Positions 1 through 64,000 of a stretch of DNA of 64,000 bases are shown one piece after another (the stretch's first letter is position 1; every line of letters begins with the position of its first letter). Where the stretch lies: positions 62,001 to 126,000 of the forward strand of contig NZ_SSWX01000011.1 in NCBI RefSeq assembly GCF_004803635.1, in the 5' to 3' direction. The notes under the pieces are model-generated. The model did not search any database. It had not been told where the DNA came from and was given only the letters and a program-made list of their open reading frames with translations. The position numbers and the translations under genes were made by a program. The DNA is from Lampropedia aestuarii (GTDB lineage Bacteria; Pseudomonadota; Gammaproteobacteria; Burkholderiales; Burkholderiaceae_C).

Positions 1-347
1 CAGCCCGAGTTGCCTGCTGCTGCCCAGTCGTCAAAATCCTGCTGGTGGCCGCGCACATACACCATGGCATTGATGGCGCCAGAGCCTCCCACCACTTTGC
101 CACGCGGCGTGTACACGCGTTGGTTGGCCAGCTCTTTCTGCGCCGTCGTGCGATAGCGCCAGTTGTACTTGGGGTGGTAGAACAGCTGGGCAAAGCCCAA
201 AGGCATACGCAACCAGAAGGAGGTGTCATCAGCACCAGCCTCCAGCAACAGCACGCGGTGCTTGCCAGAAGCACTCAGACGCTCGGCCATAATGCAACCG
301 GCCGAGCCCGCCCCCACGATGATGTAGTCGAACTGTGAAGCGCTCAT
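1..347 (-). CDS. GMC-family FAD oxidoreductase, N-terminal part (runs off the window)
   Basis: This is the first ~115 codons of a glucose-methanol-choline oxidoreductase, a flavoenzyme family that oxidises alcohols such as choline or sugar alcohols. Seen: an N-terminal FAD dinucleotide-binding stretch with VGAGSAG, an acidic LLLEAGADD end of the Rossmann beta-2, and the family signature around GGSGAINAMVYVRG. The rest lies outside the window. The ATG sits 6 bp after the stop of the upstream dehydratase gene, so the two are almost certainly co-transcribed. The substrate cannot be read from this fragment; the operon context suggests a sugar or sugar acid. Confidence 0.88.
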   Translation of the reverse strand, partial: MSASQFDYIIVGAGSAGCIMAERLSASGKHRVLLLEAGADDTSFWLRMPLGFAQLFYHPKYNWRYRTTAQKELANQRVYTPRGKVVGGSGAINAMVYVRGHQQDFDDWAAAGNSG

Positions 348-353
348 CTCAAC

Positions 354-1604
354 TCACTCTTTATCCGTTGCGTAGCGTGCTTTCCAGCTGTCCGATGGGC
401 CGGCCTTCACATCAAAGGGCTGGCTGGAGACCGTCAAATGCAGGCGGTTGCTGGTGTAGGGCGTATGGGCCTTGACCACATCCATATTCAGCTCCACGCC
501 CAAACCTGGCTCGTTGGAAGGAATGATGTAGCCGTCTTCCCACTGAATAGGTTTTTTGAGAATTTCAGCGTGGAACCCGTCCCAGCGCATGATGCTTTCT
601 TGGATCAGGAAGTTAGGCGATGCCACGCCCACCTGAATGCTGGCAGCCGCGCCAATCGGGCCGTTATAGAGGTGCGGCGCGATTTGCGCATAGTGCACTT
701 CGGCCAGGCTGGCAATTTTCTTGGCTTCCAAAATCCCGCCCACGCGGCCTAAGTTCATCTGCAAAATCGAGGCCGCATTGTTGCGCAGCACGTCAAAGAA
801 TTCGTACTTGGTCGTCAAACGCTCACCTGCCGCAACCGGGATGCTGGTGCGTGCAGCCACGCGCGCCATGGCCTCGTTCTGGCCTGGCGGCACGGGCTCT
901 TCAAACCACAGCGGATCGTAAGGTTCGATATAGCGGGCCAAACGAATCGCCGATGAAGGCGTCATCTGGCCATGCGTGCCAAAAATCAGATCGCACTGGG
1001 AGCCGACGGCTTCGCGCAAGCGCTTGCAAAACGTCACCGACAGCTCCATCAAGTCCAAACTCAGCTGGTGGCCGCAATATGCGGTGTACGGACCTGCAGG
1101 ATCGAACTTGATCGCCGTAAAGCCTTGCTTGACATACTCTTGTGCACAGGCGACCGAAATTTCTATGTCTTCGTAATCGTGGCTGTATTCACCGTCGGCT
1201 GTTTTAGGGTAGAGGTAGGTGTAGGAGCGCAGGCGCTCATTGACCTTGCCCCCAATGAGTTGGTAGACCGGCTGGTTAGCCGCTTTGCCAATAATGTCCC
1301 AGCACGCCATCTCCAAGCCGCTGACCACGCCCATCATGCTCAGATCTGGGCGCTGCGTGAAACCACTCGAGTACGCCTCACGGAAGAATCGCTCGATATG
1401 GTGTGGATCGTGGTTTTCCAAATAGCGCTGGTACACATCACTAATTGCCGCCTCCATCACGCTAGGGTGAAAAGATGCTGCATACACCTCGCCAACCCCT
1501 TCAATACCGCAGTCGGTTTTGAGCTTCACGAAGATCCAGTAGCGGCCACCAATATAAGGAGGCGGTACGGCAACAACATAGGTTTCAAGAGAGGTAATTT
1601 TCAT
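354..1604 (-). CDS. Mandelate racemase/muconate lactonizing enzyme family protein (sugar-acid dehydratase-like)
   Basis: A 416-residue enolase-superfamily enzyme; relatives abstract a proton alpha to a carboxylate, most often dehydrating sugar acids such as galactonate. Seen: N-terminal capping domain (about 1-120), then the barrel with K166 in AIKFDP, H211 in GTHGQ, the metal-ligand pair E235/E236 in WFEEP, and E261 in AGER. The position that is usually the first Asp metal ligand (as in DFHGR of galactonate dehydratases) reads Gly209. The gene lies in a minus-strand operon with an aldehyde dehydrogenase, an MFS transporter and a GMC oxidoreductase. The family is clear, the substrate is not. 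Confidence 0.85.
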   Translation of the reverse strand: MKITSLETYVVAVPPPYIGGRYWIFVKLKTDCGIEGVGEVYAASFHPSVMEAAISDVYQRYLENHDPHHIERFFREAYSSGFTQRPDLSMMGVVSGLEMACWDIIGKAANQPVYQLIGGKVNERLRSYTYLYPKTADGEYSHDYEDIEISVACAQEYVKQGFTAIKFDPAGPYTAYCGHQLSLDLMELSVTFCKRLREAVGSQCDLIFGTHGQMTPSSAIRLARYIEPYDPLWFEEPVPPGQNEAMARVAARTSIPVAAGERLTTKYEFFDVLRNNAASILQMNLGRVGGILEAKKIASLAEVHYAQIAPHLYNGPIGAAASIQVGVASPNFLIQESIMRWDGFHAEILKKPIQWEDGYIIPSNEPGLGVELNMDVVKAHTPYTSNRLHLTVSSQPFDVKAGPSDSWKARYATDKE

Positions 1605-1677
1605 GGCTTTGGCTCGGTGGTATCAGGACAGGGACCACACCCTGTCCGCATTGTTAGACATAGTGCAGCGCTCAGGC

Positions 1678-2975
1678 TCACTGGCCGGGGAAACGGTAGT
1701 TCTCAGTGCGTTTGTGGTAGATCCACACCAACAGACTGCCCAGCAAACAGCAGACGGCGATGTAGACAAAATAAATCTGCGTGCCCAATTGACCTGGGTA
1801 TCGGTGCGAGATCGCAGAGTGAATCATTGGCAGGAAAATATCGGGCGAGAGACCAATCATCGAGATGATGCCCATGGCCAATCCGGTCACACGTGCAGGC
1901 ACCTGGCTGCGGTCAATAATGGCCCAGTACAAGCCGTGTACGGAGTAAGTCAGCAAGCCCAGTATCACAATGCATGCTGCCAAAAACCAGGTAGGCACTG
2001 AAGAAGGCACCGCAACAAACACGATCCAAACGATGGCAGCTATGACCATGCCCCAGCCCAGCACCTTGGTATTGCCCAAGCGGTCACCCAAAAATCCGCC
2101 GCCTATCGCACCAATGGGGCGCATCCACAGCTTGATCAAAGTCAGTTGTCCCGCTACCACCGCCGATGCCGAGAAATGCTCTTGGATATAGCTGGAGAAC
2201 GAGTAGGTTGCCCACAGCAATTGGTAGCCTGCCAGCACGATCAGGCTGATGAGCCAAATCTCAGGAATTGTGAGCAGCAAGACCACATCCCTCCAGAAGG
2301 ATGACTTCACACTGGTCGTGCTTTTTTCTTCGGCACTGCTGGCCGAATCGTTAGGCAGCAAGAACGTACAGATCACGCCCAGCGCCAAACAGGTGTACAC
2401 ATAGAAGTTAATCACCGGCCCCAAAGAGCCTTGCGGTGGGCGGCTGGCGTAGTAGGCAAAAATCGCCACCGCCGCCGATGCCAGCACCGCCTCGGTTAAG
2501 CCCCGCCCCCCATCAAGAATGCCGAAGAAGCGGCCTTGCTCACGCTCAGTGGCCAGCAGTTTCACCGCCCGCAAAATCGCAGACCAGAAGGTCAGGCCGC
2601 CTGCAATGCCCCAGCCAATAAAGATCAGTTGTAAAGAGCCAAAGTCAGGAAAAGTCGCAAACCACATGCCCAACAAGCCCACTGCCCCCAAAGAGAAGCC
2701 CACCAACCAGCGCGAGCTGACACGGTCGGCCAGCCACTGGGGATGTAGGTGATCACATAAACAATGCCCAAAATGGTGTATAGCTCGCCCAGCTGGTCGG
2801 CAGAAATACCAAACGCCTGCAGCAAGGTCACTTCAAAGTTTTGGCGCAAATACAGCAATGGATACAAAGCGCCCGCAGCCAGCGTGAGCAGGCCCAATTG
2901 AAAATAGCGCTGCCATGCACTGGACTGGCTTGGCGCCTGGACACCTTGGTGCCCTTTAGAAATGGTCACTGACAT
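1678..2975 (-). pseudogene. MFS transporter, interrupted by a frameshift
   Basis: Two overlapping reading frames together give one ~430-residue major facilitator permease. The 5' part starts at an ATG with AGGAG six bases upstream and reads through ILGIVYVITYIPSGW. It then shifts frame near 2726-2736, where LADRVSSRW would be expected. The rest continues in another frame from LVGFSLGAVGLLG to the stop. Restoring one TGGC unit (GGCTGGCC to GGCTGGCTGGCC) would repair the frame, so a 4-bp slip in a short tandem repeat explains it. The gene sits between the aldehyde dehydrogenase and the dehydratase, so it probably imports that operon's substrate. A sequencing error is the main alternative. Confidence 0.82.
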
Positions 2976-3110
2976 ATGTCTCCTGCTTTTCAAAAGCTTG
3001 TTGTGCGAAAAATTCTGGCGGCGCGCATCACAGGCGCAGCATCGCCCCACGCGTGCAGTCAGCTGCACGCGTTATGTGTTGTCTTGTCAAGAAAAAACTG
3101 CGTAGGTGGC

Positions 3111-4535
3111 TCAGTAAGAGCCCACCACCAGCCGTGTCTGCGTGAACGCCAGCATGCCGTGCATGCCATCGTCACCGCCTATGCCAGAGCGCTTCCAACC
3201 CGCATGAAAGCCTTGGTAAGGGTCATCGGGAATGCGGTTGACATAGCACTCCCCAGCTTCGATTTCGTTGGTCACACGCATGATCGTGCGGTAGTTCTCG
3301 CTGTACACCATGGAGGCCAAACCAAACTGGTGGTCGTTGACCATGTCCATGGCCTCATCCAGTGTTTGGTATGTCACCACAGCCAGCACAGGACCAAAAG
3401 TTTCTTCCTGCACAATTTCCATGTCTTGACGGCAGTTGGTCAGCAGTGTGGGCGGGTAGAAGAAGCCTTTGCCCTCTGGCACCACACCGCCGCACTCCAA
3501 GGTCGCACCATCGTCAATGGCGCGCTCGACCATGCGGTGAATATGCAGACGCGCATTGTTGTGAATCAGCGGTCCCATCCAATCGTGGTTTTTGCTGCGA
3601 TCGCCCCATTGGCGATTGCGCATGGCCTCGCTCAGCATGGCAATAAACTGCGGCGCCACCGACTCCTGCACGTACACGCGCTCAGCGGCAGTACACAGCT
3701 GGCCACAGTTAGATGTTTTGGAGCGCACGATGTCGGCAACCGCCTTGGCAAGATCCGCATCGGGCTCGACGATAACGGGTGTTTTACCGCCCAGCTCCAG
3801 CGCGGCCTTGGCAATATTTACTTGCGAATACTCCAGCACCTTGCGCCCTGCCCCCACACTGCCCGTCAACGTAATCATGCCAACCGCAGAGTGCGTGCAC
3901 ACCTGCTCTGCCACTTGGTGGTTCATGGCCACGATATTGATCACCCCGGCGGGAATGCCCGCATCCGCCACCGCCTGCGCAATTTCCAGTGCCGAGCACG
4001 GTGTGTAGCTGCTGGGGCGCACAATCACGGTATTGCCAGTAATCAGTGCGGGCGCCAGTTTGCGCATCAAGGTGTACACCGGTGAGTTGAATGGGATCAG
4101 GCAAACCACCACCCCAATCGGCTCACGGTAGAGCAGCAAATTTTCGTTGGCGTTGTCACTTGGCACGATCTCACCGGTAATGCGGCGCGCCCACTCGGCG
4201 TGGTAGCGCGTCACCTCCGCGGCATACACCACTTCACCGCGTGCATGTTCGGGGCTTTTGCCCGATTCCAAAGCCAGCGCCTTGCCAATGCTGTCGGCAC
4301 GTGCCACTAGCGCATCAGCCAGTTTGTGCAGGTACTTGCCACGCTCGACAGCAGGCAATTTGCGCCAGAGTTTTTGCGCACCTGCCGCCGCTTGCGTGGC
4401 CAGCAATGCATCTTCTGGCGTCACACAATCGACTGTCGCAACCAGCGCTTCCGTGGCTGGATTGAGCACCTCCAAGCGTGACGCTCCTTCGGAAGGTCTG
4501 AACTGGTTGTTGATGAAATTTTGATAATGCCGCAC
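3111..4535 (-). CDS. NAD(P)-dependent aldehyde dehydrogenase
   Basis: A 474-residue aldehyde dehydrogenase of normal family length, oxidising an aldehyde to the acid with NAD(P)+. Seen: N150 in the IPFN motif, E247 in the LELGGK motif (general base) and the nucleophile C281 in NCGQLCTA. The residue that is normally Lys in KPS/KPA and binds the cofactor ribose is Arg173 (VRPSS), an uncommon change. It resembles lactaldehyde/glycolaldehyde dehydrogenases (AldA type), but the substrate is not certain. It is the first gene of a minus-strand operon with an MFS permease, an enolase-superfamily dehydratase and a GMC oxidoreductase. Confidence 0.88.
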   Translation of the reverse strand: MRHYQNFINNQFRPSEGASRLEVLNPATEALVATVDCVTPEDALLATQAAAGAQKLWRKLPAVERGKYLHKLADALVARADSIGKALALESGKSPEHARGEVVYAAEVTRYHAEWARRITGEIVPSDNANENLLLYREPIGVVVCLIPFNSPVYTLMRKLAPALITGNTVIVRPSSYTPCSALEIAQAVADAGIPAGVINIVAMNHQVAEQVCTHSAVGMITLTGSVGAGRKVLEYSQVNIAKAALELGGKTPVIVEPDADLAKAVADIVRSKTSNCGQLCTAAERVYVQESVAPQFIAMLSEAMRNRQWGDRSKNHDWMGPLIHNNARLHIHRMVERAIDDGATLECGGVVPEGKGFFYPPTLLTNCRQDMEIVQEETFGPVLAVVTYQTLDEAMDMVNDHQFGLASMVYSENYRTIMRVTNEIEAGECYVNRIPDDPYQGFHAGWKRSGIGGDDGMHGMLAFTQTRLVVGSY

Positions 4536-4589
4536 TCGTTATTCCTTGTCTGGCTCGCTGATCGAGCTCACTGATCGAAACACGAGTGA

Positions 4590-4619
4590 ATCTTAGGTGT
4601 CAATTCCACATTCAGTCAA
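4590..4619 (-). promoter_or_regulatory. Candidate sigma70 promoter of the aldehyde dehydrogenase operon
   Basis: On the minus strand, TTGACT (4614-4619) and TAAGAT (4590-4595) are separated by 18 bp, about 55 bp upstream of the aldehyde dehydrogenase ATG. This is a motif match only. The palindrome at 4644-4657 lies just upstream of the -35, a position typical for an activator or for looping. Confidence 0.4.
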
Positions 4620-4643
4620 TAAATTTCAAATATATTATTTATA

Positions 4644-4657
4644 TTCCATATATGAAA
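4644..4657. promoter_or_regulatory. Candidate operator TTCCATATATGAAA
   Basis: This imperfect palindrome differs by one base from the perfect palindrome at 4924-4937. It sits directly upstream of the predicted promoter of the sugar-acid operon in an AT-rich stretch. Two copies 280 bp apart suggest a dimeric regulator, possibly of the GntR or IclR type. No regulator gene for it is present in the window, unless it lies beyond position 1. Confidence 0.45.
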
Positions 4658-4923
4658 TTAAATAGCGAGAACATCTATAAAAATCAGTGAGAAATTCCCT
4701 ATCACCTGCAGGACAAAAAACACGCCAACAATCCCCTCGCCAGTCCTTTCATGCTGGCAACAAAGAAAAATCAATCGCATGCTCAAGAAAAAAACGCTAA
4801 GCCAATGCATTCATTGGAATTTTTCAGTTTGTCTCTTGTATACCGCATTGAAGACTACACAGAAAAGCAAACCAAGCAGTACGGCATGCCACCTTGGCAA
4901 CGCATCCAAACGGCGCCAAGCTC

Positions 4924-4937
4924 TTCCATATATGGAA
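4924..4937. promoter_or_regulatory. Candidate operator, perfect 14-bp palindrome TTCCATATATGGAA
   Basis: A perfect 14-bp inverted repeat in otherwise gene-free DNA, with a second copy (one mismatch) at 4644-4657 near the operon promoter. The pairing of the two copies argues for a protein-binding site rather than chance. Confidence 0.45.
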
Positions 4938-5277
4938 TGATTTGGCAGACAATCGAGCGCTATGGCAGCCAACACGCCAGAACAGCCCTTCACGCAACTA
5001 ATAGGTGTTTTCCCTTGTTTATGCGTTTTTCGCACAATTGCCCGCTTAAAAAGAGCTGTGGCCATTAAAAAGTCACCTGCTCAGACAATGCCATGCAGTT
5101 AAGACCGGTCTGTATTTTTTCTTTGCAAACGCTGGAGATGGCCGCATTCACAATGCGCAGGGCATGACAAAACGGTCATAGCCTGCCGACTTGCGCTTGC
5201 AGCAAACAGGCGCCCGGATGAAGTGCTCGGGTTTGAGCGCCGGAATATGGATTTGAAAAAGACAACCGCATGGCTGC

Positions 5278-5597
5278 ACGCCGGCAGAAGTAAAGATGGC
5301 CAAGCCCACGTACGTGCGGCAAGCGGGTCAGGCTATTGGCAAACGCACTCTTGGTGCGGCGTGCAAGAACATCGGCATCAAGCAAATACGCCTTCATGAC
5401 TTGCGCCTCGCCTGGGCCATTTGGCATGCTCAAAATGCCCACAGCTTGTTCTCAAGAAATTGGGCGGCAGGAGTGAGTTCTTAATGGTGAAGAAGCATGC
5501 CAACCGAGCACCCTCCCACTTGCCCGGTGACGCAAACACGGTCAAGAATTGGGCAAATTTCGATACGCCAGGTTCTGAAAAGAAAAAAGCGGCCATG
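5278..5597 (+). pseudogene. Tyrosine recombinase (phage-type integrase), decayed C-terminal remnant
   Basis: The 3' end of an integrase can still be read in two frames. The first carries ACKNIGIKQIRLHDLRLAWAIWHAQN (about 5359-5440), matching the HxxR box of integrases (HDLRHTWASWHVQNG). After a shift near 5448 the other frame gives LKKLGGRSEFLMVKKHANRAPSHL, matching the LGGW..xMVxRYAHLAPEHL end. The catalytic Tyr of RYAHL is His here and the Arg-box His/Thr pattern is damaged, so the enzyme is dead. It points toward the 3' end of the CAU tRNA gene at 5624-5700, the expected place for an integrase next to a tRNA attachment site. Confidence 0.72.
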
Positions 5598-5606
5598 TAA
5601 GCCGCT
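5582..5606 (-). terminator. Rho-independent terminator of the tRNA gene
   Basis: On the minus strand the stem AGCGGC/GCCGCT with a 7-nt loop is followed by a run of six T. It begins 18 bp past the encoded CCA end of the tRNA gene. Confidence 0.6.
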
Positions 5607-5623
5607 GATTTCATTTGTGATTT

Positions 5624-5700
5624 TGGTAGGCCCAGCAGGGCTCGAACCTGCGACCAAAGGATTATGAGTCCTCTGCTCTAACCAACTGAGCTATAGGCCC
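5624..5700 (-). tRNA. tRNA with CAU anticodon (probably tRNA-Ile2, otherwise tRNA-Met)
   Basis: A 77-nt cloverleaf with encoded CCA. Seen: acceptor GGGCCTA pairing to the 3' strand, D arm AGCTCAGTTGGTTAGAGC, anticodon loop CTCATAA, and T arm with TTCGAGC. The anticodon CAU fits elongator Met or the minor Ile tRNA whose C34 is changed to lysidine. The acceptor pairs C4-G69 and C5-G68, known TilS identity elements in E. coli, and the loop context ACTCATAAT followed by TTTGGTCG favour Ile2. An integrase remnant lies at its 3' side. Confidence 0.93.
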
Positions 5701-5885
5701 AAACTAAGCTGGCAATTATTGCACATGAAACCTGCATCCAATTGTCTTTGCACTACAGTTTCGAAGTCGCAATTGTTTCTTTTTCAAAAACGATCCATTC
5801 AAACCTGATGGCTTTATCGGCCCAGCCTGCTTTCCTAGAATGGACTCACACTGCTAGCGCCGCAATGCATTCACTTGTGCGTGCG

Positions 5886-6085
5886 TCGTTTCCCAAGGAC
5901 GTGTATACGCGAAGGCCTTGGCCGGTTTTGGCCTGCCCGAAGGTTTGGCTGCGGCAATTGCGTCATGGGATGTCGGTGCAGCGCAAGGCGCGTTGTATTC
6001 CGATGACCGCACGCTCTCGCGCTTGATTGGTCGCCCCACTACACCTCTCAAGCAAGCCGTGGCAGACGCGCTGCAAGCGCTATAA
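5886..6085 (+). pseudogene. C-terminal remnant of a QorB-like SDR/NmrA-type oxidoreductase
   Basis: An open frame ending at TAA (6083-6085) reads YAKALAGFGLPEGLAAA, IASWDVGAAQGALYSDD and RTLSRLIGRPTTPLKQA. This matches the end of NAD(P)H:quinone oxidoreductases of the YtfG/QorB type, where LIGRPTT is near-invariant. Only about 65 codons remain; upstream DNA toward the tRNA has no nucleotide-binding N-terminus and no start signal. A likely cause is deletion or insertion at the tRNA-associated site. A rho-independent terminator still follows. Confidence 0.62.
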
Positions 6086-6095
6086 ACTACCCGCC

Positions 6096-6121
6096 AGAGC
6101 CGCATGAGCCTCGGCTCTTTT
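6096..6121 (+). terminator. Rho-independent terminator after the oxidoreductase remnant
   Basis: Stem AGAGCCG (6096-6102) / CGGCTCT (6112-6118) followed by TTT, 10 bp after the remnant's stop codon. Confidence 0.6.
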
Positions 6122-6125
6122 CTCC

Positions 6126-6144
6126 AGGGCGCCATCGGCGCCCT
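6126..6144. repeat. Perfect 8-bp inverted repeat (AGGGCGCC/GGCGCCCT)
   Basis: A strong hairpin with a 3-nt loop lies immediately after the terminator, followed by a further partial copy (GGCGCCCTA). There is no T tract. It may add to termination. The remaining DNA up to the fumarase start at 6327 shows no convincing gene. Confidence 0.4.
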
Positions 6145-6326
6145 TGTCGGCGCCCTATTGCACACTTGCGGGTTTTGGCGCGCATTGCCTGAGACAAAGG
6201 CGCATAACGGCGATAATTGCGCTGCGCTCCGAGTTGTGGCATCGCCAGATGCTTGGGAGTGCAGAGACAGTGTATTAACATGAAGGCACGGCCACTGGCC
6301 TGACCCTCACAACAAATCCCCACGCC

Positions 6327-7883
6327 ATGACTACTACTTCCATTCGTCAGGATGACCTGATCGAGTCGATTGCGGCTGCCCTGCAATACATCAGCTACTA
6401 CCACCCGAGTGACTATATTGAGCATTTGGCCCGTGCCTATGAATGGGAGCAAAGTCCTGCGGCCAAGGATGCGATGGCGCAGATTCTCACCAACTCCAAA
6501 ATGAGTGCCACTGGCCACCGCCCAATTTGCCAGGACACCGGCATCGTCAACGTGTTCCTCAAAGTGGGCATGGATGTGAAGTGGGACGGCTTCACCATGG
6601 GCCTGGAAGACGCGATCAACGAGGGCGTGCGCCGCGGCTACAACAACGCCGACAACCAGTTGCGCGCCTCGGTCGTGAGCGATCCGCAGTTTGCCCGCAA
6701 GAACACCAAGGACAACACACCTGCGGTGATTTCGGTGCAAATCGTGCCGGGCAATACCGTTGATGTGACGGTAGCGGCCAAAGGCGGCGGCTCCGAGAAC
6801 AAATCCAAAATGATCATGATGAATCCCAGCGACAACCTGGTCGACTGGGTGCTCAAAACCGTGCCGACCATGGGCGCGGGCTGGTGCCCGCCAGGCATGT
6901 TGGGCATTGGCATTGGCGGCACGGCTGAGAAAGCCGTCTTGCTGGCCAAGGAAAGCCTGATGGAAGACCTGAACATGTACGAGCTGCAGCAAAAATCGGC
7001 GCGCGGCGAAAAACTCGACCAAGTCGAAGAGCTGCGCCTGGAGCTCTACCAAAAAGTCAACGCGCTGGGCATTGGCGCGCAAGGCCTGGGCGGCCTGACC
7101 ACGGTGCTGGATGTGAAGATCAAGATGTACCCAACCCACGCGGCGTCCAAGCCGGTGGCAATGATTCCGAACTGCGCCGCCACGCGCCATGCGCACTTCG
7201 TACTCAAGGGCGAAGGCGCGGTGTATTTGGATGCACCATCGCTGGATCTGTGGCCCAAAATCGACTGGGAGCCAGACTACAACAAGAGCAAGAAGGTCAA
7301 CCTCGACACCCTGACCAAAGAAGAAGTGGCGAGCTGGAAACCGGGCGACACCTTGCTGCTCAACGGCAAGATGCTGACTGGTCGCGATGCCGCGCACAAG
7401 CGTATTCAAGACATGCTGGCCAAAGGTGAATCCTTGCCAGTGGACTTTACCAACCGCGTAATTTACTACGTTGGCCCGGTCGACCCGGTGCGTGACGAAG
7501 CCGTCGGCCCTGCCGGCCCCACAACGGCGACCCGCATGGACAAGTTCACCGACATGATGTTGGAGCAAACGGGTTTGATCGCCATGGTGGGCAAGGCCGA
7601 ACGCGGCCCAGTGGCAATCGAAAGCATCAAAAACCACCAAAGCGCCTATTTGATGGCTGTGGGTGGAGCGGCCTACCTGGTCTCCAAAGCGATCAAGACT
7701 GCCAAAGTCGTGGGCTTTGAGGATTTGGGCATGGAAGCCATTTACGAGTTTGATGTGGTCGACATGCCAGTGACCGTCGCTGTGGATGCAGGGGGCACCA
7801 GCGCCCACATCACCGGCCCTGCGATTTGGCAAGAGAAAATTGCCAAGGGCGAAGCCAAAGTGATGATGCTGACAGAAGTCTGA
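6327..7883 (+). CDS. fumA: Class I fumarate hydratase, iron-sulfur type
   Basis: A 518-residue two-domain class I fumarase, interconverting fumarate and malate in the TCA cycle with an oxygen-sensitive [4Fe-4S] cluster. Seen: the N-terminal domain with GHRPICQDTG (first cluster Cys) and later conserved Cys in WCPPGM and PNCAATRHAHF, then the C-terminal swivelling domain with GPAGPTTATRMDKF. Length fits the fused alpha-beta form (FumA/FumB), slightly shorter than in E. coli. It stands alone on the plus strand between two terminators. The related tartrate dehydratases are the alternative, but the single-chain fusion favours fumarase. Confidence 0.92.
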   Translation: MTTTSIRQDDLIESIAAALQYISYYHPSDYIEHLARAYEWEQSPAAKDAMAQILTNSKMSATGHRPICQDTGIVNVFLKVGMDVKWDGFTMGLEDAINEGVRRGYNNADNQLRASVVSDPQFARKNTKDNTPAVISVQIVPGNTVDVTVAAKGGGSENKSKMIMMNPSDNLVDWVLKTVPTMGAGWCPPGMLGIGIGGTAEKAVLLAKESLMEDLNMYELQQKSARGEKLDQVEELRLELYQKVNALGIGAQGLGGLTTVLDVKIKMYPTHAASKPVAMIPNCAATRHAHFVLKGEGAVYLDAPSLDLWPKIDWEPDYNKSKKVNLDTLTKEEVASWKPGDTLLLNGKMLTGRDAAHKRIQDMLAKGESLPVDFTNRVIYYVGPVDPVRDEAVGPAGPTTATRMDKFTDMMLEQTGLIAMVGKAERGPVAIESIKNHQSAYLMAVGGAAYLVSKAIKTAKVVGFEDLGMEAIYEFDVVDMPVTVAVDAGGTSAHITGPAIWQEKIAKGEAKVMMLTEV

Positions 7884-7918
7884 TCAAACACCCTAGGGCT
7901 CGTCCCTTAAAGCCCAAA

Positions 7919-7955
7919 AGCAGCACAGCGCTCCCCAGCCTTGTGCTGCTTTTTT
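7919..7955 (+). terminator. Rho-independent terminator of the fumarase gene
   Basis: Stem AGCAGCACA (7919-7927) / TGTGCTGCT (7942-7950) followed by TTTTT, 35 bp after the stop codon. Confidence 0.85.
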
Positions 7956-7974
7956 ATTGGCCGACTGGCTGAGC

Positions 7975-8763
7975 TCAATCGAGCAAGTCGGAATAATCGC
8001 CTGTTTTGTAATGGCTTAACAAGGTCCAAGGCATCACTTCAGGAGCGTCAATCTCTTCAGCGGTCAGTTGGTAGAACGTGGTGTCATGGGGGCCGCGTTT
8101 GAGCACCCGCCGCGGATACTGTTTCTCGATATCCCACGCGACTTCGGTCATGCTTTCATCGGCAAACTTGCGGTAGAGCTGAATTCCATCGCGCGGTTGG
8201 CCTACCGGCTGCAAGGCGGTGAGTGAAGACGGCGGAATCACCCAATAGGTCGCCTCCCACGAACCGTTGTAGCCGACATTGCCTTGGTGGGCGGGCTCGA
8301 CGCTGATGAGCTGCTCCATCTCCTTGATGATCACTTGCACCTCGACCTCGCCAGTGTCGCTACGCTGCACCATGATTGGAGCCTCTTGCGCCAGCGTGTG
8401 GGCGTGACCTGCATGCGGGCCCGTATTGGTCGTTCCGCCGTGGCCGTGCGCCAGGCTATCGCGCAAGGCCTGCGGCTGGTCTTTCTCAATCCAAATGCGC
8501 TGGCCTTCACGGTACATGATTTTGGTGTAGCTGGCTTCGCGCTGCACGCCATCGCTGCCAATATTCATGGTGCGGTAATTGAGCCGCAGTTGCACATCGG
8601 GGGCTGCTTGCAGCGCAGCTTCAGCCTGTGCAGCAGTGGCTGCCGCAGATGCTGCCACCGGTGCATGGCCCCACCATATGGGCATCAGCAAGGCCGCGGC
8701 AACAGCGGCTTGCAACACATTAGCGGGGATACGCCAGGGCTGAGTCGCGTTGGTCATGTTCAT
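7975..8763 (-). CDS. Exported protein of unknown function with a His-rich segment
   Basis: I do not recognise the family. The product (~262 residues) has an N-terminal hydrophobic signal or anchor ending near the Ala-rich stretch before AQAEAALQAAPD. A beta-rich body follows, with IMYREGQRIWIEKD, a His/Gly-rich insertion (HGHGG, then PHAGHAH), and a C-terminal WDIEKQYPRR region. His-rich segments often bind zinc or nickel, and the neighbours upstream are two zinc-dependent alkaline phosphatases, so a metal-related or phosphatase-linked role is possible but unproven. ATG codons at 8763 and 8757 both fit; the second has GAGAG at better spacing. Confidence 0.7.
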   Translation of the reverse strand: MNMTNATQPWRIPANVLQAAVAAALLMPIWWGHAPVAASAAATAAQAEAALQAAPDVQLRLNYRTMNIGSDGVQREASYTKIMYREGQRIWIEKDQPQALRDSLAHGHGGTTNTGPHAGHAHTLAQEAPIMVQRSDTGEVEVQVIIKEMEQLISVEPAHQGNVGYNGSWEATYWVIPPSSLTALQPVGQPRDGIQLYRKFADESMTEVAWDIEKQYPRRVLKRGPHDTTFYQLTAEEIDAPEVMPWTLLSHYKTGDYSDLLD

Positions 8764-8824
8764 TTCTCTCATCGGTTCACGGTGGCTGTGCAAACTCTAT
8801 CAAGAGCTGCGTACAAAGCACAAA

Positions 8825-8855
8825 AGAGGTGGGCTGCCATAGGCAACCCGCCTCT
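8825..8855 (-). terminator. Imperfect hairpin, probable terminator of the alkaline phosphatase operon
   Basis: On the minus strand AGAGGCGGGTTGCC pairs with GGCAGCCCACCTCT (one mismatch and one wobble) and is followed by TTTTG. It sits 46 bp after the stop of the second phosphatase gene and before the His-rich protein gene. Confidence 0.5.
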
Positions 8856-8900
8856 GTGTTGATTCACACTGAATGTGCCAATATCAATGTGCTGGCATGT

Positions 8901-10397
8901 TTACAGTCCAGCGGCTGCACGCACTTTCTCAAACACTTTGGTGTTGTCGTAGGTTCCGCGGAAATGTGAGGCACCCGCACCGCCGGCAAACAACATCACG
9001 TCACCGCCGCCGTGGGTCTCAGCACCGGGCGCGCCCAAAGGAATACCGACTTCTTGCAGGAAGTTGTCAGCTGTGGTGTCCACATTGGTCAAGTCCTGAC
9101 GCGATGCTGCGCGGGGCGGTGAAATGAAGGCTTCGCCATCTTCAGCCATAGCGCCTACACCGGCACGACCGCCGTTACCGAACACCAAGGTGGTGTAAGG
9201 CTTGCCATCAGCGGCCTTGACCACTTCGCCTGTGCTGTAGTCCTGCACCAAGCCCAAAATCGGATTGCCAATCTTGGTGTAGCCGTTGAACGCGATTGCA
9301 TGGTCATGGTCGGCAGTGACGACAATCAGCGTATTGGCCAGGCCAGGGTCTTTTTGCTCCATCACGCGCAATGCAGCTTGCACTGCTTCGTCCAGGGCCA
9401 GTGTGTCTTCCAGCGCGCGCTTGGCGTTGGTGCCGTGCAAAGCATGGTCGATACGGCCGCCTTCGACCATCAGAAAGAAGCCCTTGTCGTTGCGACTCAA
9501 GACATCGAGCGCCTTGGTCGTCATTTCAGACAGGCTTGGCTCATCCAGTCCCATTTTGACGCGGTCAAGCTCATAGGCCATTTCGCTGTTCGCAAACAGG
9601 CCCAGCAGCTTGCTGGTGTTGCGCGTATCCAGCGCATTCAATGCCGTGCCAGAGTTCACGTAGGTATAACCATTGCTTTGCATGTCAGCCACCAGGTTGC
9701 GTTCATCGCTGCGGCGGCTGTTGGGGTAGACCGACCTGGGCAGGTAATTGCGCCAGCCCCCGCCCAGCATCACATCAATGCCAGCGCCTAAACGGGTGTT
9801 GTACTCTGGGTACCCCGGCACAGACTGCTCGGCAATCGTGTTGTAGGCATTGCGGTTGCACACGTGCGCATAAGTTGCCGCAGGCGTGGCATGTCCTACA
9901 CGGGTGTTGGAGACCACGCCTGTAGAACGGCCCTGACCAATGGCCAGCTCCAGCAGCGTTTCAGCAGCCTGGCCATTGTCCACTGGGCACGTGGAGTCTT
10001 CGCCGTTGATGTACTGCGAGCCATCTGGCGCGTAGGCCTGGGTATCGGCTGACATCGAGATGACTTCGTTATTCATCTTCACGCCGGTCATATACGCGGC
10101 CATGGAAGGCGCGCTGTCGGTCGTTTGGCCATCGAGCGAGAAAGTTTTGATGCGGCCGGCATAACCCAAGGTTTGCAGTGCCAGTGCAGCGCGCTCGGAA
10201 GACTCCAACTTCGCACCAGCGGCAATTTCTTTCTCACCTTTGTAAATGCGTGCGGCAGTGACAGTCACAGGGCCCATGCCATCGCCCAAGAAGAAAATCA
10301 CGTTCTTGGCAGTTTGCGCGCTGGCTACGCCTGTGGCTGCCAACAAGCCTGCGCCCAGCGCCAAGGCCATGGCTGTTTTATGAAATGGTGTAGTCAT
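8901..10397 (-). CDS. Alkaline phosphatase, exported (second of a tandem pair)
   Basis: A 498-residue periplasmic or secreted alkaline phosphatase releasing phosphate from monoesters. Seen: signal peptide ending near GVASAQT, metal ligand D39 in FLGDGMG, nucleophile S95 in the TDSAPS motif, then VEGGRIDHALH, TADHDHA (Zn ligands) and ETHGGGDV near the C-terminus. All expected active-site motifs are present. It lies 28 bp downstream of a close paralogue on the same strand. The pair shares the motif order and long stretches such as SMAAYMTGVKMNNEVISMSA, so they arose by tandem duplication. Control is probably by the PHO box upstream of the first gene. Confidence 0.92.
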   Translation of the reverse strand: MTTPFHKTAMALALGAGLLAATGVASAQTAKNVIFFLGDGMGPVTVTAARIYKGEKEIAAGAKLESSERAALALQTLGYAGRIKTFSLDGQTTDSAPSMAAYMTGVKMNNEVISMSADTQAYAPDGSQYINGEDSTCPVDNGQAAETLLELAIGQGRSTGVVSNTRVGHATPAATYAHVCNRNAYNTIAEQSVPGYPEYNTRLGAGIDVMLGGGWRNYLPRSVYPNSRRSDERNLVADMQSNGYTYVNSGTALNALDTRNTSKLLGLFANSEMAYELDRVKMGLDEPSLSEMTTKALDVLSRNDKGFFLMVEGGRIDHALHGTNAKRALEDTLALDEAVQAALRVMEQKDPGLANTLIVVTADHDHAIAFNGYTKIGNPILGLVQDYSTGEVVKAADGKPYTTLVFGNGGRAGVGAMAEDGEAFISPPRAASRQDLTNVDTTADNFLQEVGIPLGAPGAETHGGGDVMLFAGGAGASHFRGTYDNTKVFEKVRAAAGL

Positions 10398-10425
10398 GAT
10401 CGGTATCCTTTGTTGCTGGGGCAGC

Positions 10426-11862
10426 TCAATTCATTGCAATGGCTTTTTTGATCAGGCCAAACACTTCGTTATTGGTCAAGGTGCCACGGAAGTTCTCGGC
10501 ACCCATGCCTTTTGCGCCCAGGAAGACGTCGCCACCACCGTGGGTTTCAGAGCCTGACATCGGCACCACAGCTTCTTGCAGGTAGTTCGGGTCTTCCAGC
10601 ATTTCTGCCGTGATCACGCCGCGCTGGTCCAAACGCTTCAAGCCGTTGCCAAAGCCCAGGATCGTGTAGTTGTTGCCATCAACATCGGTGGAAGCTTTGC
10701 CATCGGTGTAGTTGTTCACCAGGCCCAGCACCCCAGGTTTTCCTGGCTCGGTCTTGCCGGTGCGTGCGGCGTAGCCGTTCATTTGCAGCGTGTGGTCGTG
10801 GTCAGCGGTTACCACCACCAAGGTATTTTTCAGACCGGGGTCGATCGCTTCGAGTTTGTCCAACGCCAGCTTGACAGCATTGTCAAAAGCGATGGTGTCT
10901 TGCAAGGCACGGCGCGCGTTGGTGGCATGCAGAGCATGGTCGATGCGACCGCCTTCAACCATCAGGAAGAAGCCTTTTTTCTGTGCGGCCAGCGCATCAA
11001 TCGCTTTGCCTGTCATCTCTGCCAATGATGGCTCTTTGGCTGGGTCACGGTCGAGGTCATAGCTCATATCACCGGACGTCATCAACGCCACAATCTTGCT
11101 GCCGTCAGTGGGCAGGCTGTCGAATTCGGCACGTGTGGCGGCAAATTTGTAGTTGGCCTTGACCAACTCAGCGGTCAGGTCACGGCCATCGGTGCGGCGA
11201 CCGCCTTTGTCACTAGGCAGGAAGTTTCGGATACCGCCGCCAATCACGACGTCTACGCCATCCCCCAAGCGGCTATTAAAGCCGGCACCGCCAGGCACCA
11301 AAGCGGCAGCGATGGTGTTGTAGGCATCTCGGTGGCAAACGTGGGCGTACGTGGTCGCTGGCGTCGCATGGGTCACACGTGTGGTTGTGACCACACCTGT
11401 GCCATAACCTTGGTCTTTCATCAGCTCCAAGATCGTATCCACAGGCGTGCCATTGCCAGTTGGGCATGTTGAATTTTCGTTTTGCACGTAAGCATTGCCT
11501 TGCGCGTCTGTGGCACGGGTCTCCGCAGACATCGAGATGACTTCGTTGTTCATCTTCACACCGGTCATGTACGCAGCCATCGAAGGCGCGCTGTCGGTGA
11601 CCTGGCCATCACGCGAGTAGGTGTGGATGAAAGCAGTCTCCGGCAGCGTATCCATGGTCAACTCACCCTCTTCACCCACAGCGTAAATACGCGCGGCAGT
11701 CATGGTCGTGATGCCCATGCCATCCCCCAAAAAGAACACAACGTTCTTCTGTGGCGCAGGCATTGGCACGACAGGAGTCGAGCTATCGTCGTTGCTGCCC
11801 CCGCACGCGGCCAAGAAAGCCACTACTCCAGCCATCACTGGATACAATAATTTATGAGTCAT
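10426..11862 (-). CDS. Alkaline phosphatase, lipoprotein (first of a tandem pair)
   Basis: A 478-residue alkaline phosphatase. Start chosen at the ATG with TGGAGAA five bases upstream; it gives a lipoprotein signal with LAAC (C20) followed by GGS, so the enzyme is probably outer-membrane anchored, unlike its downstream paralogue. Seen: FLGDGMGITTMTAARIY, nucleophile in VTDSAPS, VEGGRIDHALH, TADHDH and SETHGGGDV. It is the promoter-proximal gene of the pair, 68 bp from a very good PHO box, so it should be induced by phosphate starvation through PhoB. Confidence 0.92.
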   Translation of the reverse strand: MTHKLLYPVMAGVVAFLAACGGSNDDSSTPVVPMPAPQKNVVFFLGDGMGITTMTAARIYAVGEEGELTMDTLPETAFIHTYSRDGQVTDSAPSMAAYMTGVKMNNEVISMSAETRATDAQGNAYVQNENSTCPTGNGTPVDTILELMKDQGYGTGVVTTTRVTHATPATTYAHVCHRDAYNTIAAALVPGGAGFNSRLGDGVDVVIGGGIRNFLPSDKGGRRTDGRDLTAELVKANYKFAATRAEFDSLPTDGSKIVALMTSGDMSYDLDRDPAKEPSLAEMTGKAIDALAAQKKGFFLMVEGGRIDHALHATNARRALQDTIAFDNAVKLALDKLEAIDPGLKNTLVVVTADHDHTLQMNGYAARTGKTEPGKPGVLGLVNNYTDGKASTDVDGNNYTILGFGNGLKRLDQRGVITAEMLEDPNYLQEAVVPMSGSETHGGGDVFLGAKGMGAENFRGTLTNNEVFGLIKKAIAMN

Positions 11863-11913
11863 GGGTTCTCCAAAAGTTAGCGCTGCCCACACATGCCAAC
11901 GCCTCGGTGGCGA

Positions 11914-11947
11914 AGTGTAGAAACTACTTTTGACAGGATCGTGACAA
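11914..11947 (-). promoter_or_regulatory. PHO box and -10 element of the alkaline phosphatase operon
   Basis: On the minus strand the 18-bp site TTGTCAC-GATC-CTGTCAA (11930-11947) matches the PhoB consensus of two 7-bp repeats with a 4-bp spacer in nearly every conserved position. TACACT (11914-11919) follows after 10 bp, the spacing known for PhoB-activated promoters. The alkaline phosphatase ATG lies 52 bp further on. Confidence 0.8.
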
Positions 11948-12239
11948 GAAATAAAAACTGCTGGCAGCAGCCTGATGCCTTGCGCGAACTGGCTCTACTG
12001 GGCGCAATCAAGCCGCCTGCCACCGTGCGCGTGCAAAAAACCGAGCACCCTCACCAGTTCCAGGCACCAGCGATCTGGCAACACACAAAGAGACACCCAC
12101 AACGTCAGGGAAGCTTTGCAGGCTCAAAGCCACCGTTTGAGAGTCTGTTTTCCCAGCTGCGCTACACTTTGGCAGCCTGTCTGGGCACCCTCCTGATCAC
12201 CTCCAACTGCGAACCGGTCACCGGTCTCTTGCTTTGACC
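11948..12239. other. Intergenic region between divergent phosphatase and transglycosylase genes
   Basis: No convincing gene; the open frames here lack start signals and recognisable features. A promoter for the plus-strand lipoprotein gene is expected, but I could not assign one with confidence. Confidence 0.4.
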
Positions 12240-12875
12240 ATGCCCAACACCAGGCTTTCCACTTCCCCCCAGCGTACGCCACTTCTCTGGCTACTGCTTT
12301 GCCTGGCCGCGCTTCTCAGCGGCTGCAGTACAGCGCCGCCGCGCAATCCAGAGGATGTCTGCGCTATTTTTCAGCAATACCCCAGCTGGCACCAAGCTGC
12401 CTTGAAAACCCAAATCGAATGGGGTGCGCCGGTGCAGGTGCCAATGGCCATCATCTACCAAGAATCGTCTTTTCGTTCGGATGCCGTGCCGCCCAAGCGC
12501 TATCTGCTGGGCTTTATTCCCTGGGGCCGTATCAGCACCGCTTATGGTTATTCGCAGGCCCTGGACAGCACCTGGGGGCAGTACAAGCAAGAGACCGGCA
12601 AAAGCTTTGTCAAACGCAGCGATTTTGCCGACTCCATCGATTTCATTGGCTGGTATATGAGCAAGAGTCGCCAGGTCAATGGCACGGCCATGTCAGATGC
12701 CTATGGCCAGTATTTGAATTACCACGAAGGCTGGACCGGCTATCGACGCCAGAGTTATCTGAGCAAATCTTGGTTACCGCCCGTTGCCAGAAAAGTCCAA
12801 GAAAGGTCCCAGCGCTACGCACAGCAATATGCGCAGTGCCGCGATTCCTTGCCCAAACGTGGCTGGTTCTGGTAG
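12240..12875 (+). CDS. Lytic transglycosylase-like (SLT-fold) lipoprotein
   Basis: A 211-residue lipoprotein. Seen: signal with LLSGC (C29), then VPMAIIYQESSFRSDAV, with a Glu at the position of the catalytic acid of SLT lytic transglycosylases (ESSF motif), followed by TAYGYSQALDSTW, matching the AYGLMQ..T.. motif, and a late YLNYHEGWTGY block. Such enzymes cleave the glycan strands of peptidoglycan, here from the inner face of the outer membrane. Start chosen at the ATG at 12240 rather than the TTG two codons earlier. It is transcribed alone and converges with the TSUP permease gene. Confidence 0.8.
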   Translation: MPNTRLSTSPQRTPLLWLLLCLAALLSGCSTAPPRNPEDVCAIFQQYPSWHQAALKTQIEWGAPVQVPMAIIYQESSFRSDAVPPKRYLLGFIPWGRISTAYGYSQALDSTWGQYKQETGKSFVKRSDFADSIDFIGWYMSKSRQVNGTAMSDAYGQYLNYHEGWTGYRRQSYLSKSWLPPVARKVQERSQRYAQQYAQCRDSLPKRGWFW

Positions 12876-12927
12876 CCGATCAAGCGCAACGCAAGGCAGG
12901 CCCAGGTGCGCGTGCACTGCCCCCTTG

Positions 12928-13674
12928 TCAGTGCAACAGCAAAGGCCACACAGCCGCAATCAACATGGTGATGCCCGATGCGGTCAAAAGCCCCAGCACA
13001 CATTGCTTGAAACGGCGCTCGCTCAGACCTTTATACAGTTTGCCGCCCATTAGACTGGGAATCAGAATGGCAGGTGCGACCATCGCATACGTCAACCAGA
13101 CCTCGGCGGTCACCAGGCCCGTTGCGATATAGCTGGCAGTCGTTACCAGCAACAAACTCAGGTTGAAGTTTTGCAATACAGCGCGTTGCGCATCTTTTTC
13201 CATGCCAGTCAGCGTGCACCACAGCGAAGGCAAAACGCCCGTCATGCCGCCTAAACCGCCCATCACCCCGCCGAACAAACCGACCAAGGCATCAGCCCAA
13301 CGCGGCCGGTAGGTGATGCGCGGCAGCAGGGCGGAAAACATCATCAGCGGGCAGACCACCACTAAAAACAGCCCCAGCAGCAGCTTGAACCATTGCATAT
13401 CTAGCTGTGGCAGCAGATAAATACCCAAAGGCAAACCGAGCAATCCACCCAAGATGAAAGGCGCCAGTGCGCAGGCATTGAAACCACGGCGCACCGTGAC
13501 TGCGGCAATCAATTGGCCTTGCACTGCCCCCAACACCGCCAAGGCGGCGGCGGCCTGCGGCTCAAGTATCCAGACCCAAAAAGACATCGCGACCATGCCA
13601 AAACCAAAGCCCGCGATGCCTTGCACCAGGCCTGCGGCCATTGCTCCCAAGACCACAATCCACCACGCATCCAT
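12928..13674 (-). CDS. TauE/SafE (TSUP) family membrane permease
   Basis: A 248-residue integral membrane protein with about seven to eight hydrophobic helices and the two-fold repeat typical of the TauE/SafE family. The signatures are GIAGFGFGMVAM in the first half and GVMGGLGGMTGVLPSLWCTLTG in the second. Family members export sulfite, sulfoacetate or other small organosulfur/carboxylate anions; the substrate here is unknown. Start ATG has AGGAGG at good spacing. Confidence 0.85.
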   Translation of the reverse strand: MDAWWIVVLGAMAAGLVQGIAGFGFGMVAMSFWVWILEPQAAAALAVLGAVQGQLIAAVTVRRGFNACALAPFILGGLLGLPLGIYLLPQLDMQWFKLLLGLFLVVVCPLMMFSALLPRITYRPRWADALVGLFGGVMGGLGGMTGVLPSLWCTLTGMEKDAQRAVLQNFNLSLLLVTTASYIATGLVTAEVWLTYAMVAPAILIPSLMGGKLYKGLSERRFKQCVLGLLTASGITMLIAAVWPLLLH

Positions 13675-13739
13675 TTGTTGGCCTCCTGCCTATCGGCGCC
13701 CATCGTAGCAGGCTTGGGTCGATCGCACTGCAGCGAATC

Positions 13740-15113
13740 TCACTCCTTGACATCGAGTACTTGCACACGCAGGCTACCCTTGGCCAGCCGCACATGCAAA
13801 GGCTCTATCGGCATCGCCTGCAAGGCATCTCGTACGACTTCGCCAGCCGGGTTGGTGACGATTGCGTAGCCGCGCTCCAATACACGCTGGGGATCGAGCA
13901 TGCGCAAACGCAACTCGGCTTGTGCCAATTGCTGGCTGTGTTGCTGCACACTTTTTTGCACGCTGCGCGGCGTATTGAGCTGCAGTTGGTCCAGCCTGAA
14001 TGCTGTGCGCTGTAACTGGCTTTGGGCCGCCAAACGCATGGCATGGGCGTATTGGTCCAAGCGCGATCCATGCCGTGCCAATAAGGCCGAAGGCCTGGAC
14101 AAGGCCTGCGCTATGCGTTGCAGGCGCTGCTCCTGGCCCAGCAGCTGCCGGTCCATCACCTGCGCCAAACGGTCTTGCCTGTGCGACAACTGCTGGCCCA
14201 ATTGCTGGGCAGAGGCAGCGACCAACTCGGCCGCAGCCGTGGGCGTGGGCGCTCGCACATCGGCACACCAATCAGCAATCGTCACATCGGTTTCGTGGCC
14301 AATGCCTGCAACCAGCGGCACTGGACTTTGCACAATCAAACGGGCCAATTGCGGGTCGTTGAATGCCCATAAATCCTCAATCGAGCCGCCGCCACGGGCC
14401 AGCACAATCGTGTCGATCTGCCAATGCGAGCCATCGGCGCGCCGCAGCGTGCCTTGCTCAATGCCTTGGTAGAGTTTCTGTAAGGCTTGGCGCAGCGACG
14501 CGGGTGCTTCCTGCCCCTGCACCAAGGCAGGCACAAGCAGCACGGGAACGTGCGGTGCTCTGCGGCGAAAGGCCGTCATGATGTCGTGCCATGCCGCCGC
14601 ATTCACAGATGTCACCACGGCCACGCCAGCTGGAATGGCTGCCAACGGACGCTTGCGGGCAGAGTCAAACAAGCCCTCTTGCTCCAGCTGTGCTTTAAGA
14701 CGCAAGAACTGCTCGTACAAATTGCCCTGTCCGGCCAGGCGCAAGGACTCGACCACCAACTGTAAATCGCCTCGCGGCTCATACACCGTCACACGTGCCT
14801 GGGCCTGCACCCGATCCCCTTCTTGAATTGGCAGATTGACCAGCGAGGCAGCGCGGCGAAACATCGCACAGCGCAATTGCCCACTGGCGTCTTTGAGTGA
14901 GAAATACCAATGTCCGCTTGAGGCCTTGGTCAGTCCACTGATCTCACCCTCAACCGTTACGGTATGAAAACGCGCTTGCAATGCATCGCTGATAGCCAGG
15001 CACAAAGCGCCTACAGGCCAGATTTTGGGCGCAATACGTGCGCTAGGCGCAGGCGCTGCCAAGCCCCATGGGCTGGAATTGTTGTTGTCGTGCGAATCCA
15101 TTGGCTCGGTCAT
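13740..15113 (-). CDS. xseA: Exodeoxyribonuclease VII large subunit
   Basis: A 457-residue XseA, the catalytic subunit that with XseB degrades single-stranded DNA to oligonucleotides in repair. Seen: N-terminal OB fold (VTVEGEISGLTKASSGHWYFSLKD), catalytic core with VVTSVNAAAWHDIM, LARGGGSIEDLWAFND and VAGIGHETDVTIADWCADVRAPTPTAAAEL, a Gln/Leu-rich coiled-coil region (about 300-410), and the LERGYAIV tail motif. No xseB is adjacent. The gene runs in the same direction as the EamA gene 31 bp upstream. Confidence 0.97.
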   Translation of the reverse strand: MTEPMDSHDNNNSSPWGLAAPAPSARIAPKIWPVGALCLAISDALQARFHTVTVEGEISGLTKASSGHWYFSLKDASGQLRCAMFRRAASLVNLPIQEGDRVQAQARVTVYEPRGDLQLVVESLRLAGQGNLYEQFLRLKAQLEQEGLFDSARKRPLAAIPAGVAVVTSVNAAAWHDIMTAFRRRAPHVPVLLVPALVQGQEAPASLRQALQKLYQGIEQGTLRRADGSHWQIDTIVLARGGGSIEDLWAFNDPQLARLIVQSPVPLVAGIGHETDVTIADWCADVRAPTPTAAAELVAASAQQLGQQLSHRQDRLAQVMDRQLLGQEQRLQRIAQALSRPSALLARHGSRLDQYAHAMRLAAQSQLQRTAFRLDQLQLNTPRSVQKSVQQHSQQLAQAELRLRMLDPQRVLERGYAIVTNPAGEVVRDALQAMPIEPLHVRLAKGSLRVQVLDVKE

Positions 15114-15144
15114 CTTTCGGCGTCTGAGTTACCACCAGCGCACA

Positions 15145-16071
15145 CTATAACGGCAGACCAATCAAGACAATCGCCCCTGCCACCAAGGCAATGCCCCATT
15201 TCTCCGGCAGACGCAAACGCTCATGCAGCAGCTTGCGAGAGACCAGATAACCAAACAAGACCTCCACCATGCCCAGTGCACGCACGGCTGCCGCAGTTTG
15301 CATCGCATAGGCAGAAAACCACAACAGCGAGGCCATGGCCCCCATCGCCCCTGCCAGCATCGACACCCGCCAACTGCGAAAGCAGGCCATCAGTCCTGCC
15401 CGGTCATGCCAGGCCAGCCAGGCCGACATGACTACGCTTTGCAGACTTTGGGCAAACACCACGCCCCATGCGGCAGAAATCCAGGGGCTGACACCCTCCA
15501 GATTCACAGCTGCAGCGCGAAAGCCCAAAGTGGCCAATGCAAAGCAGGCACCGCAAACCAAACCGTACAATGATGCCCGCGTCAATGCTTGACGACCTGT
15601 CCCTGCCAGCTTATTGGGCGCAGGCCACGCCAGCAGCACGACACCCAAGGTCGCCACCACAGCCGCGACCATGTGGTGCATCACAGGTACCTCGGCCAAG
15701 ACCACGCTGCTAAAGAGCATCAGCTGCAAGACTTCGGTTTTCGAGAACGTGATAGAGACTGCGAAATTGCCCGCCTGCATCGCCAATAGCAACGCAGCAG
15801 TTGCCCCGACTTGGAATACGGCGCCAAACACAATCCAGCCCACATACACGCCACTGAAATGCGGCACGATGGGAGTTGTCTCAGGCACCCAATACAACAG
15901 CCCCAAACACAGCAATGCCACGGGCAAACCATACAAAAACCGCACCAGCGTCGCTGGCCAGGTGCCCAAGCCACCGCTGAGGGCGCGCTGCGCCGTATTG
16001 CGAATGGTCTGGGCAGCAGCTGCCATGACGACCACAGGAATCCAAATCCACGAAGCACTGAGCCAATCCAT
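15145..16071 (-). CDS. EamA/DMT-family membrane transporter
   Basis: A 308-residue ten-helix drug/metabolite-type permease with two EamA repeats. The internal repeat is visible in the similar helices around 40-130 and 180-300. Start at the ATG with AAGGA six bases upstream; an in-frame TTG ten codons earlier is less likely. The substrate is unknown; relatives export amino acids or other metabolites. It lies downstream of the ribosomal operon terminator and is not part of that operon. Confidence 0.82.
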   Translation of the reverse strand: MDWLSASWIWIPVVVMAAAAQTIRNTAQRALSGGLGTWPATLVRFLYGLPVALLCLGLLYWVPETTPIVPHFSGVYVGWIVFGAVFQVGATAALLLAMQAGNFAVSITFSKTEVLQLMLFSSVVLAEVPVMHHMVAAVVATLGVVLLAWPAPNKLAGTGRQALTRASLYGLVCGACFALATLGFRAAAVNLEGVSPWISAAWGVVFAQSLQSVVMSAWLAWHDRAGLMACFRSWRVSMLAGAMGAMASLLWFSAYAMQTAAAVRALGMVEVLFGYLVSRKLLHERLRLPEKWGIALVAGAIVLIGLPL

Positions 16072-16241
16072 TCTCGTCCTTACAAGCACACAACAAGCCA
16101 ATCTGACAGCTTAACGGGCTTTGTGGAGCTCGGCAGCGCCCATTGAAGCGGGCTGCGCACTCCAATACCGATGACAGCGCTTGGCGGCCAAACCTGCACT
16201 GCTCGCACTGCGCCGCCAAAGAGCCCGTGCGGCATCGCCAT

Positions 16242-16272
16242 AAAAAAAAGCCCTGCATAGCAGGGCTTTTTT
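16242..16272. terminator. Bidirectional rho-independent terminator after rpsQ
   Basis: A run of A, the stem AGCCCTGC/GCAGGGCT and TTTTTT lie 19 bp after the rpsQ stop. They end the ribosomal-protein operon on the minus strand and can act in both directions. Confidence 0.9.
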
Positions 16273-16290
16273 CAAACTGGCAGGTGTGAA

Positions 16291-16560
16291 TTACACCAGA
16301 ACAGCTTTTTGTACCAAGCGGGTAGCAACCCAGTTCTTGGTTTTGGAGAGCGGACGGCTCTCGGTGATTTCGATGGTGTCACCCAGCTTGTACTCACCAT
16401 TCTCATCATGAGCGTGGTATTTGCTGGAGCGCATTACGATCTTGCCGTAGATTGGGTGCTTAACGCGACGCTCAACCAGAACGGTCACAGTTTTCGCACG
16501 TTTATCACTGACCACCTTGCCAACCAAGGTGCGCTTGAGGGATTTCTTTTCTTCCGTCAT
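16291..16560 (-). CDS. rpsQ: 30S ribosomal protein S17
   Basis: An 89-residue S17, an early-binding 16S rRNA protein with an OB fold. Seen: [37 protein letters not shown] and the [13 protein letters not shown] motif. It is the last gene of the S10-type operon here, followed by a terminator; the spc genes (rplN onward) are not adjacent. Confidence 0.98.
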
Positions 16561-16569
16561 ATCGGCCTC

Positions 16570-16806
16570 TTAGTTGGATTTGCCAGCTTCTTCAGCTTGC
16601 TTCTGGGTCAAAATGGTCTTCGCACGAGCGATGTCGCGGCGAGTAGTGCGCAGCACGTTGGTGTTATTCAACTGCTGAGTTGCTACTTGCATGCGCAGAC
16701 CAAAGTGGGCCTTTTGCAAAGACTTCACTTCATCCTTCAGACCAGCAACGTCTTTGCCACGCAGAACTTCTGCTTTGGATTGCTTTTCAGTCGATTTTTT
16801 AGCCAT
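16570..16806 (-). CDS. rpmC: 50S ribosomal protein L29
   Basis: A 78-residue L29, bound near the peptide exit tunnel. The core [19 protein letters not shown] and [16 protein letters not shown] is typical. A lysine-rich N-terminal extension ([13 protein letters not shown]) makes it about 10-15 residues longer than most. The start is well supported by AGGAG seven bases upstream. Confidence 0.97.
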
Positions 16807-16821
16807 GTGTATCTCCTGAAA

Positions 16822-17238
16822 TTAAGCGCCCAATTGGCGAGCAACGAAAGTGGTGCGCAAAGGCAGTTTGGCAGCAGCCAAACGGAACGCTTCACGAGCC
16901 AGTTCTTCAGGCACACCAGTGATTTCATAAATCACTTTACCTGGCTGAATTTCAGCAACGTAGTAGTCTGGGTTACCTTTACCGTTACCCATACGCACTT
17001 CAGCTGGTTTTGTGGAAATTGGCTTGTCTGGGAACACACGGATCCAGATACGGCCACCACGCTTGACGTGACGGGTAATAGCACGACGGGCAGACTCGAT
17101 TTGACGAGCTGTCAGGCGTCCGCGATCAGTAGACTTCAGGCCGTACTCACCGAACGCAACCGTGTTGCCACGGGTTGCGATACCGGTGTTGCGACCTTTT
17201 TGCTCTTTGCGGAACTTGCGACGAGCAGGTTGCAGCAT
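16822..17238 (-). CDS. rplP: 50S ribosomal protein L16
   Basis: A 138-residue L16, which contacts the A-site tRNA region of the large subunit. Seen: [49 protein letters not shown] and [14 protein letters not shown]. Length and motifs match the family fully. Two bases separate it from the rpsC stop. Confidence 0.98.
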
Positions 17239-17240
17239 GG

Positions 17241-18095
17241 TTATTCTCCTTGTCCGTCCGCAGCTGTCGCGGGCGCGCTGTCTGCGCGCTTAACGGCGGT
17301 AGATGCAGAAGTGGCTTCTGCGGGTTTGTCGCTTCCATCAGCCGGAGCTGCGTTGGAGCCGCGACCACGACGGTCACCACGGCGGTCATCACGACCACCG
17401 GCTGGACGACGGCCACGTGGACGACGCTCTTCTTCGCGCGGCTCTGGAGCTGCTGGCAAATCATTGCGACCCAGTGTGTCACCCTTGTAAACCCAGACCT
17501 TGACACCAATGATGCCGTAAGTCGTGGAAGCTTCGGATGTTGCGTAGTCGATATCAGCACGCAGAGTGTGCAAAGGCACACGGCCTTCACGGTACCACTC
17601 GGTACGGGCAATTTCGATACCGTTCAAACGACCAGCAGACATGATCTTGATACCTTGAGCACCCAGACGCATGGCGTTCTGCATCGCGCGTTTCATCGCG
17701 CGGCGGAACATGATGCGTTTTTCCAGCTGCTGGGTGATGCTGTCAGCGATCAGTTGAGCGTCGATTTCAGGCTTGCGCACTTCTTCGATGTTCACTGCCA
17801 CTGGCACGCCCAAGCGTTTGGTCAGCTCTTTTTTCAGGTTCTCGATGTCTTCGCCTTTTTTGCCGATCACGACACCCGGACGAGCCGAGTAAATGGTGAT
17901 GCGGGCATTTTTAGCTGGACGCTCGATCAACACGCGGGAGACCTGCGCGTTTTTCAGTTTCTTTTTGAGGTAGCTACGCACCTCAATGTCTTCAGCCAGC
18001 ATACCGGCGAAGTCACGGTTGTTGGCGTACCAACGGCTGGACCAGTCACGGCTCACCGCCAGGCGGAAACCGGTTGGGTTGATTTTCTGTCCCAT
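17241..18095 (-). CDS. rpsC: 30S ribosomal protein S3 with a long basic/acidic C-terminal tail
   Basis: A 284-residue S3 at the mRNA entry channel. Seen: [12 protein letters not shown], the KH domain around [14 protein letters not shown], and the conserved [30 protein letters not shown]. The body is normal up to GRNDLPA. After that comes an extra ~65-residue low-complexity tail, first Arg/Gly-rich ([21 protein letters not shown]), then Ala/Ser/Asp-rich. E. coli S3 ends about 50 residues earlier. Similar tails occur in betaproteobacterial S3, so this is probably lineage-specific rather than an error. Confidence 0.97.
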
Positions 18096-18109
18096 AGTTG
18101 TCCTCTGGA

Positions 18110-18442
18110 TTAGTTGCCTACGACCACATAAATGTGGGCGGTAGGCTTGCTGATACGGTTACCACGGCCTTTTGCGCGTGCAGTGAAGCGCTTCAGAGTG
18201 GTACCTTGCTCGACGTAAATGGTTTTAACACGCAATTCGTCGATATCAGCGCCGTCATTGTGTTCAGCATTGGCAATCGCCGATTCCAGAACTTTCTTGA
18301 TGATGCCAGCCGCTTTTTTCGGCGTGAATGTCAAGATGTTCAAAGCTTGATCGACTTTTTTGCCACGGATCAGGTCAGCTACCAAGCGGCCTTTGTCTGC
18401 GGACAGACGAACGCCACGGAGTACAGCACGAGTTTCAGACAT
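18110..18442 (-). CDS. rplV: 50S ribosomal protein L22
   Basis: A 110-residue L22 lining the peptide exit tunnel. Seen: [42 protein letters not shown], and the C-terminal [16 protein letters not shown] that forms the tunnel hairpin. Standard length and operon position between rpsS and rpsC. Confidence 0.98.
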
Positions 18443-18453
18443 CGGTTTACTCC

Positions 18454-18729
18454 TTATTTCTTGGCTTTTTTGTCAGCCGGGTGACCTTTGAAGGTGCGAG
18501 TCAATGCGAACTCACCCAGCTTGTGGCCAACCATTTGATCAGTTACGTAAACAGGCACATGCTGTTTGCCGTTGTGTACAGCGATCGTCAGACCGATGAA
18601 GTCAGGCAACACCATGGAGCGGCGCGACCAGGTTTTCACTGGACGCTTGTCCTTACCAGCCACAGCCTTTTCGACTTTGGCGAGCAGGTGGTGATCCACA
18701 AATGGACCTTTTTTGAGTGAACGTGTCAT
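18454..18729 (-). CDS. rpsS: 30S ribosomal protein S19
   Basis: A 91-residue S19 of the small-subunit head. Seen: [57 protein letters not shown] and the Lys-rich end. Standard length and order. Confidence 0.98.
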
Positions 18730-18741
18730 GGCGCCCTACCC

Positions 18742-19569
18742 TTATTTCTTACGACGCGACACAATGAATGTTTGTGTACGCTTGTTATTACGGGTCCTGT
18801 AACCCTTAGTCAGGTTACCCCATGGATCGACTGGGTGACGGCCTTCGCCAGTCTTACCTTCACCACCACCGTGCGGGTGGTCAACCGGGTTCATTACCAC
18901 ACCGCGAACGGTTGGACGGATACCCATGTTGCGTTTCACACCGGCCTTACCCAAACGGCGCAGGCTGTGCTCTTCGTTGGCGACTTCACCAATCGTAGCG
19001 CGGCACTCAATGTGCACACGACGCACTTCACCAGAGCGCAGGCGAACCTGAGCGTACACGCCTTCACGTGCCAGCAAAGTAGCCGAAGTACCAGCGGAGC
19101 GGGCGATTTGCGCGCCAGCGCCTGCTTGCAATTCGATTGCGTGGATGGTCGAACCCACTGGGATGTTGCGGATTGGCAGTGTGTTGCCGGCTTTGATCGG
19201 AGCTTCCGAGCCAGACACGACTGTTGCGCCCACTTCCAGACCACGTGGAGCGATGATGTAGCGACGCTCACCGTCTGCGTAAACCACCAGAGCCAAGTGG
19301 GCCGAGCGGTTTGGATCGTATTCGATGCGTTCGATTTTCGCAGCAATACCATCTTTGTCGTTGCGACGGAAGTCAACTACGCGGTAGTGGTGCTTATGAC
19401 CACCGCCTTTGTGGCGTGTTGTGATGTGGCCGTTGTTGTTACGACCGGCTTTCTGGAATTGTGGCTCCAGCAGAGGGGCGTAACCAGCACCTTTGTGCAG
19501 GTGAGCACGGGAAATCTTTACCGCACCACGCTGACCAGGAGTTGTTGGCTTGAGTTTAATGATAGTCAT
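18742..19569 (-). CDS. rplB: 50S ribosomal protein L2
   Basis: A 275-residue L2, needed for subunit joining and peptidyl transfer. Seen: [48 protein letters not shown] and the conserved [20 protein letters not shown] containing the functional His. Full length, with no anomalies. Confidence 0.98.
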
Positions 19570-19572
19570 GGT

Positions 19573-19908
19573 TTACGCAGCCTCCCCAGACAGGTTCAGC
19601 TCTTGACCTTCTTTCAGTCGCACATAAGCCTTGCGAACGTGGTCGCGGCGGCCAATGGTGCGGCCAAAACGCTTGGTCTTGCCTTTGACGTTAACAACGG
19701 AGACACCGGTCACTTCCACTTTGAACAGCAGTTCAACAGCGGCTTTGATCTCAGCTTTAGTAGCATCGCGCAGGACTTTGAAAGTCACAGCGTTGGATTG
19801 CTCGGCCGCAAATGTGGCCTTCTCCGAAACAATTGGAGCTACCAGCACTTGGTACAGACGACCTTCGCTGAATTGACGCTCTTTGGGAGTCGGGTTCACG
19901 CGGCTCAT
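19573..19908 (-). CDS. rplW: 50S ribosomal protein L23
   Basis: A 111-residue L23, the docking site for trigger factor and SRP at the tunnel exit. Seen: [16 protein letters not shown], the alternating beta strands [19 protein letters not shown] and [17 protein letters not shown]. Its ATG overlaps the rplD stop (ATGA), so translation is coupled. Slightly longer than E. coli L23 at the N-terminus. Confidence 0.97.
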
Positions 19909-20522
19909 GCAAACATCTCCTTGAGCTGTTCAACGGCACCCTTAGTCACCAGCACTTTTTTGAAGTGAACCAGCGACAGCGGATCCACGTAACGTGGCTC
20001 GATGACATACACATTTGGCAGGTTGCGCGAGGCCAAGTACAGGTTCTCGTCGATCGTATCAGCGATCACCAGCGCAGATTCCACCTTCATATTTTTCAGA
20101 GCTGCAGCAAAACCTTTGGTTTTTGGGCTGTCCAGCTTGATGTCTTCCACGAAAGACAGACGGCCATCAGCCACCAGTTTCGAGAAGATCGAAGCCATAC
20201 CAACGCGGTACTGCTTCTTGTTGATTTTTTGCGAGAAGTTTTCTTCAGGCAAGTTCGGGAATGCACGACCGCCCCCACGCCAGATTGGCGAGGAAGTCAT
20301 ACCAGCACGGGCGTTGCCTGTACCTTTTTGCTTGAACGGCTTTTTCGTGGAGTGCTTAACTTGCTGACGATCTTTCTGGGCACGTGTGCCTTGGCGAGCG
20401 TTGGCCTGATAAGCCACCACCAGCTGATGGATCAGCGATTCGTTGAAGTCACGACCGAACAGTTCTTCAGGAGCGTCAAATGCCGCAGCCTGGCCTTGTT
20501 CATTCAGGAGCTCGACTTGCAT
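19905..20522 (-). CDS. rplD: 50S ribosomal protein L4
   Basis: A 205-residue L4. In gammaproteobacteria L4 also represses its own operon by acting on the leader RNA; whether that holds here is unknown, because the gene order at the 5' end differs. Seen: [33 protein letters not shown], the tunnel-loop region, and a normal C-terminus ending in QLKEMFA. The start overlaps the rplC stop by one base (TAATG). Confidence 0.97.
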
Positions 20523-21181
20523 TATTTCGCTCCCTTCACAGCAGGACGCACAGTCACAAAACCACCTTTAGAGCCTGGAACAGCACCTTTGATCAGCAAC
20601 AGCTGACGGGCTTCGTCCACGCGAACGATGTCCAGGTTTTGGCTCGTCACAGTCACATCACCCATGTGGCCAGTCATACGCTTGCCAGGGAAAACACGAC
20701 CAGGATCTTGCGCCATACCGATAGAGCCAGGCACATTGTGCGAGCGGCTGTTACCGTGGGAGGCACGTTGCGAGCTGAAGTTGTGGCGCTTGATGGTGCC
20801 GGCGTAGCCTTTACCGATCGAAGTACCTTGCACGTCCACTTTTTGACCAGCTGCGAACAGACCGGCCACTGGAACAGCTGCACCAGCAGCGTATTGGCCA
20901 GCAGTTTCTTCAGTCACGCGGAATTCGCGAACGATTTCACCAGCTTCAACACCGGCTTTGGCCAAGTGACCAGCTTGCGGCTTGGTCACACGGGAAGCCT
21001 TACGGGAACCAAAAGTTACCTGCAATGCAGTGTAACCATCGTTCTCTTGGGTTTTGACTTGGGTCACGCGGTTGTTAGACACATCCACCACTGTGACAGG
21101 AACCGATTCCCCGTCATCAGTAAAGAGGCGCATCATGCCAACTTTACGGCCCAGCAACCCCAGGGAGTTACTCAGACTCAT
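20522..21181 (-). CDS. rplC: 50S ribosomal protein L3
   Basis: A 219-residue L3, an assembly-initiating large-subunit protein. Start at ATG giving [20 protein letters not shown], with GGAG eight bases upstream. Seen: [11 protein letters not shown]-like block, and the signature [20 protein letters not shown] followed by [14 protein letters not shown], which includes the Gln that is methylated in E. coli. It is the first gene of the operon here; rpsJ, normally directly upstream in S10 operons, is absent from the next ~1 kb. Confidence 0.97.
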
Positions 21182-21699
21182 GTTATTACTCCAAAACTCT
21201 ACACCGCAACCACTGCAATTGGCAGCTGCGTTACCGCACACCCATCCATATTAGCCAGGCACCAGCATGAGAGAAGGTTGATAAAATTTTCTCCGCACAC
21301 GTGCAGCATGCACACGAGCGAAGCCGGTCATTATCACACATATCCAATGCGCGACGCAAGGCGTCTCTGTGGCATAACCGAGGCTAGTGCTCTGAATTGC
21401 CCACAAAATGGCCAAAATAACCAAAAAAAGACACTTCCAATCTGCTTGATGGACACACCAAGCCCCCTCAGCGCTTGCTTTGATTGTCTTTTTCGCCGCT
21501 CAACAATCCCTGCGCGCCAACTGGCACTGCAGTGCGCAGCCATTACATCCAAGCCCATCCACATTTAACGTTCACAACTCTGTGGATAACTTGTGGTGGA
21601 GCAGAGGATCGCCTTAGCAGCCCCAATGCCATGCTTAAAAAACAAGCACCAGCTTATTCGTAGGCAAGAACTGCGATTTTTCGCGACCTCCTTACCGTG
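21182..21699. other. Leader/upstream region of the ribosomal operon without a gene
   Basis: No rpsJ and no other recognisable protein is encoded. A minus-strand frame of ~76 codons (21334-21564) has no ribosome-binding site and no family features. The region should hold the rplC operon promoter; TAATAT at 21248-21253 (minus) is a possible -10, but its -35 is weak. A single DnaA-box-like TTATCCACA occurs at 21581-21589. Confidence 0.4.
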
Positions 21700-21745
21700 T
21701 TGATAAGGAATCCCCGTACAATATAAAACTGAATCTCATTATCGT
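21700..21745 (+). promoter_or_regulatory. Promoter with Fur-box-like operator upstream of the fecI remnant
   Basis: TTGATA (21700-21705) and TATAAA (21722-21727) are 16 bp apart. Directly downstream, CTGAATCTCATTATCGT (about 21729-21745) resembles the 3' half of the Fur consensus GATAATGATAATCATTATC. Fur-repressed promoters of this form commonly drive fecI-type sigma genes. Confidence 0.55.
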
Positions 21746-21959
21746 TTGCACTGCTTTGACGGACAAAGCGCTACACCAGTGTGGCCAGCAAGCGCCCTTG
21801 CATTGACAACTTATCAATTGGATCTTGCTGTGATGACTGCCACAACACCGAGCGCATACAGTACGACCGTAAACGCTTGCACTTCTGCCTGCGCCAAGTC
21901 ATGCACTCAGCCCTTGCAGAAGTGATGGCGCAAGCTAGCAGCACCCGGATGCTGGCGAT

Positions 21960-22343
21960 GGGGCAATATGACCAGCAGAGCGGGAACTGACAATGAACGC
22001 CAAGCCGTTGCACGCGCTGCGGATCTACTGCCTGCGATACAGGAAACGATCTGGCACGAGTGGTCTGCGCCCCTACAGCCCCAACGCATTTGCGCGGCCA
22101 CCCAAATCAGAAATGGCTCAGAAATGGCTCGGCTCGAAACCATGGGTATTGTGTCGCCCAAATGCTAAAAATTGCTCCCTACACCTGTTTGATGGACGGG
22201 CCCATGACAAGGTTAACGAGCGCCTAGGGTTATCGGTCACTATGGTCAAACAAAACACTCTGCATGGCAATATGGTGTGTGCCAAACGCCGCCGCTTGAT
22301 GGATGAACCAATTCGCGTGGTCCTGCATCCACGCAAGCAGTGA
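21960..22343 (+). pseudogene. Decayed FecI-type ECF sigma factor
   Basis: The end of the sigma-70 region 4 is still visible: DGRAHDKVNERLGLSVTMVKQ and then NMVCAKRRRLMD, matching DGLSHEEIAERLGLSVSMVKQH..AMVHCRRRL of FecI proteins. Upstream, another frame holds NERQAVARAADLLPAI (from about 21995), resembling the region 2-4 linker. The sigma-2 region is unrecognisable and the frames are broken, so no functional sigma factor can be made. The TGA (22341-22343) touches the start of the intact fecR. The boundaries given are approximate; decay may begin near 21780. Confidence 0.66.
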
Positions 22344-22399
22344 ACGATTGCCCCATTTCAAAGTCCATTTCGCTTCAGCCTTCGTCGCATTTCCATCCA

Positions 22400-23611
22400 A
22401 TGAACCATTCCAAGCAGCCCGATCGGACCGGCTCTGCCAGCCTCGAGGAGCAGGAACGCGTGCAGCGCGAGCTGAACTTGGTACTCGCTCAAGAAAGCCA
22501 GGTTGATCTTGCCGCGGCTGACTGGCATAAGCGCCACGTCGCAGGCCTTAGTGCGCAAGAGGCACAGGACTTTGCCCAATGGCGCGCGCAAAGCCCAGCG
22601 CATGCAGCCGCCTATGACGACATGGTGCACAGCTACCAGTTACAGCGTGACTTGTCACAGGAAGATACGCCTCGATTGCAAAGCAGCGATGCCCATGCAT
22701 GGGCGCGCTTTGTGCATGCCTGGCCACCTGAACTGGACACGGACCACGACGCAGCGCAAGCTCCAAGCCACGCATCCAAACCCCGCGCATCGCACCGCAG
22801 TGCAACTCCGCAAGGAGCCAGCCGTGGTCGGTACGGCTGGGGCTTGAGGCAGCGCCATGTGCTGGCAGCGGGAGTCTGCAGCGCCCTGTTTGCCCTCGTG
22901 GCTTGGCTAGCTTGGCAGGCCTGGAATGCGCCCAGTTACCAGGCCAGCTATGCCACCGTGCAAGACCAACGCCAGGAAATTGCACTGAAAGACGGCAGCC
23001 AACTCGTGCTCGACTCCAACACCCACGTCAACGTGGCGCTTTACCGTAACCGGCGTGAACTCCAGTTGCTTGATGGCCAAATACTGCTCGATGTGGCGCC
23101 CAATACCCAGCGCCCTTGGCAAGTCCAGGCCGGCTCAGCCACGCTGCGGGTCTTAGGCACCCGTTTTTCTGTACGGCATCGGGCACAAGGAGAAGGCGCA
23201 GGCGAGGTCAATGTGCAAGTCGAAGCGGGCATTGTCGAGGTGCATGCGCAGTCAGCGGGCAACGCCACACCAACCACTACCAGGCGCATTTTGCACGCCA
23301 AGCAAGGCCTGCAAGTGAGCCCCGCTGGCGTAATGGGCGCAGTGACAGCCTTGCCTGCTGGCGATATTGCGCCTTGGCGCAGCGGCTTGATTCGCTTTAG
23401 CAATACGCCGCTGGCACAAGCCCTGGTGGAACTAGAGCGCTATGGCCCCACCAAACTGGCGATCACCGATCCCAAGGTCGCGGCGCTGCCCATTGACGGA
23501 ATGTACGAGGCCAACCGGCCCGACCGTTTTGCCAAATTACTCACCAACTTGCACCCGGTCCAACTGGTGCCACGCGAAGACGGCCAAATAGAAATTCAGC
23601 TGCGCCGCTGA
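22400..23611 (+). CDS. FecR-family anti-sigma/signal-transducing regulator, orphaned
   Basis: A ~403-residue FecR protein, which normally passes the signal from a TonB-dependent siderophore receptor to its FecI sigma factor. Seen: N-terminal DUF4880 segment with AAADWHKRHVAGLS and QWRAQSPAHAAAYDDM, one membrane helix (AGVCSALFALVAWLAW), the periplasmic FecR domain (QRQEIALKDGSQLVLDSNT.., LRVLGTRFSVR) and a C-terminal STN-like region (TPLAQALVELERYG). A GTG at 22340 overlapping the sigma stop is an alternative start. The sigma factor upstream is broken and no receptor gene follows. Confidence 0.85.
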   Translation: MNHSKQPDRTGSASLEEQERVQRELNLVLAQESQVDLAAADWHKRHVAGLSAQEAQDFAQWRAQSPAHAAAYDDMVHSYQLQRDLSQEDTPRLQSSDAHAWARFVHAWPPELDTDHDAAQAPSHASKPRASHRSATPQGASRGRYGWGLRQRHVLAAGVCSALFALVAWLAWQAWNAPSYQASYATVQDQRQEIALKDGSQLVLDSNTHVNVALYRNRRELQLLDGQILLDVAPNTQRPWQVQAGSATLRVLGTRFSVRHRAQGEGAGEVNVQVEAGIVEVHAQSAGNATPTTTRRILHAKQGLQVSPAGVMGAVTALPAGDIAPWRSGLIRFSNTPLAQALVELERYGPTKLAITDPKVAALPIDGMYEANRPDRFAKLLTNLHPVQLVPREDGQIEIQLRR

Positions 23612-23939
23612 GTCACTGCACGCTTGCACTTTTTACGCGGCCAAATGCTACGCGCCCAAATGCTGCGCATCGGCTGAACCGAATTGCCGACTGCAACCAA
23701 ACGCCACCGCTGGTGGCCGCATCGTCCGCGATCCGGCTGCCGACGAGCTGCGCGTCTCGGAGCCTGCTCCACACCCAGTGCACCAACCAGGCATTGCAGT
23801 TTTTACAGCAGATTCAAGCGACTTGAATGGTCTGGCGCACGCACTGGTAGGTGCAGGTGTTGCTGAGCTGAGTCGAATCGGCTTGAATCGGCTTGGATCG
23901 GCTTGGATCGGCAAGCTTGTCGTCCAGCAAGCCTGGGCT
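23612..23939. other. Gene-free region between fecR and dbpA
   Basis: A TonB-dependent receptor gene would be expected after fecR but is not found. A short frame around 23780-23860 faintly recalls an STN domain, too weakly to call. The region also holds the decameric repeat listed separately. Confidence 0.35.
23875..23914. repeat. Tandem 10-bp repeat, four copies (GAATCGGCTT type)
   Basis: Four head-to-tail decamers: GAATCGGCTT twice, then GGATCGGCTT and GGATCGGCAA. They lie 26 bp past the end of dbpA, in the gap between fecR and dbpA. Confidence 0.85.
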
Positions 23940-25352
23940 TTACAGCAAACGCGCTCGGACGGTTTTGCCTTTGACGCGGCCGTTATTGAGCTTTGTGAGC
24001 ACTTTGTTCGCAATGGAGCGAGACACCGCCACGTAAGTGGAAAAGTCATTGACGCTGATTTTGCCAACTTGCTCTTTGGCAAAACCAAAATCCCGTGTCA
24101 TCGCACCCAGCACATCGCCGGCGCGAATCTTCTCTTTACGCCCACCCATGATCTGGATTGTGCGCATTGCGGGCACCAGTGGCTCGCTGGAAGCCGGCGT
24201 CAACTCGCTCACTGGATGCCACTCGGACTCGCGGCCTTGCAGCAGCTCAATGCGGCCTACCGAGCCCATCTCCTCCATGCTGGCCAGGCTCAGAGCCAGA
24301 CCGTCAGCATCACCGCGGCCAGTGCGGCCAATGCGGTGGATATGGACTTCAGGATCGGGCGTGGTGTCGACGTTGATCACCGCCTCCAGATTCGCAATAT
24401 CCAGGCCGCGCGCAGCAACATCGGTGGCCACCAGCACGCTGCAACTGCGGTTGGAGAACTGCACCAGCACCTCATCGCGCTCACGCTGCTCCAGCTCGCC
24501 AAACAAGACCAATGCGCTAAAACCCTGGGCTTGCAACACCTCGGCCAAATCGCGGCATTGCTGTTTGGTATTGCAAAACGCAATGGAAGACTCAGGGCGG
24601 AAATGCGCCAGCATTTGCGCCACCACATGCAGGCGCTCGTTTTCCGCGACCTCATACCAGCGCTGCTCAATCTTGTGCGTATTGTGCTGGGCAGCGACTT
24701 TGACCAGTTGCGGCTCGCGCATGAACCGCTGTGCCAGCTGTGCAATGCCATCGGGGTAGGTCGCCGAGAACAACAGGGTTTGTCGCTCAGGCGGGCATTG
24801 GCTGGCCACTTGGTCGATGTCGGCATAGAACCCCATGTCCAGCATGCGATCGGCTTCGTCGAGCACAAAGGTATTGAGGGCCGACAAATCAATCGCGCCA
24901 CGCTCCATCAAGTCCATCACGCGTCCGGGCGTGCCCACAATGATGTGGGCGCCATTCTCCAGGCTGGCAATCTGGTTGCGTGCTGGCACGCCACCATACA
25001 CCGTGACCACTTTGATGTTTTCCTCAGCGCGTGCAAGACGGCGAATCTCTGTGGCAACCTGGTCGGCCAACTCACGCGTCGGGCACAGAACCAGGCTTTG
25101 CACAGCAAACCAGCGCGGGTTCAGGCGCGCCAGCAACGCCAGACCAAACGCTGCCGTTTTACCGCTGCCGGTACTGGCCTGGGCAATCACATCCTTGCCC
25201 TGCAACGCCAATGGCAGGCTGGCGGCCTGAATAGGGGTCATCTGCAGATAGCCCAGTTTGTGCAAGTTGTCTTGCATGGCCGCGCCAAGCATCAGTTGGC
25301 TGAAAGAAGTCGGATCTGCCTTGTTGGCAGCATCAATAGTGGGTGCATTCAT
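23940..25352 (-). CDS. dbpA: ATP-dependent RNA helicase DbpA
   Basis: A ~470-residue DEAD-box helicase. DbpA acts in 50S ribosome assembly by binding hairpin 92 of 23S rRNA. Seen: Q motif (MTPIQAASLPLAL), Walker A QASTGSGKT, PTRELADQ, VLDEADRMLDMG, SATYP, HRIGRTGR, and the C-terminal DbpA RNA-binding domain (ALVPAMRTIQIMGGRKEKIRAGDVLGA, then VSRSIANKVL). Start placed at the ATG giving MNAPTIDAANK, preceded by AGGAG; the longer upstream frame has no support. Confidence 0.94.
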   Translation of the reverse strand: MNAPTIDAANKADPTSFSQLMLGAAMQDNLHKLGYLQMTPIQAASLPLALQGKDVIAQASTGSGKTAAFGLALLARLNPRWFAVQSLVLCPTRELADQVATEIRRLARAEENIKVVTVYGGVPARNQIASLENGAHIIVGTPGRVMDLMERGAIDLSALNTFVLDEADRMLDMGFYADIDQVASQCPPERQTLLFSATYPDGIAQLAQRFMREPQLVKVAAQHNTHKIEQRWYEVAENERLHVVAQMLAHFRPESSIAFCNTKQQCRDLAEVLQAQGFSALVLFGELEQRERDEVLVQFSNRSCSVLVATDVAARGLDIANLEAVINVDTTPDPEVHIHRIGRTGRGDADGLALSLASMEEMGSVGRIELLQGRESEWHPVSELTPASSEPLVPAMRTIQIMGGRKEKIRAGDVLGAMTRDFGFAKEQVGKISVNDFSTYVAVSRSIANKVLTKLNNGRVKGKTVRARLL

Positions 25353-25753
25353 ACCGCCATTATCTCCTGAGCCGCTCAGCAAGCAACGCCCACTGCCAGT
25401 GAATCGCCAGTCGAGCGGCGACCAGCGCCCGCGCAGCAAGGAACAAGAATCACAAGGCGAGGTCGTGGCCACTGCACACAAGCTCCCCAATAGACAGGTT
25501 TTTAAAACTCTAATAATCCCCTGCCCCGGCGTTGCTGATGCGTGTGTTGCTGCTGCCCGCTGGCAGCGCCATCGTGCCAATGCGCAGCTGCGGCCTCGAC
25601 GGCACCCGCATTGACACGCACGGCAATCGCGCGCGCAACAACCAGATCAGTGCCATTTCGCATCAGCCACAATGCCACAGCATCGGCACCCCACAAGCGC
25701 ACAGCCCCTCTTGGCGCTCACCAAGAGGGGCTGTGCTTATTGCCTACTGAATG
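25353..25753. other. Gene-free region between dbpA and the GDPD gene
   Basis: Contains the terminator at 25699-25736 and presumably the dbpA promoter. Open frames on both strands at 25500-25700 have no ribosome-binding sites and match no family that I recognise. Confidence 0.4.
25699..25736 (-). terminator. Strong hairpin after the GDPD gene
   Basis: A perfect 15-bp stem (CACAGCCCCTCTTGG / CCAAGAGGGGCTGTG) with a 6-nt loop lies 18 bp past the stop of the GDPD gene. The T tract is weak, so termination may be only partly intrinsic. Confidence 0.7.
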
Positions 25754-28700
25754 TTAAGCGCGCTTGGCAGCCTTCGCGCCTGCAGCATGGCGACGCTGGC
25801 GAATGCCCAATGCAGCCAGGGCGGCCGACAGACCCAGCAAGCCCATGACGCCAGTCGTTGGCACTGGTGTGGCGTTGCTAGGCGCAACGGCAGCAGCCAC
25901 GCCCACACCACCCGGATCACGAATCACGCCATTGGCCAGTAAGTCGTTATCGCCCATCTGACCGTCTTGCAGGCTCAGGCGCACGGTATTGCCCGAAATG
26001 CTGGCTCCCGCAAACACATACCAGTGTGGCTCGGCCTGCTCTGGCGTTGGGCCAAACTTGTAGTACTGCGCGCCAGCTGGCAGCGCCGCAGGGTAAGTCA
26101 GCACCACATCGGCTGCAGCGCCTTCAGCGCCATCAACCAAGGCAAAACTGACCACACCATAAGGCATGCTCACGCCTTCTGGCAGGCTGCTTGGCTGTTG
26201 CAGGGCTGGCGCCTGGGCCGTGTCAAAGCGCCACAAACCGTCGCCGCCACCGCTGGCGCCCAACACCAATTGACCAGTTTGGCCAACTGCGCTCAGATCC
26301 AGCGCCACTGGTGCTGCCTCAAACGTGAATTCAATGCGGCAGTTGGCATCCACTGAGTCCAAGGTGTAGCTGCTGAAAGTCGCATCCCACTGGCCAGCAG
26401 CGCAAGTGCCGCCTGGCTGCGTTGGCACAATGCGGTAGCCTGGCTGGGCTGTCACACTGCACACCGCGCTATTGGCTTGTTCGCCCGCCACACAGCCCAC
26501 TTCGCCGCCTTGCGGTGTCGTCACCTCCACATCGACCACAGGGACTGCAGCACCCACTTGCACAGTCAGCGGCGCGCCAAAAATCACATAGTTGTGCTCG
26601 CCACTCATCTGGTGGCGGTAGCCTGGCAACAGCGTTGCACTGCCATTGCTGCTAAAGCTCAGGCTGCCATCCTGGCCCACGCTAGGCTCAGTTGTGCCTG
26701 ACAAATAGACCCAGGTATTGGCGCTGCTCTGGCTGATATTGCCAATCTGCGTGCGCAACTCGACCGGCACGCTGGTGGCGGTGTTCAATGCAATTGGTGC
26801 ATCCAAAGGCGTGGTCGTCACACTGACCGGAAAGTCCTTGGCCCAGTGCGCATCATCGGTGGTGATACCGTGCATGCCCCAGCTGTAGAGCTGGTAGAAA
26901 TCATCCTGTTTTCTGAGCGTCCATGGCCAGAAGGTCGTGCCGCGGTGTTTGGCCGCCTCAATAGTGGCGCGCTGCAAACCGCCGTAGTTGGGGTTAAAGG
27001 TCGAGGAGTAGCGCTGCGTATCGCTCAAGATGGCATCCAGATCTTGCTCGGGATTGCCAGTATTGGGCGAGCTGGTAAGAAAACCACCAGTAATACCAGG
27101 CAACTCAACGCGACCACGGTTGAGCTGGTCGCCCAGGAAGGAAATCATGCCAGACTGGGCCTCTACACCCTGTTCTTCAATCAGCTTTTTAAGGGCCGGC
27201 ACAATCTTGGGATTGCCACTCTTGAGTTCGATGAAGTGGGTAATCGGCTGGTCTTTGAACTCTTCAAAAAACTCTTGCAGAGTCGGCACTTCATAGCCAC
27301 TGTCAGTGCGCAGCGCCTTCACTTGCGCCAAGCTCATGCTCTCAATAGGGCCGACGCCATTGGTGGTGCGATCGACTGTGGTGTCATGCATCACCACCAA
27401 CACATCATCGGTGGTGATGTAGATGTCGTTTTCAATCGCATCTGCGCCAACAGCGGCGGCGGCACGGGCACCTTCCAAGGTGTTCTCATCGGTCGTGCCG
27501 GGCATGCCACGGTGGCCCACCACAATCGGTTTGCGCAGCAGAGTGTTTTGCGGCAGCTTGGCCAACACCTCAGCAAACACCGTGCCGTTGGCCGAGACCA
27601 CACCATTGACGCCGGTCAGCAAGACTTGCGCCGCCTCCACTGGCGTGCTGGCGGCGCTGTCGGCCCAGACAGTCACCAGCAAACGCTGCAGGTGTGCGAC
27701 TCTGGCCTTGTTCAAAATGCCTTCAGGCAAGATGGCAATCTTGGCGCCAGCCTTGTTGGTCTGGCTGGCTACCTGCAAGACATCGGCATCGGTCTCAAGG
27801 CTGCTCAGGGACGGGAAATGCATCGCTGTTCGCGCCGCTGGCAGCGCGCTGCGCGCTGCTTGCAACACCGCGATATCGCTGGAGATCAGCGTCATATCTT
27901 TGAGCTCCAGCTTCTCACGCTCAGCCAGTTGCTTCATGGCTGTAATGGTCGCCAGGTCATCCACATACAGCGCGGGAATCGTCACACGGCTCTCGTCGCG
28001 CAGAAAAGCCAGCAAAGTGCCTGCGTCTGTGCCAAAGGCATCGCTCAGCTGCAACTCTGGCGTAATGGTGAAGTAGGCATTGCTGGCACGGCTGAGTTGT
28101 GCGCCAGCGGCACCGCCCAAGTCCACCAGTGTCGGTGCCATTGAAGCCTGGGTGGGCGGCTCTTGCGCGGCCACCACCGGAATAATCGGCTCAGGCAGCG
28201 CCGCAGTTTGCTCTGTCACGGTAATGCGGTCTACACGCATCGTCAGACCTGCCGTTTGCAGGCCAATGCCGCCCTTCGGGTATTGCTCGGACAGGGTGAC
28301 GTCATGCAGCAGCTCACCATTCAAAAATTGCTGGACACGTTTGCCATGCACAATCACGGTCGCATGGTAGGTCTTGTCAGCACTGATGGCTTCGCTAAAG
28401 GGCGTCTTATTCAACACATTCCAGGCTCCGCCATTGCGAAAAGCGAACTCGGTGCCCGATGCCGCTGTTGCATCCCGGCGAATCGCAAACTGGTGGTAAG
28501 GCTCACCAGGCAGACTGTTGTCTGCCGCAGATGTGCGGTACATGATGCTGCCCCAGCGGCCATTGTCATTGGACTGGGTAAAGGTGAACTGCACATCAAT
28601 GCGGTAATTGTCCCGCTCCAGCAAATGTTGCGGCAGCGACACACCGGTCATGCTGTACGAATCGGCCGAGCCATTGATGACCAAAGCGCCGTTTTGCACT

Positions 28701-28930
28701 GCCACCGAGCCTTTGTTGTTCGCATGAACCACCCAGCCTTGTGGCAGTGCAGTCAAATCGGCAAAGCTCTGGTCCAAGATCACGGCAGCACTTTCTGCCG
28801 CCTTGAGCGCAAACACACTGCCAGAAGTACGCACGGCATCGGAGGCACCAAAAGCGTGTGAGAGCGTGGGAGTCACAAAAGCCAGCGCCAGTGTCGCAGC
28901 GATGGCAAGAGGGGTTCTGAGCAAAGTCAT
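25754..28930 (-). CDS. Large exported glycerophosphodiester phosphodiesterase-domain protein with IPTL-type C-terminal anchor
   Basis: A 1058-residue exported protein. In order: signal peptide (1-26), a concanavalin/LamG or DUF1080-like domain (about 50-230), a linker domain (280-465), a glycerophosphodiester phosphodiesterase domain (about 468-730) with VGHRGMPGTTDENT, ENDIYITTDDVLVVMHD and VDRTTNG, beta-rich domains, a choice-of-anchor-U-like domain (DLLANGVIRDPGG), and a C-terminal VPTTGVMGLLGLSAALAALG helix plus RQRRH. This tail resembles IPTL/PEP-CTERM sorting signals. It should release glycerol-3-phosphate or related alcohols from diesters outside the cell. A PHO-like box lies upstream. 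Confidence 0.86.
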   Translation of the reverse strand: MTLLRTPLAIAATLALAFVTPTLSHAFGASDAVRTSGSVFALKAAESAAVILDQSFADLTALPQGWVVHANNKGSVAVQNGALVINGSADSYSMTGVSLPQHLLERDNYRIDVQFTFTQSNDNGRWGSIMYRTSAADNSLPGEPYHQFAIRRDATAASGTEFAFRNGGAWNVLNKTPFSEAISADKTYHATVIVHGKRVQQFLNGELLHDVTLSEQYPKGGIGLQTAGLTMRVDRITVTEQTAALPEPIIPVVAAQEPPTQASMAPTLVDLGGAAGAQLSRASNAYFTITPELQLSDAFGTDAGTLLAFLRDESRVTIPALYVDDLATITAMKQLAEREKLELKDMTLISSDIAVLQAARSALPAARTAMHFPSLSSLETDADVLQVASQTNKAGAKIAILPEGILNKARVAHLQRLLVTVWADSAASTPVEAAQVLLTGVNGVVSANGTVFAEVLAKLPQNTLLRKPIVVGHRGMPGTTDENTLEGARAAAAVGADAIENDIYITTDDVLVVMHDTTVDRTTNGVGPIESMSLAQVKALRTDSGYEVPTLQEFFEEFKDQPITHFIELKSGNPKIVPALKKLIEEQGVEAQSGMISFLGDQLNRGRVELPGITGGFLTSSPNTGNPEQDLDAILSDTQRYSSTFNPNYGGLQRATIEAAKHRGTTFWPWTLRKQDDFYQLYSWGMHGITTDDAHWAKDFPVSVTTTPLDAPIALNTATSVPVELRTQIGNISQSSANTWVYLSGTTEPSVGQDGSLSFSSNGSATLLPGYRHQMSGEHNYVIFGAPLTVQVGAAVPVVDVEVTTPQGGEVGCVAGEQANSAVCSVTAQPGYRIVPTQPGGTCAAGQWDATFSSYTLDSVDANCRIEFTFEAAPVALDLSAVGQTGQLVLGASGGGDGLWRFDTAQAPALQQPSSLPEGVSMPYGVVSFALVDGAEGAAADVVLTYPAALPAGAQYYKFGPTPEQAEPHWYVFAGASISGNTVRLSLQDGQMGDNDLLANGVIRDPGGVGVAAAVAPSNATPVPTTGVMGLLGLSAALAALGIRQRRHAAGAKAAKRA

Positions 28931-29302
28931 ACAGCGTACCTAGTTGGAAAAGGCCGCAGTATTACCAATTAGCTTTTCAATTTATTGACAGTCTTATGAT
29001 TAATCCAAGACAGTTTTACGCAGTCAGGCAAGCTCTGCAAATCACCGTCGCTGAGATACTGCGGTGTCAGGATGGGCCGCAAGGCGTCATTTGCAGGCCA
29101 TAGCCGTCGCCATGGACAAAAAAAAGACCACGCAGCAGATCGCCACAGACCTGTTCATCATCTCCACCCAGCCGCGTTGAAATCTATAAGGATGCAATGC
29201 GCGGCAAAAATCGCCTCAGGGCTATTTGCCCGGCGAAGTTTTTTAACAAAGCAGTGTGCCTTTTGGGCTTCAACCCAGAGGGCAAGGCACAATGCCTGCC
29301 CA
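28931..29302. other. Intergenic region between divergent GDPD and tag genes
   Basis: Apart from the PHO-like box there is no convincing gene. A 22-codon frame starting at 29113 and the frame leading into tag have no supporting features. Confidence 0.4.
28985..29013 (-). promoter_or_regulatory. PHO-box-like site with three 11-bp-spaced repeats upstream of the GDPD gene
   Basis: On the minus strand CTGTCTT (29007-29013), TAATCAT (28996-29002) and CTGTCAA (28985-28991) follow each other at the 11-bp period of PhoB sites. The outer units match CTGTCAT well, the middle one moderately (TCAT conserved). The site ends 54 bp before the GDPD start codon. Confidence 0.6.
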
Positions 29303-29929
29303 ATGACTTATACAGCTGACCCTGCATCCTCTGCCCCACTGCAGCGCTGCGCCTGGTGCGAAAGCGACGCGGCAATGCGCGACTACCATGACCATGAATG
29401 GGGCTTTGCAACGCTCGATGACACGGCCTTGTTCGAAAAACTCTGCCTGGAGAGCTTTCAGTCAGGCCTGAGCTGGCGCACGATTTTGAACAAACGCGCT
29501 GGCTTTCGTGCGGCCTTCGCCGATTTTGACTTTGCCCAAATAGCCCAATTCACCGCCGCCGATACCGAGCGGCTACTGGCCGATGCGGCGATTGTGCGCC
29601 ACCGTGGCAAGATCGAGGCCACGCTGAACAACGCCCGGCGTGCTCAAGACATCGTGGCCGAATACGGCAGCCTGGCAGCATTTTTCTGGCCGTTTGCGCC
29701 GCGTACAGCCAAGCAGGACAGCACCATCCCATCCGTGACAGCAGAATCCACCGCGCTGTCCAAAGCCTTGAAGCAACGCGGCTGGGCATTCTTTGGGCCA
29801 ACCACCGCCTACGCGTTCATGCAAGCCAGTGGCATGGTCAATGACCACGCCCCGCATTGCCATGTGCATGCCCAAGCCGAAGCTACCCGCGTGCAAGCAC
29901 TGGCGCAACAAAGCTGGGCAGCGCGCTGA
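29303..29929 (+). CDS. tag: DNA-3-methyladenine glycosylase I
   Basis: A 208-residue Tag, removing 3-methyladenine from alkylated DNA in base-excision repair. Seen: RCAWCESDAAMRDYHDHEWG (zinc Cys and the substrate-binding region), LFEKLCLESFQSGLSWRTIL, ADAAIVRHRGKI, and the RGWAFFGPTTAYAFMQASGMVNDH and HCH end with further zinc ligands. Start at the ATG giving MTYTADPASS; upstream codons in frame do not resemble the family. A membrane protein gene begins 7 bp after its stop. Confidence 0.95.
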   Translation: MTYTADPASSAPLQRCAWCESDAAMRDYHDHEWGFATLDDTALFEKLCLESFQSGLSWRTILNKRAGFRAAFADFDFAQIAQFTAADTERLLADAAIVRHRGKIEATLNNARRAQDIVAEYGSLAAFFWPFAPRTAKQDSTIPSVTAESTALSKALKQRGWAFFGPTTAYAFMQASGMVNDHAPHCHVHAQAEATRVQALAQQSWAAR

Positions 29930-29936
29930 GACACCG

Positions 29937-30551
29937 ATGCCCGCGCCCACTTCAGCCACCAAAATCCGCCCTGCATCGCCAAACACCTGGCGTACTTGGC
30001 GCCTGGCTGCTGCACTACTGGCCCTGCTGCTGGGCACCAGACTGATCGCCGCATTTGCGCAATGGCCTTGGCTGTATTGGCTGCTCGCCTGGCCTGGCAC
30101 TGTGCAGCATGAAGCCAGCCATTGGCTGGTAGCCTGGGCACTGCAAGGCTCCCCCAGCCAATTCCATGTCTGGCCCGACTGGGGCGCGCTGTGGCGCCAC
30201 AGCCAAGGCGGCGTGGGCGGCAGCTTTTCTTTGGGGAGCGTGCAGTTCATTCCGAATTGGTACAACAGCGCCAGCGTGGCTTTGGCACCGCTGCTGCTGT
30301 GGCCGATCAGCTTGCTGTGGCTCAGCCTGGCCCTACGCGCCCAGCTCTGGGGTCCCCGGCTGCTGTGGCTGTACCTGGCAGCCAGCAGTATCAGCAGTGC
30401 CTGGCCTTCGTCAGTCGACTGGCAACTGGCCTGGCAAGCGCCCGGCTCGTGGCCGTTGGCCTTGGGCTTGATCGCCCTTGTGAGCGGCGTGCTGTGGCTA
30501 TGGTTGCGCCACTGGTGGCAGCGCAGGCCGCCACCCAAGAGCCTGGTTTAA
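29937..30551 (+). CDS. Integral membrane protein with HExxH motif (M50-like metalloprotease candidate)
   Basis: A 204-residue membrane protein, about five hydrophobic helices. In the second helix it carries H58-E59-x-x-H62 ([13 protein letters not shown]), which resembles the zinc-binding HExxH of site-2 proteases (peptidase M50), where the motif is also intramembrane and near the N-terminus. A later Asp-containing stretch (SSVDWQLAW) could supply a third ligand, but the usual LDG motif is not evident. It follows tag by 7 bp, so the two are probably co-transcribed. I do not know a named homologue; function unproven. Confidence 0.68.
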
Positions 30552-31555
30552 AGCGCAGCGACAGCCTCAGCGGTCAAGCGCAAAGAATGCAAGCGCGCAT
30601 CCAGCTCAAACACATCGGTGACCACCATCAGCTCATCGGCTTCGGTCTTGGCCATCAATTGCTGCAAGCCTTGCTGCAGCTTCTCTGGCCCGCCAATCAC
30701 GCCAATGGCCAAAAAGTCCAAAATCGCACGGCGCGAAGGCAAGTCCAGGCTGTCCATAAAGCCTTCAACGGGCGGCTGCATCAGGCCGCGCTGGTTGGTC
30801 AAAATACCCAAAATACGCTGGTACGTACTGCTGGCCAAAAACTCGGCTTCTTCATCGGTGGCAGCGGCCACAATCGGCACGCCAATCATCACATGGGGCT
30901 TGTCCAAAAACTGCGAGGGTTTGAACAAATCGCGGTACATCTGGATCGCCTGAAGCAAGAAACGCGGCGCAAAATGCGAGGCAAACGCATAAGGCAAGCC
31001 CATGTGCGCCGCAAGCTGGGCAGAGTACAGGCTCGAACCCAACAGCCAAATTGGCACATGGCTGCCCGCGCCTGGCGTGGCAATCAAAGGCTGGCCCGGC
31101 TTGGGCTCGCCCAGCAGCAGCTGCAATTGCTGCACGTCACGGGGGAAATCCTCTTCGGTCTCAAGCCGGCCACGGCGCAAGGCACGCATCGTCGGCTGGT
31201 CGGTCCCTGGCGCGCGGCCCAAGCCCAAATCGATGCGCCCTGGGTAGAGCGCCTCCAAAGTCCCAAAGGCTTCTGCAACCACCAGCGGCGCATGGTTGGG
31301 CAGCATGATGCCGCCAGAACCGACGCGAATGTGCTGGGTCTGCCCGGCGACGTGGCCAATCAGCACCGCTGTGGACGAGCTGGCAATGCCGGGCATATTG
31401 TGGTGCTCGGCCATCCAGTAGCGCCCAAAGCCCAGTTGCTCGACATGCTGGGCCGTGCGCACCGCTGTTTGAATGGCCTCGGCCACCGTCTGGCCCTGGC
31501 GGACGGTGACCAGATCCAGCATCGAGAGTTGGGGTTGTGCAGAGTGTAGGGACAT
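30548..31555 (-). CDS. LLM-class (luciferase-like) flavin-dependent oxidoreductase
   Basis: A 335-residue TIM-barrel flavoprotein of the bacterial luciferase family, subgroup resembling E. coli YhbW (MsnO8-like). Seen: [68 protein letters not shown] and a C-terminal [13 protein letters not shown]. Such enzymes use FMNH2 and O2; the substrate is unknown. Its end overlaps the end of the convergent membrane protein gene by a few bases. Confidence 0.9.
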
Positions 31556-31667
31556 AGGGCGTTGGAGTTATGAATGTCTGAATAAGGGCCTAGCTGCAGC
31601 GAGGTGGATGGCACACATCCAGCAGGGCTTGTGCAGGCAGCGTGCTTGAAGGCGTCAATTGAAGCAG

Positions 31668-31705
31668 AAAAACAAAAAGGCCGCTGTCACGGCCTTTTTG
31701 TTTTT
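31668..31705. terminator. Strong bidirectional terminator
   Basis: AAAAACAAAAAGGCCG (31668-31683) pairs with CGGCCTTTTTGTTTTT (31690-31705) around a 6-nt loop. It lies 31 bp past the gamma-glutamyltransferase stop on the minus strand. Confidence 0.9.
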
Positions 31706-31735
31706 GATGTAGGCAATACGCCCCACCGCATGCAA

Positions 31736-33328
31736 TCAATAGGCCACCGCCTGGCCATCGCGGCGATGGTCAGAGCCTGCAACATAGGCCGCTGAGCCGT
31801 CCGCCGTCTGCAAACGCTCGACCAGTTGCGCACTGCCAAAATCCAGGTTGTCTTCTGGCATCGTACGCGGCGTGTGGCCCATCGCTTGCAAACCCGCAGC
31901 GATCTCGGGCGCCACGCTCGGCTCCAGAATCAACTGGGCGGCATCGTCGATGCGCCAGCGCGGCGCGTCAGAGCAGGCTTGTGGATTCCATTGCTCGACC
32001 ACCTTGCGCAACACCATTTGCGTATGGCCCTGCGCCTGCATATTGCCGCCCATCACGCCAAAGGCCATCACTGGCTGGCCGTCTTTGCTGAGAAAACCCG
32101 GAATGATCGAATGCAAGGGCCGCTTTGCACCCGCCACTTGGTTGACATGGCCGGGCGTGGTGACAAAGCCCGAGCCCCGGTTATGCAGCGCAATGCCGGT
32201 GCCCGGTACGACCACGCCCGATCCAAAGCCCCGGTAATTGGACTGGATGAAAGACACCATACGCCCTTCGGCGTCTGCCGCGCACAAGTACACCGTGCCA
32301 CCCGATTTGGGCGTGCCTGCGACATGCTGGCCAGCGCGCTGTGGATTGATGCTGCGGGCGCGCTCGCGCAGATAGCTCGGATCGAGCAAGTCACTGGCAC
32401 TGCAACGCATGTGCGCGCCATCGCCCACATGCGTATGCAGGTCGGCAAACGCCAGGCGCATGGCTTCAATTTCCAGGTGCATGCGCTGGGCCGAACCCAT
32501 TGGCGCGTCTTCATACGGCAGGTTTTCTAATAATCCCAGTGCGATCAAAGCCGCCACGCCCACGCCATTGGGCGGGATTTCATGCACTTGGTGGCCACGG
32601 AATGTGGTGGAGATCGGCTGCACCCATTCGCTCTGGTGGGCCGCCAGATCGGCCGCAGTCAGGGCCGCACCATGCTGGGCGGCATGGTCAGCAATCGCCT
32701 GGGCCAGGCGGCCTCGGTAGAAAGACTCGCCTTTGCTCAGAGCAATCTCTTCCAAGGTTCTGGCCTGGTCGGCCAACGACCAAATTTCCCCTGCCACTGG
32801 CGCGCGGCCATGGGGCATAAAGGCCTCAAAGCCGGGGTGCATGTACAGGTCTTTGGCTGCTTGCTGCCACTGCCTGGCAATGATGGGGCTGACCGGAAAG
32901 CCATCACGGGCATGGCGAATCGCGTCAACAAACAAATCCTCAAAGGGCAGCCTGCCGAGTTTTTCAGACAAGGCCGCCCAGGCTGCGACCTGGCCTGGCA
33001 CGGTGACACTGTCCCAGCCGCGCAGTGGCATCGTCTCCATGCCGGCAAAGCGCGCGCTATGCCATGCCGCGGGCGAGCGGCCTGAGCTGTTCAAGCCATG
33101 CAATTGCCCGCCATCCCAGACCAGCGCAAAGGCATCACCACCAATGCCATTCATCACTGGCTCAACCACCGTGAGCGTAATCGCTGCGGCCAGCGCCGCA
33201 TCAATCGCATTGCCGCCACGTGCAAAAACGGCAGCACCAGCCTGGGCAGCCAATGGCTGGCTGGTTGCGACAATATTGCGGCCCAGCACAGGCGCGCGGC
33301 GGGAGGGGAAAGGAAGAGTCCAATGCAT
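31736..33328 (-). CDS. Gamma-glutamyltransferase family protein
   Basis: An Ntn hydrolase of about 530 residues that cleaves itself and transfers or hydrolyses gamma-glutamyl groups, e.g. of glutathione. Seen: ATSQPLAAQAGAAVFARGGNAIDAALA, NGIGGDAFALV, and the autocleavage site SGGTVYLCAADAEGRMVSFIQSNYRGFGSG, whose Thr becomes the nucleophile, then GGNMQAQGHTQM. No clear signal peptide, so it may be a cytoplasmic GGT-like enzyme of the acylase type. Start at MHWTLPFPSRRAP is chosen by homology pattern; no good ribosome-binding site is visible. Confidence 0.88.
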   Translation of the reverse strand: MHWTLPFPSRRAPVLGRNIVATSQPLAAQAGAAVFARGGNAIDAALAAAITLTVVEPVMNGIGGDAFALVWDGGQLHGLNSSGRSPAAWHSARFAGMETMPLRGWDSVTVPGQVAAWAALSEKLGRLPFEDLFVDAIRHARDGFPVSPIIARQWQQAAKDLYMHPGFEAFMPHGRAPVAGEIWSLADQARTLEEIALSKGESFYRGRLAQAIADHAAQHGAALTAADLAAHQSEWVQPISTTFRGHQVHEIPPNGVGVAALIALGLLENLPYEDAPMGSAQRMHLEIEAMRLAFADLHTHVGDGAHMRCSASDLLDPSYLRERARSINPQRAGQHVAGTPKSGGTVYLCAADAEGRMVSFIQSNYRGFGSGVVVPGTGIALHNRGSGFVTTPGHVNQVAGAKRPLHSIIPGFLSKDGQPVMAFGVMGGNMQAQGHTQMVLRKVVEQWNPQACSDAPRWRIDDAAQLILEPSVAPEIAAGLQAMGHTPRTMPEDNLDFGSAQLVERLQTADGSAAYVAGSDHRRDGQAVAY

Positions 33329-33500
33329 CAGGGGTCTGGCTTTCGTGAATAAAAGCGGTGCGTACCGCTTGGGCGATGGCGCCCTCCATGGCATGCGCCA
33401 TTGGCACCATCTGCGCGAAGCCCCACATCATGCCAAAGTACCCGCGTGTTGTGAATACAACACGTCCATGCCAGCACAGTCGCGGCCCTCAAACATGCCA

Positions 33501-34160
33501 TCACTCACTGAGCAGCTGCCGCACATCGGCAGCCAAATCCTCGACTGCCGCACCATATGGTGAATACAGGCGCAGCTTGCCGTGGCGGTCATAGACATAA
33601 CCGCCGGCTGAATGGTCCATCGTGTAGTACGCGTCGCTGCCCTCGGCCCCCTCAGAGCCTGCAGTCGCAGGCAGCTCAAGCGGTACTTTCTGGTAGAACA
33701 CTTTGAACTCGCGCGCCATGCTGCTCAATTGCTCTGGCGAGCCAACCAGGCCGATGGCGCTGGTATCAAAGCTGTCCAGATAAGCGCGCAGAATCTCTGG
33801 TGTGTCCCGCTCAGGATCCACAGTGACAAAGATGGCCTGGAAATGCGAGCCCTCAGCGCCCAGCAACTCTTTGACTTGCGCCAGCTCCAGCATCGTCGTC
33901 GGACAGACCTCCGGGCATTGCGTAAAACCAAAAAACACATAGCTGACTGGGCCTTGCAAGAGGCTTTGGTCACGCATCACACCAGCCGTATCTGGCATGC
34001 GCCAATCGCGGCCATAGCTGGCGCCTGTCACTTCATGGGAGTGGAAGCGGCTAGCTGCAGAAGTCTGTTCACGACAGCCCTGTAGTGCCAGCGCCAACGC
34101 AGCCATGCACAAGAGCGCGCTACAGCGCATCCACCTCTGCCAAAGCATCGCAGCACGCAT
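33501..34160 (-). CDS. SCO1/SenC-family copper chaperone, lipoprotein
   Basis: A ~219-residue membrane-anchored thioredoxin-fold protein for copper delivery or thiol handling during oxidase assembly. Seen: a hydrophobic signal with ALQGC lipobox, CPEVC (Cu-binding pair), VTVDPERDTPEIL, and the conserved His in MDHSAGGYVYD. It is the last gene of the cyo operon. Start at ATG 34160 (AAAGG upstream) is preferred; an earlier ATG at 34190 overlaps the end of cyoE. Odd context: cyo-type oxidases lack CuA, the usual SCO target, so its role may concern CuB or redox defence. Confidence 0.9.
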   Translation of the reverse strand: MRAAMLWQRWMRCSALLCMAALALALQGCREQTSAASRFHSHEVTGASYGRDWRMPDTAGVMRDQSLLQGPVSYVFFGFTQCPEVCPTTMLELAQVKELLGAEGSHFQAIFVTVDPERDTPEILRAYLDSFDTSAIGLVGSPEQLSSMAREFKVFYQKVPLELPATAGSEGAEGSDAYYTMDHSAGGYVYDRHGKLRLYSPYGAAVEDLAADVRQLLSE

Positions 34161-34173
34161 TGTGTGGCCTTTG

Positions 34174-35136
34174 CTAAATGAGTAGTCCATAGTGGTCCAG
34201 CATGAGCGCTGCGAACAAGGCTGTCAAATGCCACAACGACCAGCGGAATGTGCGCTTGGCCAAGGCATCGCTGTAGTGCTGGTGCAAGCGCCAGGCATAA
34301 GCACAAAACACTGCGCCGCAAACGCATGCAACGAGGCCATAGCCCAGGCCACTCATGCCTTGCAGCAGTGGCAGCAGGCTGATCGCCCACAGTGCCACGG
34401 TGTAAATCAGCACATGGCGGGTCGTATAAGCGCGCCCGTGTGTAACGGGCAGCATTGGCAGTCCAGCGCGGCGGTAGTCTTCCACCCGGTACAGGGCCAG
34501 CGCCCAAAAGTGCGGCGGGGTCCAGATGAAGATGATCAGGAACATCAACCAGGCCTCAGGCCCCACCGTGCCCTGCATCGCCGCCCAGCCCAACACCGGC
34601 GGCATCGCCCCCGAAGCGCCACCAATCACAATATTTTGCTCTGTCGCACGCTTGAGCCACACGGTATACACCACTGAATAGCCCAGCAAAGTAGCCAACG
34701 TCAAGCACGCCGTCAGCGGGTTGATGCACAACCACAGCAAGAGCCCACCTGCTGCTGCCATCAGCAGGCCCACAGTGATGGCCAAACCGCTGGCGACCGT
34801 GCCCTGCGCGGTGGGCCGCGCGGCGGTGCGCTGCATGCGCGCATCAATCTGCCGCTCTATCACGCAGTTGAATACCGCCGCCGCAGAAGCGAGCAGCCAG
34901 ATCCCCCCGGCGGCTATCGCAATCCGCGCCCACTGCTGGGCATTGGGCCAGGCAGGCAGGGCCAGCAGCATGCCGATCAGGGCACAAAACACAATCAATT
35001 GCACAACACGGGGCTTGGTGAGCACCCACAAACCGCGCAGTAAGGCGCGCCCGCTCAAATGGCCTGACGCAGGCGTTGGTGCGGCGCGCGCGGGCATAGT
35101 TGCAGCGGGTGCGCGGTAGAGTTTGGGCGAATTCAT
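34174..35136 (-). CDS. cyoE: Protoheme IX farnesyltransferase (heme O synthase)
   Basis: A 320-residue UbiA-family prenyltransferase that farnesylates heme B to heme O for the oxidase encoded upstream. Seen: [37 protein letters not shown] (first Asp-rich motif), [27 protein letters not shown], and [27 protein letters not shown]; about eight to nine membrane helices. It has an N-terminal Ala/Pro-rich extension. The gene lies between cyoD and the SCO gene. Confidence 0.95.
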
Positions 35137-35180
35137 GGCTTGCTTTTAAGATCCTGTGCGGCGGCAGCGGCGCAGCGTGA

Positions 35181-35522
35181 TCACTGGCTCATCATGTGAA
35201 AGTGCATGCTCCAGATGATCCAGATCGACAGTGCAACGACGATGAACAAAATCACCAAAGTAAACACAAAGCTGGCCAAGTTCCAGCCGCCTTCAGAGCT
35301 GCGGTTCATATGCAGGAAGTACACCAGTTGCACCACAATTTGCGCCACGGCAAAGCCCACCAAAATCAACAAGGTCGTGGGCCTGGGCAGCATAGGCTGC
35401 ATCACCAGGAAAAACGGAATCACAGTCAAGATGGCGCACAGCACAAAGCCCACCAGATACGACTGGGAGCTGCCATGGCTTTGGCCTGCACGGCTGGTAG
35501 CGGTTGAATCGGAAGCTGCCAT
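35181..35522 (-). CDS. cyoD: Cytochrome o ubiquinol oxidase subunit IV
   Basis: A 113-residue three-helix subunit that assists assembly of the CuB centre. Seen: SYLVGFVLCAILTVIPFFLVM, AQIVVQLVYFLHMNRSSEGGWN and a last hydrophobic helix. Start ATG lies 2 bp past the stop of cyoC. Length matches the family. Confidence 0.93.
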   Translation of the reverse strand: MAASDSTATSRAGQSHGSSQSYLVGFVLCAILTVIPFFLVMQPMLPRPTTLLILVGFAVAQIVVQLVYFLHMNRSSEGGWNLASFVFTLVILFIVVALSIWIIWSMHFHMMSQ

Positions 35523-35524
35523 GG

Positions 35525-36157
35525 TTAAAACGCTCCAAACAAATACACGAAGGTGAACACACAAATCCAGACCAAATCCAGAAAGTGCCAGAACAGGCTC
35601 AAGCACGAGATGCGCGTAATCGCCACGCTCGTGAGCCCTTTGCGGCTGATCTGGTGCATCACCACCGCCATCCACAGCAAACCCACCAGCACATGCAAGC
35701 CGTGCGTGCCCACGAGCGCAAAGAACGCCGACAAATACGCACTGCGCGTAGGCCCAGCTCCCACCGACACCAGGTGCTGGAACTCATAGACCTCCATGCC
35801 AATAAATACCGCGCCAAATGCAAAGGTGATGCCGAGCCAGCGCAGCACCCCGGCTTTGTCCAGCCGGTGCATGGCCTGCATCGCAAAGCCATAGGTGATG
35901 CTGGAGAACAGCAACATGAAGGTCGCAGCCAGAATCAGCGGCAGATTGAACAGCTCCGCGCCGGTCGGCCCGCCCGCATAGGCATTGCTGAGCACCGCGT
36001 ACGAAGCAAACAAGGTGCCAAACAGCACGCAGTCGGACATCAGGTAAATCCACATGCCCAGCACCTTCATCGAGCCTTGGTCGTGGGCATGGTCGTGGTC
36101 GCCATGCGCATCGGCATGCGCTGACGGGTGCTGCGCAGAGTGCGCCAAAGTAGTCAT
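35525..36157 (-). CDS. cyoC: Cytochrome o ubiquinol oxidase subunit III
   Basis: A 210-residue five-helix subunit. Seen: a His-rich N-terminus ([15 protein letters not shown]), [42 protein letters not shown] and [14 protein letters not shown]. Start at the ATG preceded by AGGAGAAAA. The His-rich start could bind metal but is common in the family. Confidence 0.95.
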
Positions 36158-36226
36158 GGTTTTTTCTCCTGGTGCGGGCAGGCGCTGGCCCAAGGCTGCG
36201 CCTGCCTGCGTTCTTAAGGCTGGACG

Positions 36227-38224
36227 TTAATGGCTGTGGGCGAGCTCGGCGGCACGGGCTTTGCGCTCGGCACTGGCCTGCTCGATGCGTGCGACTTCAG
36301 CAGCGGGCACGTAGTAATCGACATCTTCGTTATAGGAGCGCACGATGAAAGTCACGATCACGGCCAGCAAGCTGGCAGCAGCCAACCACCAGATATGCCA
36401 GATCAAGGCAAAGCACAAGGCCAGAATCCACACATTCACAATGAACGGCACGCCTGTATTGGAGGGCATATGAATCGGTGCGTAATGCTTGGGCGCTGCA
36501 GGCAGGCCGTGTTTTTTCGCTTCGTAGAACGCATCCAGACCATCGACCTTGGGCAGCACGGCAAAGTTGTAGAACGGCGGCGGCGAGGCGGTGGCCCACT
36601 CCAAGGTGCGGCCATCCCATGGGTCACCGGTCAAGTCCTGGTTGGCCAATTGCTTGCGATTGCGAATGCTGACGGCGATTTGCAGCAGCATCAGCACAAT
36701 GCCGGCAAAAACAAACAAGGCTCCGACAAACGCCACGTACAAATACGGCTCCCAGGCAGGGTTGTCGTGCTGGTTCAAGCGGCGTGTCATGCCCATGAAA
36801 CCCAGCATGTACAGCGGCATAAAGGCCAGGTAAAACCCGATCACCCAGCACCAGAACGAATACTTGCCCAGGCGCTCATTGAGCTTGAAGCCAAACACTT
36901 TGGGGAACCAGTACACCATGCCGGCGATATAGCCAAACAAGGCGCCACCAATGATGGTGTTGTGAAAGTGCGCAACCAGAAACAGGCTGTTGTGCAGCAA
37001 GAAGTCCGCACCTGGAATGGCCAGCAAAACGCCAGTCATGCCGCCAATCGTGAAAGTGACCAAAAAGGCAATCGTCCACAGCATCGGTACGCTGAACTCG
37101 ACCCGCCCGCCATACATCGTGAACAGCCAAGTGAAAATTTTCACGCCGGTCGGGATGGCAATAATCATCGTCATGATGCCAAAGAAGGCATTGACGCTGG
37201 CGCCCGAGCCCATCGTGAAGAAGTGGTGCAACCAGACAATGAAGGACAGCACACCAATGGCCAGGGTCGCGCCCACCATTGACTTGTAGCCAAACAGCTT
37301 TTTACGCGAAAAGGTTGCGGTGATTTCAGAGAAAATCCCGAACGCCGGCAGCACCAAGATGTACACCTCAGGATGGCCCCAGGCCCACACCAGGTTCACA
37401 TACATCATCGGGTTTCCGCCCAAGGTATTGGTGTAGAAATTGAAGTCCAGATAGCGGTCAAGACTCAAAGCACCCAAGGCCACGGTCAGAATCGGGAAGG
37501 CTGCAATGATGATGATGCTGGTGACAAACACCGTCCAGGTGAACACCGGCATGCGCATCAAAGTCATACCAGGTGTGCGCATACGCAAGATCGTGACAAA
37601 CAGGTTGACACCCGTGAGCAAAGTCCCCAAGCCCGAGGCCTGCAGAGCCCAGATGTAGTAATCGACCCCGACCCCAGGACTGAACTCAATACCCGACAGC
37701 GGCGGATAGGCCACCCAGCCTGTCATCGCAAACTCACCCACAGCCAAAGACAGCATCATCAGCACTGCGCCGACCACGAAAATCCAGAAGCTGAAGGCAT
37801 TCAGAAATGGGTACGCCATGTCGCGCGCGCCAATTTGCAGCGGCACGATGATGTTCATCAAACCCACGACAAACGGCGTGGCGACAAAAAAGATCATGAT
37901 CACACCATGGGCGGTGAAAATCTGGTCGTAATGCTCAGGCGGCAAAAAGCCAGCATTGCCTGGCCCAGCTACCGCCAGCTGCGCGCGCATCATCAAAGCG
38001 TCGGCAAAGCCGCGCACCAGCATCACCAATGCAACGACGATGTACATGATGCCGATTTTTTTATGGTCTACGGTCGTGCACCAGTCTCGCCACAGTGGTC
38101 CCCACCATTTGAAATAGCTCACAAGCCCAACCAGGGCAATCCCGCCCAAGACCATGGCGATCAACGTCACCACGATGATCGGGTCGTGCGTTGGGATGGC
38201 CTCCCACGTCAACTTTCCAAACAT
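36227..38224 (-). CDS. cyoB: Cytochrome o ubiquinol oxidase subunit I
   Basis: The 665-residue catalytic subunit of the proton-pumping heme-copper quinol oxidase, reducing O2 to water with electrons from ubiquinol. Seen: [10 protein letters not shown]-like start of the core, the CuB/heme ligands in [15 protein letters not shown] (His-Tyr pair), WLHHFF, and [10 protein letters not shown], and extra helices at both ends typical of cyo. Length is nearly equal to E. coli CyoB. Separated from cyoA by 2 bp. Confidence 0.98.
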
Positions 38225-38226
38225 GC

Positions 38227-39150
38227 TTACTCCTTGTGTGCTGCAATGGCCGCAACGGGTGCATTAGGCGCTGGGGCCTGCACGGTCTCGGCCGAGCGCG
38301 TGTTCTCACCCACGCCAATAAACTGGTCAATCACGCTTTTGAACAAGTTGGACTGCACGCCACCAAAATGCACGACTGCATGGCCCTGCGAAGGCTGCGC
38401 GACTTTCTTGAAGGTCTCGAAATCCAAGCTGATTGGTGCTGTGCGTACCTGGCTGACCCAGCGCTGAAAATCCTGCTCGCTGGTCGCCTTGGCGATGAAA
38501 TTCATCTGCGAAAAACCATGCCCGCTGTAATTGCCCGACATGCCACGGAACTCACCCTCTTCATTGGCGATCAAGTGCAGCTTGGTGCGCATGCCGGCCA
38601 TCGCGTAAATCTGCCCACCCAGCTGTGGGATGAAGAACGTATTCATTGTCGAGTTAGAGGTGATGTCAAACACCAGCTGGCGCCCAGCCGGGAAATTCAG
38701 CTGGTTCACCGTGGCAATGCCGTAGTCCGGATAGACGAACAACCATTTCCAATCAGTCGCAATCACTTGCACATGCAACGGCTCACCCGCTACATCGAGC
38801 GGCCGGTATGGATCGAGCTCATGGGTGGACTTCCAGACAATCGTGGCCAGCGCAATGACGATGAGCAGCGGCACGCCCCAGACCACCACCTCGACCTTGG
38901 TCGAGTGGGCCCAATCAGGCCGGTACTCTTCCTTGGTGTTGCTGGCACGAAAACGCCACGGAAACCACAGCGCCATGACAATCGCCGGCACCACCACAAT
39001 CAGCATCAGGCCAATACAAATAAAAATCAGGTCACGCTGGGCGATGCCCACCGCGCCTTTGGAGTCAAACAACACCCAGTCGCAGCCAGCCAATGCGGCA
39101 GCCAGCGCAGCCAGCCCCCCCCAGCGCAGGCCATTCCAGATTGATTTCAT
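38227..39150 (-). CDS. cyoA: Cytochrome o ubiquinol oxidase subunit II
   Basis: A 307-residue lipoprotein subunit. Seen: signal with LAGCDW lipobox, two membrane helices, cupredoxin domain with [19 protein letters not shown] and [16 protein letters not shown]. The CuA cysteines are absent, which marks it as a quinol rather than cytochrome c oxidase. It is the first gene of the cyoABCDE-sco operon and is divergent from a MocR-type regulator; the 150-bp gap carries a pair of CATACAA repeats. Confidence 0.97.
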
Positions 39151-39206
39151 CGCGAAGCCTTGTCGAAAAAGAGATCAAATAACAGGTAAGATGGAATGCA
39201 GAAAAC

Positions 39207-39260
39207 CATACAAACAAAACCAAAACCATACAAACTGTATCACGATTTCAGACTTGTATG
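39207..39260. promoter_or_regulatory. CATACAA repeats in the cyoA/mocR intergenic region
   Basis: CATACAA at 39207-39213 and 39227-39233 are direct repeats exactly 20 bp apart (within AAAACCATACAAAC both times). An inverted copy, TTGTATG, lies at 39254-39260. MocR/GabR/PdxR regulators are known to bind direct repeats about two helical turns apart near their own genes, so this is a plausible operator for the adjacent regulator and possibly for cyo. Confidence 0.65.
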
Positions 39261-39302
39261 TTTTTTTTAATGCGTACAAAAATCATTGAAACACCTGCAT
39301 CC

Positions 39303-40712
39303 ATGCCGTTAGACCGCAAACTCAAAAAAGCCAATCACGCCTGGATACGTCCACTGCAAGCCAAAGGCGGCGCCAGATACATACAAATTTCCCAGCAAAT
39401 CATGGCCGCCATCGACGATGCCGTTTTGCTGCCAGGCGACCGCCTGCCACCGCAGCGCGACTTGGCGCAGCTGTTTGGCGTGGACCTGACCACCGTCACG
39501 CGCGCCTTGACCGAGGTGCGCAACGCGGGCTTGCTCGATGCGCATGGCGCAGGCGGCACCTTCATCACCACCAGCAGTGCCAAAGACAATCGCACGGTGG
39601 ATCTGAGCATGAACATCCCACCGCTGCTGCACGGCAGTGCCTTTGCACAAGCCATGGCACAAGGCCTGCAAGCGACGGTGCCGTTGCTGGGCCAAGGCGA
39701 CCTGATGAGCTACCACGTCGGCCCCGGCACCAAGGCCGACCGCGAAGCTGCGGCGCTGTGGCTGCGGCCCATGCTGGGTGCGATCGACAGCGACCGCATC
39801 GTGATTTGTCCAGGCACGCAGTCGGCGCTAGCCGCATGGTTATTGGCCTATACCGAGCCTGACGACAGCATCGTTGTCGATACGTTGACCTACCCCGGCA
39901 TGCTGGCCGCCGCCCGTTTGATGCAGCGCAACATCGTGCCGGTAGAAGCCGATGCGCAAGGCATGTGCCCCGATGCTTTGGAGGCGGCCTGCAAAAACCA
40001 CGCTCCAGCGATGGTGTATCTGGTGCCTACCATCCACAACCCGACCACAGTCACGCTGCCCCAAGAGCGCCGCCAGGCTTTGCTGGCCGTGGCCAGCCGC
40101 TACCAGATCCCGATTCTCGAAGACGATCCATACTGGCTGCTTGCAGGCGACGCCCCACCCCCGCTGGCGACCATGCAAAGCGCCAGCAGCAGCCCGGTGT
40201 ACTACGCATCGACCCTGTCCAAGTATTTGGCACCAGGGCTGCGCACCTCATACATGGTCGTGCCGGCCGCTCAGCCAATTGAGCCTTTGCTGGATGCGCT
40301 GCGCTCGATCACGCTGATGGCCCCACAGCCACTGGTTGCGCTGGCCAGCCACTGGATTCGCAGTGGTCTGGCGCAGGAGCTGTTTGAGAAAGCCCGCCAA
40401 GAGCTGGTCAAACGCCAGGCGATTGCGCACAGCATCTTGCCCCAGCCGCTGTGGGCACACCCCGGCGGCCTGCATGCGTGGCTGCCGCTATCGACCAAGA
40501 TCGACCTCTACCGCATCATCCAGACCGCGCAAGAGCAAGGCCTGGGCGTAGCCAATGCCGAAGCCTTTTCCCAGGCCGACACACCGCCCAGCGGCATTCG
40601 CATCTCGCTGGGCGGCGCGCCCGATGCGCGTGGCCTGCAAACAGCACTGGAAAAACTCACAGCGATCCTGCGCGACCAACAAGCCCCGCGCGCACCACAA
40701 GCGATTGTGTGA
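39303..40712 (+). CDS. MocR/GntR-family regulator with PLP aminotransferase domain
   Basis: A ~469-residue fusion: N-terminal winged helix of the GntR type (ARYIQISQQIMAAID, LPGDRLPPQRDLAQLFGVDLTTVTRAL), a linker, and a fold-type I aminotransferase domain (VICPGTQSALAAWLLAY, PTIHNPTTVTLPQERR, the PLP-binding Lys in STLSKYLAPGLR). MocR proteins use PLP or an amino-compound adduct as effector. Start uncertain: ATGs at 39258, 39270 and 39303 are possible; the last begins MPLDRKLKKANHAW. It is divergent from cyoA, and CATACAA repeats lie in the gap and again near 41025-41065. Confidence 0.9.
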   Translation: MPLDRKLKKANHAWIRPLQAKGGARYIQISQQIMAAIDDAVLLPGDRLPPQRDLAQLFGVDLTTVTRALTEVRNAGLLDAHGAGGTFITTSSAKDNRTVDLSMNIPPLLHGSAFAQAMAQGLQATVPLLGQGDLMSYHVGPGTKADREAAALWLRPMLGAIDSDRIVICPGTQSALAAWLLAYTEPDDSIVVDTLTYPGMLAAARLMQRNIVPVEADAQGMCPDALEAACKNHAPAMVYLVPTIHNPTTVTLPQERRQALLAVASRYQIPILEDDPYWLLAGDAPPPLATMQSASSSPVYYASTLSKYLAPGLRTSYMVVPAAQPIEPLLDALRSITLMAPQPLVALASHWIRSGLAQELFEKARQELVKRQAIAHSILPQPLWAHPGGLHAWLPLSTKIDLYRIIQTAQEQGLGVANAEAFSQADTPPSGIRISLGGAPDARGLQTALEKLTAILRDQQAPRAPQAIV

Positions 40713-40760
40713 TCGCAGCTGGCAACTTCACGGCCGCCTGCCGCGGCCAGCTGCGTGATC
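40711..40760. terminator. Hairpin between convergent genes
   Basis: GCAGCTGGC (40715-40723) pairs with GCCAGCTGC (40746-40754), with further GC pairing inside the loop. There is no T tract, so this is a weak terminator call, but it sits exactly between the mocR end and the end of the convergent small gene. Confidence 0.35.
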
Positions 40761-40992
40761 AGGGCTGATTCGCAGCTTCCTCACACAGCTGCAGTTGCTG
40801 GCCGGTTGCCAGCACCAGCAAGGCATTGCCTGTGCGCAATGCATGAGAATTGTCGTAGCGGTAGCGCAGCACGGTCTCGACTGAGCCGTCGACGCGCTGC
40901 ATGCGGGTAGTCTGGCACTCCACTGATACACAGTCACCCGCTTCGGTGCGCGCCACCACCCAGGTATTGTGCAATTGCATCTGAAATGGCAT
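40759..40992 (-). CDS. Small protein of unknown function (about 77 residues)
   Basis: I do not recognise it. The frame MPFQMQLHNTWVV is followed by alternating polar/hydrophobic segments suggesting a small beta-barrel or sheet (VSVECQTTRMQRVD, VETVLRYRYDNSHALRTGNALLVLATG), with a C-terminal amphipathic end. No signal peptide or membrane helix. It diverges from the small membrane protein gene at 41079, and the CATACAA inverted/direct repeats lie between the two. The start is uncertain; an in-frame ATG at 41037 lies inside the operator-like repeat and is less likely. Confidence 0.5.
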   Translation of the reverse strand: MPFQMQLHNTWVVARTEAGDCVSVECQTTRMQRVDGSVETVLRYRYDNSHALRTGNALLVLATGQQLQLCEEAANQP

Positions 40993-41024
40993 CGTGCTTT
41001 CGGCGCTCCATTTTTGAATATAAA

Positions 41025-41065
41025 CATACAAAACCATTTTGTATGGATTTAATTCTCATTGTATG
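41025..41065. promoter_or_regulatory. Second CATACAA/TTGTATG repeat cluster
   Basis: A 9-bp inverted repeat (CATACAAAA at 41025-41033, TTTTGTATG at 41037-41045) is followed by another TTGTATG at 41059-41065. TTGTATG at 41039-41045 and 41059-41065 are direct repeats exactly 20 bp apart, the same spacing as in front of mocR. It lies between two divergent small genes and suggests that they belong to the same regulon. Confidence 0.62.
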
Positions 41066-41078
41066 TGAAAATAATTCC

Positions 41079-41366
41079 ATGCACACTGCTTCTTTCCCCC
41101 GCCCTGCGTCTAAAGCCCGCTTCCATACGGTCATGCTGGCCTGCCTGGGCTTCACCATCGCGATGACCGCTGCACTGGTGTATGTCGTCTCACGTCCCCA
41201 AACGCCACAAGTCCAAAGCGCCGAACAGCATGCAATCACCATGTGCAGGCAGCGCAGCGAAGACCCTGCGCGCACCGCCATCTACCGCAGCACACACGGC
41301 CAGGCCTGCCAGGAAATGGAAAAACAGTACCGGCTGAAATTCGGCCAAGCCCCCGAGGCCTCCTGA
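41079..41366 (+). CDS. Small single-pass membrane protein of unknown function
   Basis: A 95-residue protein with a short basic N-terminus, one membrane helix (VMLACLGFTIAMTAALVYVV) and a soluble C-terminal part that probably faces the periplasm and contains two Cys (TMCRQRSED and GQACQEME). The next gene, a membrane-anchored thioredoxin-like protein, starts 2 bp after its stop, so the two are translationally close and may act together. No family recognised. Confidence 0.62.
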   Translation: MHTASFPRPASKARFHTVMLACLGFTIAMTAALVYVVSRPQTPQVQSAEQHAITMCRQRSEDPARTAIYRSTHGQACQEMEKQYRLKFGQAPEAS

Positions 41367-41368
41367 GC

Positions 41369-41977
41369 ATGCGGCCCAAGCAAGGCAAGCGGCAGCGGCT
41401 GTTTGTGTGCCTGTGCGCACTGGTGATGCTGGCAACCGCTACGGCGCTGTGGCAGTACTTCGGTTTTGGCAACCAAAGCAGCTGGGGCGAGCGGGCCATG
41501 GTGTTTGAAGACAGTGCGCTGCAACTGCCGCCTGAGCTGGCAGGCGCCACCGGGCGCATTCGCCTGGTGCATTTCTGGGACCCTGAATGCGCAGGCTGCA
41601 ACCGCGAAACCAGCGCGCACCTGAGCTACCTGATCAGCATGTACCGGCGTGAGGACATCGACTTCTTCAGCGTGCAAAAGCCCGGCACCAAAGGTCAGCT
41701 GCCGGCCTTTTTGCAAGGCAAGCTCACACCACTGGCCCACATCGACGGCATGGCGCACATTCCAGCCAGCCCGTTTGTGGCCATTTGGGACGGCCAAGGC
41801 CAACTCGCTTACGCTGGTCCATACAGCCTGGGCATGGTCTGCACTTCCGCCAATAGTTTTGTCGAGCCATTGCTGGAGCGGCTATTCAAGGGCGAAAGCC
41901 TGACGCCAACGGGCATTCTGGCAGTGGGCTGCTACTGCCCTTGGGCTGAGCCGCAGACCAGCCAAGCCGGCCATTAA
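41369..41977 (+). CDS. Membrane-anchored thioredoxin-fold protein (DUF6436-like)
   Basis: A 202-residue protein with an N-terminal anchor (LFVCLCALVMLATATALW) and a thioredoxin-like domain: RLVHFWDPECAGCNRE has a CxxC pair (C74, C77), followed by the later beta strands with PASPFVAIWDGQGQLAYAGPY containing the expected Pro. A distinctive C-terminal GCYCPW adds two more Cys. It resembles proteins annotated DUF6436. Likely a periplasmic thiol-disulfide or metal-handling protein, perhaps related to oxidase maturation because of its place near cyo; that link is inference. Confidence 0.75.
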   Translation: MRPKQGKRQRLFVCLCALVMLATATALWQYFGFGNQSSWGERAMVFEDSALQLPPELAGATGRIRLVHFWDPECAGCNRETSAHLSYLISMYRREDIDFFSVQKPGTKGQLPAFLQGKLTPLAHIDGMAHIPASPFVAIWDGQGQLAYAGPYSLGMVCTSANSFVEPLLERLFKGESLTPTGILAVGCYCPWAEPQTSQAGH

Positions 41978-42120
41978 AGCCAGGCCGCAATCAACGCCAA
42001 CACTTGAGCCGGTTGCTCGCGGTGCGGCACATGCGCGACACTGCCTAGCCCGCCATGAGCGCAGCTAGCCGTGCCAATGCGCCAAGCTCGCCTGCCAGCG
42101 CTGCACCTCAGGCCATTGCC
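41975..42120 (-). pseudogene. C-terminal scar of an alpha/beta hydrolase
   Basis: Minus-strand DNA just after the SDR stop reads WPEVQRWQASLAHWHG in one frame. After a shift near 42060 it reads AHGGLGSVAHVPHREQPAQVLALIAAWL and a stop. This resembles the end of an alpha/beta hydrolase, where a GHxPHxEQP-type segment follows the catalytic His. Only about 45 codons remain, so it is a remnant. Confidence 0.42.
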
Positions 42121-42989
42121 GCGTAGCTGGCGCCTGCTGGCATAGGACTGTCTGGATCGACAAAAATATCAACCATCAGCGCGCTGCCTGGATCATTGCG
42201 GTAGATATCAAAATGTGTCACCCCCTCCTGCGCTAACACCTCGTCATCCAACACAAACTGGCCGGTGAATTCCTTGGCCGGGCGCTGCAAGATCGCATAG
42301 GCGGCATCGGCCATGATCTCGGGCTTGCGCGATTGGCGCAGCATCGCCTCACCACCGAGCGCGAACTCCACGGCGGCGGTGGCCACCGTCGTGCGCGGCC
42401 ACAACGCATTGCAGGCAATGCCTGCACCGCGCAGCTCCTCAGCCAGCCCCAGCATCACCATCGACATGCCGTATTTCGACATCGTGTAAGGCAAATGCTG
42501 GGCAAACCAGTCGGCACGCATCGTCAACGGTGGCGACAGCGCCAAAATGTGCGGATTGGCGCTCCCCCGCAAATACGGAATGCACGCACGCGACGTCACA
42601 AAGGTGCCTCGCATATTGATTTGCTGAATCAGGTCAAAGCGCTTGAGGTCAATGTCTTCGGTCGTTGCCAAATGGATCGCCGAAGCATTGTTGATACAAG
42701 CATCAATACCGCCAAAGTGCTGCGCGGCCTGAGCAACTGCCGCCAGCACTTGCGCCTCGTCGCGCACATCGACCACCAGCGGCAAGGCCTTGCCGCCGGC
42801 CTCCTCAATCGCCTCGGCTGCGGTGTAAATCGTGCCAGCCAATTTGGCGTGTGGCTCGGTGGTCTTGGCGGCAATCACGATATTGGCTCCATCGCGTGCG
42901 GCGCGCAGCGCAATCGCCAGGCCAATGCCACGGCTTGCGCCAGTAATGAACAAGGTTTTCCCAGCCAAGGGTGGGTGCTGATCCGTCAT
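42108..42989 (-). CDS. Short-chain dehydrogenase (HSDL2-like)
   Basis: A ~293-residue SDR. Seen: the NAD(P)-binding TGASRGIGLAIAL, DVRDEAQV, NNASAIHL, and the catalytic LALSPPL and YTMSKYGMSM (Tyr/Lys). The set matches the hydroxysteroid dehydrogenase-like 2 subgroup, often linked to fatty acyl or terpenoid catabolism. Start at the ATG with AGGA upstream. It lies 84 bp downstream of the TRAP permease dctM on the same strand, so it probably acts on the imported compound. Confidence 0.88.
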   Translation of the reverse strand: MTDQHPPLAGKTLFITGASRGIGLAIALRAARDGANIVIAAKTTEPHAKLAGTIYTAAEAIEEAGGKALPLVVDVRDEAQVLAAVAQAAQHFGGIDACINNASAIHLATTEDIDLKRFDLIQQINMRGTFVTSRACIPYLRGSANPHILALSPPLTMRADWFAQHLPYTMSKYGMSMVMLGLAEELRGAGIACNALWPRTTVATAAVEFALGGEAMLRQSRKPEIMADAAYAILQRPAKEFTGQFVLDDEVLAQEGVTHFDIYRNDPGSALMVDIFVDPDSPMPAGASYAAMA

Positions 42990-43053
42990 TTTTTTCCTAT
43001 CTATCCATCTCAAAGTCATTGAATCCGAGCACTAGGCACGCTCTGCAAATTTC

Positions 43054-43074
43054 CCTAAGCGCCTGTTCAAAAGC
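43054..43074. repeat. Copy of a short dispersed repeat (TAAGCGCCTGTTCAAAAGC)
   Basis: One of five related ~20-bp elements in gaps of the 43-64 kb region (others at 46364-46385, 57145-57166 and twice at 63687-63728). Shared core: TAAGAGCCTGTTYA. This copy overlaps the end of dctM. Confidence 0.5.
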
Positions 43075-44381
43075 TATTTGCCCCAGTTCGGCAAAAACAA
43101 CACCAGATCGGGAAAGAACATCATCAGCGCAAGCAGCACAAAATCGGCCACAATGAACCACACCACGCCTTTGAAAATGCCAGTGGTAGAGATCAGATTA
43201 CCGACCACGCCCTTGATGACAAACACATTCATGCCTACGGGCGGCGTGATCATGCTGATCTCCAGCAACTTGGTCAGCACCACGCCAAACCAGACCAGGC
43301 TCAAATCCGCCGAGCTGATGATTGGCAAGACAATCGGCAAGGTCAGCAACATGCAACCGATCGGCTCAAGAAACAGGCCCAGCAGCAGGTAGATCAACAC
43401 GATGCCCAGCAGCACCCAGAACATGTCGGCGCTTTGGCCAATGATCAGATCCGACACGTATTCACCAGCGCCCGACAGTGCCAAAAAGCGCTGCAACAGG
43501 CTCGCGCCAATGCCGATGATCAGCAAAGCCGTAGTCGTCAGCAAAGTTTCCAAAATCGCATGCTTGAACCGCTGCCAGCTCAAGGAGCCCGCGACAAAGG
43601 CGACGACACAAGCCAGAAATGCGCCGATTGCACCGGCTTCGGTGGGCGTGAAAAAACCGCTGAACAGACCACCAAAAATCCCCACCATCACCAGCACAAT
43701 GGGCCAAATCTCTTTCAATGCCTTGAGCTTGTCTGCCGTCGCAACCTGCTCGCTCACCGATGGGGCCAAAGCTGGATTGAGTTTGACTCGCACGACAATC
43801 ACAGCGATGTAGCCGACCATGGTCAGCAAGCCAATCGTCACGCCGCCCAAAAACAGCTCTGTGATCGAAGTTTGCGCAATGATGCCGTAAAGAATCATGA
43901 TGATCGAAGGCGGTATCAGTGCGCCAATGGTGCCACCAGCAGCGACAGTGCCAGTGGCCAACTCGGCACTGTAGCGCTGCTTCATCATCTCCGGCACAGC
44001 AATGCGGCCCATCGCTGCCGAGCATGCCACCGACGAGCCGCAAACCGACGAAAAACCCGCGCAACCCAAAACACCAGCGATCGCCAGGCCACCGGGAATA
44101 CCTGCCAACCACAAACGCGCTGCGCGAAACAGCCCTTCAGTCAGTTGCGCGTGGTAGCAAATAAAACCCAGCAGCAAAAACATGGGCACCGAGCTCAGCA
44201 CCCAATTGGTCGAGAACTGGTAGGGAATCACGCCCAGCGCCCCCCAGGCGACGTTCCAGCCCATCAAATACCACAGCCCGGTAAACGACACGGTGATCAT
44301 GCTGACCCCAATCGGCACACGCAGGCCAATCAAGACCAGCAGCAAGCCAATGCCTGTCAAACCCACTTGTACGTCTGTCAT
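43074..44381 (-). CDS. dctM: TRAP transporter large permease (DctM type)
   Basis: A 435-residue, twelve-helix membrane permease of a tripartite ATP-independent periplasmic transporter for carboxylates or similar anions. Seen: LIGLRVPIGVSMITVSF, CGSSVACSAAMGRIAVPEM, GGTIGALIPPSIIMILYG and EISMITPPVGMNVFVIKG. Sits 13 bp after dctQ, in a dctP-dctQ-dctM-SDR operon. Confidence 0.95.
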   Translation of the reverse strand: MTDVQVGLTGIGLLLVLIGLRVPIGVSMITVSFTGLWYLMGWNVAWGALGVIPYQFSTNWVLSSVPMFLLLGFICYHAQLTEGLFRAARLWLAGIPGGLAIAGVLGCAGFSSVCGSSVACSAAMGRIAVPEMMKQRYSAELATGTVAAGGTIGALIPPSIIMILYGIIAQTSITELFLGGVTIGLLTMVGYIAVIVVRVKLNPALAPSVSEQVATADKLKALKEIWPIVLVMVGIFGGLFSGFFTPTEAGAIGAFLACVVAFVAGSLSWQRFKHAILETLLTTTALLIIGIGASLLQRFLALSGAGEYVSDLIIGQSADMFWVLLGIVLIYLLLGLFLEPIGCMLLTLPIVLPIISSADLSLVWFGVVLTKLLEISMITPPVGMNVFVIKGVVGNLISTTGIFKGVVWFIVADFVLLALMMFFPDLVLFLPNWGK

Positions 44382-44394
44382 GTGTGCAATGTCC

Positions 44395-44940
44395 TTAAAG
44401 AGTCTCAGCTGGTGTGCTGTCGGCGCGCTTGCGCTCGCTGTCCAGACCTGAGGTTTGGCCCGTCAGGTACACGACAAACTTGTAGAGCACAACGACAAAC
44501 ATCAGCAGACAGCCCACTGGCAAAAAGAAGTAGGTCGGCCACACTGCCAGGCTGTCCTCGCCTTGCACGACCGAGGCCTTGATGCCGTATTTGCCCATGG
44601 CCTCTTGCCAGGAGCGCACAGCCATCAGCCCAAACACCGCAGCCGACAAGAGCAACATCCAGCCGGCCAGATGTTTTTGCACCAAAGGCGGCAGCCGCTC
44701 GGTCAGCACTTCGACCGAGATATGGGCCGACTTTTGCTCGGCAAATGCCAGCGGCATGAACGCGGCAATCGCCATGTAGTAGTAGGAGACGATGGTGATC
44801 GTGCCAGGCAGCGGGTAGTTGAAGGCATTGCGGGCAACCACATCCAAGGTGATGTGCAGCATCATGAACGCAATGGCCAGCCCGGCAATGACGGTGACCG
44901 AATCGATCAAACGAGACAGCAATCGGCCTATGGCTTGCAT
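44395..44940 (-). CDS. dctQ: TRAP transporter small permease (DctQ type)
   Basis: A ~181-residue four-helix subunit joining the binding protein to the large permease. Seen: hydrophobic N-terminal helix (VTVIAGLAIAFMMLHITLDVVARNAF), the conserved ISVEVLTERLPP and a last helix with FFLPVGCLLMFVVVLYKFVVYL. Start set at ATG giving MQAIGRLLSRLIDSV. Confidence 0.9.
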   Translation of the reverse strand: MQAIGRLLSRLIDSVTVIAGLAIAFMMLHITLDVVARNAFNYPLPGTITIVSYYYMAIAAFMPLAFAEQKSAHISVEVLTERLPPLVQKHLAGWMLLLSAAVFGLMAVRSWQEAMGKYGIKASVVQGEDSLAVWPTYFFLPVGCLLMFVVVLYKFVVYLTGQTSGLDSERKRADSTPAETL

Positions 44941-44994
44941 GGCGAATCCTTCATAGAAAAAAAGCGCTGGCGGGCAGCCAGCAGGCATTGAACA

Positions 44995-46158
44995 TCACAG
45001 GCCATAAGAGCCGGCATCGACTTTGGAGAACACCTCATTCCAGTAGACCTCAGCCAACTCCTCGCGGCTGCCCACGTCCTGCACCAGCAGTACCCATTTC
45101 TCCAGTACTGGGCGAAACTGCGCAAGCATTTCGTCGCCGCGTTGCACGCCATGGGTTTTGGCGAAATACTCGACAATGGTTTGCATGTCCTGCCGGGCAA
45201 AATCGCGGGTTTTTTGCAACAGCGCAGGATCGGCCTCGTGCACCTTGCCGCCGCGCTGGCGCACTTGCTCAAGGATTTCTTTCTCTCGCTGGTGGTAGAC
45301 GAACGGGATATAGGCTGGCATCACCGTACCGGCGCGCAGCAACACCTGGCGCTGCTCGGTGCTCAAGCCCTTCCAGACCTTGCTATTGACCTGTGTCACG
45401 CCAGTGCCGGCAAAAATGCCTCCCGGCACATCGACAGTGACATCAGACACCGCCTCAATCAGGCCCAAATTGGTCAGCTCAGGAATCGACACCACCACGC
45501 AATCGACCACGCCTTGTTTGAGCGCCTCCAAGGCCTCGTTCGAAGACATGGTCACCGGCTGCGCGCCCATTGCCCTGGCCCAGCGCGACCAATGGGAGCC
45601 GGCCACACGCAGGCGTTTGCCTTTGAGCTCTTGTTCATTGCGCACCGGCTTATTGCAGTTGAGGTAGTACGGTGAGCTGGCCGCAGGCCCGGTGAAGACC
45701 TGATTTTGCTGGGCGAATTCGGCCTGGCATTCAGGGCACTTGGTGAATACGAACTCCGATAGCGCGCCCACATAGGCCATGCCTTCGCGCCCGCGTACGC
45801 GCTCATCCATCGTCAACAGCTGCATTGAGGACTCAGCCAGCAAATTGAAGTGCGGATACTCGGCCGGAAAATACGGTGCCAGCAAATAGCCCATATCGGC
45901 CATGCCATCGCGCAGCCCGGCAGAGGTCTCGGCAAAATTCAGCAAGGACAGCGGATAGACCCGCACCTTCAAATCGCCCTTGCTCAAGTCTTTCACCGCC
46001 GCTGCATACGCCTGCCCGGCCTTGTCCGAATCCGAGCCCGATGGAAAGCCCATCGCATAGCGCAGGTCACGTGCCTCGGCAACACCTGCGCCTAGCAGCA
46101 ACGCGCCCACTACCGCGCAGGCCGTCAGCCCTTGCCACACCCTTCTGATCAGTTGCAT
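44995..46158 (-). CDS. TRAP transporter solute-binding protein (DctP type)
   Basis: A ~387-residue periplasmic binding protein. Seen: signal peptide ending GVAEARD, GLRDGMADMGYLLAPYFPAEYP, ELKGKRLRVAGSHWSRWARAMGAQPV, and SNEALEALKQGVVDCVVVSIPEL, the motif with which TRAP proteins shape the ligand site. The usual ligand-binding Arg is plausible in KRLRVAG. Ligand unknown; the neighbouring genes suggest an organic acid that enters CoA-linked catabolism. The gene is divergent from the thiolase. Confidence 0.93.
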   Translation of the reverse strand: MQLIRRVWQGLTACAVVGALLLGAGVAEARDLRYAMGFPSGSDSDKAGQAYAAAVKDLSKGDLKVRVYPLSLLNFAETSAGLRDGMADMGYLLAPYFPAEYPHFNLLAESSMQLLTMDERVRGREGMAYVGALSEFVFTKCPECQAEFAQQNQVFTGPAASSPYYLNCNKPVRNEQELKGKRLRVAGSHWSRWARAMGAQPVTMSSNEALEALKQGVVDCVVVSIPELTNLGLIEAVSDVTVDVPGGIFAGTGVTQVNSKVWKGLSTEQRQVLLRAGTVMPAYIPFVYHQREKEILEQVRQRGGKVHEADPALLQKTRDFARQDMQTIVEYFAKTHGVQRGDEMLAQFRPVLEKWVLLVQDVGSREELAEVYWNEVFSKVDAGSYGL

Positions 46159-46557
46159 TGCAGTCTCCACAGTGGTTTGGCAGCGGTCGCGCTACCGGTA
46201 CAGAAATGCGGTGCAAACCCGGTTCAAAGGCCTGCATTTGCCACCCCGCAATGGTTGGGCAGCAGCCGCTGTTTGGTCTTGTGTTTATTAGCTGGCCATG
46301 GACGGGTTTTCCCACATCAGCCCATTGCTGCGGCAGGCGGCAACTGGCAACTGAGGGCAAGCGCTTAGAGCATGTTCAAAGTCTCGACGCAGTCGCGCAA
46401 GGCACAAAAAAGAGGCAATACAAGACGCCCGCAGTCACCCATGGGACGGGTGAAGAGGCCCGGCGGGGAGATCATGCACACAGACAAAACACCTGTTACA
46501 GGGTGCACGCTATCTGCGCCACTCGCCGCTTAAACCCGCCCATTCCTAGGAGTTGCC
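46159..46557. other. Control region between divergent dctP and thiolase genes
   Basis: About 400 bp without a gene. It should contain promoters for both directions; none could be assigned firmly. AGGAGTTGCC in front of the thiolase ATG is a good ribosome-binding site. One copy of the dispersed ~20-bp repeat lies at 46364-46385. Confidence 0.45.
46364..46385. repeat. Copy of a short dispersed repeat (TTAGAGCATGTTCAAAGTC)
   Basis: Closely related to the copies at 43054-43074 and 63687-63728; located in the dctP/thiolase control region. Confidence 0.5.
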
Positions 46558-47742
46558 ATGAGAGAAGCCGTCATCGTATCCACTGCCCGCACGCCAATTG
46601 GCCGGGCCTATAAGGGCGCGTTCAACCACATCAAATCGCCCAGCCTGATGGCGCATGCGATCGAGCATGCAGTCAGCCGCGCCGGCATTGATGGCGCCGA
46701 AATTGACGACGCCGTGATTGGCTCGGTACTGACAGCCGGCACGGCCGGCATGAACCTGGCGCGCAATGCGCTGCTGGCTGCCGGCGTGCCGCAAACCGTG
46801 GCTGGCCAAACCATTGACCGCCAATGCGCATCAGGTTTGATGGCGATTGCCACCGCGGCCAAACAAATTGTCTGCGATGGCATGGAGGTAGTGTTGGCTG
46901 GTGGCCAGGAAAATATTTCTGCGGTGCAAAACGCGTATATGCAGTGGGTTGCCAAAGAGGCCGATCCCGCCGTGATCGCCAAGGCCCCGCATGCCTATAT
47001 GCCGATGCTGCAAACAGCCGAGTTTGTGGCCAAAAAATACGGCATCAGCCGCGATGCGCAGGACGAATACGCCCTGCAGTCGCAGCTGCGCACGGCTGCT
47101 GCGCAGCAAGCAGGCCGCCTGGATGCAGAAATCGTCGCCATCACCACGCAAATGGCTGTGACCGACAAGGCCAGCGGAGACGTCAGCTTGCAGGAAGTCA
47201 CGCTCAGCCGTGACGAAGGCAATCGCCCAGATACCACACTGGCCGGCCTGCAAAGCCTCAAGCCGGTACTCGAAGGCGGCGTAATCACCGCCGGCAATGC
47301 CAGCCAACTCTCTGATGGCGCCAGCGCCAGCGTGCTGATGGAGCGTGCGCTGGCCGAGAAACGCGGTCTGACACCATTGGGCCTGTACCGCGGCATGGCC
47401 GTGGCAGGCTGCGCACCAGAAGAAATGGGCATTGGCCCGGTCTATGCGATCCCTAAGCTGCTCAAACAGCACGGCCTGGGCGTGCAGGACATTGGCCTGT
47501 GGGAGTTGAACGAAGCCTTTGCCTGCCAGGCGCTGTACTGCCGCGACCATCTGGGCATTGACCCGGAGCGCTACAACGTCAATGGTGGCGGCATCTCGAT
47601 TGGCCACCCCTATGGCATGACTGGTGCACGCCTGGTGGGCCATGCACTGATCGAGGGCAAGCGCCGGGGCGTGCAATACGTGGTCGTGACGATGTGCATT
47701 GGCGGCGGCATGGGCGCAGCTGGCCTGTTTGAAGTGCTGTAA
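46558..47742 (+). CDS. Acetyl-CoA acyltransferase (thiolase)
   Basis: A 394-residue thiolase cleaving a 3-oxoacyl-CoA with CoA (or condensing acetyl-CoA). Seen: nucleophile C90 in DRQCASG, the [17 protein letters not shown] block with the active-site His, and the second Cys in [13 protein letters not shown]. The N-terminal [16 protein letters not shown] is typical of degradative thiolases. Transcribed alone on the plus strand, divergent from the TRAP operon, in a region of acyl-CoA catabolic genes. Confidence 0.95.
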
Positions 47743-48047
47743 ACACGTATTCTGGTGCTGCAGATAAATCGGTTGCTGCCGGTCGAGCGGCCTTGGCTCA
47801 AGCCTTGATCAGCCGCTTGGCGGCGTTCGGCCAGGCATTGGAGCAGGCACTGTTTTGGCCCAGTACTTTGTCAAGCAAGCACCGTGAAGCAGTGGCGCAG
47901 TTGCAAGCCGTAAGGCGAGTTAAAACGCAGCGTAACCCGCCATTGTTGATGAAGCAGCCAGCTTGCTTTGTTGCACAAACCGGCAGGTCTCGACCCGCAC
48001 TACGTCACCAGATCACGTTCAAATGGCAAAGGGCTGCTGGCAGGCCC
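47743..48047. other. Gene-free region between thiolase and acyl-CoA ligase
   Basis: About 300 bp between two convergent genes. A frame with QALISRLAAFGQALEQAL is open but has no recognisable identity. TTTGTTGCACAAACC near 47966 resembles sequence near some insertion-sequence ends, but no transposase trace is present. Confidence 0.35.
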
Positions 48048-49625
48048 TCAGCCCTCTCGCAGCTTGTATTTGAGGATTTTGCCCGTGGCATTGCGCGGCA
48101 GCGCGTCAACAATGCGCAAGTGCTTGGGAATTTTGTAACGCGCCAAATGCAAGCTGGCAAACTCGCGCAATGCTTCCAACTCCAGTTCAGCACCGGGCTT
48201 GAGTGCGACCACGGCCACCACGGCCTCGCCCCATTGCGGATCGGGCACGCCAATCACCGCCACTTCGGACACCGCAGGGTGGCCAAACAGCACACTCTCA
48301 ACTTCCGCCGGGTAGACGTTTTCGCCGCCGGTGATGACCATGTCTTTGACGCGGTCGCAAATGTAGTAGAAGCCCTGCTCGTCAAAATAGCCGACATCGC
48401 CGGTGCGAAACCAGTGCTGGCCATCAATCGCTGCCTGCGTCGCCTCGGCCTGGTTCCAGTAGCCACGCGTGATATTCATGCCGCGCACACAGACCTCACC
48501 GCGCTCCTGGGCCACGGTCACCGGCTGCCCTGCACTGTCCATGATGCAGACTTCGGTCAACAGCGGAGGCACACCAACCGAGCCGATCTTGCGGCTCGAC
48601 CATTCATTGGACAAGGCGGTGGCCATCGCCGCCGTTTCGGTCAGGCCATAGCCTTGCTGCACCAAAATGCCGCGCTCGGCCAGCAAATGCAGCAAGGGCT
48701 CTGGGCACGGTGCGCCACCGCACATCACATAGCGCAGCGTGCTGGTATCTGCAGCGGCAAAATCGGCGTGCTGGGTCATGAACAACAGCATCGCCGGCAC
48801 GGCAAACAAGGTGGTGACGCGGTACTGCGCAATATCACGCAAAGCCGCAGCCGGATCGAAGCTGCGGTGCAAGACCATGTGCGCGCCCTTGAGGAAATTC
48901 GTCAGCGCCAGCACATTCAGAGCCCCGATGTGGAACACCGGCGCGCTGGTCAGCAAAACGTCGTCAGGCCGCACGTCCAGCATCACCAATTCGTTCACAT
49001 GGTTCCACCAGAAGTTGCCCACAGTCAGCATCGCGCCCTTGGGCTTGCCGGTCGTGCCCGAGGTGTACATGATGGCGGCCACATCGTCCTGGTGCAGCGC
49101 CACCGCCTGCGCCACCGGTGTGCTGCAGGCCATGGCCTGCGCCAGATCAGGCCAGCGTGCCGCATCACTGGTCTGGCCATGCGCGCACCAATAGCGCTGG
49201 CAGACCAGACGCTCGCGCACCGGGTCCAGCACAGCCAGGTGCTCGGCATCGGCCAGCAGCGTGTGCACGCCCGCATCGTTCAGGATGTACTCGAATTCCG
49301 GCCCAGTAAGGCGAAAATTCAAAGGCACAAAAATCGCACCCAGTTTGGAGCAGGCAAACAAAGCCACGAAAAACATCGGGTGGTTAAACCCCAGATAGGC
49401 CACACGGCTGCCTTTGCCAATGCCACCGGATTGCAAGACCCCCGCCAGCTGGTCGATCTGCAGCAGCATGTCGGCGTAGCTCAAGGTGTGCCCGGCAAAG
49501 GTGATGGCCGGGCGCTGGCCATCGCGCGCAGCGCGTTCGGTAAACCATTGGCCCATGCTGATTCTGGGCGCAGGCGCGCCCACGCCCCCAAACCCATCGG
49601 CTGGCAGCGACTGTGTGGTGCTCAT
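48048..49625 (-). CDS. Acyl-CoA synthetase (AMP-binding ligase)
   Basis: A 525-residue ligase forming acyl-CoA from acid, ATP and CoA. Seen: P-loop-like MYTSGTTGKPKGAML, FAVPAMLLF, QGYGLTETAAMATAL, the TGDVGYFDEQGF hinge region and catalytic Lys in NATGKILKYKLRE. Medium/long or branched-chain acid is likely. It is the last gene of a ten-kilobase minus-strand operon (58 bp after the enoyl-CoA hydratase) and probably activates the substrate of that pathway. Confidence 0.93.
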   Translation of the reverse strand: MSTTQSLPADGFGGVGAPAPRISMGQWFTERAARDGQRPAITFAGHTLSYADMLLQIDQLAGVLQSGGIGKGSRVAYLGFNHPMFFVALFACSKLGAIFVPLNFRLTGPEFEYILNDAGVHTLLADAEHLAVLDPVRERLVCQRYWCAHGQTSDAARWPDLAQAMACSTPVAQAVALHQDDVAAIMYTSGTTGKPKGAMLTVGNFWWNHVNELVMLDVRPDDVLLTSAPVFHIGALNVLALTNFLKGAHMVLHRSFDPAAALRDIAQYRVTTLFAVPAMLLFMTQHADFAAADTSTLRYVMCGGAPCPEPLLHLLAERGILVQQGYGLTETAAMATALSNEWSSRKIGSVGVPPLLTEVCIMDSAGQPVTVAQERGEVCVRGMNITRGYWNQAEATQAAIDGQHWFRTGDVGYFDEQGFYYICDRVKDMVITGGENVYPAEVESVLFGHPAVSEVAVIGVPDPQWGEAVVAVVALKPGAELELEALREFASLHLARYKIPKHLRIVDALPRNATGKILKYKLREG

Positions 49626-49683
49626 GTCTTGTCTCCTGTTTTTTTGTAGGCTCCAACCTGCGAGGTTGGCTGTGCTTTAACGC

Positions 49684-50463
49684 TTAACGGCCAGTCCAGA
49701 CGGGCTTGCGCCGCTCGTTGAATGCCGCCAGTCCCTCCTTGGCATCCTCGGTCATCGCCAGCAAGGCGATCTGGCTCTCGGTGTAGGCAATCGCCTGGTC
49801 AAATGACATGGCCTCGATTGCTCGCATCGCGTATTTGCCGCGCCGAATGGCTGTTGGCGACTTGTCACTCAAGCGGCCGAGCAACCAGTCGACTTTGGCA
49901 TCCAGCGCGTCGGCTGGCACAACGTGGTTGAGCAAGCCCCACTGCAAGGCCTCTTGCGCGCTCAAAGGCTCGCCGGTCAGCGCCCATTCGCGCATGATGC
50001 GCCGGGGCACCAGCTCTTGCAGCAGGCTCAGGACCTGCATCGGAAACACCCCGACCTTGACCTCAGGCAGGCCCAGCACGACATGCTCGGCCGCCACGGC
50101 CAGATCGGCCATGCACAGCAAGCCCATGCCACCGGCCATGCACGCGCCATTGAGCCGCGCCACAATAGGCAAAGTGGCGTTGTGCGCATCGCGCATCAGA
50201 TCCGCATAATCCACGCTGGGTTTGGCAAAGTCAAAACTGAACCCCTTGCCGGGCTGCAAATCGCCGCCGGCGCAAAATGCTTTATCGCCAGCGCCGGTCA
50301 ACACAATGGCACGAACCTCGTGGTCGGCATGGGCCTGGCGCAAGCCCTCGCGCATCAGCGCGATCACACCAGCGTGCAAGGCATTGCGCTTGTCAGGGCG
50401 GTTGATGGTGATCCAGAATGCGCTGCCGCGCTTGTCCAACAAGACTTCAGGGGTATCGCTCAT
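49684..50463 (-). CDS. Enoyl-CoA hydratase/isomerase family protein
   Basis: A 259-residue crotonase-fold protein. Seen: INRPDKRNALHAGVI, VLTGAGDKAFCAGGDLQPGKG (oxyanion hole), and NGACMAGGMGLLCMADLAVAAEHVVLGLPEVKVGVFP. In the position of the first catalytic Glu the segment MQVLSLLQELVP is unusual; the second Glu (PEVKVG) is present. In a carboxylase-containing pathway it would hydrate the carboxylated enoyl-CoA, like AtuE or LiuC. It lies 25 bp downstream of the carboxylase alpha gene. Confidence 0.92.
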   Translation of the reverse strand: MSDTPEVLLDKRGSAFWITINRPDKRNALHAGVIALMREGLRQAHADHEVRAIVLTGAGDKAFCAGGDLQPGKGFSFDFAKPSVDYADLMRDAHNATLPIVARLNGACMAGGMGLLCMADLAVAAEHVVLGLPEVKVGVFPMQVLSLLQELVPRRIMREWALTGEPLSAQEALQWGLLNHVVPADALDAKVDWLLGRLSDKSPTAIRRGKYAMRAIEAMSFDQAIAYTESQIALLAMTEDAKEGLAAFNERRKPVWTGR

Positions 50464-50488
50464 CAGGTGTCTCCTTATAGGGATGCGG

Positions 50489-52474
50489 TCAACTGACAGC
50501 CGCGGCCTCAATCTCGGCCAGCACACGGCGGGCCGTGACCTGCTCACCCACGCCCACGCTGAGGGTGGCGACGCGGCCCGCAACAGCAGCCAGGTGCACA
50601 TGCTCCATCTTCATGGCCTCCAAGGTGACCAGCGGCTGGCCAGCCTCGACCTGCTCGCCCTCGGCCACCAGCACGGCCACCACGCGGCCATTCATCGACG
50701 CACGCACCTTGCCGTCGCCAGCGCTCTCACCCGCACGCTCGGTGGCGCTTCGGGTCAAATCACGCACCGCCAGTGGCTGGCCGGCATAGTGCAGGTACAG
50801 CTGCTGGCCTTGGCGCGCGTAGGCCGCGCGCTCGACCACGCCATCGAGCAAGACCCGCACGCCATGCGGGGCCAGCTCCAGCCACTCAATCTGGTGCTGC
50901 TGGCCTTGCGACACGACCGTATAGCGCTGTGCGGCCGTTTGGGTCAACTGCACGGTCTGGCGCTGGCCACCGGCCTCCAAGACCAAGCTCACTGGCAGGC
51001 GGTGGGCCAGGCGGCGCAGCAAGGGCGCCACCGGCTCGACGGCCGTGGTTTCAAACAGCAAGGCCGCTGCCAATGCCAGCGCACGCTGCTGGGCGGCCTC
51101 ATCGCGCTGCAGCAGGCTGGCCAACTGCTCGCCCACAAACGCGGTGCTCGCCTGGCCTGCGGCAAACACCGAATCACGCAGGCAAGCACTCAAAAACACC
51201 TGATTGGTCGTCACCCCCAGGGCCACGGTCTCACGCAAGCCTTGCAACAAACGGCGCCTGGCCTCGTCGCGGTTGGTGCCGTGGGCAATGATTTTGGCCA
51301 CCATCGAGTCGTAAAACGGCGGGATCTCTGCGCCGCTGAACAGCGCGTGTTCGACCCGCACCCCACCCGGCTCACGCCACAGTTGCAGGCGGCCGCTTTG
51401 CGGCATAAAACCGGCATCGACGTCTTCCGCGCACAGGCGCACTTCAATCGCATGGCCGTGAAAACGCACATCGGCTTGCTGCAGCGGCAAGGGCTCACCA
51501 GCGGCCACGCGCAGCTGCAACTCCACCAGATCCAGGCCAGTGATGGCCTCGGTCACCGGGTGCTCAACCTGCAAGCGGGTGTTCATCTCCATGAAGTAGT
51601 ACTGGCCTTGGCTGTCGAGCAAAAACTCCAAGGTACCTGCGCCTTCGTAGCCAATCGCTTTGACCGCGGCCACGGCGGTGGCGCCCATGCGCTCGCGCAA
51701 GGCCGCATCCACGGCTGGCGACGGTGCCTCTTCGACCACTTTTTGGTGGCGGCGCTGCACCGAGCAATCGCGCTCGCCCAGGTGGATGGCATGGCCGTAA
51801 CGGTCGGCAAAGACCTGGATTTCAATATGGCGCGGCTGTACTATGGCCCGCTCCAGAATCACCTCGGCATCGCCAAAAGCGTTCAGCGCCTCGGACTGCG
51901 CGCTGCGCAGCAAGTCGGGGAATTCGCTGGCGCTGCTCACCAGGCGCATGCCGCGCCCGCCGCCGCCTGCTGTGGCCTTGATCATCACCGGAAAGCCAAT
52001 GCGCTCGGCCTCAGCCAGCAAGCGCTGCGCGCTTTGGTCTGCACCCTGGTAGCCGGGGATGCAGGGCACGCCCGCATCCATCATCAGTTGCTTGGCGCCG
52101 GCCTTGTGGCCCATTGCAACAATCGACTCTGGTGAGGGGCCGATAAAAACCAGCCCGGCATCGCGGCAAGCGCGGGCAAAGTCCTGGTTTTCGGCCAGGA
52201 AGCCATAGCCTGGGTGGATGGCATCGGCACCGACTTGGCGCGCCGCGTCAATCACCGCGTCAATGCACAAATAGCTTTGCGCTGGCAAAGGCTCGCCAAT
52301 GCAGACGGCCTGGTCGGCCTCTTGCACATGGCGCGCATGCTGGTCAGCCGTCGAGTACACGGCCACTGTCTGGTAGCCCAGCGCCCGGGCTGAACGGATC
52401 ACGCGCAGCGCAATCTCACCCCGGTTGGCGATCAGAATTTTGGTAAATGGTGTGGCTTGGGTCATGGTGCTCAA
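50489..52474 (-). CDS. Acyl-CoA carboxylase alpha subunit (biotin carboxylase + biotin carrier)
   Basis: A 661-residue subunit of a methylcrotonyl/geranyl/propionyl-CoA-type carboxylase. Seen: biotin carboxylase domain with ILIANRGEIALRVIR, HPGYGFLAEN, the ATP-grasp GGGGRGMRLV, MNTRLQVEHPVTE, a BT-like linker, and the biotinyl Lys622 in LEAMKMEH. Together with the beta subunit encoded two genes upstream it adds CO2 to an acyl-CoA. Its start overlaps the stop of the acyl-CoA dehydrogenase gene (ATGA). The closest pathway roles are AtuF and LiuD. Confidence 0.95.
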   Translation of the reverse strand: MSTMTQATPFTKILIANRGEIALRVIRSARALGYQTVAVYSTADQHARHVQEADQAVCIGEPLPAQSYLCIDAVIDAARQVGADAIHPGYGFLAENQDFARACRDAGLVFIGPSPESIVAMGHKAGAKQLMMDAGVPCIPGYQGADQSAQRLLAEAERIGFPVMIKATAGGGGRGMRLVSSASEFPDLLRSAQSEALNAFGDAEVILERAIVQPRHIEIQVFADRYGHAIHLGERDCSVQRRHQKVVEEAPSPAVDAALRERMGATAVAAVKAIGYEGAGTLEFLLDSQGQYYFMEMNTRLQVEHPVTEAITGLDLVELQLRVAAGEPLPLQQADVRFHGHAIEVRLCAEDVDAGFMPQSGRLQLWREPGGVRVEHALFSGAEIPPFYDSMVAKIIAHGTNRDEARRRLLQGLRETVALGVTTNQVFLSACLRDSVFAAGQASTAFVGEQLASLLQRDEAAQQRALALAAALLFETTAVEPVAPLLRRLAHRLPVSLVLEAGGQRQTVQLTQTAAQRYTVVSQGQQHQIEWLELAPHGVRVLLDGVVERAAYARQGQQLYLHYAGQPLAVRDLTRSATERAGESAGDGKVRASMNGRVVAVLVAEGEQVEAGQPLVTLEAMKMEHVHLAAVAGRVATLSVGVGEQVTARRVLAEIEAAAVS

Positions 52475-53628
52475 GGGGTGTTCTTAGGGAAGATGCCCAT
52501 GTTTTTGGACAGGATTTGCAGCATCACTTCGTCCGCGCCGCCGCCAATCGAAGTCAGACGCATGTCGCGGTACAGGCGCGAGATCAGGCTGTCTTTGACA
52601 TAGCCCATGCCGCCCCAATACTGCAGGCAGCTGTCGGTCACCAGGCGCGCCAAGCGTCCGACTTTGAACTTCGCCACCGTGGCCAGATAGGTTGCATCTT
52701 CGCCGCGCACCACCATCTCCACGCCCTTCCAGTTCAGCGCGCGCACGGCCTCGACCTCGGCTTGCAACTCGGCGAGCTTGAAATACACGACTTGCTGGTC
52801 CAGTAGCGGCTTGCCAAACACTTGCCTCTCTCGCGTGTAGCCGATGGTGATGTCGATCGCGCGTTGGGCAAACGCGCAGGTGTTCAGCGCCCCCCATAGG
52901 CGCTCAAGCTGAAACTGCTCCATCTGGTAGATAAAGCCATGGCCCTCTTGGCCAATGCGGTAGCGCTGCGGCACGCGCACATCGTCAAAGAACAACTGCG
53001 CTGTGTCCGAGCTGTCCATGCCAATCTTGCGCAGCTTTTTGGCCACTTCTACGCCCTTGGTTTTCATCGGCACCACAATCAGCGACTTGTTCTTGTGCGC
53101 ACTGCCTTCGGAGGTATTGGCCAGCACGCAACAAAAATCAGCCTGCGTGCCATTGGTGGTCCACATTTTTCCGCCGTTGATGATGTAGTCGTCGCCGTCT
53201 TTGCGCGCCGTCGTGCGGATCGAGGCCACATCCGAACCACTGCCCACCTCGGACACCCCCAGGCAGCCGACGTACTCGCCCGCAATCGCAGGCGCTAAAA
53301 ATTCAGCGCGCAGCTCGGCGCTGCCGCGATGCGCCAAGGCAGGTGTGCACATATCGGTTTGCACGCCAATGGCCATCGGAATGCCGCCGCAATTGATCTG
53401 CGCCAGCTCTTCGGCCAGCACGGCTGCATACGAGTAGTCAAGCCCCATGCCGCCGTCTTCAACAGGCTTATTCAAGCCCAGCAAACCCAGCTGGCCCATT
53501 TGCGCAAAGACCTGGTGGGCGGGAAAGATTTCAGCCTCTTCCCACTCATCCACAAAAGGGTTGATTTGTTCGGCAATCCAACGGCGAATGGTCGCGCGCA
53601 GTTGTTCATGTTCAGTGGTTAATTGCAT
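52471..53628 (-). CDS. Acyl-CoA dehydrogenase
   Basis: A 385-residue FAD-dependent dehydrogenase introducing the alpha,beta double bond. Seen: LGVSEVGSGSDVASIRTTARKDGDDYIINGGKMWTTNG (FAD/substrate region), RQVFGKPLLDQQ, and the C-terminal QYWGGMGYVKDS.. RLYRD. The residue at the usual GGxGYxxE base position is Asp, a conservative change seen in some citronellyl/isovaleryl relatives. It lies between carboxylase beta and alpha, as atuD does between atuC and atuF-type genes. Confidence 0.94.
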   Translation of the reverse strand: MQLTTEHEQLRATIRRWIAEQINPFVDEWEEAEIFPAHQVFAQMGQLGLLGLNKPVEDGGMGLDYSYAAVLAEELAQINCGGIPMAIGVQTDMCTPALAHRGSAELRAEFLAPAIAGEYVGCLGVSEVGSGSDVASIRTTARKDGDDYIINGGKMWTTNGTQADFCCVLANTSEGSAHKNKSLIVVPMKTKGVEVAKKLRKIGMDSSDTAQLFFDDVRVPQRYRIGQEGHGFIYQMEQFQLERLWGALNTCAFAQRAIDITIGYTRERQVFGKPLLDQQVVYFKLAELQAEVEAVRALNWKGVEMVVRGEDATYLATVAKFKVGRLARLVTDSCLQYWGGMGYVKDSLISRLYRDMRLTSIGGGADEVMLQILSKNMGIFPKNTP

Positions 53629-53649
53629 AAAAAGAGTCTCCTTGAGGAT

Positions 53650-55269
53650 TTAAGGACGTGCGACCGAGAACTGCATCGCTTGCGGCGTGCGAGCCGCTTC
53701 TTCACGACAGATTGCCAGCACATTGGCCAGCACGGCGCGTGTATCACGCGGGTCAATGACGCCGTCATCGAGCAACTGGGCGCTGGTTGTGAACACGCTC
53801 ATCTGGCTGTCAAAGCGTTCGATGATGTTGCGCTTGAGTGCCTCGATCTTGGCCTCATCGACCTCGCCTTTGCGGCGCATTGCCGCCTCGGTGACGATGG
53901 CCATGGTCTGTGCGGCCTGCTCGCCCCCCATCACCGCCGTTTTGGCGTTGGGCCACGAGAAGCAAAAGCGCGGATGAAAGCCTCTCCCGCACATGCCATA
54001 GTTGCCCGCACCGAACGAGGCACCGCAATAAATCGTGATCTGCGGCACCGTGGCGTTGGTGACGGCCTGGATCATCTTCGAGCCATGTTTGATGATGCCG
54101 CCCTCTTCATAGGCGCGCCCCACCATGAAGCCGGTGGTGTTGTTCAAATACAGAATCGGTGTGCGCGACTGGCAGCAGGCCTGGATGAAATGCGTGGCCT
54201 TGGTCGCGCCAGCCGGGTCAATCGGGCCGTTGTTGGTGATCACGCCGACCGGCCAGCCTTCAATTTTCAGGTGGCCGCAGACCGTGGCGCTGCCGTAGTT
54301 TTCGCCAAACTCCAGAAATTCGGAGTCATCGGCAATGCGCGCGATCACCTCTTTCATATCGACTGGGCGCTTGTGGTCGCTGGGCATGATGCCCAGCAGC
54401 TCTTCGGCGTCATAGCGCGGCGGTAAAAAATGGCGCGGTGCGGTGCTGGCCGACTCACGGCCCCAGTCGATCTGCGCCAGCACCTCGCGGGCAATGCGCA
54501 AGGCATCGCGGTCATCCTCGGCCAAATAGTCACCCAGGCCAGAAATGCTCGCATGCATGGCCGCCCCGCCAAGCTCTTCCTCGGTCGCGATCTCGCCGGT
54601 TGCAGCTTTGAGCAACGGCGGGCCAGCCAGAAAGGCCCGCGAGCGCCCACGCACCAAGATAATGTAGTCCGACAAACCAGTCTGGTAGGCGCCTCCGGCA
54701 GTGGATGAGCCATGCGTGACTGTCACCACCGGCAGCCCTGCAGCCGAGAGGCGCGCGAGGTTGCGAAACGAACTGCCACCATGCACAAAGTCTTCAACAC
54801 GGTAGGCCATCAGGTTCGCGCCTGCGCTCTCGACCAGTTGCACATAAGGCAGCTTGTTCTCCAGTGCCAGCTCCTGTGCGCGCAGAATTTTGTTCAGGCC
54901 CATCGGCTGCAGTGCGCCAGCATCAATGCCCGAATCCGAGGCCAGCACCATGCAGCGCACGCCTGAGACGCAGCCAATGCCAGCGATCACGCCGCCTCCG
55001 GGCACGCTTTTGTCCAGATCCGGATTGTCCAGCCCCAGCCCCGCCAGGGTTGACAGCTCCATGAACGGTGCGCCCGGATCAAGCAGCAGCGACAAGCGCT
55101 CACGCGGCAGCATTTGCCCGCGTTTTTCAAAACGTTCGCGCGAGGCGGCTGATTTTTGCTGGGTGCGCTCCTCGTACATGCGCACGCGTGCCAGCAAGGC
55201 TTGCATGCTGTCACGGTTGCCCTGGAAGGCCTCGCTACTAACCGACAGGTTGGACTCGATGTATGTCAT
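53650..55269 (-). CDS. Acyl-CoA carboxylase beta subunit (carboxyltransferase)
   Basis: A 539-residue carboxyltransferase of the MCC/GCC/PCC-beta family. Seen: RERLSLLLDPGAPFMELS, the N-lobe LPYVQLVESAGANL, GSSTAGGAYQTGLSDYIILVRG, and the C-lobe TPILYLNNTTGFMVG and CGASFGAGNYGMCGRGF, with MGGEQAAQTM. These point to a methylcrotonyl- or geranyl-CoA type rather than acetyl-CoA. Start at the ATG giving MTYIESNLSV; it lacks a good ribosome-binding site and is preceded by four 10-bp repeats. Confidence 0.94.
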   Translation of the reverse strand: MTYIESNLSVSSEAFQGNRDSMQALLARVRMYEERTQQKSAASRERFEKRGQMLPRERLSLLLDPGAPFMELSTLAGLGLDNPDLDKSVPGGGVIAGIGCVSGVRCMVLASDSGIDAGALQPMGLNKILRAQELALENKLPYVQLVESAGANLMAYRVEDFVHGGSSFRNLARLSAAGLPVVTVTHGSSTAGGAYQTGLSDYIILVRGRSRAFLAGPPLLKAATGEIATEEELGGAAMHASISGLGDYLAEDDRDALRIAREVLAQIDWGRESASTAPRHFLPPRYDAEELLGIMPSDHKRPVDMKEVIARIADDSEFLEFGENYGSATVCGHLKIEGWPVGVITNNGPIDPAGATKATHFIQACCQSRTPILYLNNTTGFMVGRAYEEGGIIKHGSKMIQAVTNATVPQITIYCGASFGAGNYGMCGRGFHPRFCFSWPNAKTAVMGGEQAAQTMAIVTEAAMRRKGEVDEAKIEALKRNIIERFDSQMSVFTTSAQLLDDGVIDPRDTRAVLANVLAICREEAARTPQAMQFSVARP

Positions 55270-55280
55270 AAGTAAATCGC

Positions 55281-55320
55281 TGTATGGCTCTGTGTGGCTC
55301 TGTGTGGCTCTGTGTGGCTT
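55281..55320. repeat. Tandem 10-bp repeat, four copies (TGTGTGGCTC type), just upstream of the carboxylase beta start
   Basis: TGTATGGCTC, TGTGTGGCTC twice, then TGTGTGGCTT. The array ends 11 bp from the carboxylase beta start codon, in the leader of that gene. Copy number change would alter the leader by whole helical turns. Confidence 0.9.
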
Positions 55321-55429
55321 CTTGAGCCGCACACGCAAGCGCGTTGTGCGGCGGCATGCAGGGCATCGTAGGTCAGGGCTTTGTGCCAGTCTTGCGACAA
55401 TTGGCTGTGCGCAGCCTGTCCGCCCTGGC

Positions 55430-56329
55430 TCAGCGGCGGAACAAGCGCCACTTATCGAGCAGCGCGCAAGGCTGGTAGGACTGTTTGGTCTGGCGGAAAT
55501 TGGCCAGGCCCAGGTCCTGCTCAAAATTGAGCCAGGCCAGATCGGCCGGACCGTGCAGACACAGATGCTGGAACATGTATTGCGCCAGGCCTTTGTAGCG
55601 GCTGCGGCTCTTGGCAAAGCGCACGGCGTACACACCAGCGGCCAGCGACTCGGCCAGCACAAAACCGACCGGCTCGCCTTCAATGCAATAACCATAGCCC
55701 CAGAGGCCTAAAGCCTGTGCCTGCTGCAAGGCTTCCAAGCAAGGCTGCTCGTCGGCAGCGCCTGCGGCTTTGCCTTTGTCCTGCATCCAGCCAGCCAGCA
55801 CGGCCTGTGCCTGGCCTGCCCAGTGCGCGCTGTAAGGCACGGCCTCTACGGCATGCTGGCGCAGCAGCTGCCGCACCAGATTGCGCTTTTTGCCCAGGAC
55901 GCTGCCACGGTAATAGCGAAACTGGTCTGCCGGATACAGGTAGTCAGAATCGTCCCGCTGGGCACGCCAGTGGTACTTGTTGGCATCGAGCTGCTGCACG
56001 AGCTGTGCTGGCAGCGGGTACAGGCATTGGTGTTCATCCAGCAAGGCATCTATGACGCCTGGCGGTGCCTGGCTGAGCCGGAACAAGGGCATGGCATGGC
56101 GCTGGCCATCGTAGGTCAAGCCGCTGACCACGGGCCATGCGCCGGCTCGGTAGCGGTACGCATGCTCACGCCGAAACAGCCACAAATTGGCGAATGTGTA
56201 TTCGGCCAGGCACTGCACCCCCCAATCGGCTGTGACAGCCGCGATCAGCTTTCTCAGCTCAGCTGCGTGCGCCAGCACCAATGTCTGGGGCAAGGTCTGA
56301 GAAAGCGCTGCGGCGCGCCTGTGAGCCAC
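55430..56329 (-). CDS. DUF2156 (GNAT-like, lysylphosphatidylglycerol-synthase C-domain-like) protein
   Basis: A 299-residue soluble protein with the DUF2156 pattern: EYTFANLWLFRREHAYRYR, LYPADQFRYYRGSVLGKKRNLVRQLLRQH, GLWGYGYCIEGEPVGFVLAE, and the end LNFEQDLGLANFRQTKQSYQP. The fold is a double GNAT domain, related to the transferase part of MprF. Substrate unknown. Within the catabolic operon, 9 bp after the TIGR03084-type gene, which suggests an accessory acyl- or aminoacyl-transfer role, though the link is inference. Confidence 0.83.
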   Translation of the reverse strand: MAHRRAAALSQTLPQTLVLAHAAELRKLIAAVTADWGVQCLAEYTFANLWLFRREHAYRYRAGAWPVVSGLTYDGQRHAMPLFRLSQAPPGVIDALLDEHQCLYPLPAQLVQQLDANKYHWRAQRDDSDYLYPADQFRYYRGSVLGKKRNLVRQLLRQHAVEAVPYSAHWAGQAQAVLAGWMQDKGKAAGAADEQPCLEALQQAQALGLWGYGYCIEGEPVGFVLAESLAAGVYAVRFAKSRSRYKGLAQYMFQHLCLHGPADLAWLNFEQDLGLANFRQTKQSYQPCALLDKWRLFRR

Positions 56330-56338
56330 ACAGGCCTT

Positions 56339-57136
56339 TCAGGCGCGCTTGCGCACACCGGGCGCCGGTCCATCCACGGGTGGGCCGGCAAAACACTGGG
56401 CCATGCTGCTCCAGGCCTGGGCCGCTGCGCCCTGCCACTGCAAGCCGGTATCATCGCGGTGGCGGCGCTGCGTGACCAGCAGGCAAAAGTCCTGCGCACT
56501 GCCGCGCAACCAATCGGTCTCAGAGGGCTCTCCCCAAGTCCACAGCGTGCCATCCGGTGCTTGCAATTCGATGTACGGCACGGTTTCAGGGACTGGCAAT
56601 TTCCGGTTCACAAAGGTCCAGCCAAAGGTGCTGACGCCGATGTGCGCAATCGCCCGCAGACGGTGGCTGGCAGGGCGATCTAACTGCATCACATCCCAGA
56701 TGTCCTGACCGTGCGCCCAGGTCTCCATCAAGCGCGCCGTGGCAAATGACTTCGCGCTCATACTGGGCCCGTACCAGTTCAAGCGCGCTTTGGGATCTTG
56801 CTGTGCCAATGCGGCCACCAGGGTTTCAAAATTGCTCTGCCAGGTCGCCAGCAATGCGGGTCCGTCAAGTCCGGCAAAATGGTCGCGGGCGATGGCGCTG
56901 ATTTCTTTGCCTGTGGCCAGCACCTTGGCCAAGGCTTTCGCCTCGGCGGTAAACTCCTCGGGGGTAGTCACCGACTGCAAGGCCGTCTGGTCAAAGTAGC
57001 ACAGATGCGCGACTTCATCCCAGGGCGTCCAGCCATAAAAATCGCTGCGCCGCTGCCAATCGGCCGCAGACAATGTGGCGCAGACACGCGCCAAATCGCG
57101 GTATTCACCCAGTAAATCGTTGCAGGTCGTTTGCAT
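56339..57136 (-). CDS. TIGR03084-type DinB-fold metal-binding protein
   Basis: A 265-residue protein of the TIGR03084 group, related to DinB and the N-domain of mycothiol-dependent maleylpyruvate isomerase. Seen: GWTPWDEVAHLCYFDQTAL and RLMETWAHGQDIWDVMQLDRP, with His residues at the usual metal positions, and the end CFAGPPVDGPAPGVR that typifies the group. Such genes are often found beside AtuA and acyl-CoA carboxylase genes, as here. The reaction is unknown; thiol- or CoA-dependent isomerisation or hydrolysis is possible. Confidence 0.85.
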   Translation of the reverse strand: MQTTCNDLLGEYRDLARVCATLSAADWQRRSDFYGWTPWDEVAHLCYFDQTALQSVTTPEEFTAEAKALAKVLATGKEISAIARDHFAGLDGPALLATWQSNFETLVAALAQQDPKARLNWYGPSMSAKSFATARLMETWAHGQDIWDVMQLDRPASHRLRAIAHIGVSTFGWTFVNRKLPVPETVPYIELQAPDGTLWTWGEPSETDWLRGSAQDFCLLVTQRRHRDDTGLQWQGAAAQAWSSMAQCFAGPPVDGPAPGVRKRA

Positions 57137-57144
57137 GTGTGTCC

Positions 57145-57166
57145 CCTTAGAACGTGTTTACGCTCT
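57145..57166. repeat. Copy of a short dispersed repeat (TTAGAACGTGTTTACGCTC)
   Basis: Fills most of the 29-bp gap between the acyl-CoA dehydrogenase and TIGR03084-type genes. More divergent than the other copies but keeps TTAGA..GTGTTTACG.TC, like the first of the two at 63687-63728. Confidence 0.4.
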
Positions 57167-58338
57167 TACAAACCAAGCTGCCTAGCGGCCAGGTCCTTCA
57201 TGATCTCTTCCGAGCCACCGCCAATCATCATCACCTTGACTTCCCGGTAAATACGCTCGCTGACCGTGCCACGCATAAAGCCCATGCCACCCAAAATTTG
57301 CACTGCCTGGTCGGCGCACAGCTGCATGGCCTGGGTCGCCAACACCTTGGCCATGCAGGTGCGGGCCACCAATTGATTCTGGTCACCGACGCGCTCGCGC
57401 AGCCGCCAGGCCAGGTCATAAATCAGGCTGCGCGCTGCATCAATGCGCGCCAGCATGTCCATCAGCTTGTGGCGGATGACTTGCCGCTCTGAGAGGCTGA
57501 TGCCAAAGGTCTTGCGCTCACGCGCCCAGGCCCACGCTTCTTCCAGGCAGACTTGCGCATAGACACAGGCCTGCGCAGCCATGCCCAAGCGCTCGGAGTT
57601 GAAGTTGTTCATGAATACTTTGAAGCCCTGGTTTTCCTGGCCAATCAGGTTGGCCACCGGCACGCGCACCTGGTCAAAATGCAACTGCGCGGTGTCTGAG
57701 GCCCACCAGCCCATTTTTTTGAGTTCTGTGCGCGACAGGCCTGCGGCATCGCCTTCGACCAGCAATGCAGAAATGCCGGCTGCGCCTTTGCTGGCCGGGT
57801 CCGTGCGCACGGCCACGGTGATCACATCGGCGCGCATGCCAGAGGTGATGAAGACCTTCTCACCATTGACCACATAGGCATCGCCATCGCGCACTGCCGT
57901 GGTTTTCAGCGCTGCGACATCGGAGCCGCCAGAGGGCTCGGTCACGGCCAATGCGGCAATGCGCTCGCCTCGCAGCACCGCCGGGATGATGCGCTCTTTC
58001 AACTCGGCACTGCCATGGTGCGCGACCGGCGGCAAGCCAATGCTGTGCGACATCAGCGAGGCGGCAACGCCGCCAGCGCCGCAGCGCGCCAGCTCTTCCA
58101 TCACAATCAGCTGGTAGAAGATATCGGCTGGCGTGCCGCCATAGATTTCGTCATAGCCGATGCCTAACAGTCCCAATTCAGCGGCTTTGGTGTAGAGCGC
58201 GCGCGGGAAGCTGCAGGCCTCGTCCCACTGCGAGGCAAACGGCGTGATCTCGCGGCTGACAAAAGCGCGCACACTGGCGCGAAACGCCGCGTGCTCGGGC
58301 GTGAAGTAATGGGGTGCAGAAGAGACATCAAACAACAT
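57166..58338 (-). CDS. Acyl-CoA dehydrogenase
   Basis: A ~390-residue acyl-CoA dehydrogenase. Seen: ALAVTEPSGGSDVAALKTTAVRDGDAYVVNGEKVFITSG, FNSERLGMAAQA, RKTFGISLSERQ, and QILGGMGFMRGTVSERIYREVKVMMIGGGSEEIM. The C-terminal pattern is common in betaproteobacterial enzymes whose base lies elsewhere in the chain. Start preferred at MLFDVSSAPHYF; an in-frame ATG 15 codons earlier is possible. Third gene type of this family in the cluster, suggesting several dehydrogenation steps or chain lengths. Confidence 0.94.
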   Translation of the reverse strand: MLFDVSSAPHYFTPEHAAFRASVRAFVSREITPFASQWDEACSFPRALYTKAAELGLLGIGYDEIYGGTPADIFYQLIVMEELARCGAGGVAASLMSHSIGLPPVAHHGSAELKERIIPAVLRGERIAALAVTEPSGGSDVAALKTTAVRDGDAYVVNGEKVFITSGMRADVITVAVRTDPASKGAAGISALLVEGDAAGLSRTELKKMGWWASDTAQLHFDQVRVPVANLIGQENQGFKVFMNNFNSERLGMAAQACVYAQVCLEEAWAWARERKTFGISLSERQVIRHKLMDMLARIDAARSLIYDLAWRLRERVGDQNQLVARTCMAKVLATQAMQLCADQAVQILGGMGFMRGTVSERIYREVKVMMIGGGSEEIMKDLAARQLGL

Positions 58339-58418
58339 GGTCAAGCCCTCAAAGCCGCCCGCAAGCAGCGCGTTATCAATCACTGCATTCTAAAAATGCG
58401 CCGCGCAAAAGGCTTGTG

Positions 58419-59120
58419 TCAACTGGCTGATGGCCGCTGCAGTCCCTGTAGCAAACGCAGCCCATCGATATGGGCTGCAGCCTCAACAGGTTGGCTGAGC
58501 GCCTGCCATGGGACCGTGCCCAGTAACGGAATCCCTGCATCACCGCGCAGCGGCCTGCAGCCCAACTGCACCCAGCCTGCGACTCGAATTCCCTGGGCGC
58601 GGCAGCGCGTGAGCAAGGCACAGAACGCGTGCCATGCAGCCTCACTGTCTTCGCAGACTATGACCACTGGCAGACGCATCCACCTGGCCAGTTCGCGCAA
58701 TGACAGCTCTGGTGCCAGCAGCGCCTCAGGCTCACCAACGCCATCCACAACCACGGCATCGCTCCAGGTCGCCAGCGCTTGGTAGCTGTCCAGCACATCG
58801 CGCAGCGCCACGGGACGCGGCGGCGACGCGCTGGGGTCGGGTGCAGGCACTGTGCACAAGGCCGCAGCGGGAAACGCAAACGAGCTGTGCGCTTTGAGTT
58901 GCGCGACACGCTCGCTGTACCAGCGGCCGTTGTGCCACTGTGCATCGCAGGCCACCGGCATCAGCGCGGTGGTACGCAAACCTTGCTGGCGCAAGCAGTG
59001 AATCAGTGCCAAGGCCACCCAGTGCACCCCTTGCCCGGCCGCCCCCAACACAAACAAGGAAGCGCAGGCAGGAGCGGCAAGGCGGTCGGCCACAGCGGCA
59101 GTGGATGGTGTCACGGGCAT
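58419..59120 (-). CDS. Dethiobiotin synthetase-like protein lacking catalytic residues (pseudoenzyme)
   Basis: A 233-residue protein with the order of BioD motifs. The Walker A of BioD (GTDTEVGKT) reads GAAGQGVHW (26-34), so the phosphate-binding Lys and Thr are lost. The MKPVA segment reads LMPVA (Lys to Met54). Later, VVVDGVGEP replaces VVEGVGG and RLPVVIVCEDSEAAW, GIRVAGWVQLG and PLLGTVPW match the conserved scaffold. The fold is therefore probably kept, but ATP-dependent catalysis is not. It lies at the head of an operon that encodes a biotin-dependent carboxylase. Function unknown. Confidence 0.72.
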   Translation of the reverse strand: MPVTPSTAAVADRLAAPACASLFVLGAAGQGVHWVALALIHCLRQQGLRTTALMPVACDAQWHNGRWYSERVAQLKAHSSFAFPAAALCTVPAPDPSASPPRPVALRDVLDSYQALATWSDAVVVDGVGEPEALLAPELSLRELARWMRLPVVIVCEDSEAAWHAFCALLTRCRAQGIRVAGWVQLGCRPLRGDAGIPLLGTVPWQALSQPVEAAAHIDGLRLLQGLQRPSAS

Positions 59121-59330
59121 CAATCTGCAGATGAGGATTACTGGACAAGCAGCGCGGCCAAGCTGCGCTGCAGGCATGGCCAAACTGTGCGCGCAGCTTG
59201 CAGCCAGCGTCTTGCGTCCACTGGCTGGATCAGGACGCACTGGCCAGCGCAAGCCTGTCTTGCCAGCCACTTGCCACAAGCCAAGCGCCACACCCGCTGC
59301 TACGCTGGCAGCTATTGCAAGGAGGCATGT

Positions 59331-61127
59331 ATGAGCAGTACGAATGGCAAAGTGGTACGTATCGGTGGCGCATCGGGTTTTTGGGGCGACAGCATGCTGG
59401 GTGCACCCCAGCTGGTGAACTCCGGCCAGATTGACTACCTGGTGTTTGACTATCTGGCAGAGACCACGATGGCGATTCTGGCAGCGGCCAGACGCAAAAA
59501 ACCGGAGATGGGTTATGCGACCGACTTTGTCGACATTGCCATGAAAGCCGTGTTGCCCGAGGTCATGCGCCAGGGCATCAAGGTCGTGGCCAATGCCGGC
59601 GGCATCAACCCGCAAGGCTGCGCCGATGCGCTGCAGACACTGGCTGGGTCACTGGGCCTGCAACCACGCATTGCCGTGGTGCTGGGCGACAACATCAGCG
59701 CGCAGATGCCACGCTTGCGCGCTGCCGGTGTGCGCGACATGTTCACAGACAAGGCGCTGCCAGAGCAGATTCTCAGCGCCAACGCTTATCTGGGCGGTTT
59801 TGCGATTGCCCAGGCCTTGGCCAGTGGTGCCGATATTGTCATTACTGGCCGGGGCGTAGACAGTGCGGCGACGCTGGGTCCGCTGATCCACGAATTCGGC
59901 TGGGCGCCAGCGGACTATGACCGCCTATCAGGCGGCAGCCTGGCAGGCCACATCATCGAATGCGGCTGCCAGGCCACCGGCGGCCTGCACACCGATTGGC
60001 TCAGCGTGCCCGACTGGCCCAATATCGGCTATCCAATTGTTGAATGCCTGGCCGATGGCAGCTTTACAGTCACCAAACCGACTGGCACAGGCGGCCTGAT
60101 CGCACGCGCAGCCGTGGCCGAGCAACTGCTGTATGAAATTGGCGACCCAGGCGCGTATCTGCTGCCGGATGTGACCTGTGATTTTCGCTCAGTCAAGATT
60201 GAACAGCTCAGCCCCGAGCGCGTGCGTGTCAGCGGCGCGCTGGGGCGTGCTCCAACCGATAGCTACAAGGTCTCGGCCACGCAGCTCGATGGCTGGCGTT
60301 GTGCAGGCTCGATGGTCATCATCGGCAGGGATGCGGCAGCCAAGGCGCAGCGCACCGGCGAGGCGGTGATCGCCCGCACCAGTGCGATTCTCAAAACACT
60401 AGGCTACGCTCCCTACACCAGTGCCAATATCGCCCTGCTCGGCGCAGAAACCCTGTATGGCCCGCATGCCCGCACCAGCGCTTCGCGGGAGGTCATGGTG
60501 CGGATCTCGGTGACCCACCCGGACAAACAGGCGCTAGAGATTTTCGCGCGGGAGATTGCCCCTTCGGGCACCTCATGGTCGCCAGGCACCACCGGCCCCA
60601 GCAGCGGCCGCCCCAGTGTGTCGCCCAATATCAAGCCCTTGTCCTTGCTGATACCCAAAGCCGATGTGCCGGTTGAAGTGGTCATTGATGGCGTCAGCCA
60701 GAGCGTCTCGGTCGCATCAGGCCATGGCAGCGCCACAGCGCCTGAGCCGTTCATCCCGGCGCCCTGGCCTGACCGCGCTGAATCGACGGTCGACGTACCG
60801 CTGGCGCAATTGGCCTGGGCGCGCAGTGGCGACAAGGGCGATATCTCCAATATCGGCGTGGTTGCTCGGGATGCGGCCTGTCTGCCATTGCTGTGGCAGC
60901 AACTGACGCCCGAGGCAGTCCACGCGTATTTTGCACACTTGGTGCGGGGCCCGGTTGCGCGTTTTTATCTGCCCGGTATCGCCGCAATAAACATCACGCT
61001 GGAGCAAGCACTGGACGGTGGTGGCCCAGCATCCAGCCGCATGGACCCACTGGGCAAGGGCATGGCCCAAATGCTGCTGGATATGCCCATTGCGGTGCCT
61101 GCCACGCTGGCCAAAAGCCTGGCTTGA
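59331..61127 (+). CDS. AtuA-family protein (acyclic terpene utilization, DUF1446)
   Basis: A 598-residue AtuA-family protein. Seen: VVRIGGASGFWGDSMLGAPQLV, DYLAETTMAILA, VVANAGGINPQGCADAL, TGRGVDSAATLGPLIHEFGW, GSLAGHIIECGCQATGG, and near the end WARSGDKGDISNIGVVARD. The biochemical role of AtuA is not settled; in Pseudomonas it is required for citronellol/geraniol catabolism. Start has a perfect AAGGAGG. It is divergent from the BioD-like gene (210-bp gap) and converges on the AraC gene. Confidence 0.93.
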   Translation: MSSTNGKVVRIGGASGFWGDSMLGAPQLVNSGQIDYLVFDYLAETTMAILAAARRKKPEMGYATDFVDIAMKAVLPEVMRQGIKVVANAGGINPQGCADALQTLAGSLGLQPRIAVVLGDNISAQMPRLRAAGVRDMFTDKALPEQILSANAYLGGFAIAQALASGADIVITGRGVDSAATLGPLIHEFGWAPADYDRLSGGSLAGHIIECGCQATGGLHTDWLSVPDWPNIGYPIVECLADGSFTVTKPTGTGGLIARAAVAEQLLYEIGDPGAYLLPDVTCDFRSVKIEQLSPERVRVSGALGRAPTDSYKVSATQLDGWRCAGSMVIIGRDAAAKAQRTGEAVIARTSAILKTLGYAPYTSANIALLGAETLYGPHARTSASREVMVRISVTHPDKQALEIFAREIAPSGTSWSPGTTGPSSGRPSVSPNIKPLSLLIPKADVPVEVVIDGVSQSVSVASGHGSATAPEPFIPAPWPDRAESTVDVPLAQLAWARSGDKGDISNIGVVARDAACLPLLWQQLTPEAVHAYFAHLVRGPVARFYLPGIAAINITLEQALDGGGPASSRMDPLGKGMAQMLLDMPIAVPATLAKSLA

Positions 61128-61174
61128 TTCACTGCTCGCAGCAGCCGACCTGCCCACAACAAGCAATCAAGCAA

Positions 61175-61216
61175 AAAGCCTTTGCAAGCCTGACCACCGG
61201 CTTGCAAAGGCTTGTT
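61175..61216. terminator. Bidirectional terminator between AtuA-family and AraC genes
   Basis: AAGCCTTTGCAAGCC pairs perfectly with GGCTTGCAAAGGCTT around an 8-nt loop; A-rich on one side (AAAAA) and GTTTG on the other. Confidence 0.8.
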
Positions 61217-61238
61217 TGACTTGCCTTGAAGGATCTGC

Positions 61239-62087
61239 TCAACGCATGTAGTGAGGCGTCACCGCCGCGCCAATCACACGCAGTTTGCGCGAACCGGCAA
61301 AAATATCCTTGGGCTTGAGGCCATAAACCTGCCTAATCGAATGGCTGAAATGCGTGGAGTCAGGGTAGCCTGCTTCCAAGGCCACATCGGTCAAACTGCT
61401 GTTCTGATCGACCACGTAGTGCAGCAAGCTGCGCGCGCGCTTCCAGGTGCGAAAGGTGCGAAACGAGGTGCCGACCTCGCTCTTGAACAGGTGCAAAAAG
61501 CGCGAAAAAGACAAATGCACTTGCGCCGCGCAGTCTTGCGCCTGCGCCTGGCCAGAGGGGTTCGTGCGAATGCGCTCGACCACCTGGGCAATGCGCTTGT
61601 CCAGCTGCCGCTTGGGCAACTCCATGCCAAACAGCAACTGGTCAAAGTCCAGCATGGGCGCCTGGGATTGCTGGCCGTTGCGCAGCAATGCCTGATGGGC
61701 CTGGTGCGCGCGGCTGCGAAAGCCCTCTTGCTCAACCAAGCCGCCGCTGTGTTGCAGCCAGTCAGGCAAGGCCTGCATGTCAACCGACTCGGGCTCAAGC
61801 ATCGTTGCGGCAATATGGCGCGTCTCACAAGCCACGCGGTGCACGGTGTGCGGCGGCACAACAAACACATGGCCTTCCTGCCAGGCTTGCGAGCCGATTT
61901 GCACACGCACTACCCCATCCAGCGCCACATACACCATCGTCGCGCCGTAGTTGCGGGTCGATGGCGTGCCGAGCAAGCCGGCATAAAACACACGGTCAGG
62001 GGTTATCCACATCACACGCTCGGCGCTGGTCACACGTTTGGCACCGATCACGTATGGCCGAATTGCATCAATAGGGTCAATACGCAT
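61239..62087 (-). CDS. AraC-family transcriptional regulator
   Basis: A 282-residue AraC regulator: N-terminal cupin-like sensing domain (VMWITPDRVFYAGLLG, WQEGHVFVVPPHTVHRV) and a C-terminal double helix-turn-helix (AAQVHLSFSRFLHLFKSEVG and LTDVALEAGYPDSTHFSHSIRQVYG). It lies beside the AtuA-family gene, so it probably controls this catabolic cluster; Pseudomonas atu genes instead use a TetR regulator (AtuR). The effector is probably an acyl-CoA, acid or alcohol of the pathway. Confidence 0.92.
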   Translation of the reverse strand: MRIDPIDAIRPYVIGAKRVTSAERVMWITPDRVFYAGLLGTPSTRNYGATMVYVALDGVVRVQIGSQAWQEGHVFVVPPHTVHRVACETRHIAATMLEPESVDMQALPDWLQHSGGLVEQEGFRSRAHQAHQALLRNGQQSQAPMLDFDQLLFGMELPKRQLDKRIAQVVERIRTNPSGQAQAQDCAAQVHLSFSRFLHLFKSEVGTSFRTFRTWKRARSLLHYVVDQNSSLTDVALEAGYPDSTHFSHSIRQVYGLKPKDIFAGSRKLRVIGAAVTPHYMR

Positions 62088-62318
62088 CTTTGTCTCCTGG
62101 GGTCATCGAGGACACGCGCTTGGCATGCTCGATCACTCGTTGTTGTGCTGCCTGCCGGATGACTCCGGTCTGACTTTGAGTGTAGCCGCCCCAGCGTGTT
62201 TTTCTTGTGTTTAATGGCTGAGGGGTGCTGGGTGAATTACTGGTTTGTACTGAGTCCGCCGCCCAATATCCGCATTAACCATTAGAGGCAATCGCTAGGC
62301 AAGCTCGGCAGCGCGTCC

Positions 62319-63524
62319 TTAGCGGTATTTGCGCAGCTCCAGCTTGCCAATTTGGTTGCGATGCACTTCGTCTGGGCCATCGGCCAGGCGCAGCAAGCGC
62401 GCCATGGCATACGCATGGGTCAGGCCAAAATCATTGCTGGTGCCACCACCGCCATGTACCTGGATGGCCCAGTCAACGACCTGGCAGGCCATATTGGGCA
62501 CTGCCACCTTGATCATCGCAATCTCGGTCTTGGCCTCTTTATTGCCGACCATGTCCATGCGTTCTGCGGCATTCAAAGTCAACAGCCTCGCCTGCTCAAT
62601 GAGGATACGGGCCTGTGCAATGCGCTCCAGCGTCACGCCTTGCGTGGCCACCGGCTGGCCAAATGCAACCCGATCCAGCGAACGCCGGCACATTTTCTCC
62701 AGGGTGCGCTCGGCCAGACCGATCAAACGCATGCAGTGGTGGATACGGCCTGGGCCCAAACGGCCTTGGGCAATTTCAAAACCACGGCCCTCGCCCAGCA
62801 GCATATTGGCAGCGGGCACACGCACATTCGTGAACGTGACTTCGGCGGCGCGATCGGGCATGCCATAAAAACCAAATACCGGCAGCGAACGTTTGACCTC
62901 AATGCCAGGGCTGTCCATCGGCACCAAAATCATCGATTGCTGGCGGTGGCGATCGGCATTGTCCGGGTCGGACTTGCCCATGAAGATCGCAATCTGGCAA
63001 CGCGGATCGGTCGCGCCTGTGGTGTACCACTTGTGCCCGTTGATCACGTAGTCGCCGCCATCGCGCTGGATCAGGCTTTCGATATTCGTTGCATCGCTGG
63101 AGGCGACCTTGGGCTCGGTCATCGCAAAGCAGGATCGGATCTCGCCAGCCAGCAAGGGTTTTAACCAGCGCGCTTGCTGCTCGGGCGTGCCATAGCGTGC
63201 CAGCACCTCCATATTGCCGGTATCGGGGGCAGAGCAATTGAACACTTCTGGCGCCAGCAAGGAGCGCCCCATGATTTCACACAGCGGTGCATACTCCAGA
63301 TTCGACAGGCCTGGGCCGTGCTCGCTTTCTGGCAAAAACAGATTCCACAGGCCCACCGCTTTGGCCTTGGGCTTGAGCTCTTCAACCACTGGCAAGACGG
63401 CCCATGGACCTAGCGTTTCGGCCTCTTGCAAATGGCGTGTCTCGTTGGGGTAGATGTGTTCTTCCATGAATGCCATCAAGCGCTGCTGCAGCTGGAGGAC
63501 ACGCGGCGTAGGGGTAAAAGCCAT
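62319..63524 (-). CDS. Acyl-CoA dehydrogenase (ACAD10/11-like)
   Basis: A 401-residue acyl-CoA dehydrogenase resembling the ACAD10/11 group, some of which act on branched or hydroxylated acids. Seen: [66 protein letters not shown] and the final [12 protein letters not shown] followed by [11 protein letters not shown]. It is on the same strand as the araC gene but separated by about 230 bp. A ligase gene follows upstream (63771 onward), 247 bp away. Confidence 0.93.
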
Positions 63525-63686
63525 CTCAGAGCTCCTTGTTGTTGGTCGATGCCTGCTACGCCAAGCGCGCTGTGCCCAAGCCCATCAAAGTCTGGCTCTG
63601 TGTTACAGCACGCAAATGGCTAGCCAGAGTGATTACAACCCGCTTGTGCTGCTCTCTCAGTCATGCAAGTCGCAACAGCGGTGCAA

Positions 63687-63728
63687 CTTACAGCCTGTTT
63701 ACGATCTAAGAGCCTGTTCAACATCTCC
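63687..63728. repeat. Two adjacent copies of the short dispersed repeat
   Basis: TTACAGCCTGTTTACGATCT (about 63688-63707) is followed directly by AAGAGCCTGTTCAACATCTC (63708-63727). They agree at most positions and resemble the copies at 43054, 46364 and 57145. No gene lies between 63525 and 63770. Confidence 0.6.
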
Positions 63729-63770
63729 GTAAGAGCCAGCAGCTGCCGTTCCCGGCAAGCGGCAAAGCAT

Positions 63771-64000
63771 TCATGTGTTTTTGAAAAACTCACTGAGTTC
63801 GCGCCGAATCAGGTGCTTTTGAATCTTGCCTGTGCCGGTGCGTGGGAACTCGGTGGCAATCACAATCGCTTTGGGTACTTTGAAGCCGCCCAGCAATCCT
63901 CGGCAATGCGCGAGCAGCTCGGCTTCGTCTGCGCTATGGCCTGCTGCCAGCACCACGCTGGCGATGACCGCCTCGCCCCAGCGTTCGTGCGGCGCGCCAA
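63771..64000 (-). CDS. Acyl-CoA synthetase, C-terminal part (continues beyond the window)
   Basis: The last ~76 codons of an AMP-binding ligase. Seen: APHERWGEAVIASVVLA, GLLGGFKVPKAIVI and the catalytic Lys region RTGTGKIQKHLIR. The rest is outside the window. It lies upstream of, and in the same direction as, the ACAD10/11-like gene, and probably feeds it. Confidence 0.9.
   Translation of the reverse strand, partial: GAPHERWGEAVIASVVLAAGHSADEAELLAHCRGLLGGFKVPKAIVIATEFPRTGTGKIQKHLIRRELSEFFKNT

Follow-up and report, generated by a model that had tools for sequence, protein, structure and literature searches.

A BioD-like protein without the dethiobiotin synthetase active site in a geranyl-CoA-carboxylase-type locus of Lampropedia aestuarii, and its relatives in Burkholderiales

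The analyzed window, which is the whole stretch of 64,000 nucleotides from Lampropedia aestuarii, carries a BioD-like gene whose product is very probably not a dethiobiotin synthetase. We read it, with a probability of roughly 0.6, as a BioD-derived pseudoenzyme which is kept for an accessory role in its locus. Nine members of this group were counted together with the window protein, and all eight relatives, two of which were seen in part, belong to other Burkholderiales. A dead copy which is kept at the same place in a few related bacteria has probably another job there.

The open reading frame was found where the original prediction had placed it, with the same strand, ATG and length (Table 1), and all four motifs quoted for the dethiobiotin-synthetase scaffold (PVA, VVVDGVG, AGWV and PLLGTVP) are present in the protein. 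Pfam AAA_26 matches it at E=1.5e-9 with 38.4 bits, above the gathering score of 27, and the bioD model TIGR00347 gives 26.1 bits, below the curated cut-off of 83.3. Weak profile matches to phosphate acetyltransferase (21.3 bits) and cobyric acid synthase (12.7 bits) lie far below the respective cut-offs of 418 and 273. The nearest solved structure by sequence search is a dethiobiotin synthetase (1a82_A, E 0.0025), and the profile of the members searched against the PDB gave an E-value of 1.9e-37, all 9 matches being dethiobiotin synthetases. The AF2 model, for which a seven-row alignment was the input, has a mean pLDDT of 83.6 and a pTM of 0.83. Its top Foldseek match is the dethiobiotin synthetase 1dbs (E 5.8e-13, 22% identity), and VIA-align against dethiobiotin synthetase gave Z 25.7 and 2.3 A over 201 residues, so the scaffold appears to be kept in the predicted model. 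The likeness to BioD (1dbs/1dae) covers the fold over most of the chain and the shared G, P, D, LP and W landmarks, and the protein is 30% identical to the BioD of its own genome by blastp. A chance or non-coding frame at this place was rejected, as the AAA_26 match is above the gathering score and syntenic relatives exist.

The difference from BioD lies in the active site, where the loss of the Walker A Lys/Thr and of the substrate Lys had been claimed and was confirmed. The protein reads GAAGQGVHW against GTDTGVGKT in the other BioD of the genome, Lys15-Thr16 of the P-loop being replaced by Val-His in the alignment, and Lys37 is Met. In mycobacterial dethiobiotin synthetase, according to the part of PMC8659263 consulted, the P-loop is Gly8-Thr16, the DAPA site lies between two subunits and inhibitors form a salt bridge with Lys37. 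The 60 ordinary BioDs with which the changes were compared had been selected by a P-loop pattern, which makes the conservation of their P-loop columns a given; columns 37, 54, 115, 118, 119, 149, 150 and 153 played no part in the selection. Asp54 and Glu115, which we take to be the Mg ligands of BioD, are Arg and Asp in the window protein and are kept in 60 of the 60 ordinary BioDs. Leu149 and Asn153 are presumably ligand-contacting residues, and Asn175 presumably has a role in BioD as well; Asn153 is His in the window protein.

Four members lack the P-loop, namely the window protein and those of G296, Xenophilus and Ramlibacter. All four have lost the Walker A Lys/Thr, Asp54 and Asn153, and three have lost Glu115; Lys37, Leu149 and Asn153, which are kept in 60, 60 and 55 of the 60 ordinary BioDs, are changed in all four. 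Arg in the Asp54 column and Leu37 are each present in 4/4 of these members and 0/60 ordinary BioDs, Lys15 has become Glu in three, Gly118 is kept in all four and Gly119 in three. In this branch Glu15 (3/4) and Arg54 (4/4) may pair as a salt bridge that substitutes for bound Mg-ATP. Another four members (G104 and the three betaproteobacterial MAGs) retain the P-loop and Lys37, and column 54 is acidic in them; their Gly118-Gly119 is replaced by Arg-Asp, by which the EGAGG loop is lost, and Asn153 is gone. Trp119 is found in 9/9 members and Phe81 in 8/9, both in 0/60 ordinary BioDs. In the homology-first list the P-loop pattern was missed only in the proteins of the window, G296, G705 (a 3' piece) and G104, the last of which reads GTHAGVGKT, so the P-loop is there and the pattern alone missed it.

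The features around the gene are collected in Table 1. It is the first gene of the minus-strand run that includes the biotin carboxylase, as had been predicted, and this run would form one transcript, going by strand and spacing. The term biotin-carboxylase operon was kept as to the carboxylase and refined to the geranyl-CoA carboxylase type. The carboxyltransferase matches geranyl-CoA carboxylase beta (5ikl_B) with 643 bits against 475 bits for methylcrotonyl-CoA carboxylase beta. It has Gly in the acyl pocket where the methylcrotonyl-CoA enzyme has Phe (alignment read by eye), which is the criterion that separates the two carboxylases in the part of PMC4673880 consulted, and the three-residue insertion of the methylcrotonyl-CoA enzyme appears as two residues. 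The divergent AtuA family protein matches PF07287 at E 2.9e-141. AtuA, both carboxylase subunits, acyl-CoA dehydrogenases and an acyl-CoA synthetase are shared with the acyclic terpene utilisation (Atu) cluster, whose gene roles were taken from the consulted part of PMC4847356; the gene list in that part names no BioD-like gene, and the regulator named is AtuR. The locus here has an AraC-family gene and also LPG_synthase_C and MDMPI_N domain proteins. By its gene content the operon looks built to break down terpene-like acids.

Table 1. Features of the locus in the window, in order of coordinates
Feature	Coordinates	Strand	Remarks
AMP-dependent acyl-CoA synthetase	48048..49625	-	PF00501
Enoyl-CoA hydratase-like ORF	49684..50601	-	Named by eye; true start probably internal
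Biotin carboxylase (alpha) with biotinyl domain	50489..52474	-	Domain match
ACAD1, acyl-CoA dehydrogenase	52471..53628	-	Domain match
Geranyl-CoA-carboxylase-type carboxyltransferase (beta)	53650..55269	-	Start by eye; 55251 used in searches
LPG_synthase_C domain protein	55430..56329	-	PF09924
MDMPI_N / DinB_2 domain protein	56339..57136	-	PF11716, PF12867
ACAD2, acyl-CoA dehydrogenase, next gene downstream of the BioD-like gene	57166..58338	-	Start at internal ATG, by eye against relatives
BioD-like putative pseudoenzyme, 233 aa, first gene of the putative operon	58419..59120	-	ATG at 59120
AtuA family protein, divergent from the BioD-like gene	59331..61127	+	PF07287, PF23544; start by eye
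AraC-family regulator, relatives of which adjoin BioD-like genes elsewhere	61239..62087	-	Domain match

The LPG_synthase_C and MDMPI_N proteins (55430-57136) recur with the carboxylase locus in many of the relatives whose loci were read, and homologues of the enoyl-CoA hydratase-like ORF co-occur in the loci of relatives. We take the MDMPI_N / DinB_2 protein to be TIGR03084. Elsewhere in the window, two adjoining ORFs at 8901-11892 resemble alkaline phosphatases by eye.

The relatives were tracked by gene place as well as by sequence. ACAD2 has matches at 1e-160 in 15 of 299 family genomes, the host (G000) included, and among the other 14 ACAD2 loci, all of which were read, G296 alone carries a BioD-like gene at this position. 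In the genus of G296 a relative with a broken gene was found (G705), and the G104 relative came from the first family scan. When named genomes were searched with the AraC profile, 80 of 361 loci were kept, and six of the 80 had BioD-like genes: those of Xenophilus sp. Marseille-Q4582, a Ramlibacter MAG, three uncultured betaproteobacterial MAGs and an Aquabacterium MAG whose contig is the same as that of G705. The 95 loci compared gave 31 distinct slots upstream of ACAD2, three of them with less than 2.2 kb of upstream sequence, and a BioD-like gene was present in four of the 31, always on the same strand.

The gene order is also retained in part of these genomes. All four P-loop-less members lie directly upstream of ACAD2, and all four P-loop-keeping members come after an AraC gene, with a carbonic-anhydrase-like gene (by eye) between the two in G104. 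As to the carboxylase-assisting role that had also been proposed, the closest gene link of the BioD-like genes is to ACAD2 or AraC, not to the carboxylase subunits themselves. The arrangement of biotin carboxylase, ACAD1, carboxyltransferase, LPG_synthase_C, MDMPI_N, ACAD2 and BioD-like gene, with atuA divergent, recurs in G296 and Xenophilus sp. Marseille-Q4582, where the order from biotin carboxylase to atuA equals that of the window, bar an insert between the carboxyltransferase and LPG_synthase_C genes. The Ramlibacter MAG has the order AraC, BioD-like gene, ACAD2, and at loci L123 and L131 the earliest start of the BioD-like gene is 11 bases past the AraC stop. At L087 (1853-3974) a row of AraC (in two pieces), carbonic-anhydrase-like and BioD-like genes, the last with an intact P-loop, is cut by the contig end. 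L177 (G044, contig C11, about 10509-13073) has an AraC gene of this family with a carbonic-anhydrase-like gene and a second bioB behind it; the 96% identical other copy of bioB in G044 adjoins a canonical bioD on C30.

The 9 further genomes of the genus yielded no orthologue of the window protein; the three other matches obtained there carry an intact P-loop. The search of genome contigs with P0001 gave 87 stretches, none of which was confirmed. P0001 was scanned over 299 family and 399 order genomes; for profile A3 the scans covered 399 genomes of the family and 399 of the order. One A3 scan had G000 (277 bits), G296 (258) and G104 (235) on top, the next match being at 223 bits. In the other A3 scan G000 was again on top, followed by eight matches at 210 to 219 bits; G350, G352 and G610 are among these eight, and the other five, from which alone the P-loop status was taken, all have the P-loop. 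The weaker matches were read in part, by which a diverged member could be missed. The Ramlibacter protein gave no match at 1e-8 among 72,556 plasmid records.

The grouping of the members was analyzed by trees, all of the quick kind, in which the G705 protein stands as its 3' part and the G104 protein is cut by a contig end. The nine members form one side of a branch against the 60 ordinary BioDs (SH-aLRT 97), and the P-loop-less four form a group inside them (SH-aLRT 99). The window protein stands on a very long end branch (3.26), and joins of this kind are flagged by the program as potentially false. When the P-loop-less rows were entered one at a time, each was nearest to a locus-linked member, with starred support (97) for the window and Ramlibacter rows and not for G296 or Xenophilus; with three long rows removed, the remaining six members stayed together at 97, the G104 protein being excluded from both kinds of tree. 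In pairwise BLAST the window protein matches several ordinary BioDs with up to 80.5 bits against 54 to 59 bits for the G296 member, and its top identity in the tree alignment (34%) is also to an ordinary BioD. The grouping is therefore based on the tree together with the shared residues and the gene place, and the shared changes (Trp119, Phe81 and the Arg at column 54) would be hard to get by independent decay.

The main rival of an accessory role is that the gene is a dying relic, a bioD copy without use which is drifting without function, and we consider this unlikely. The very long branches are what such drift would give, and the patchy presence (four of the 31 slots) agrees with it. So does the Aquabacterium MAG copy (G705; L080 / L125), in which the P-loop, GTDVGVGTT, and the remainder of the gene are in different frames, by mutation or assembly error. 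The codon-position GC of the window gene (0.71/0.56/0.70) has a weaker third-position skew than that of the 8 neighbours tested, which points the same way, as does the lack of another bioD match or of a bioA above cut-off in 8/9 member genomes. Against drift, the four P-loop-less copies have kept an open frame in different genomes, at the same place and strand and with shared derived residues, and a 233-codon frame stayed open by chance in just 64 of 20000 draws with the overall composition and 160 of 20000 with the position-specific composition. The confident structure model and the biotin genes still present in the host also speak against it. In the three betaproteobacterial MAG genes with intact P-loop, dN/dS is 0.11, 0.13 and 0.17 at dS 0.55 to 0.73, and on these ratios three P-loop-keeping, locus-linked members are under purifying selection.

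The biotin genes were tested in ten genomes, which are the nine with members and G044, where an AraC locus and no member was found. In the host, the BioD-like gene is on contig C3 and a canonical bioD is on C56, inside bioA-bioD-bioF; this bioD and bioA both pass the curated cut-offs, and one bioB above cut-off is on C4 with no other bio genes beside it. The host thus appears to be a biotin maker by gene content (bioA, bioD, bioB, and bioF by eye), the BioD-like gene is an extra, diverged copy, and loss of biotin synthesis is not the cause of its changes there. The real bioD had been expected elsewhere in the genome, and a genome with no other bioD had been named as evidence to the contrary, which the canonical copy answers for the host.

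Only G000 and G044, of the ten genomes, have a bioD other than a member together with a bioA above cut-off. G296 has no TIGR00347 match at 1e-5, and in the other seven member genomes the sole match is the member itself, above cut-off in G808-G810. A bioB match at 1e-30 is present in G000, G044 (two), G296, G104, G705, G806 and G807, and none was obtained at this threshold in G808, G809 and G810. Weak bioA matches below cut-off occur in all ten genomes; the best candidates of the eight other member genomes are 26 to 33% identical to the host BioA and are probably other aminotransferases. In G104 a bioF-like gene adjoins bioB. G104 is 76% complete and G705 is 91% complete with 6% contamination, and as far as the assemblies go, most members cannot serve a complete pathway. 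An extra working BioD for more biotin was rejected for the window protein, whose active site is lost, and is unlikely for most relatives, as bioA above cut-off is missing from 8/9 member genomes. At L123, L128 and L131 (G808-G810) the BioD-like genes are above the TIGR00347 cut-off with neither a bioB match at 1e-30 nor a bioA above cut-off. If the assemblies are complete, these calls are an annotation trap, and for these three MAGs a bioD call above the curated cut-off alone is no evidence of biotin synthesis.

It had also been proposed that the protein senses biotin or dethiobiotin and couples cofactor supply to the carboxylase. The descent from BioD and the place in a biotin-enzyme locus fit this idea, as do the second bioB and carbonic-anhydrase-like gene behind the related AraC gene in G044. 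The changes at Lys37, Leu149 and Asn153 in every P-loop-less member make sensing less likely, and the genomes of the other three P-loop-less members (G296, G806 and G807), although bioB is present, gave neither another bioD match nor a bioA above cut-off. A sensor is accordingly improbable, and of the original prediction the pseudoenzyme by sequence, the head position in a carboxylase operon and the canonical bioD elsewhere were retained, while sensing finds little support at best. It is still less probable that the window protein remains an enzyme whose active site has been rebuilt for a carboxylase or kinase reaction. Such an enzyme could be suggested from the members with P-loop and Lys37, which persist under purifying selection in genomes without a bioA above cut-off or a bioB match; this persistence suggests a changed substrate for the P-loop-keeping branch, but the losses at the Walker A motif, Asp54 and Asn153 throughout the window branch, and at Glu115 in most of it, argue against an enzyme there.

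For the pseudoenzyme with an accessory role, the following course of events may be proposed. In an ancestral member of Burkholderiales, a locus of the geranyl-CoA-carboxylase type under AraC regulation would have acquired a bioD copy, and two branches would then have diverged. From one of them the EGAGG loop and Asn153 would have disappeared, with the P-loop retained; the window branch would have lost the nucleotide site, Lys37 and Asn153 and gained Arg for Asp54 while the predicted fold stayed. The product would have been retained in a non-catalytic, accessory capacity and, like BioD, would probably be a dimer. An order in which the substrate side was lost first and the P-loop later was dropped, as Gly118 and mostly Gly119 remain in the P-loop-less members, so the loss of the EGAGG loop belongs to the other branch. 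We tentatively suggest that the accessory protein has a binding partner encoded in its own locus, most likely ACAD2 or the AraC regulator, which it tunes or stabilises. The sister branch, three of whose four members are called BioD by the curated model, may assist the same locus in an ATP-using way, in bacteria unable to make biotin.

A second BioD beside the canonical one is known in E. coli as BioD2/YnfK, which keeps the P-loop. The window protein resembles it as a BioD paralogue beside a canonical BioD and is set apart by lacking the P-loop. The window gene also differs from bioD in that it lies in a terpene-type locus and not with bioA/bioF. No description of a BioD-like gene in a geranyl-CoA-carboxylase-type locus was found among the literature matches listed from the PMC open subset, and only this is claimed.

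The full proposal is that BioD was recruited to a biotin-carboxylase catabolic locus as a non-catalytic regulatory or assembly protein, the nucleotide site being dismantled in the window branch, and the sister branch having the P-loop kept and the substrate side changed. In this complete form it is speculative and somewhat unlikely. If it is right, an enzyme of cofactor synthesis would have found new use as a non-catalytic partner of a pathway which needs that very cofactor, and two differently altered branches of it would still be present.
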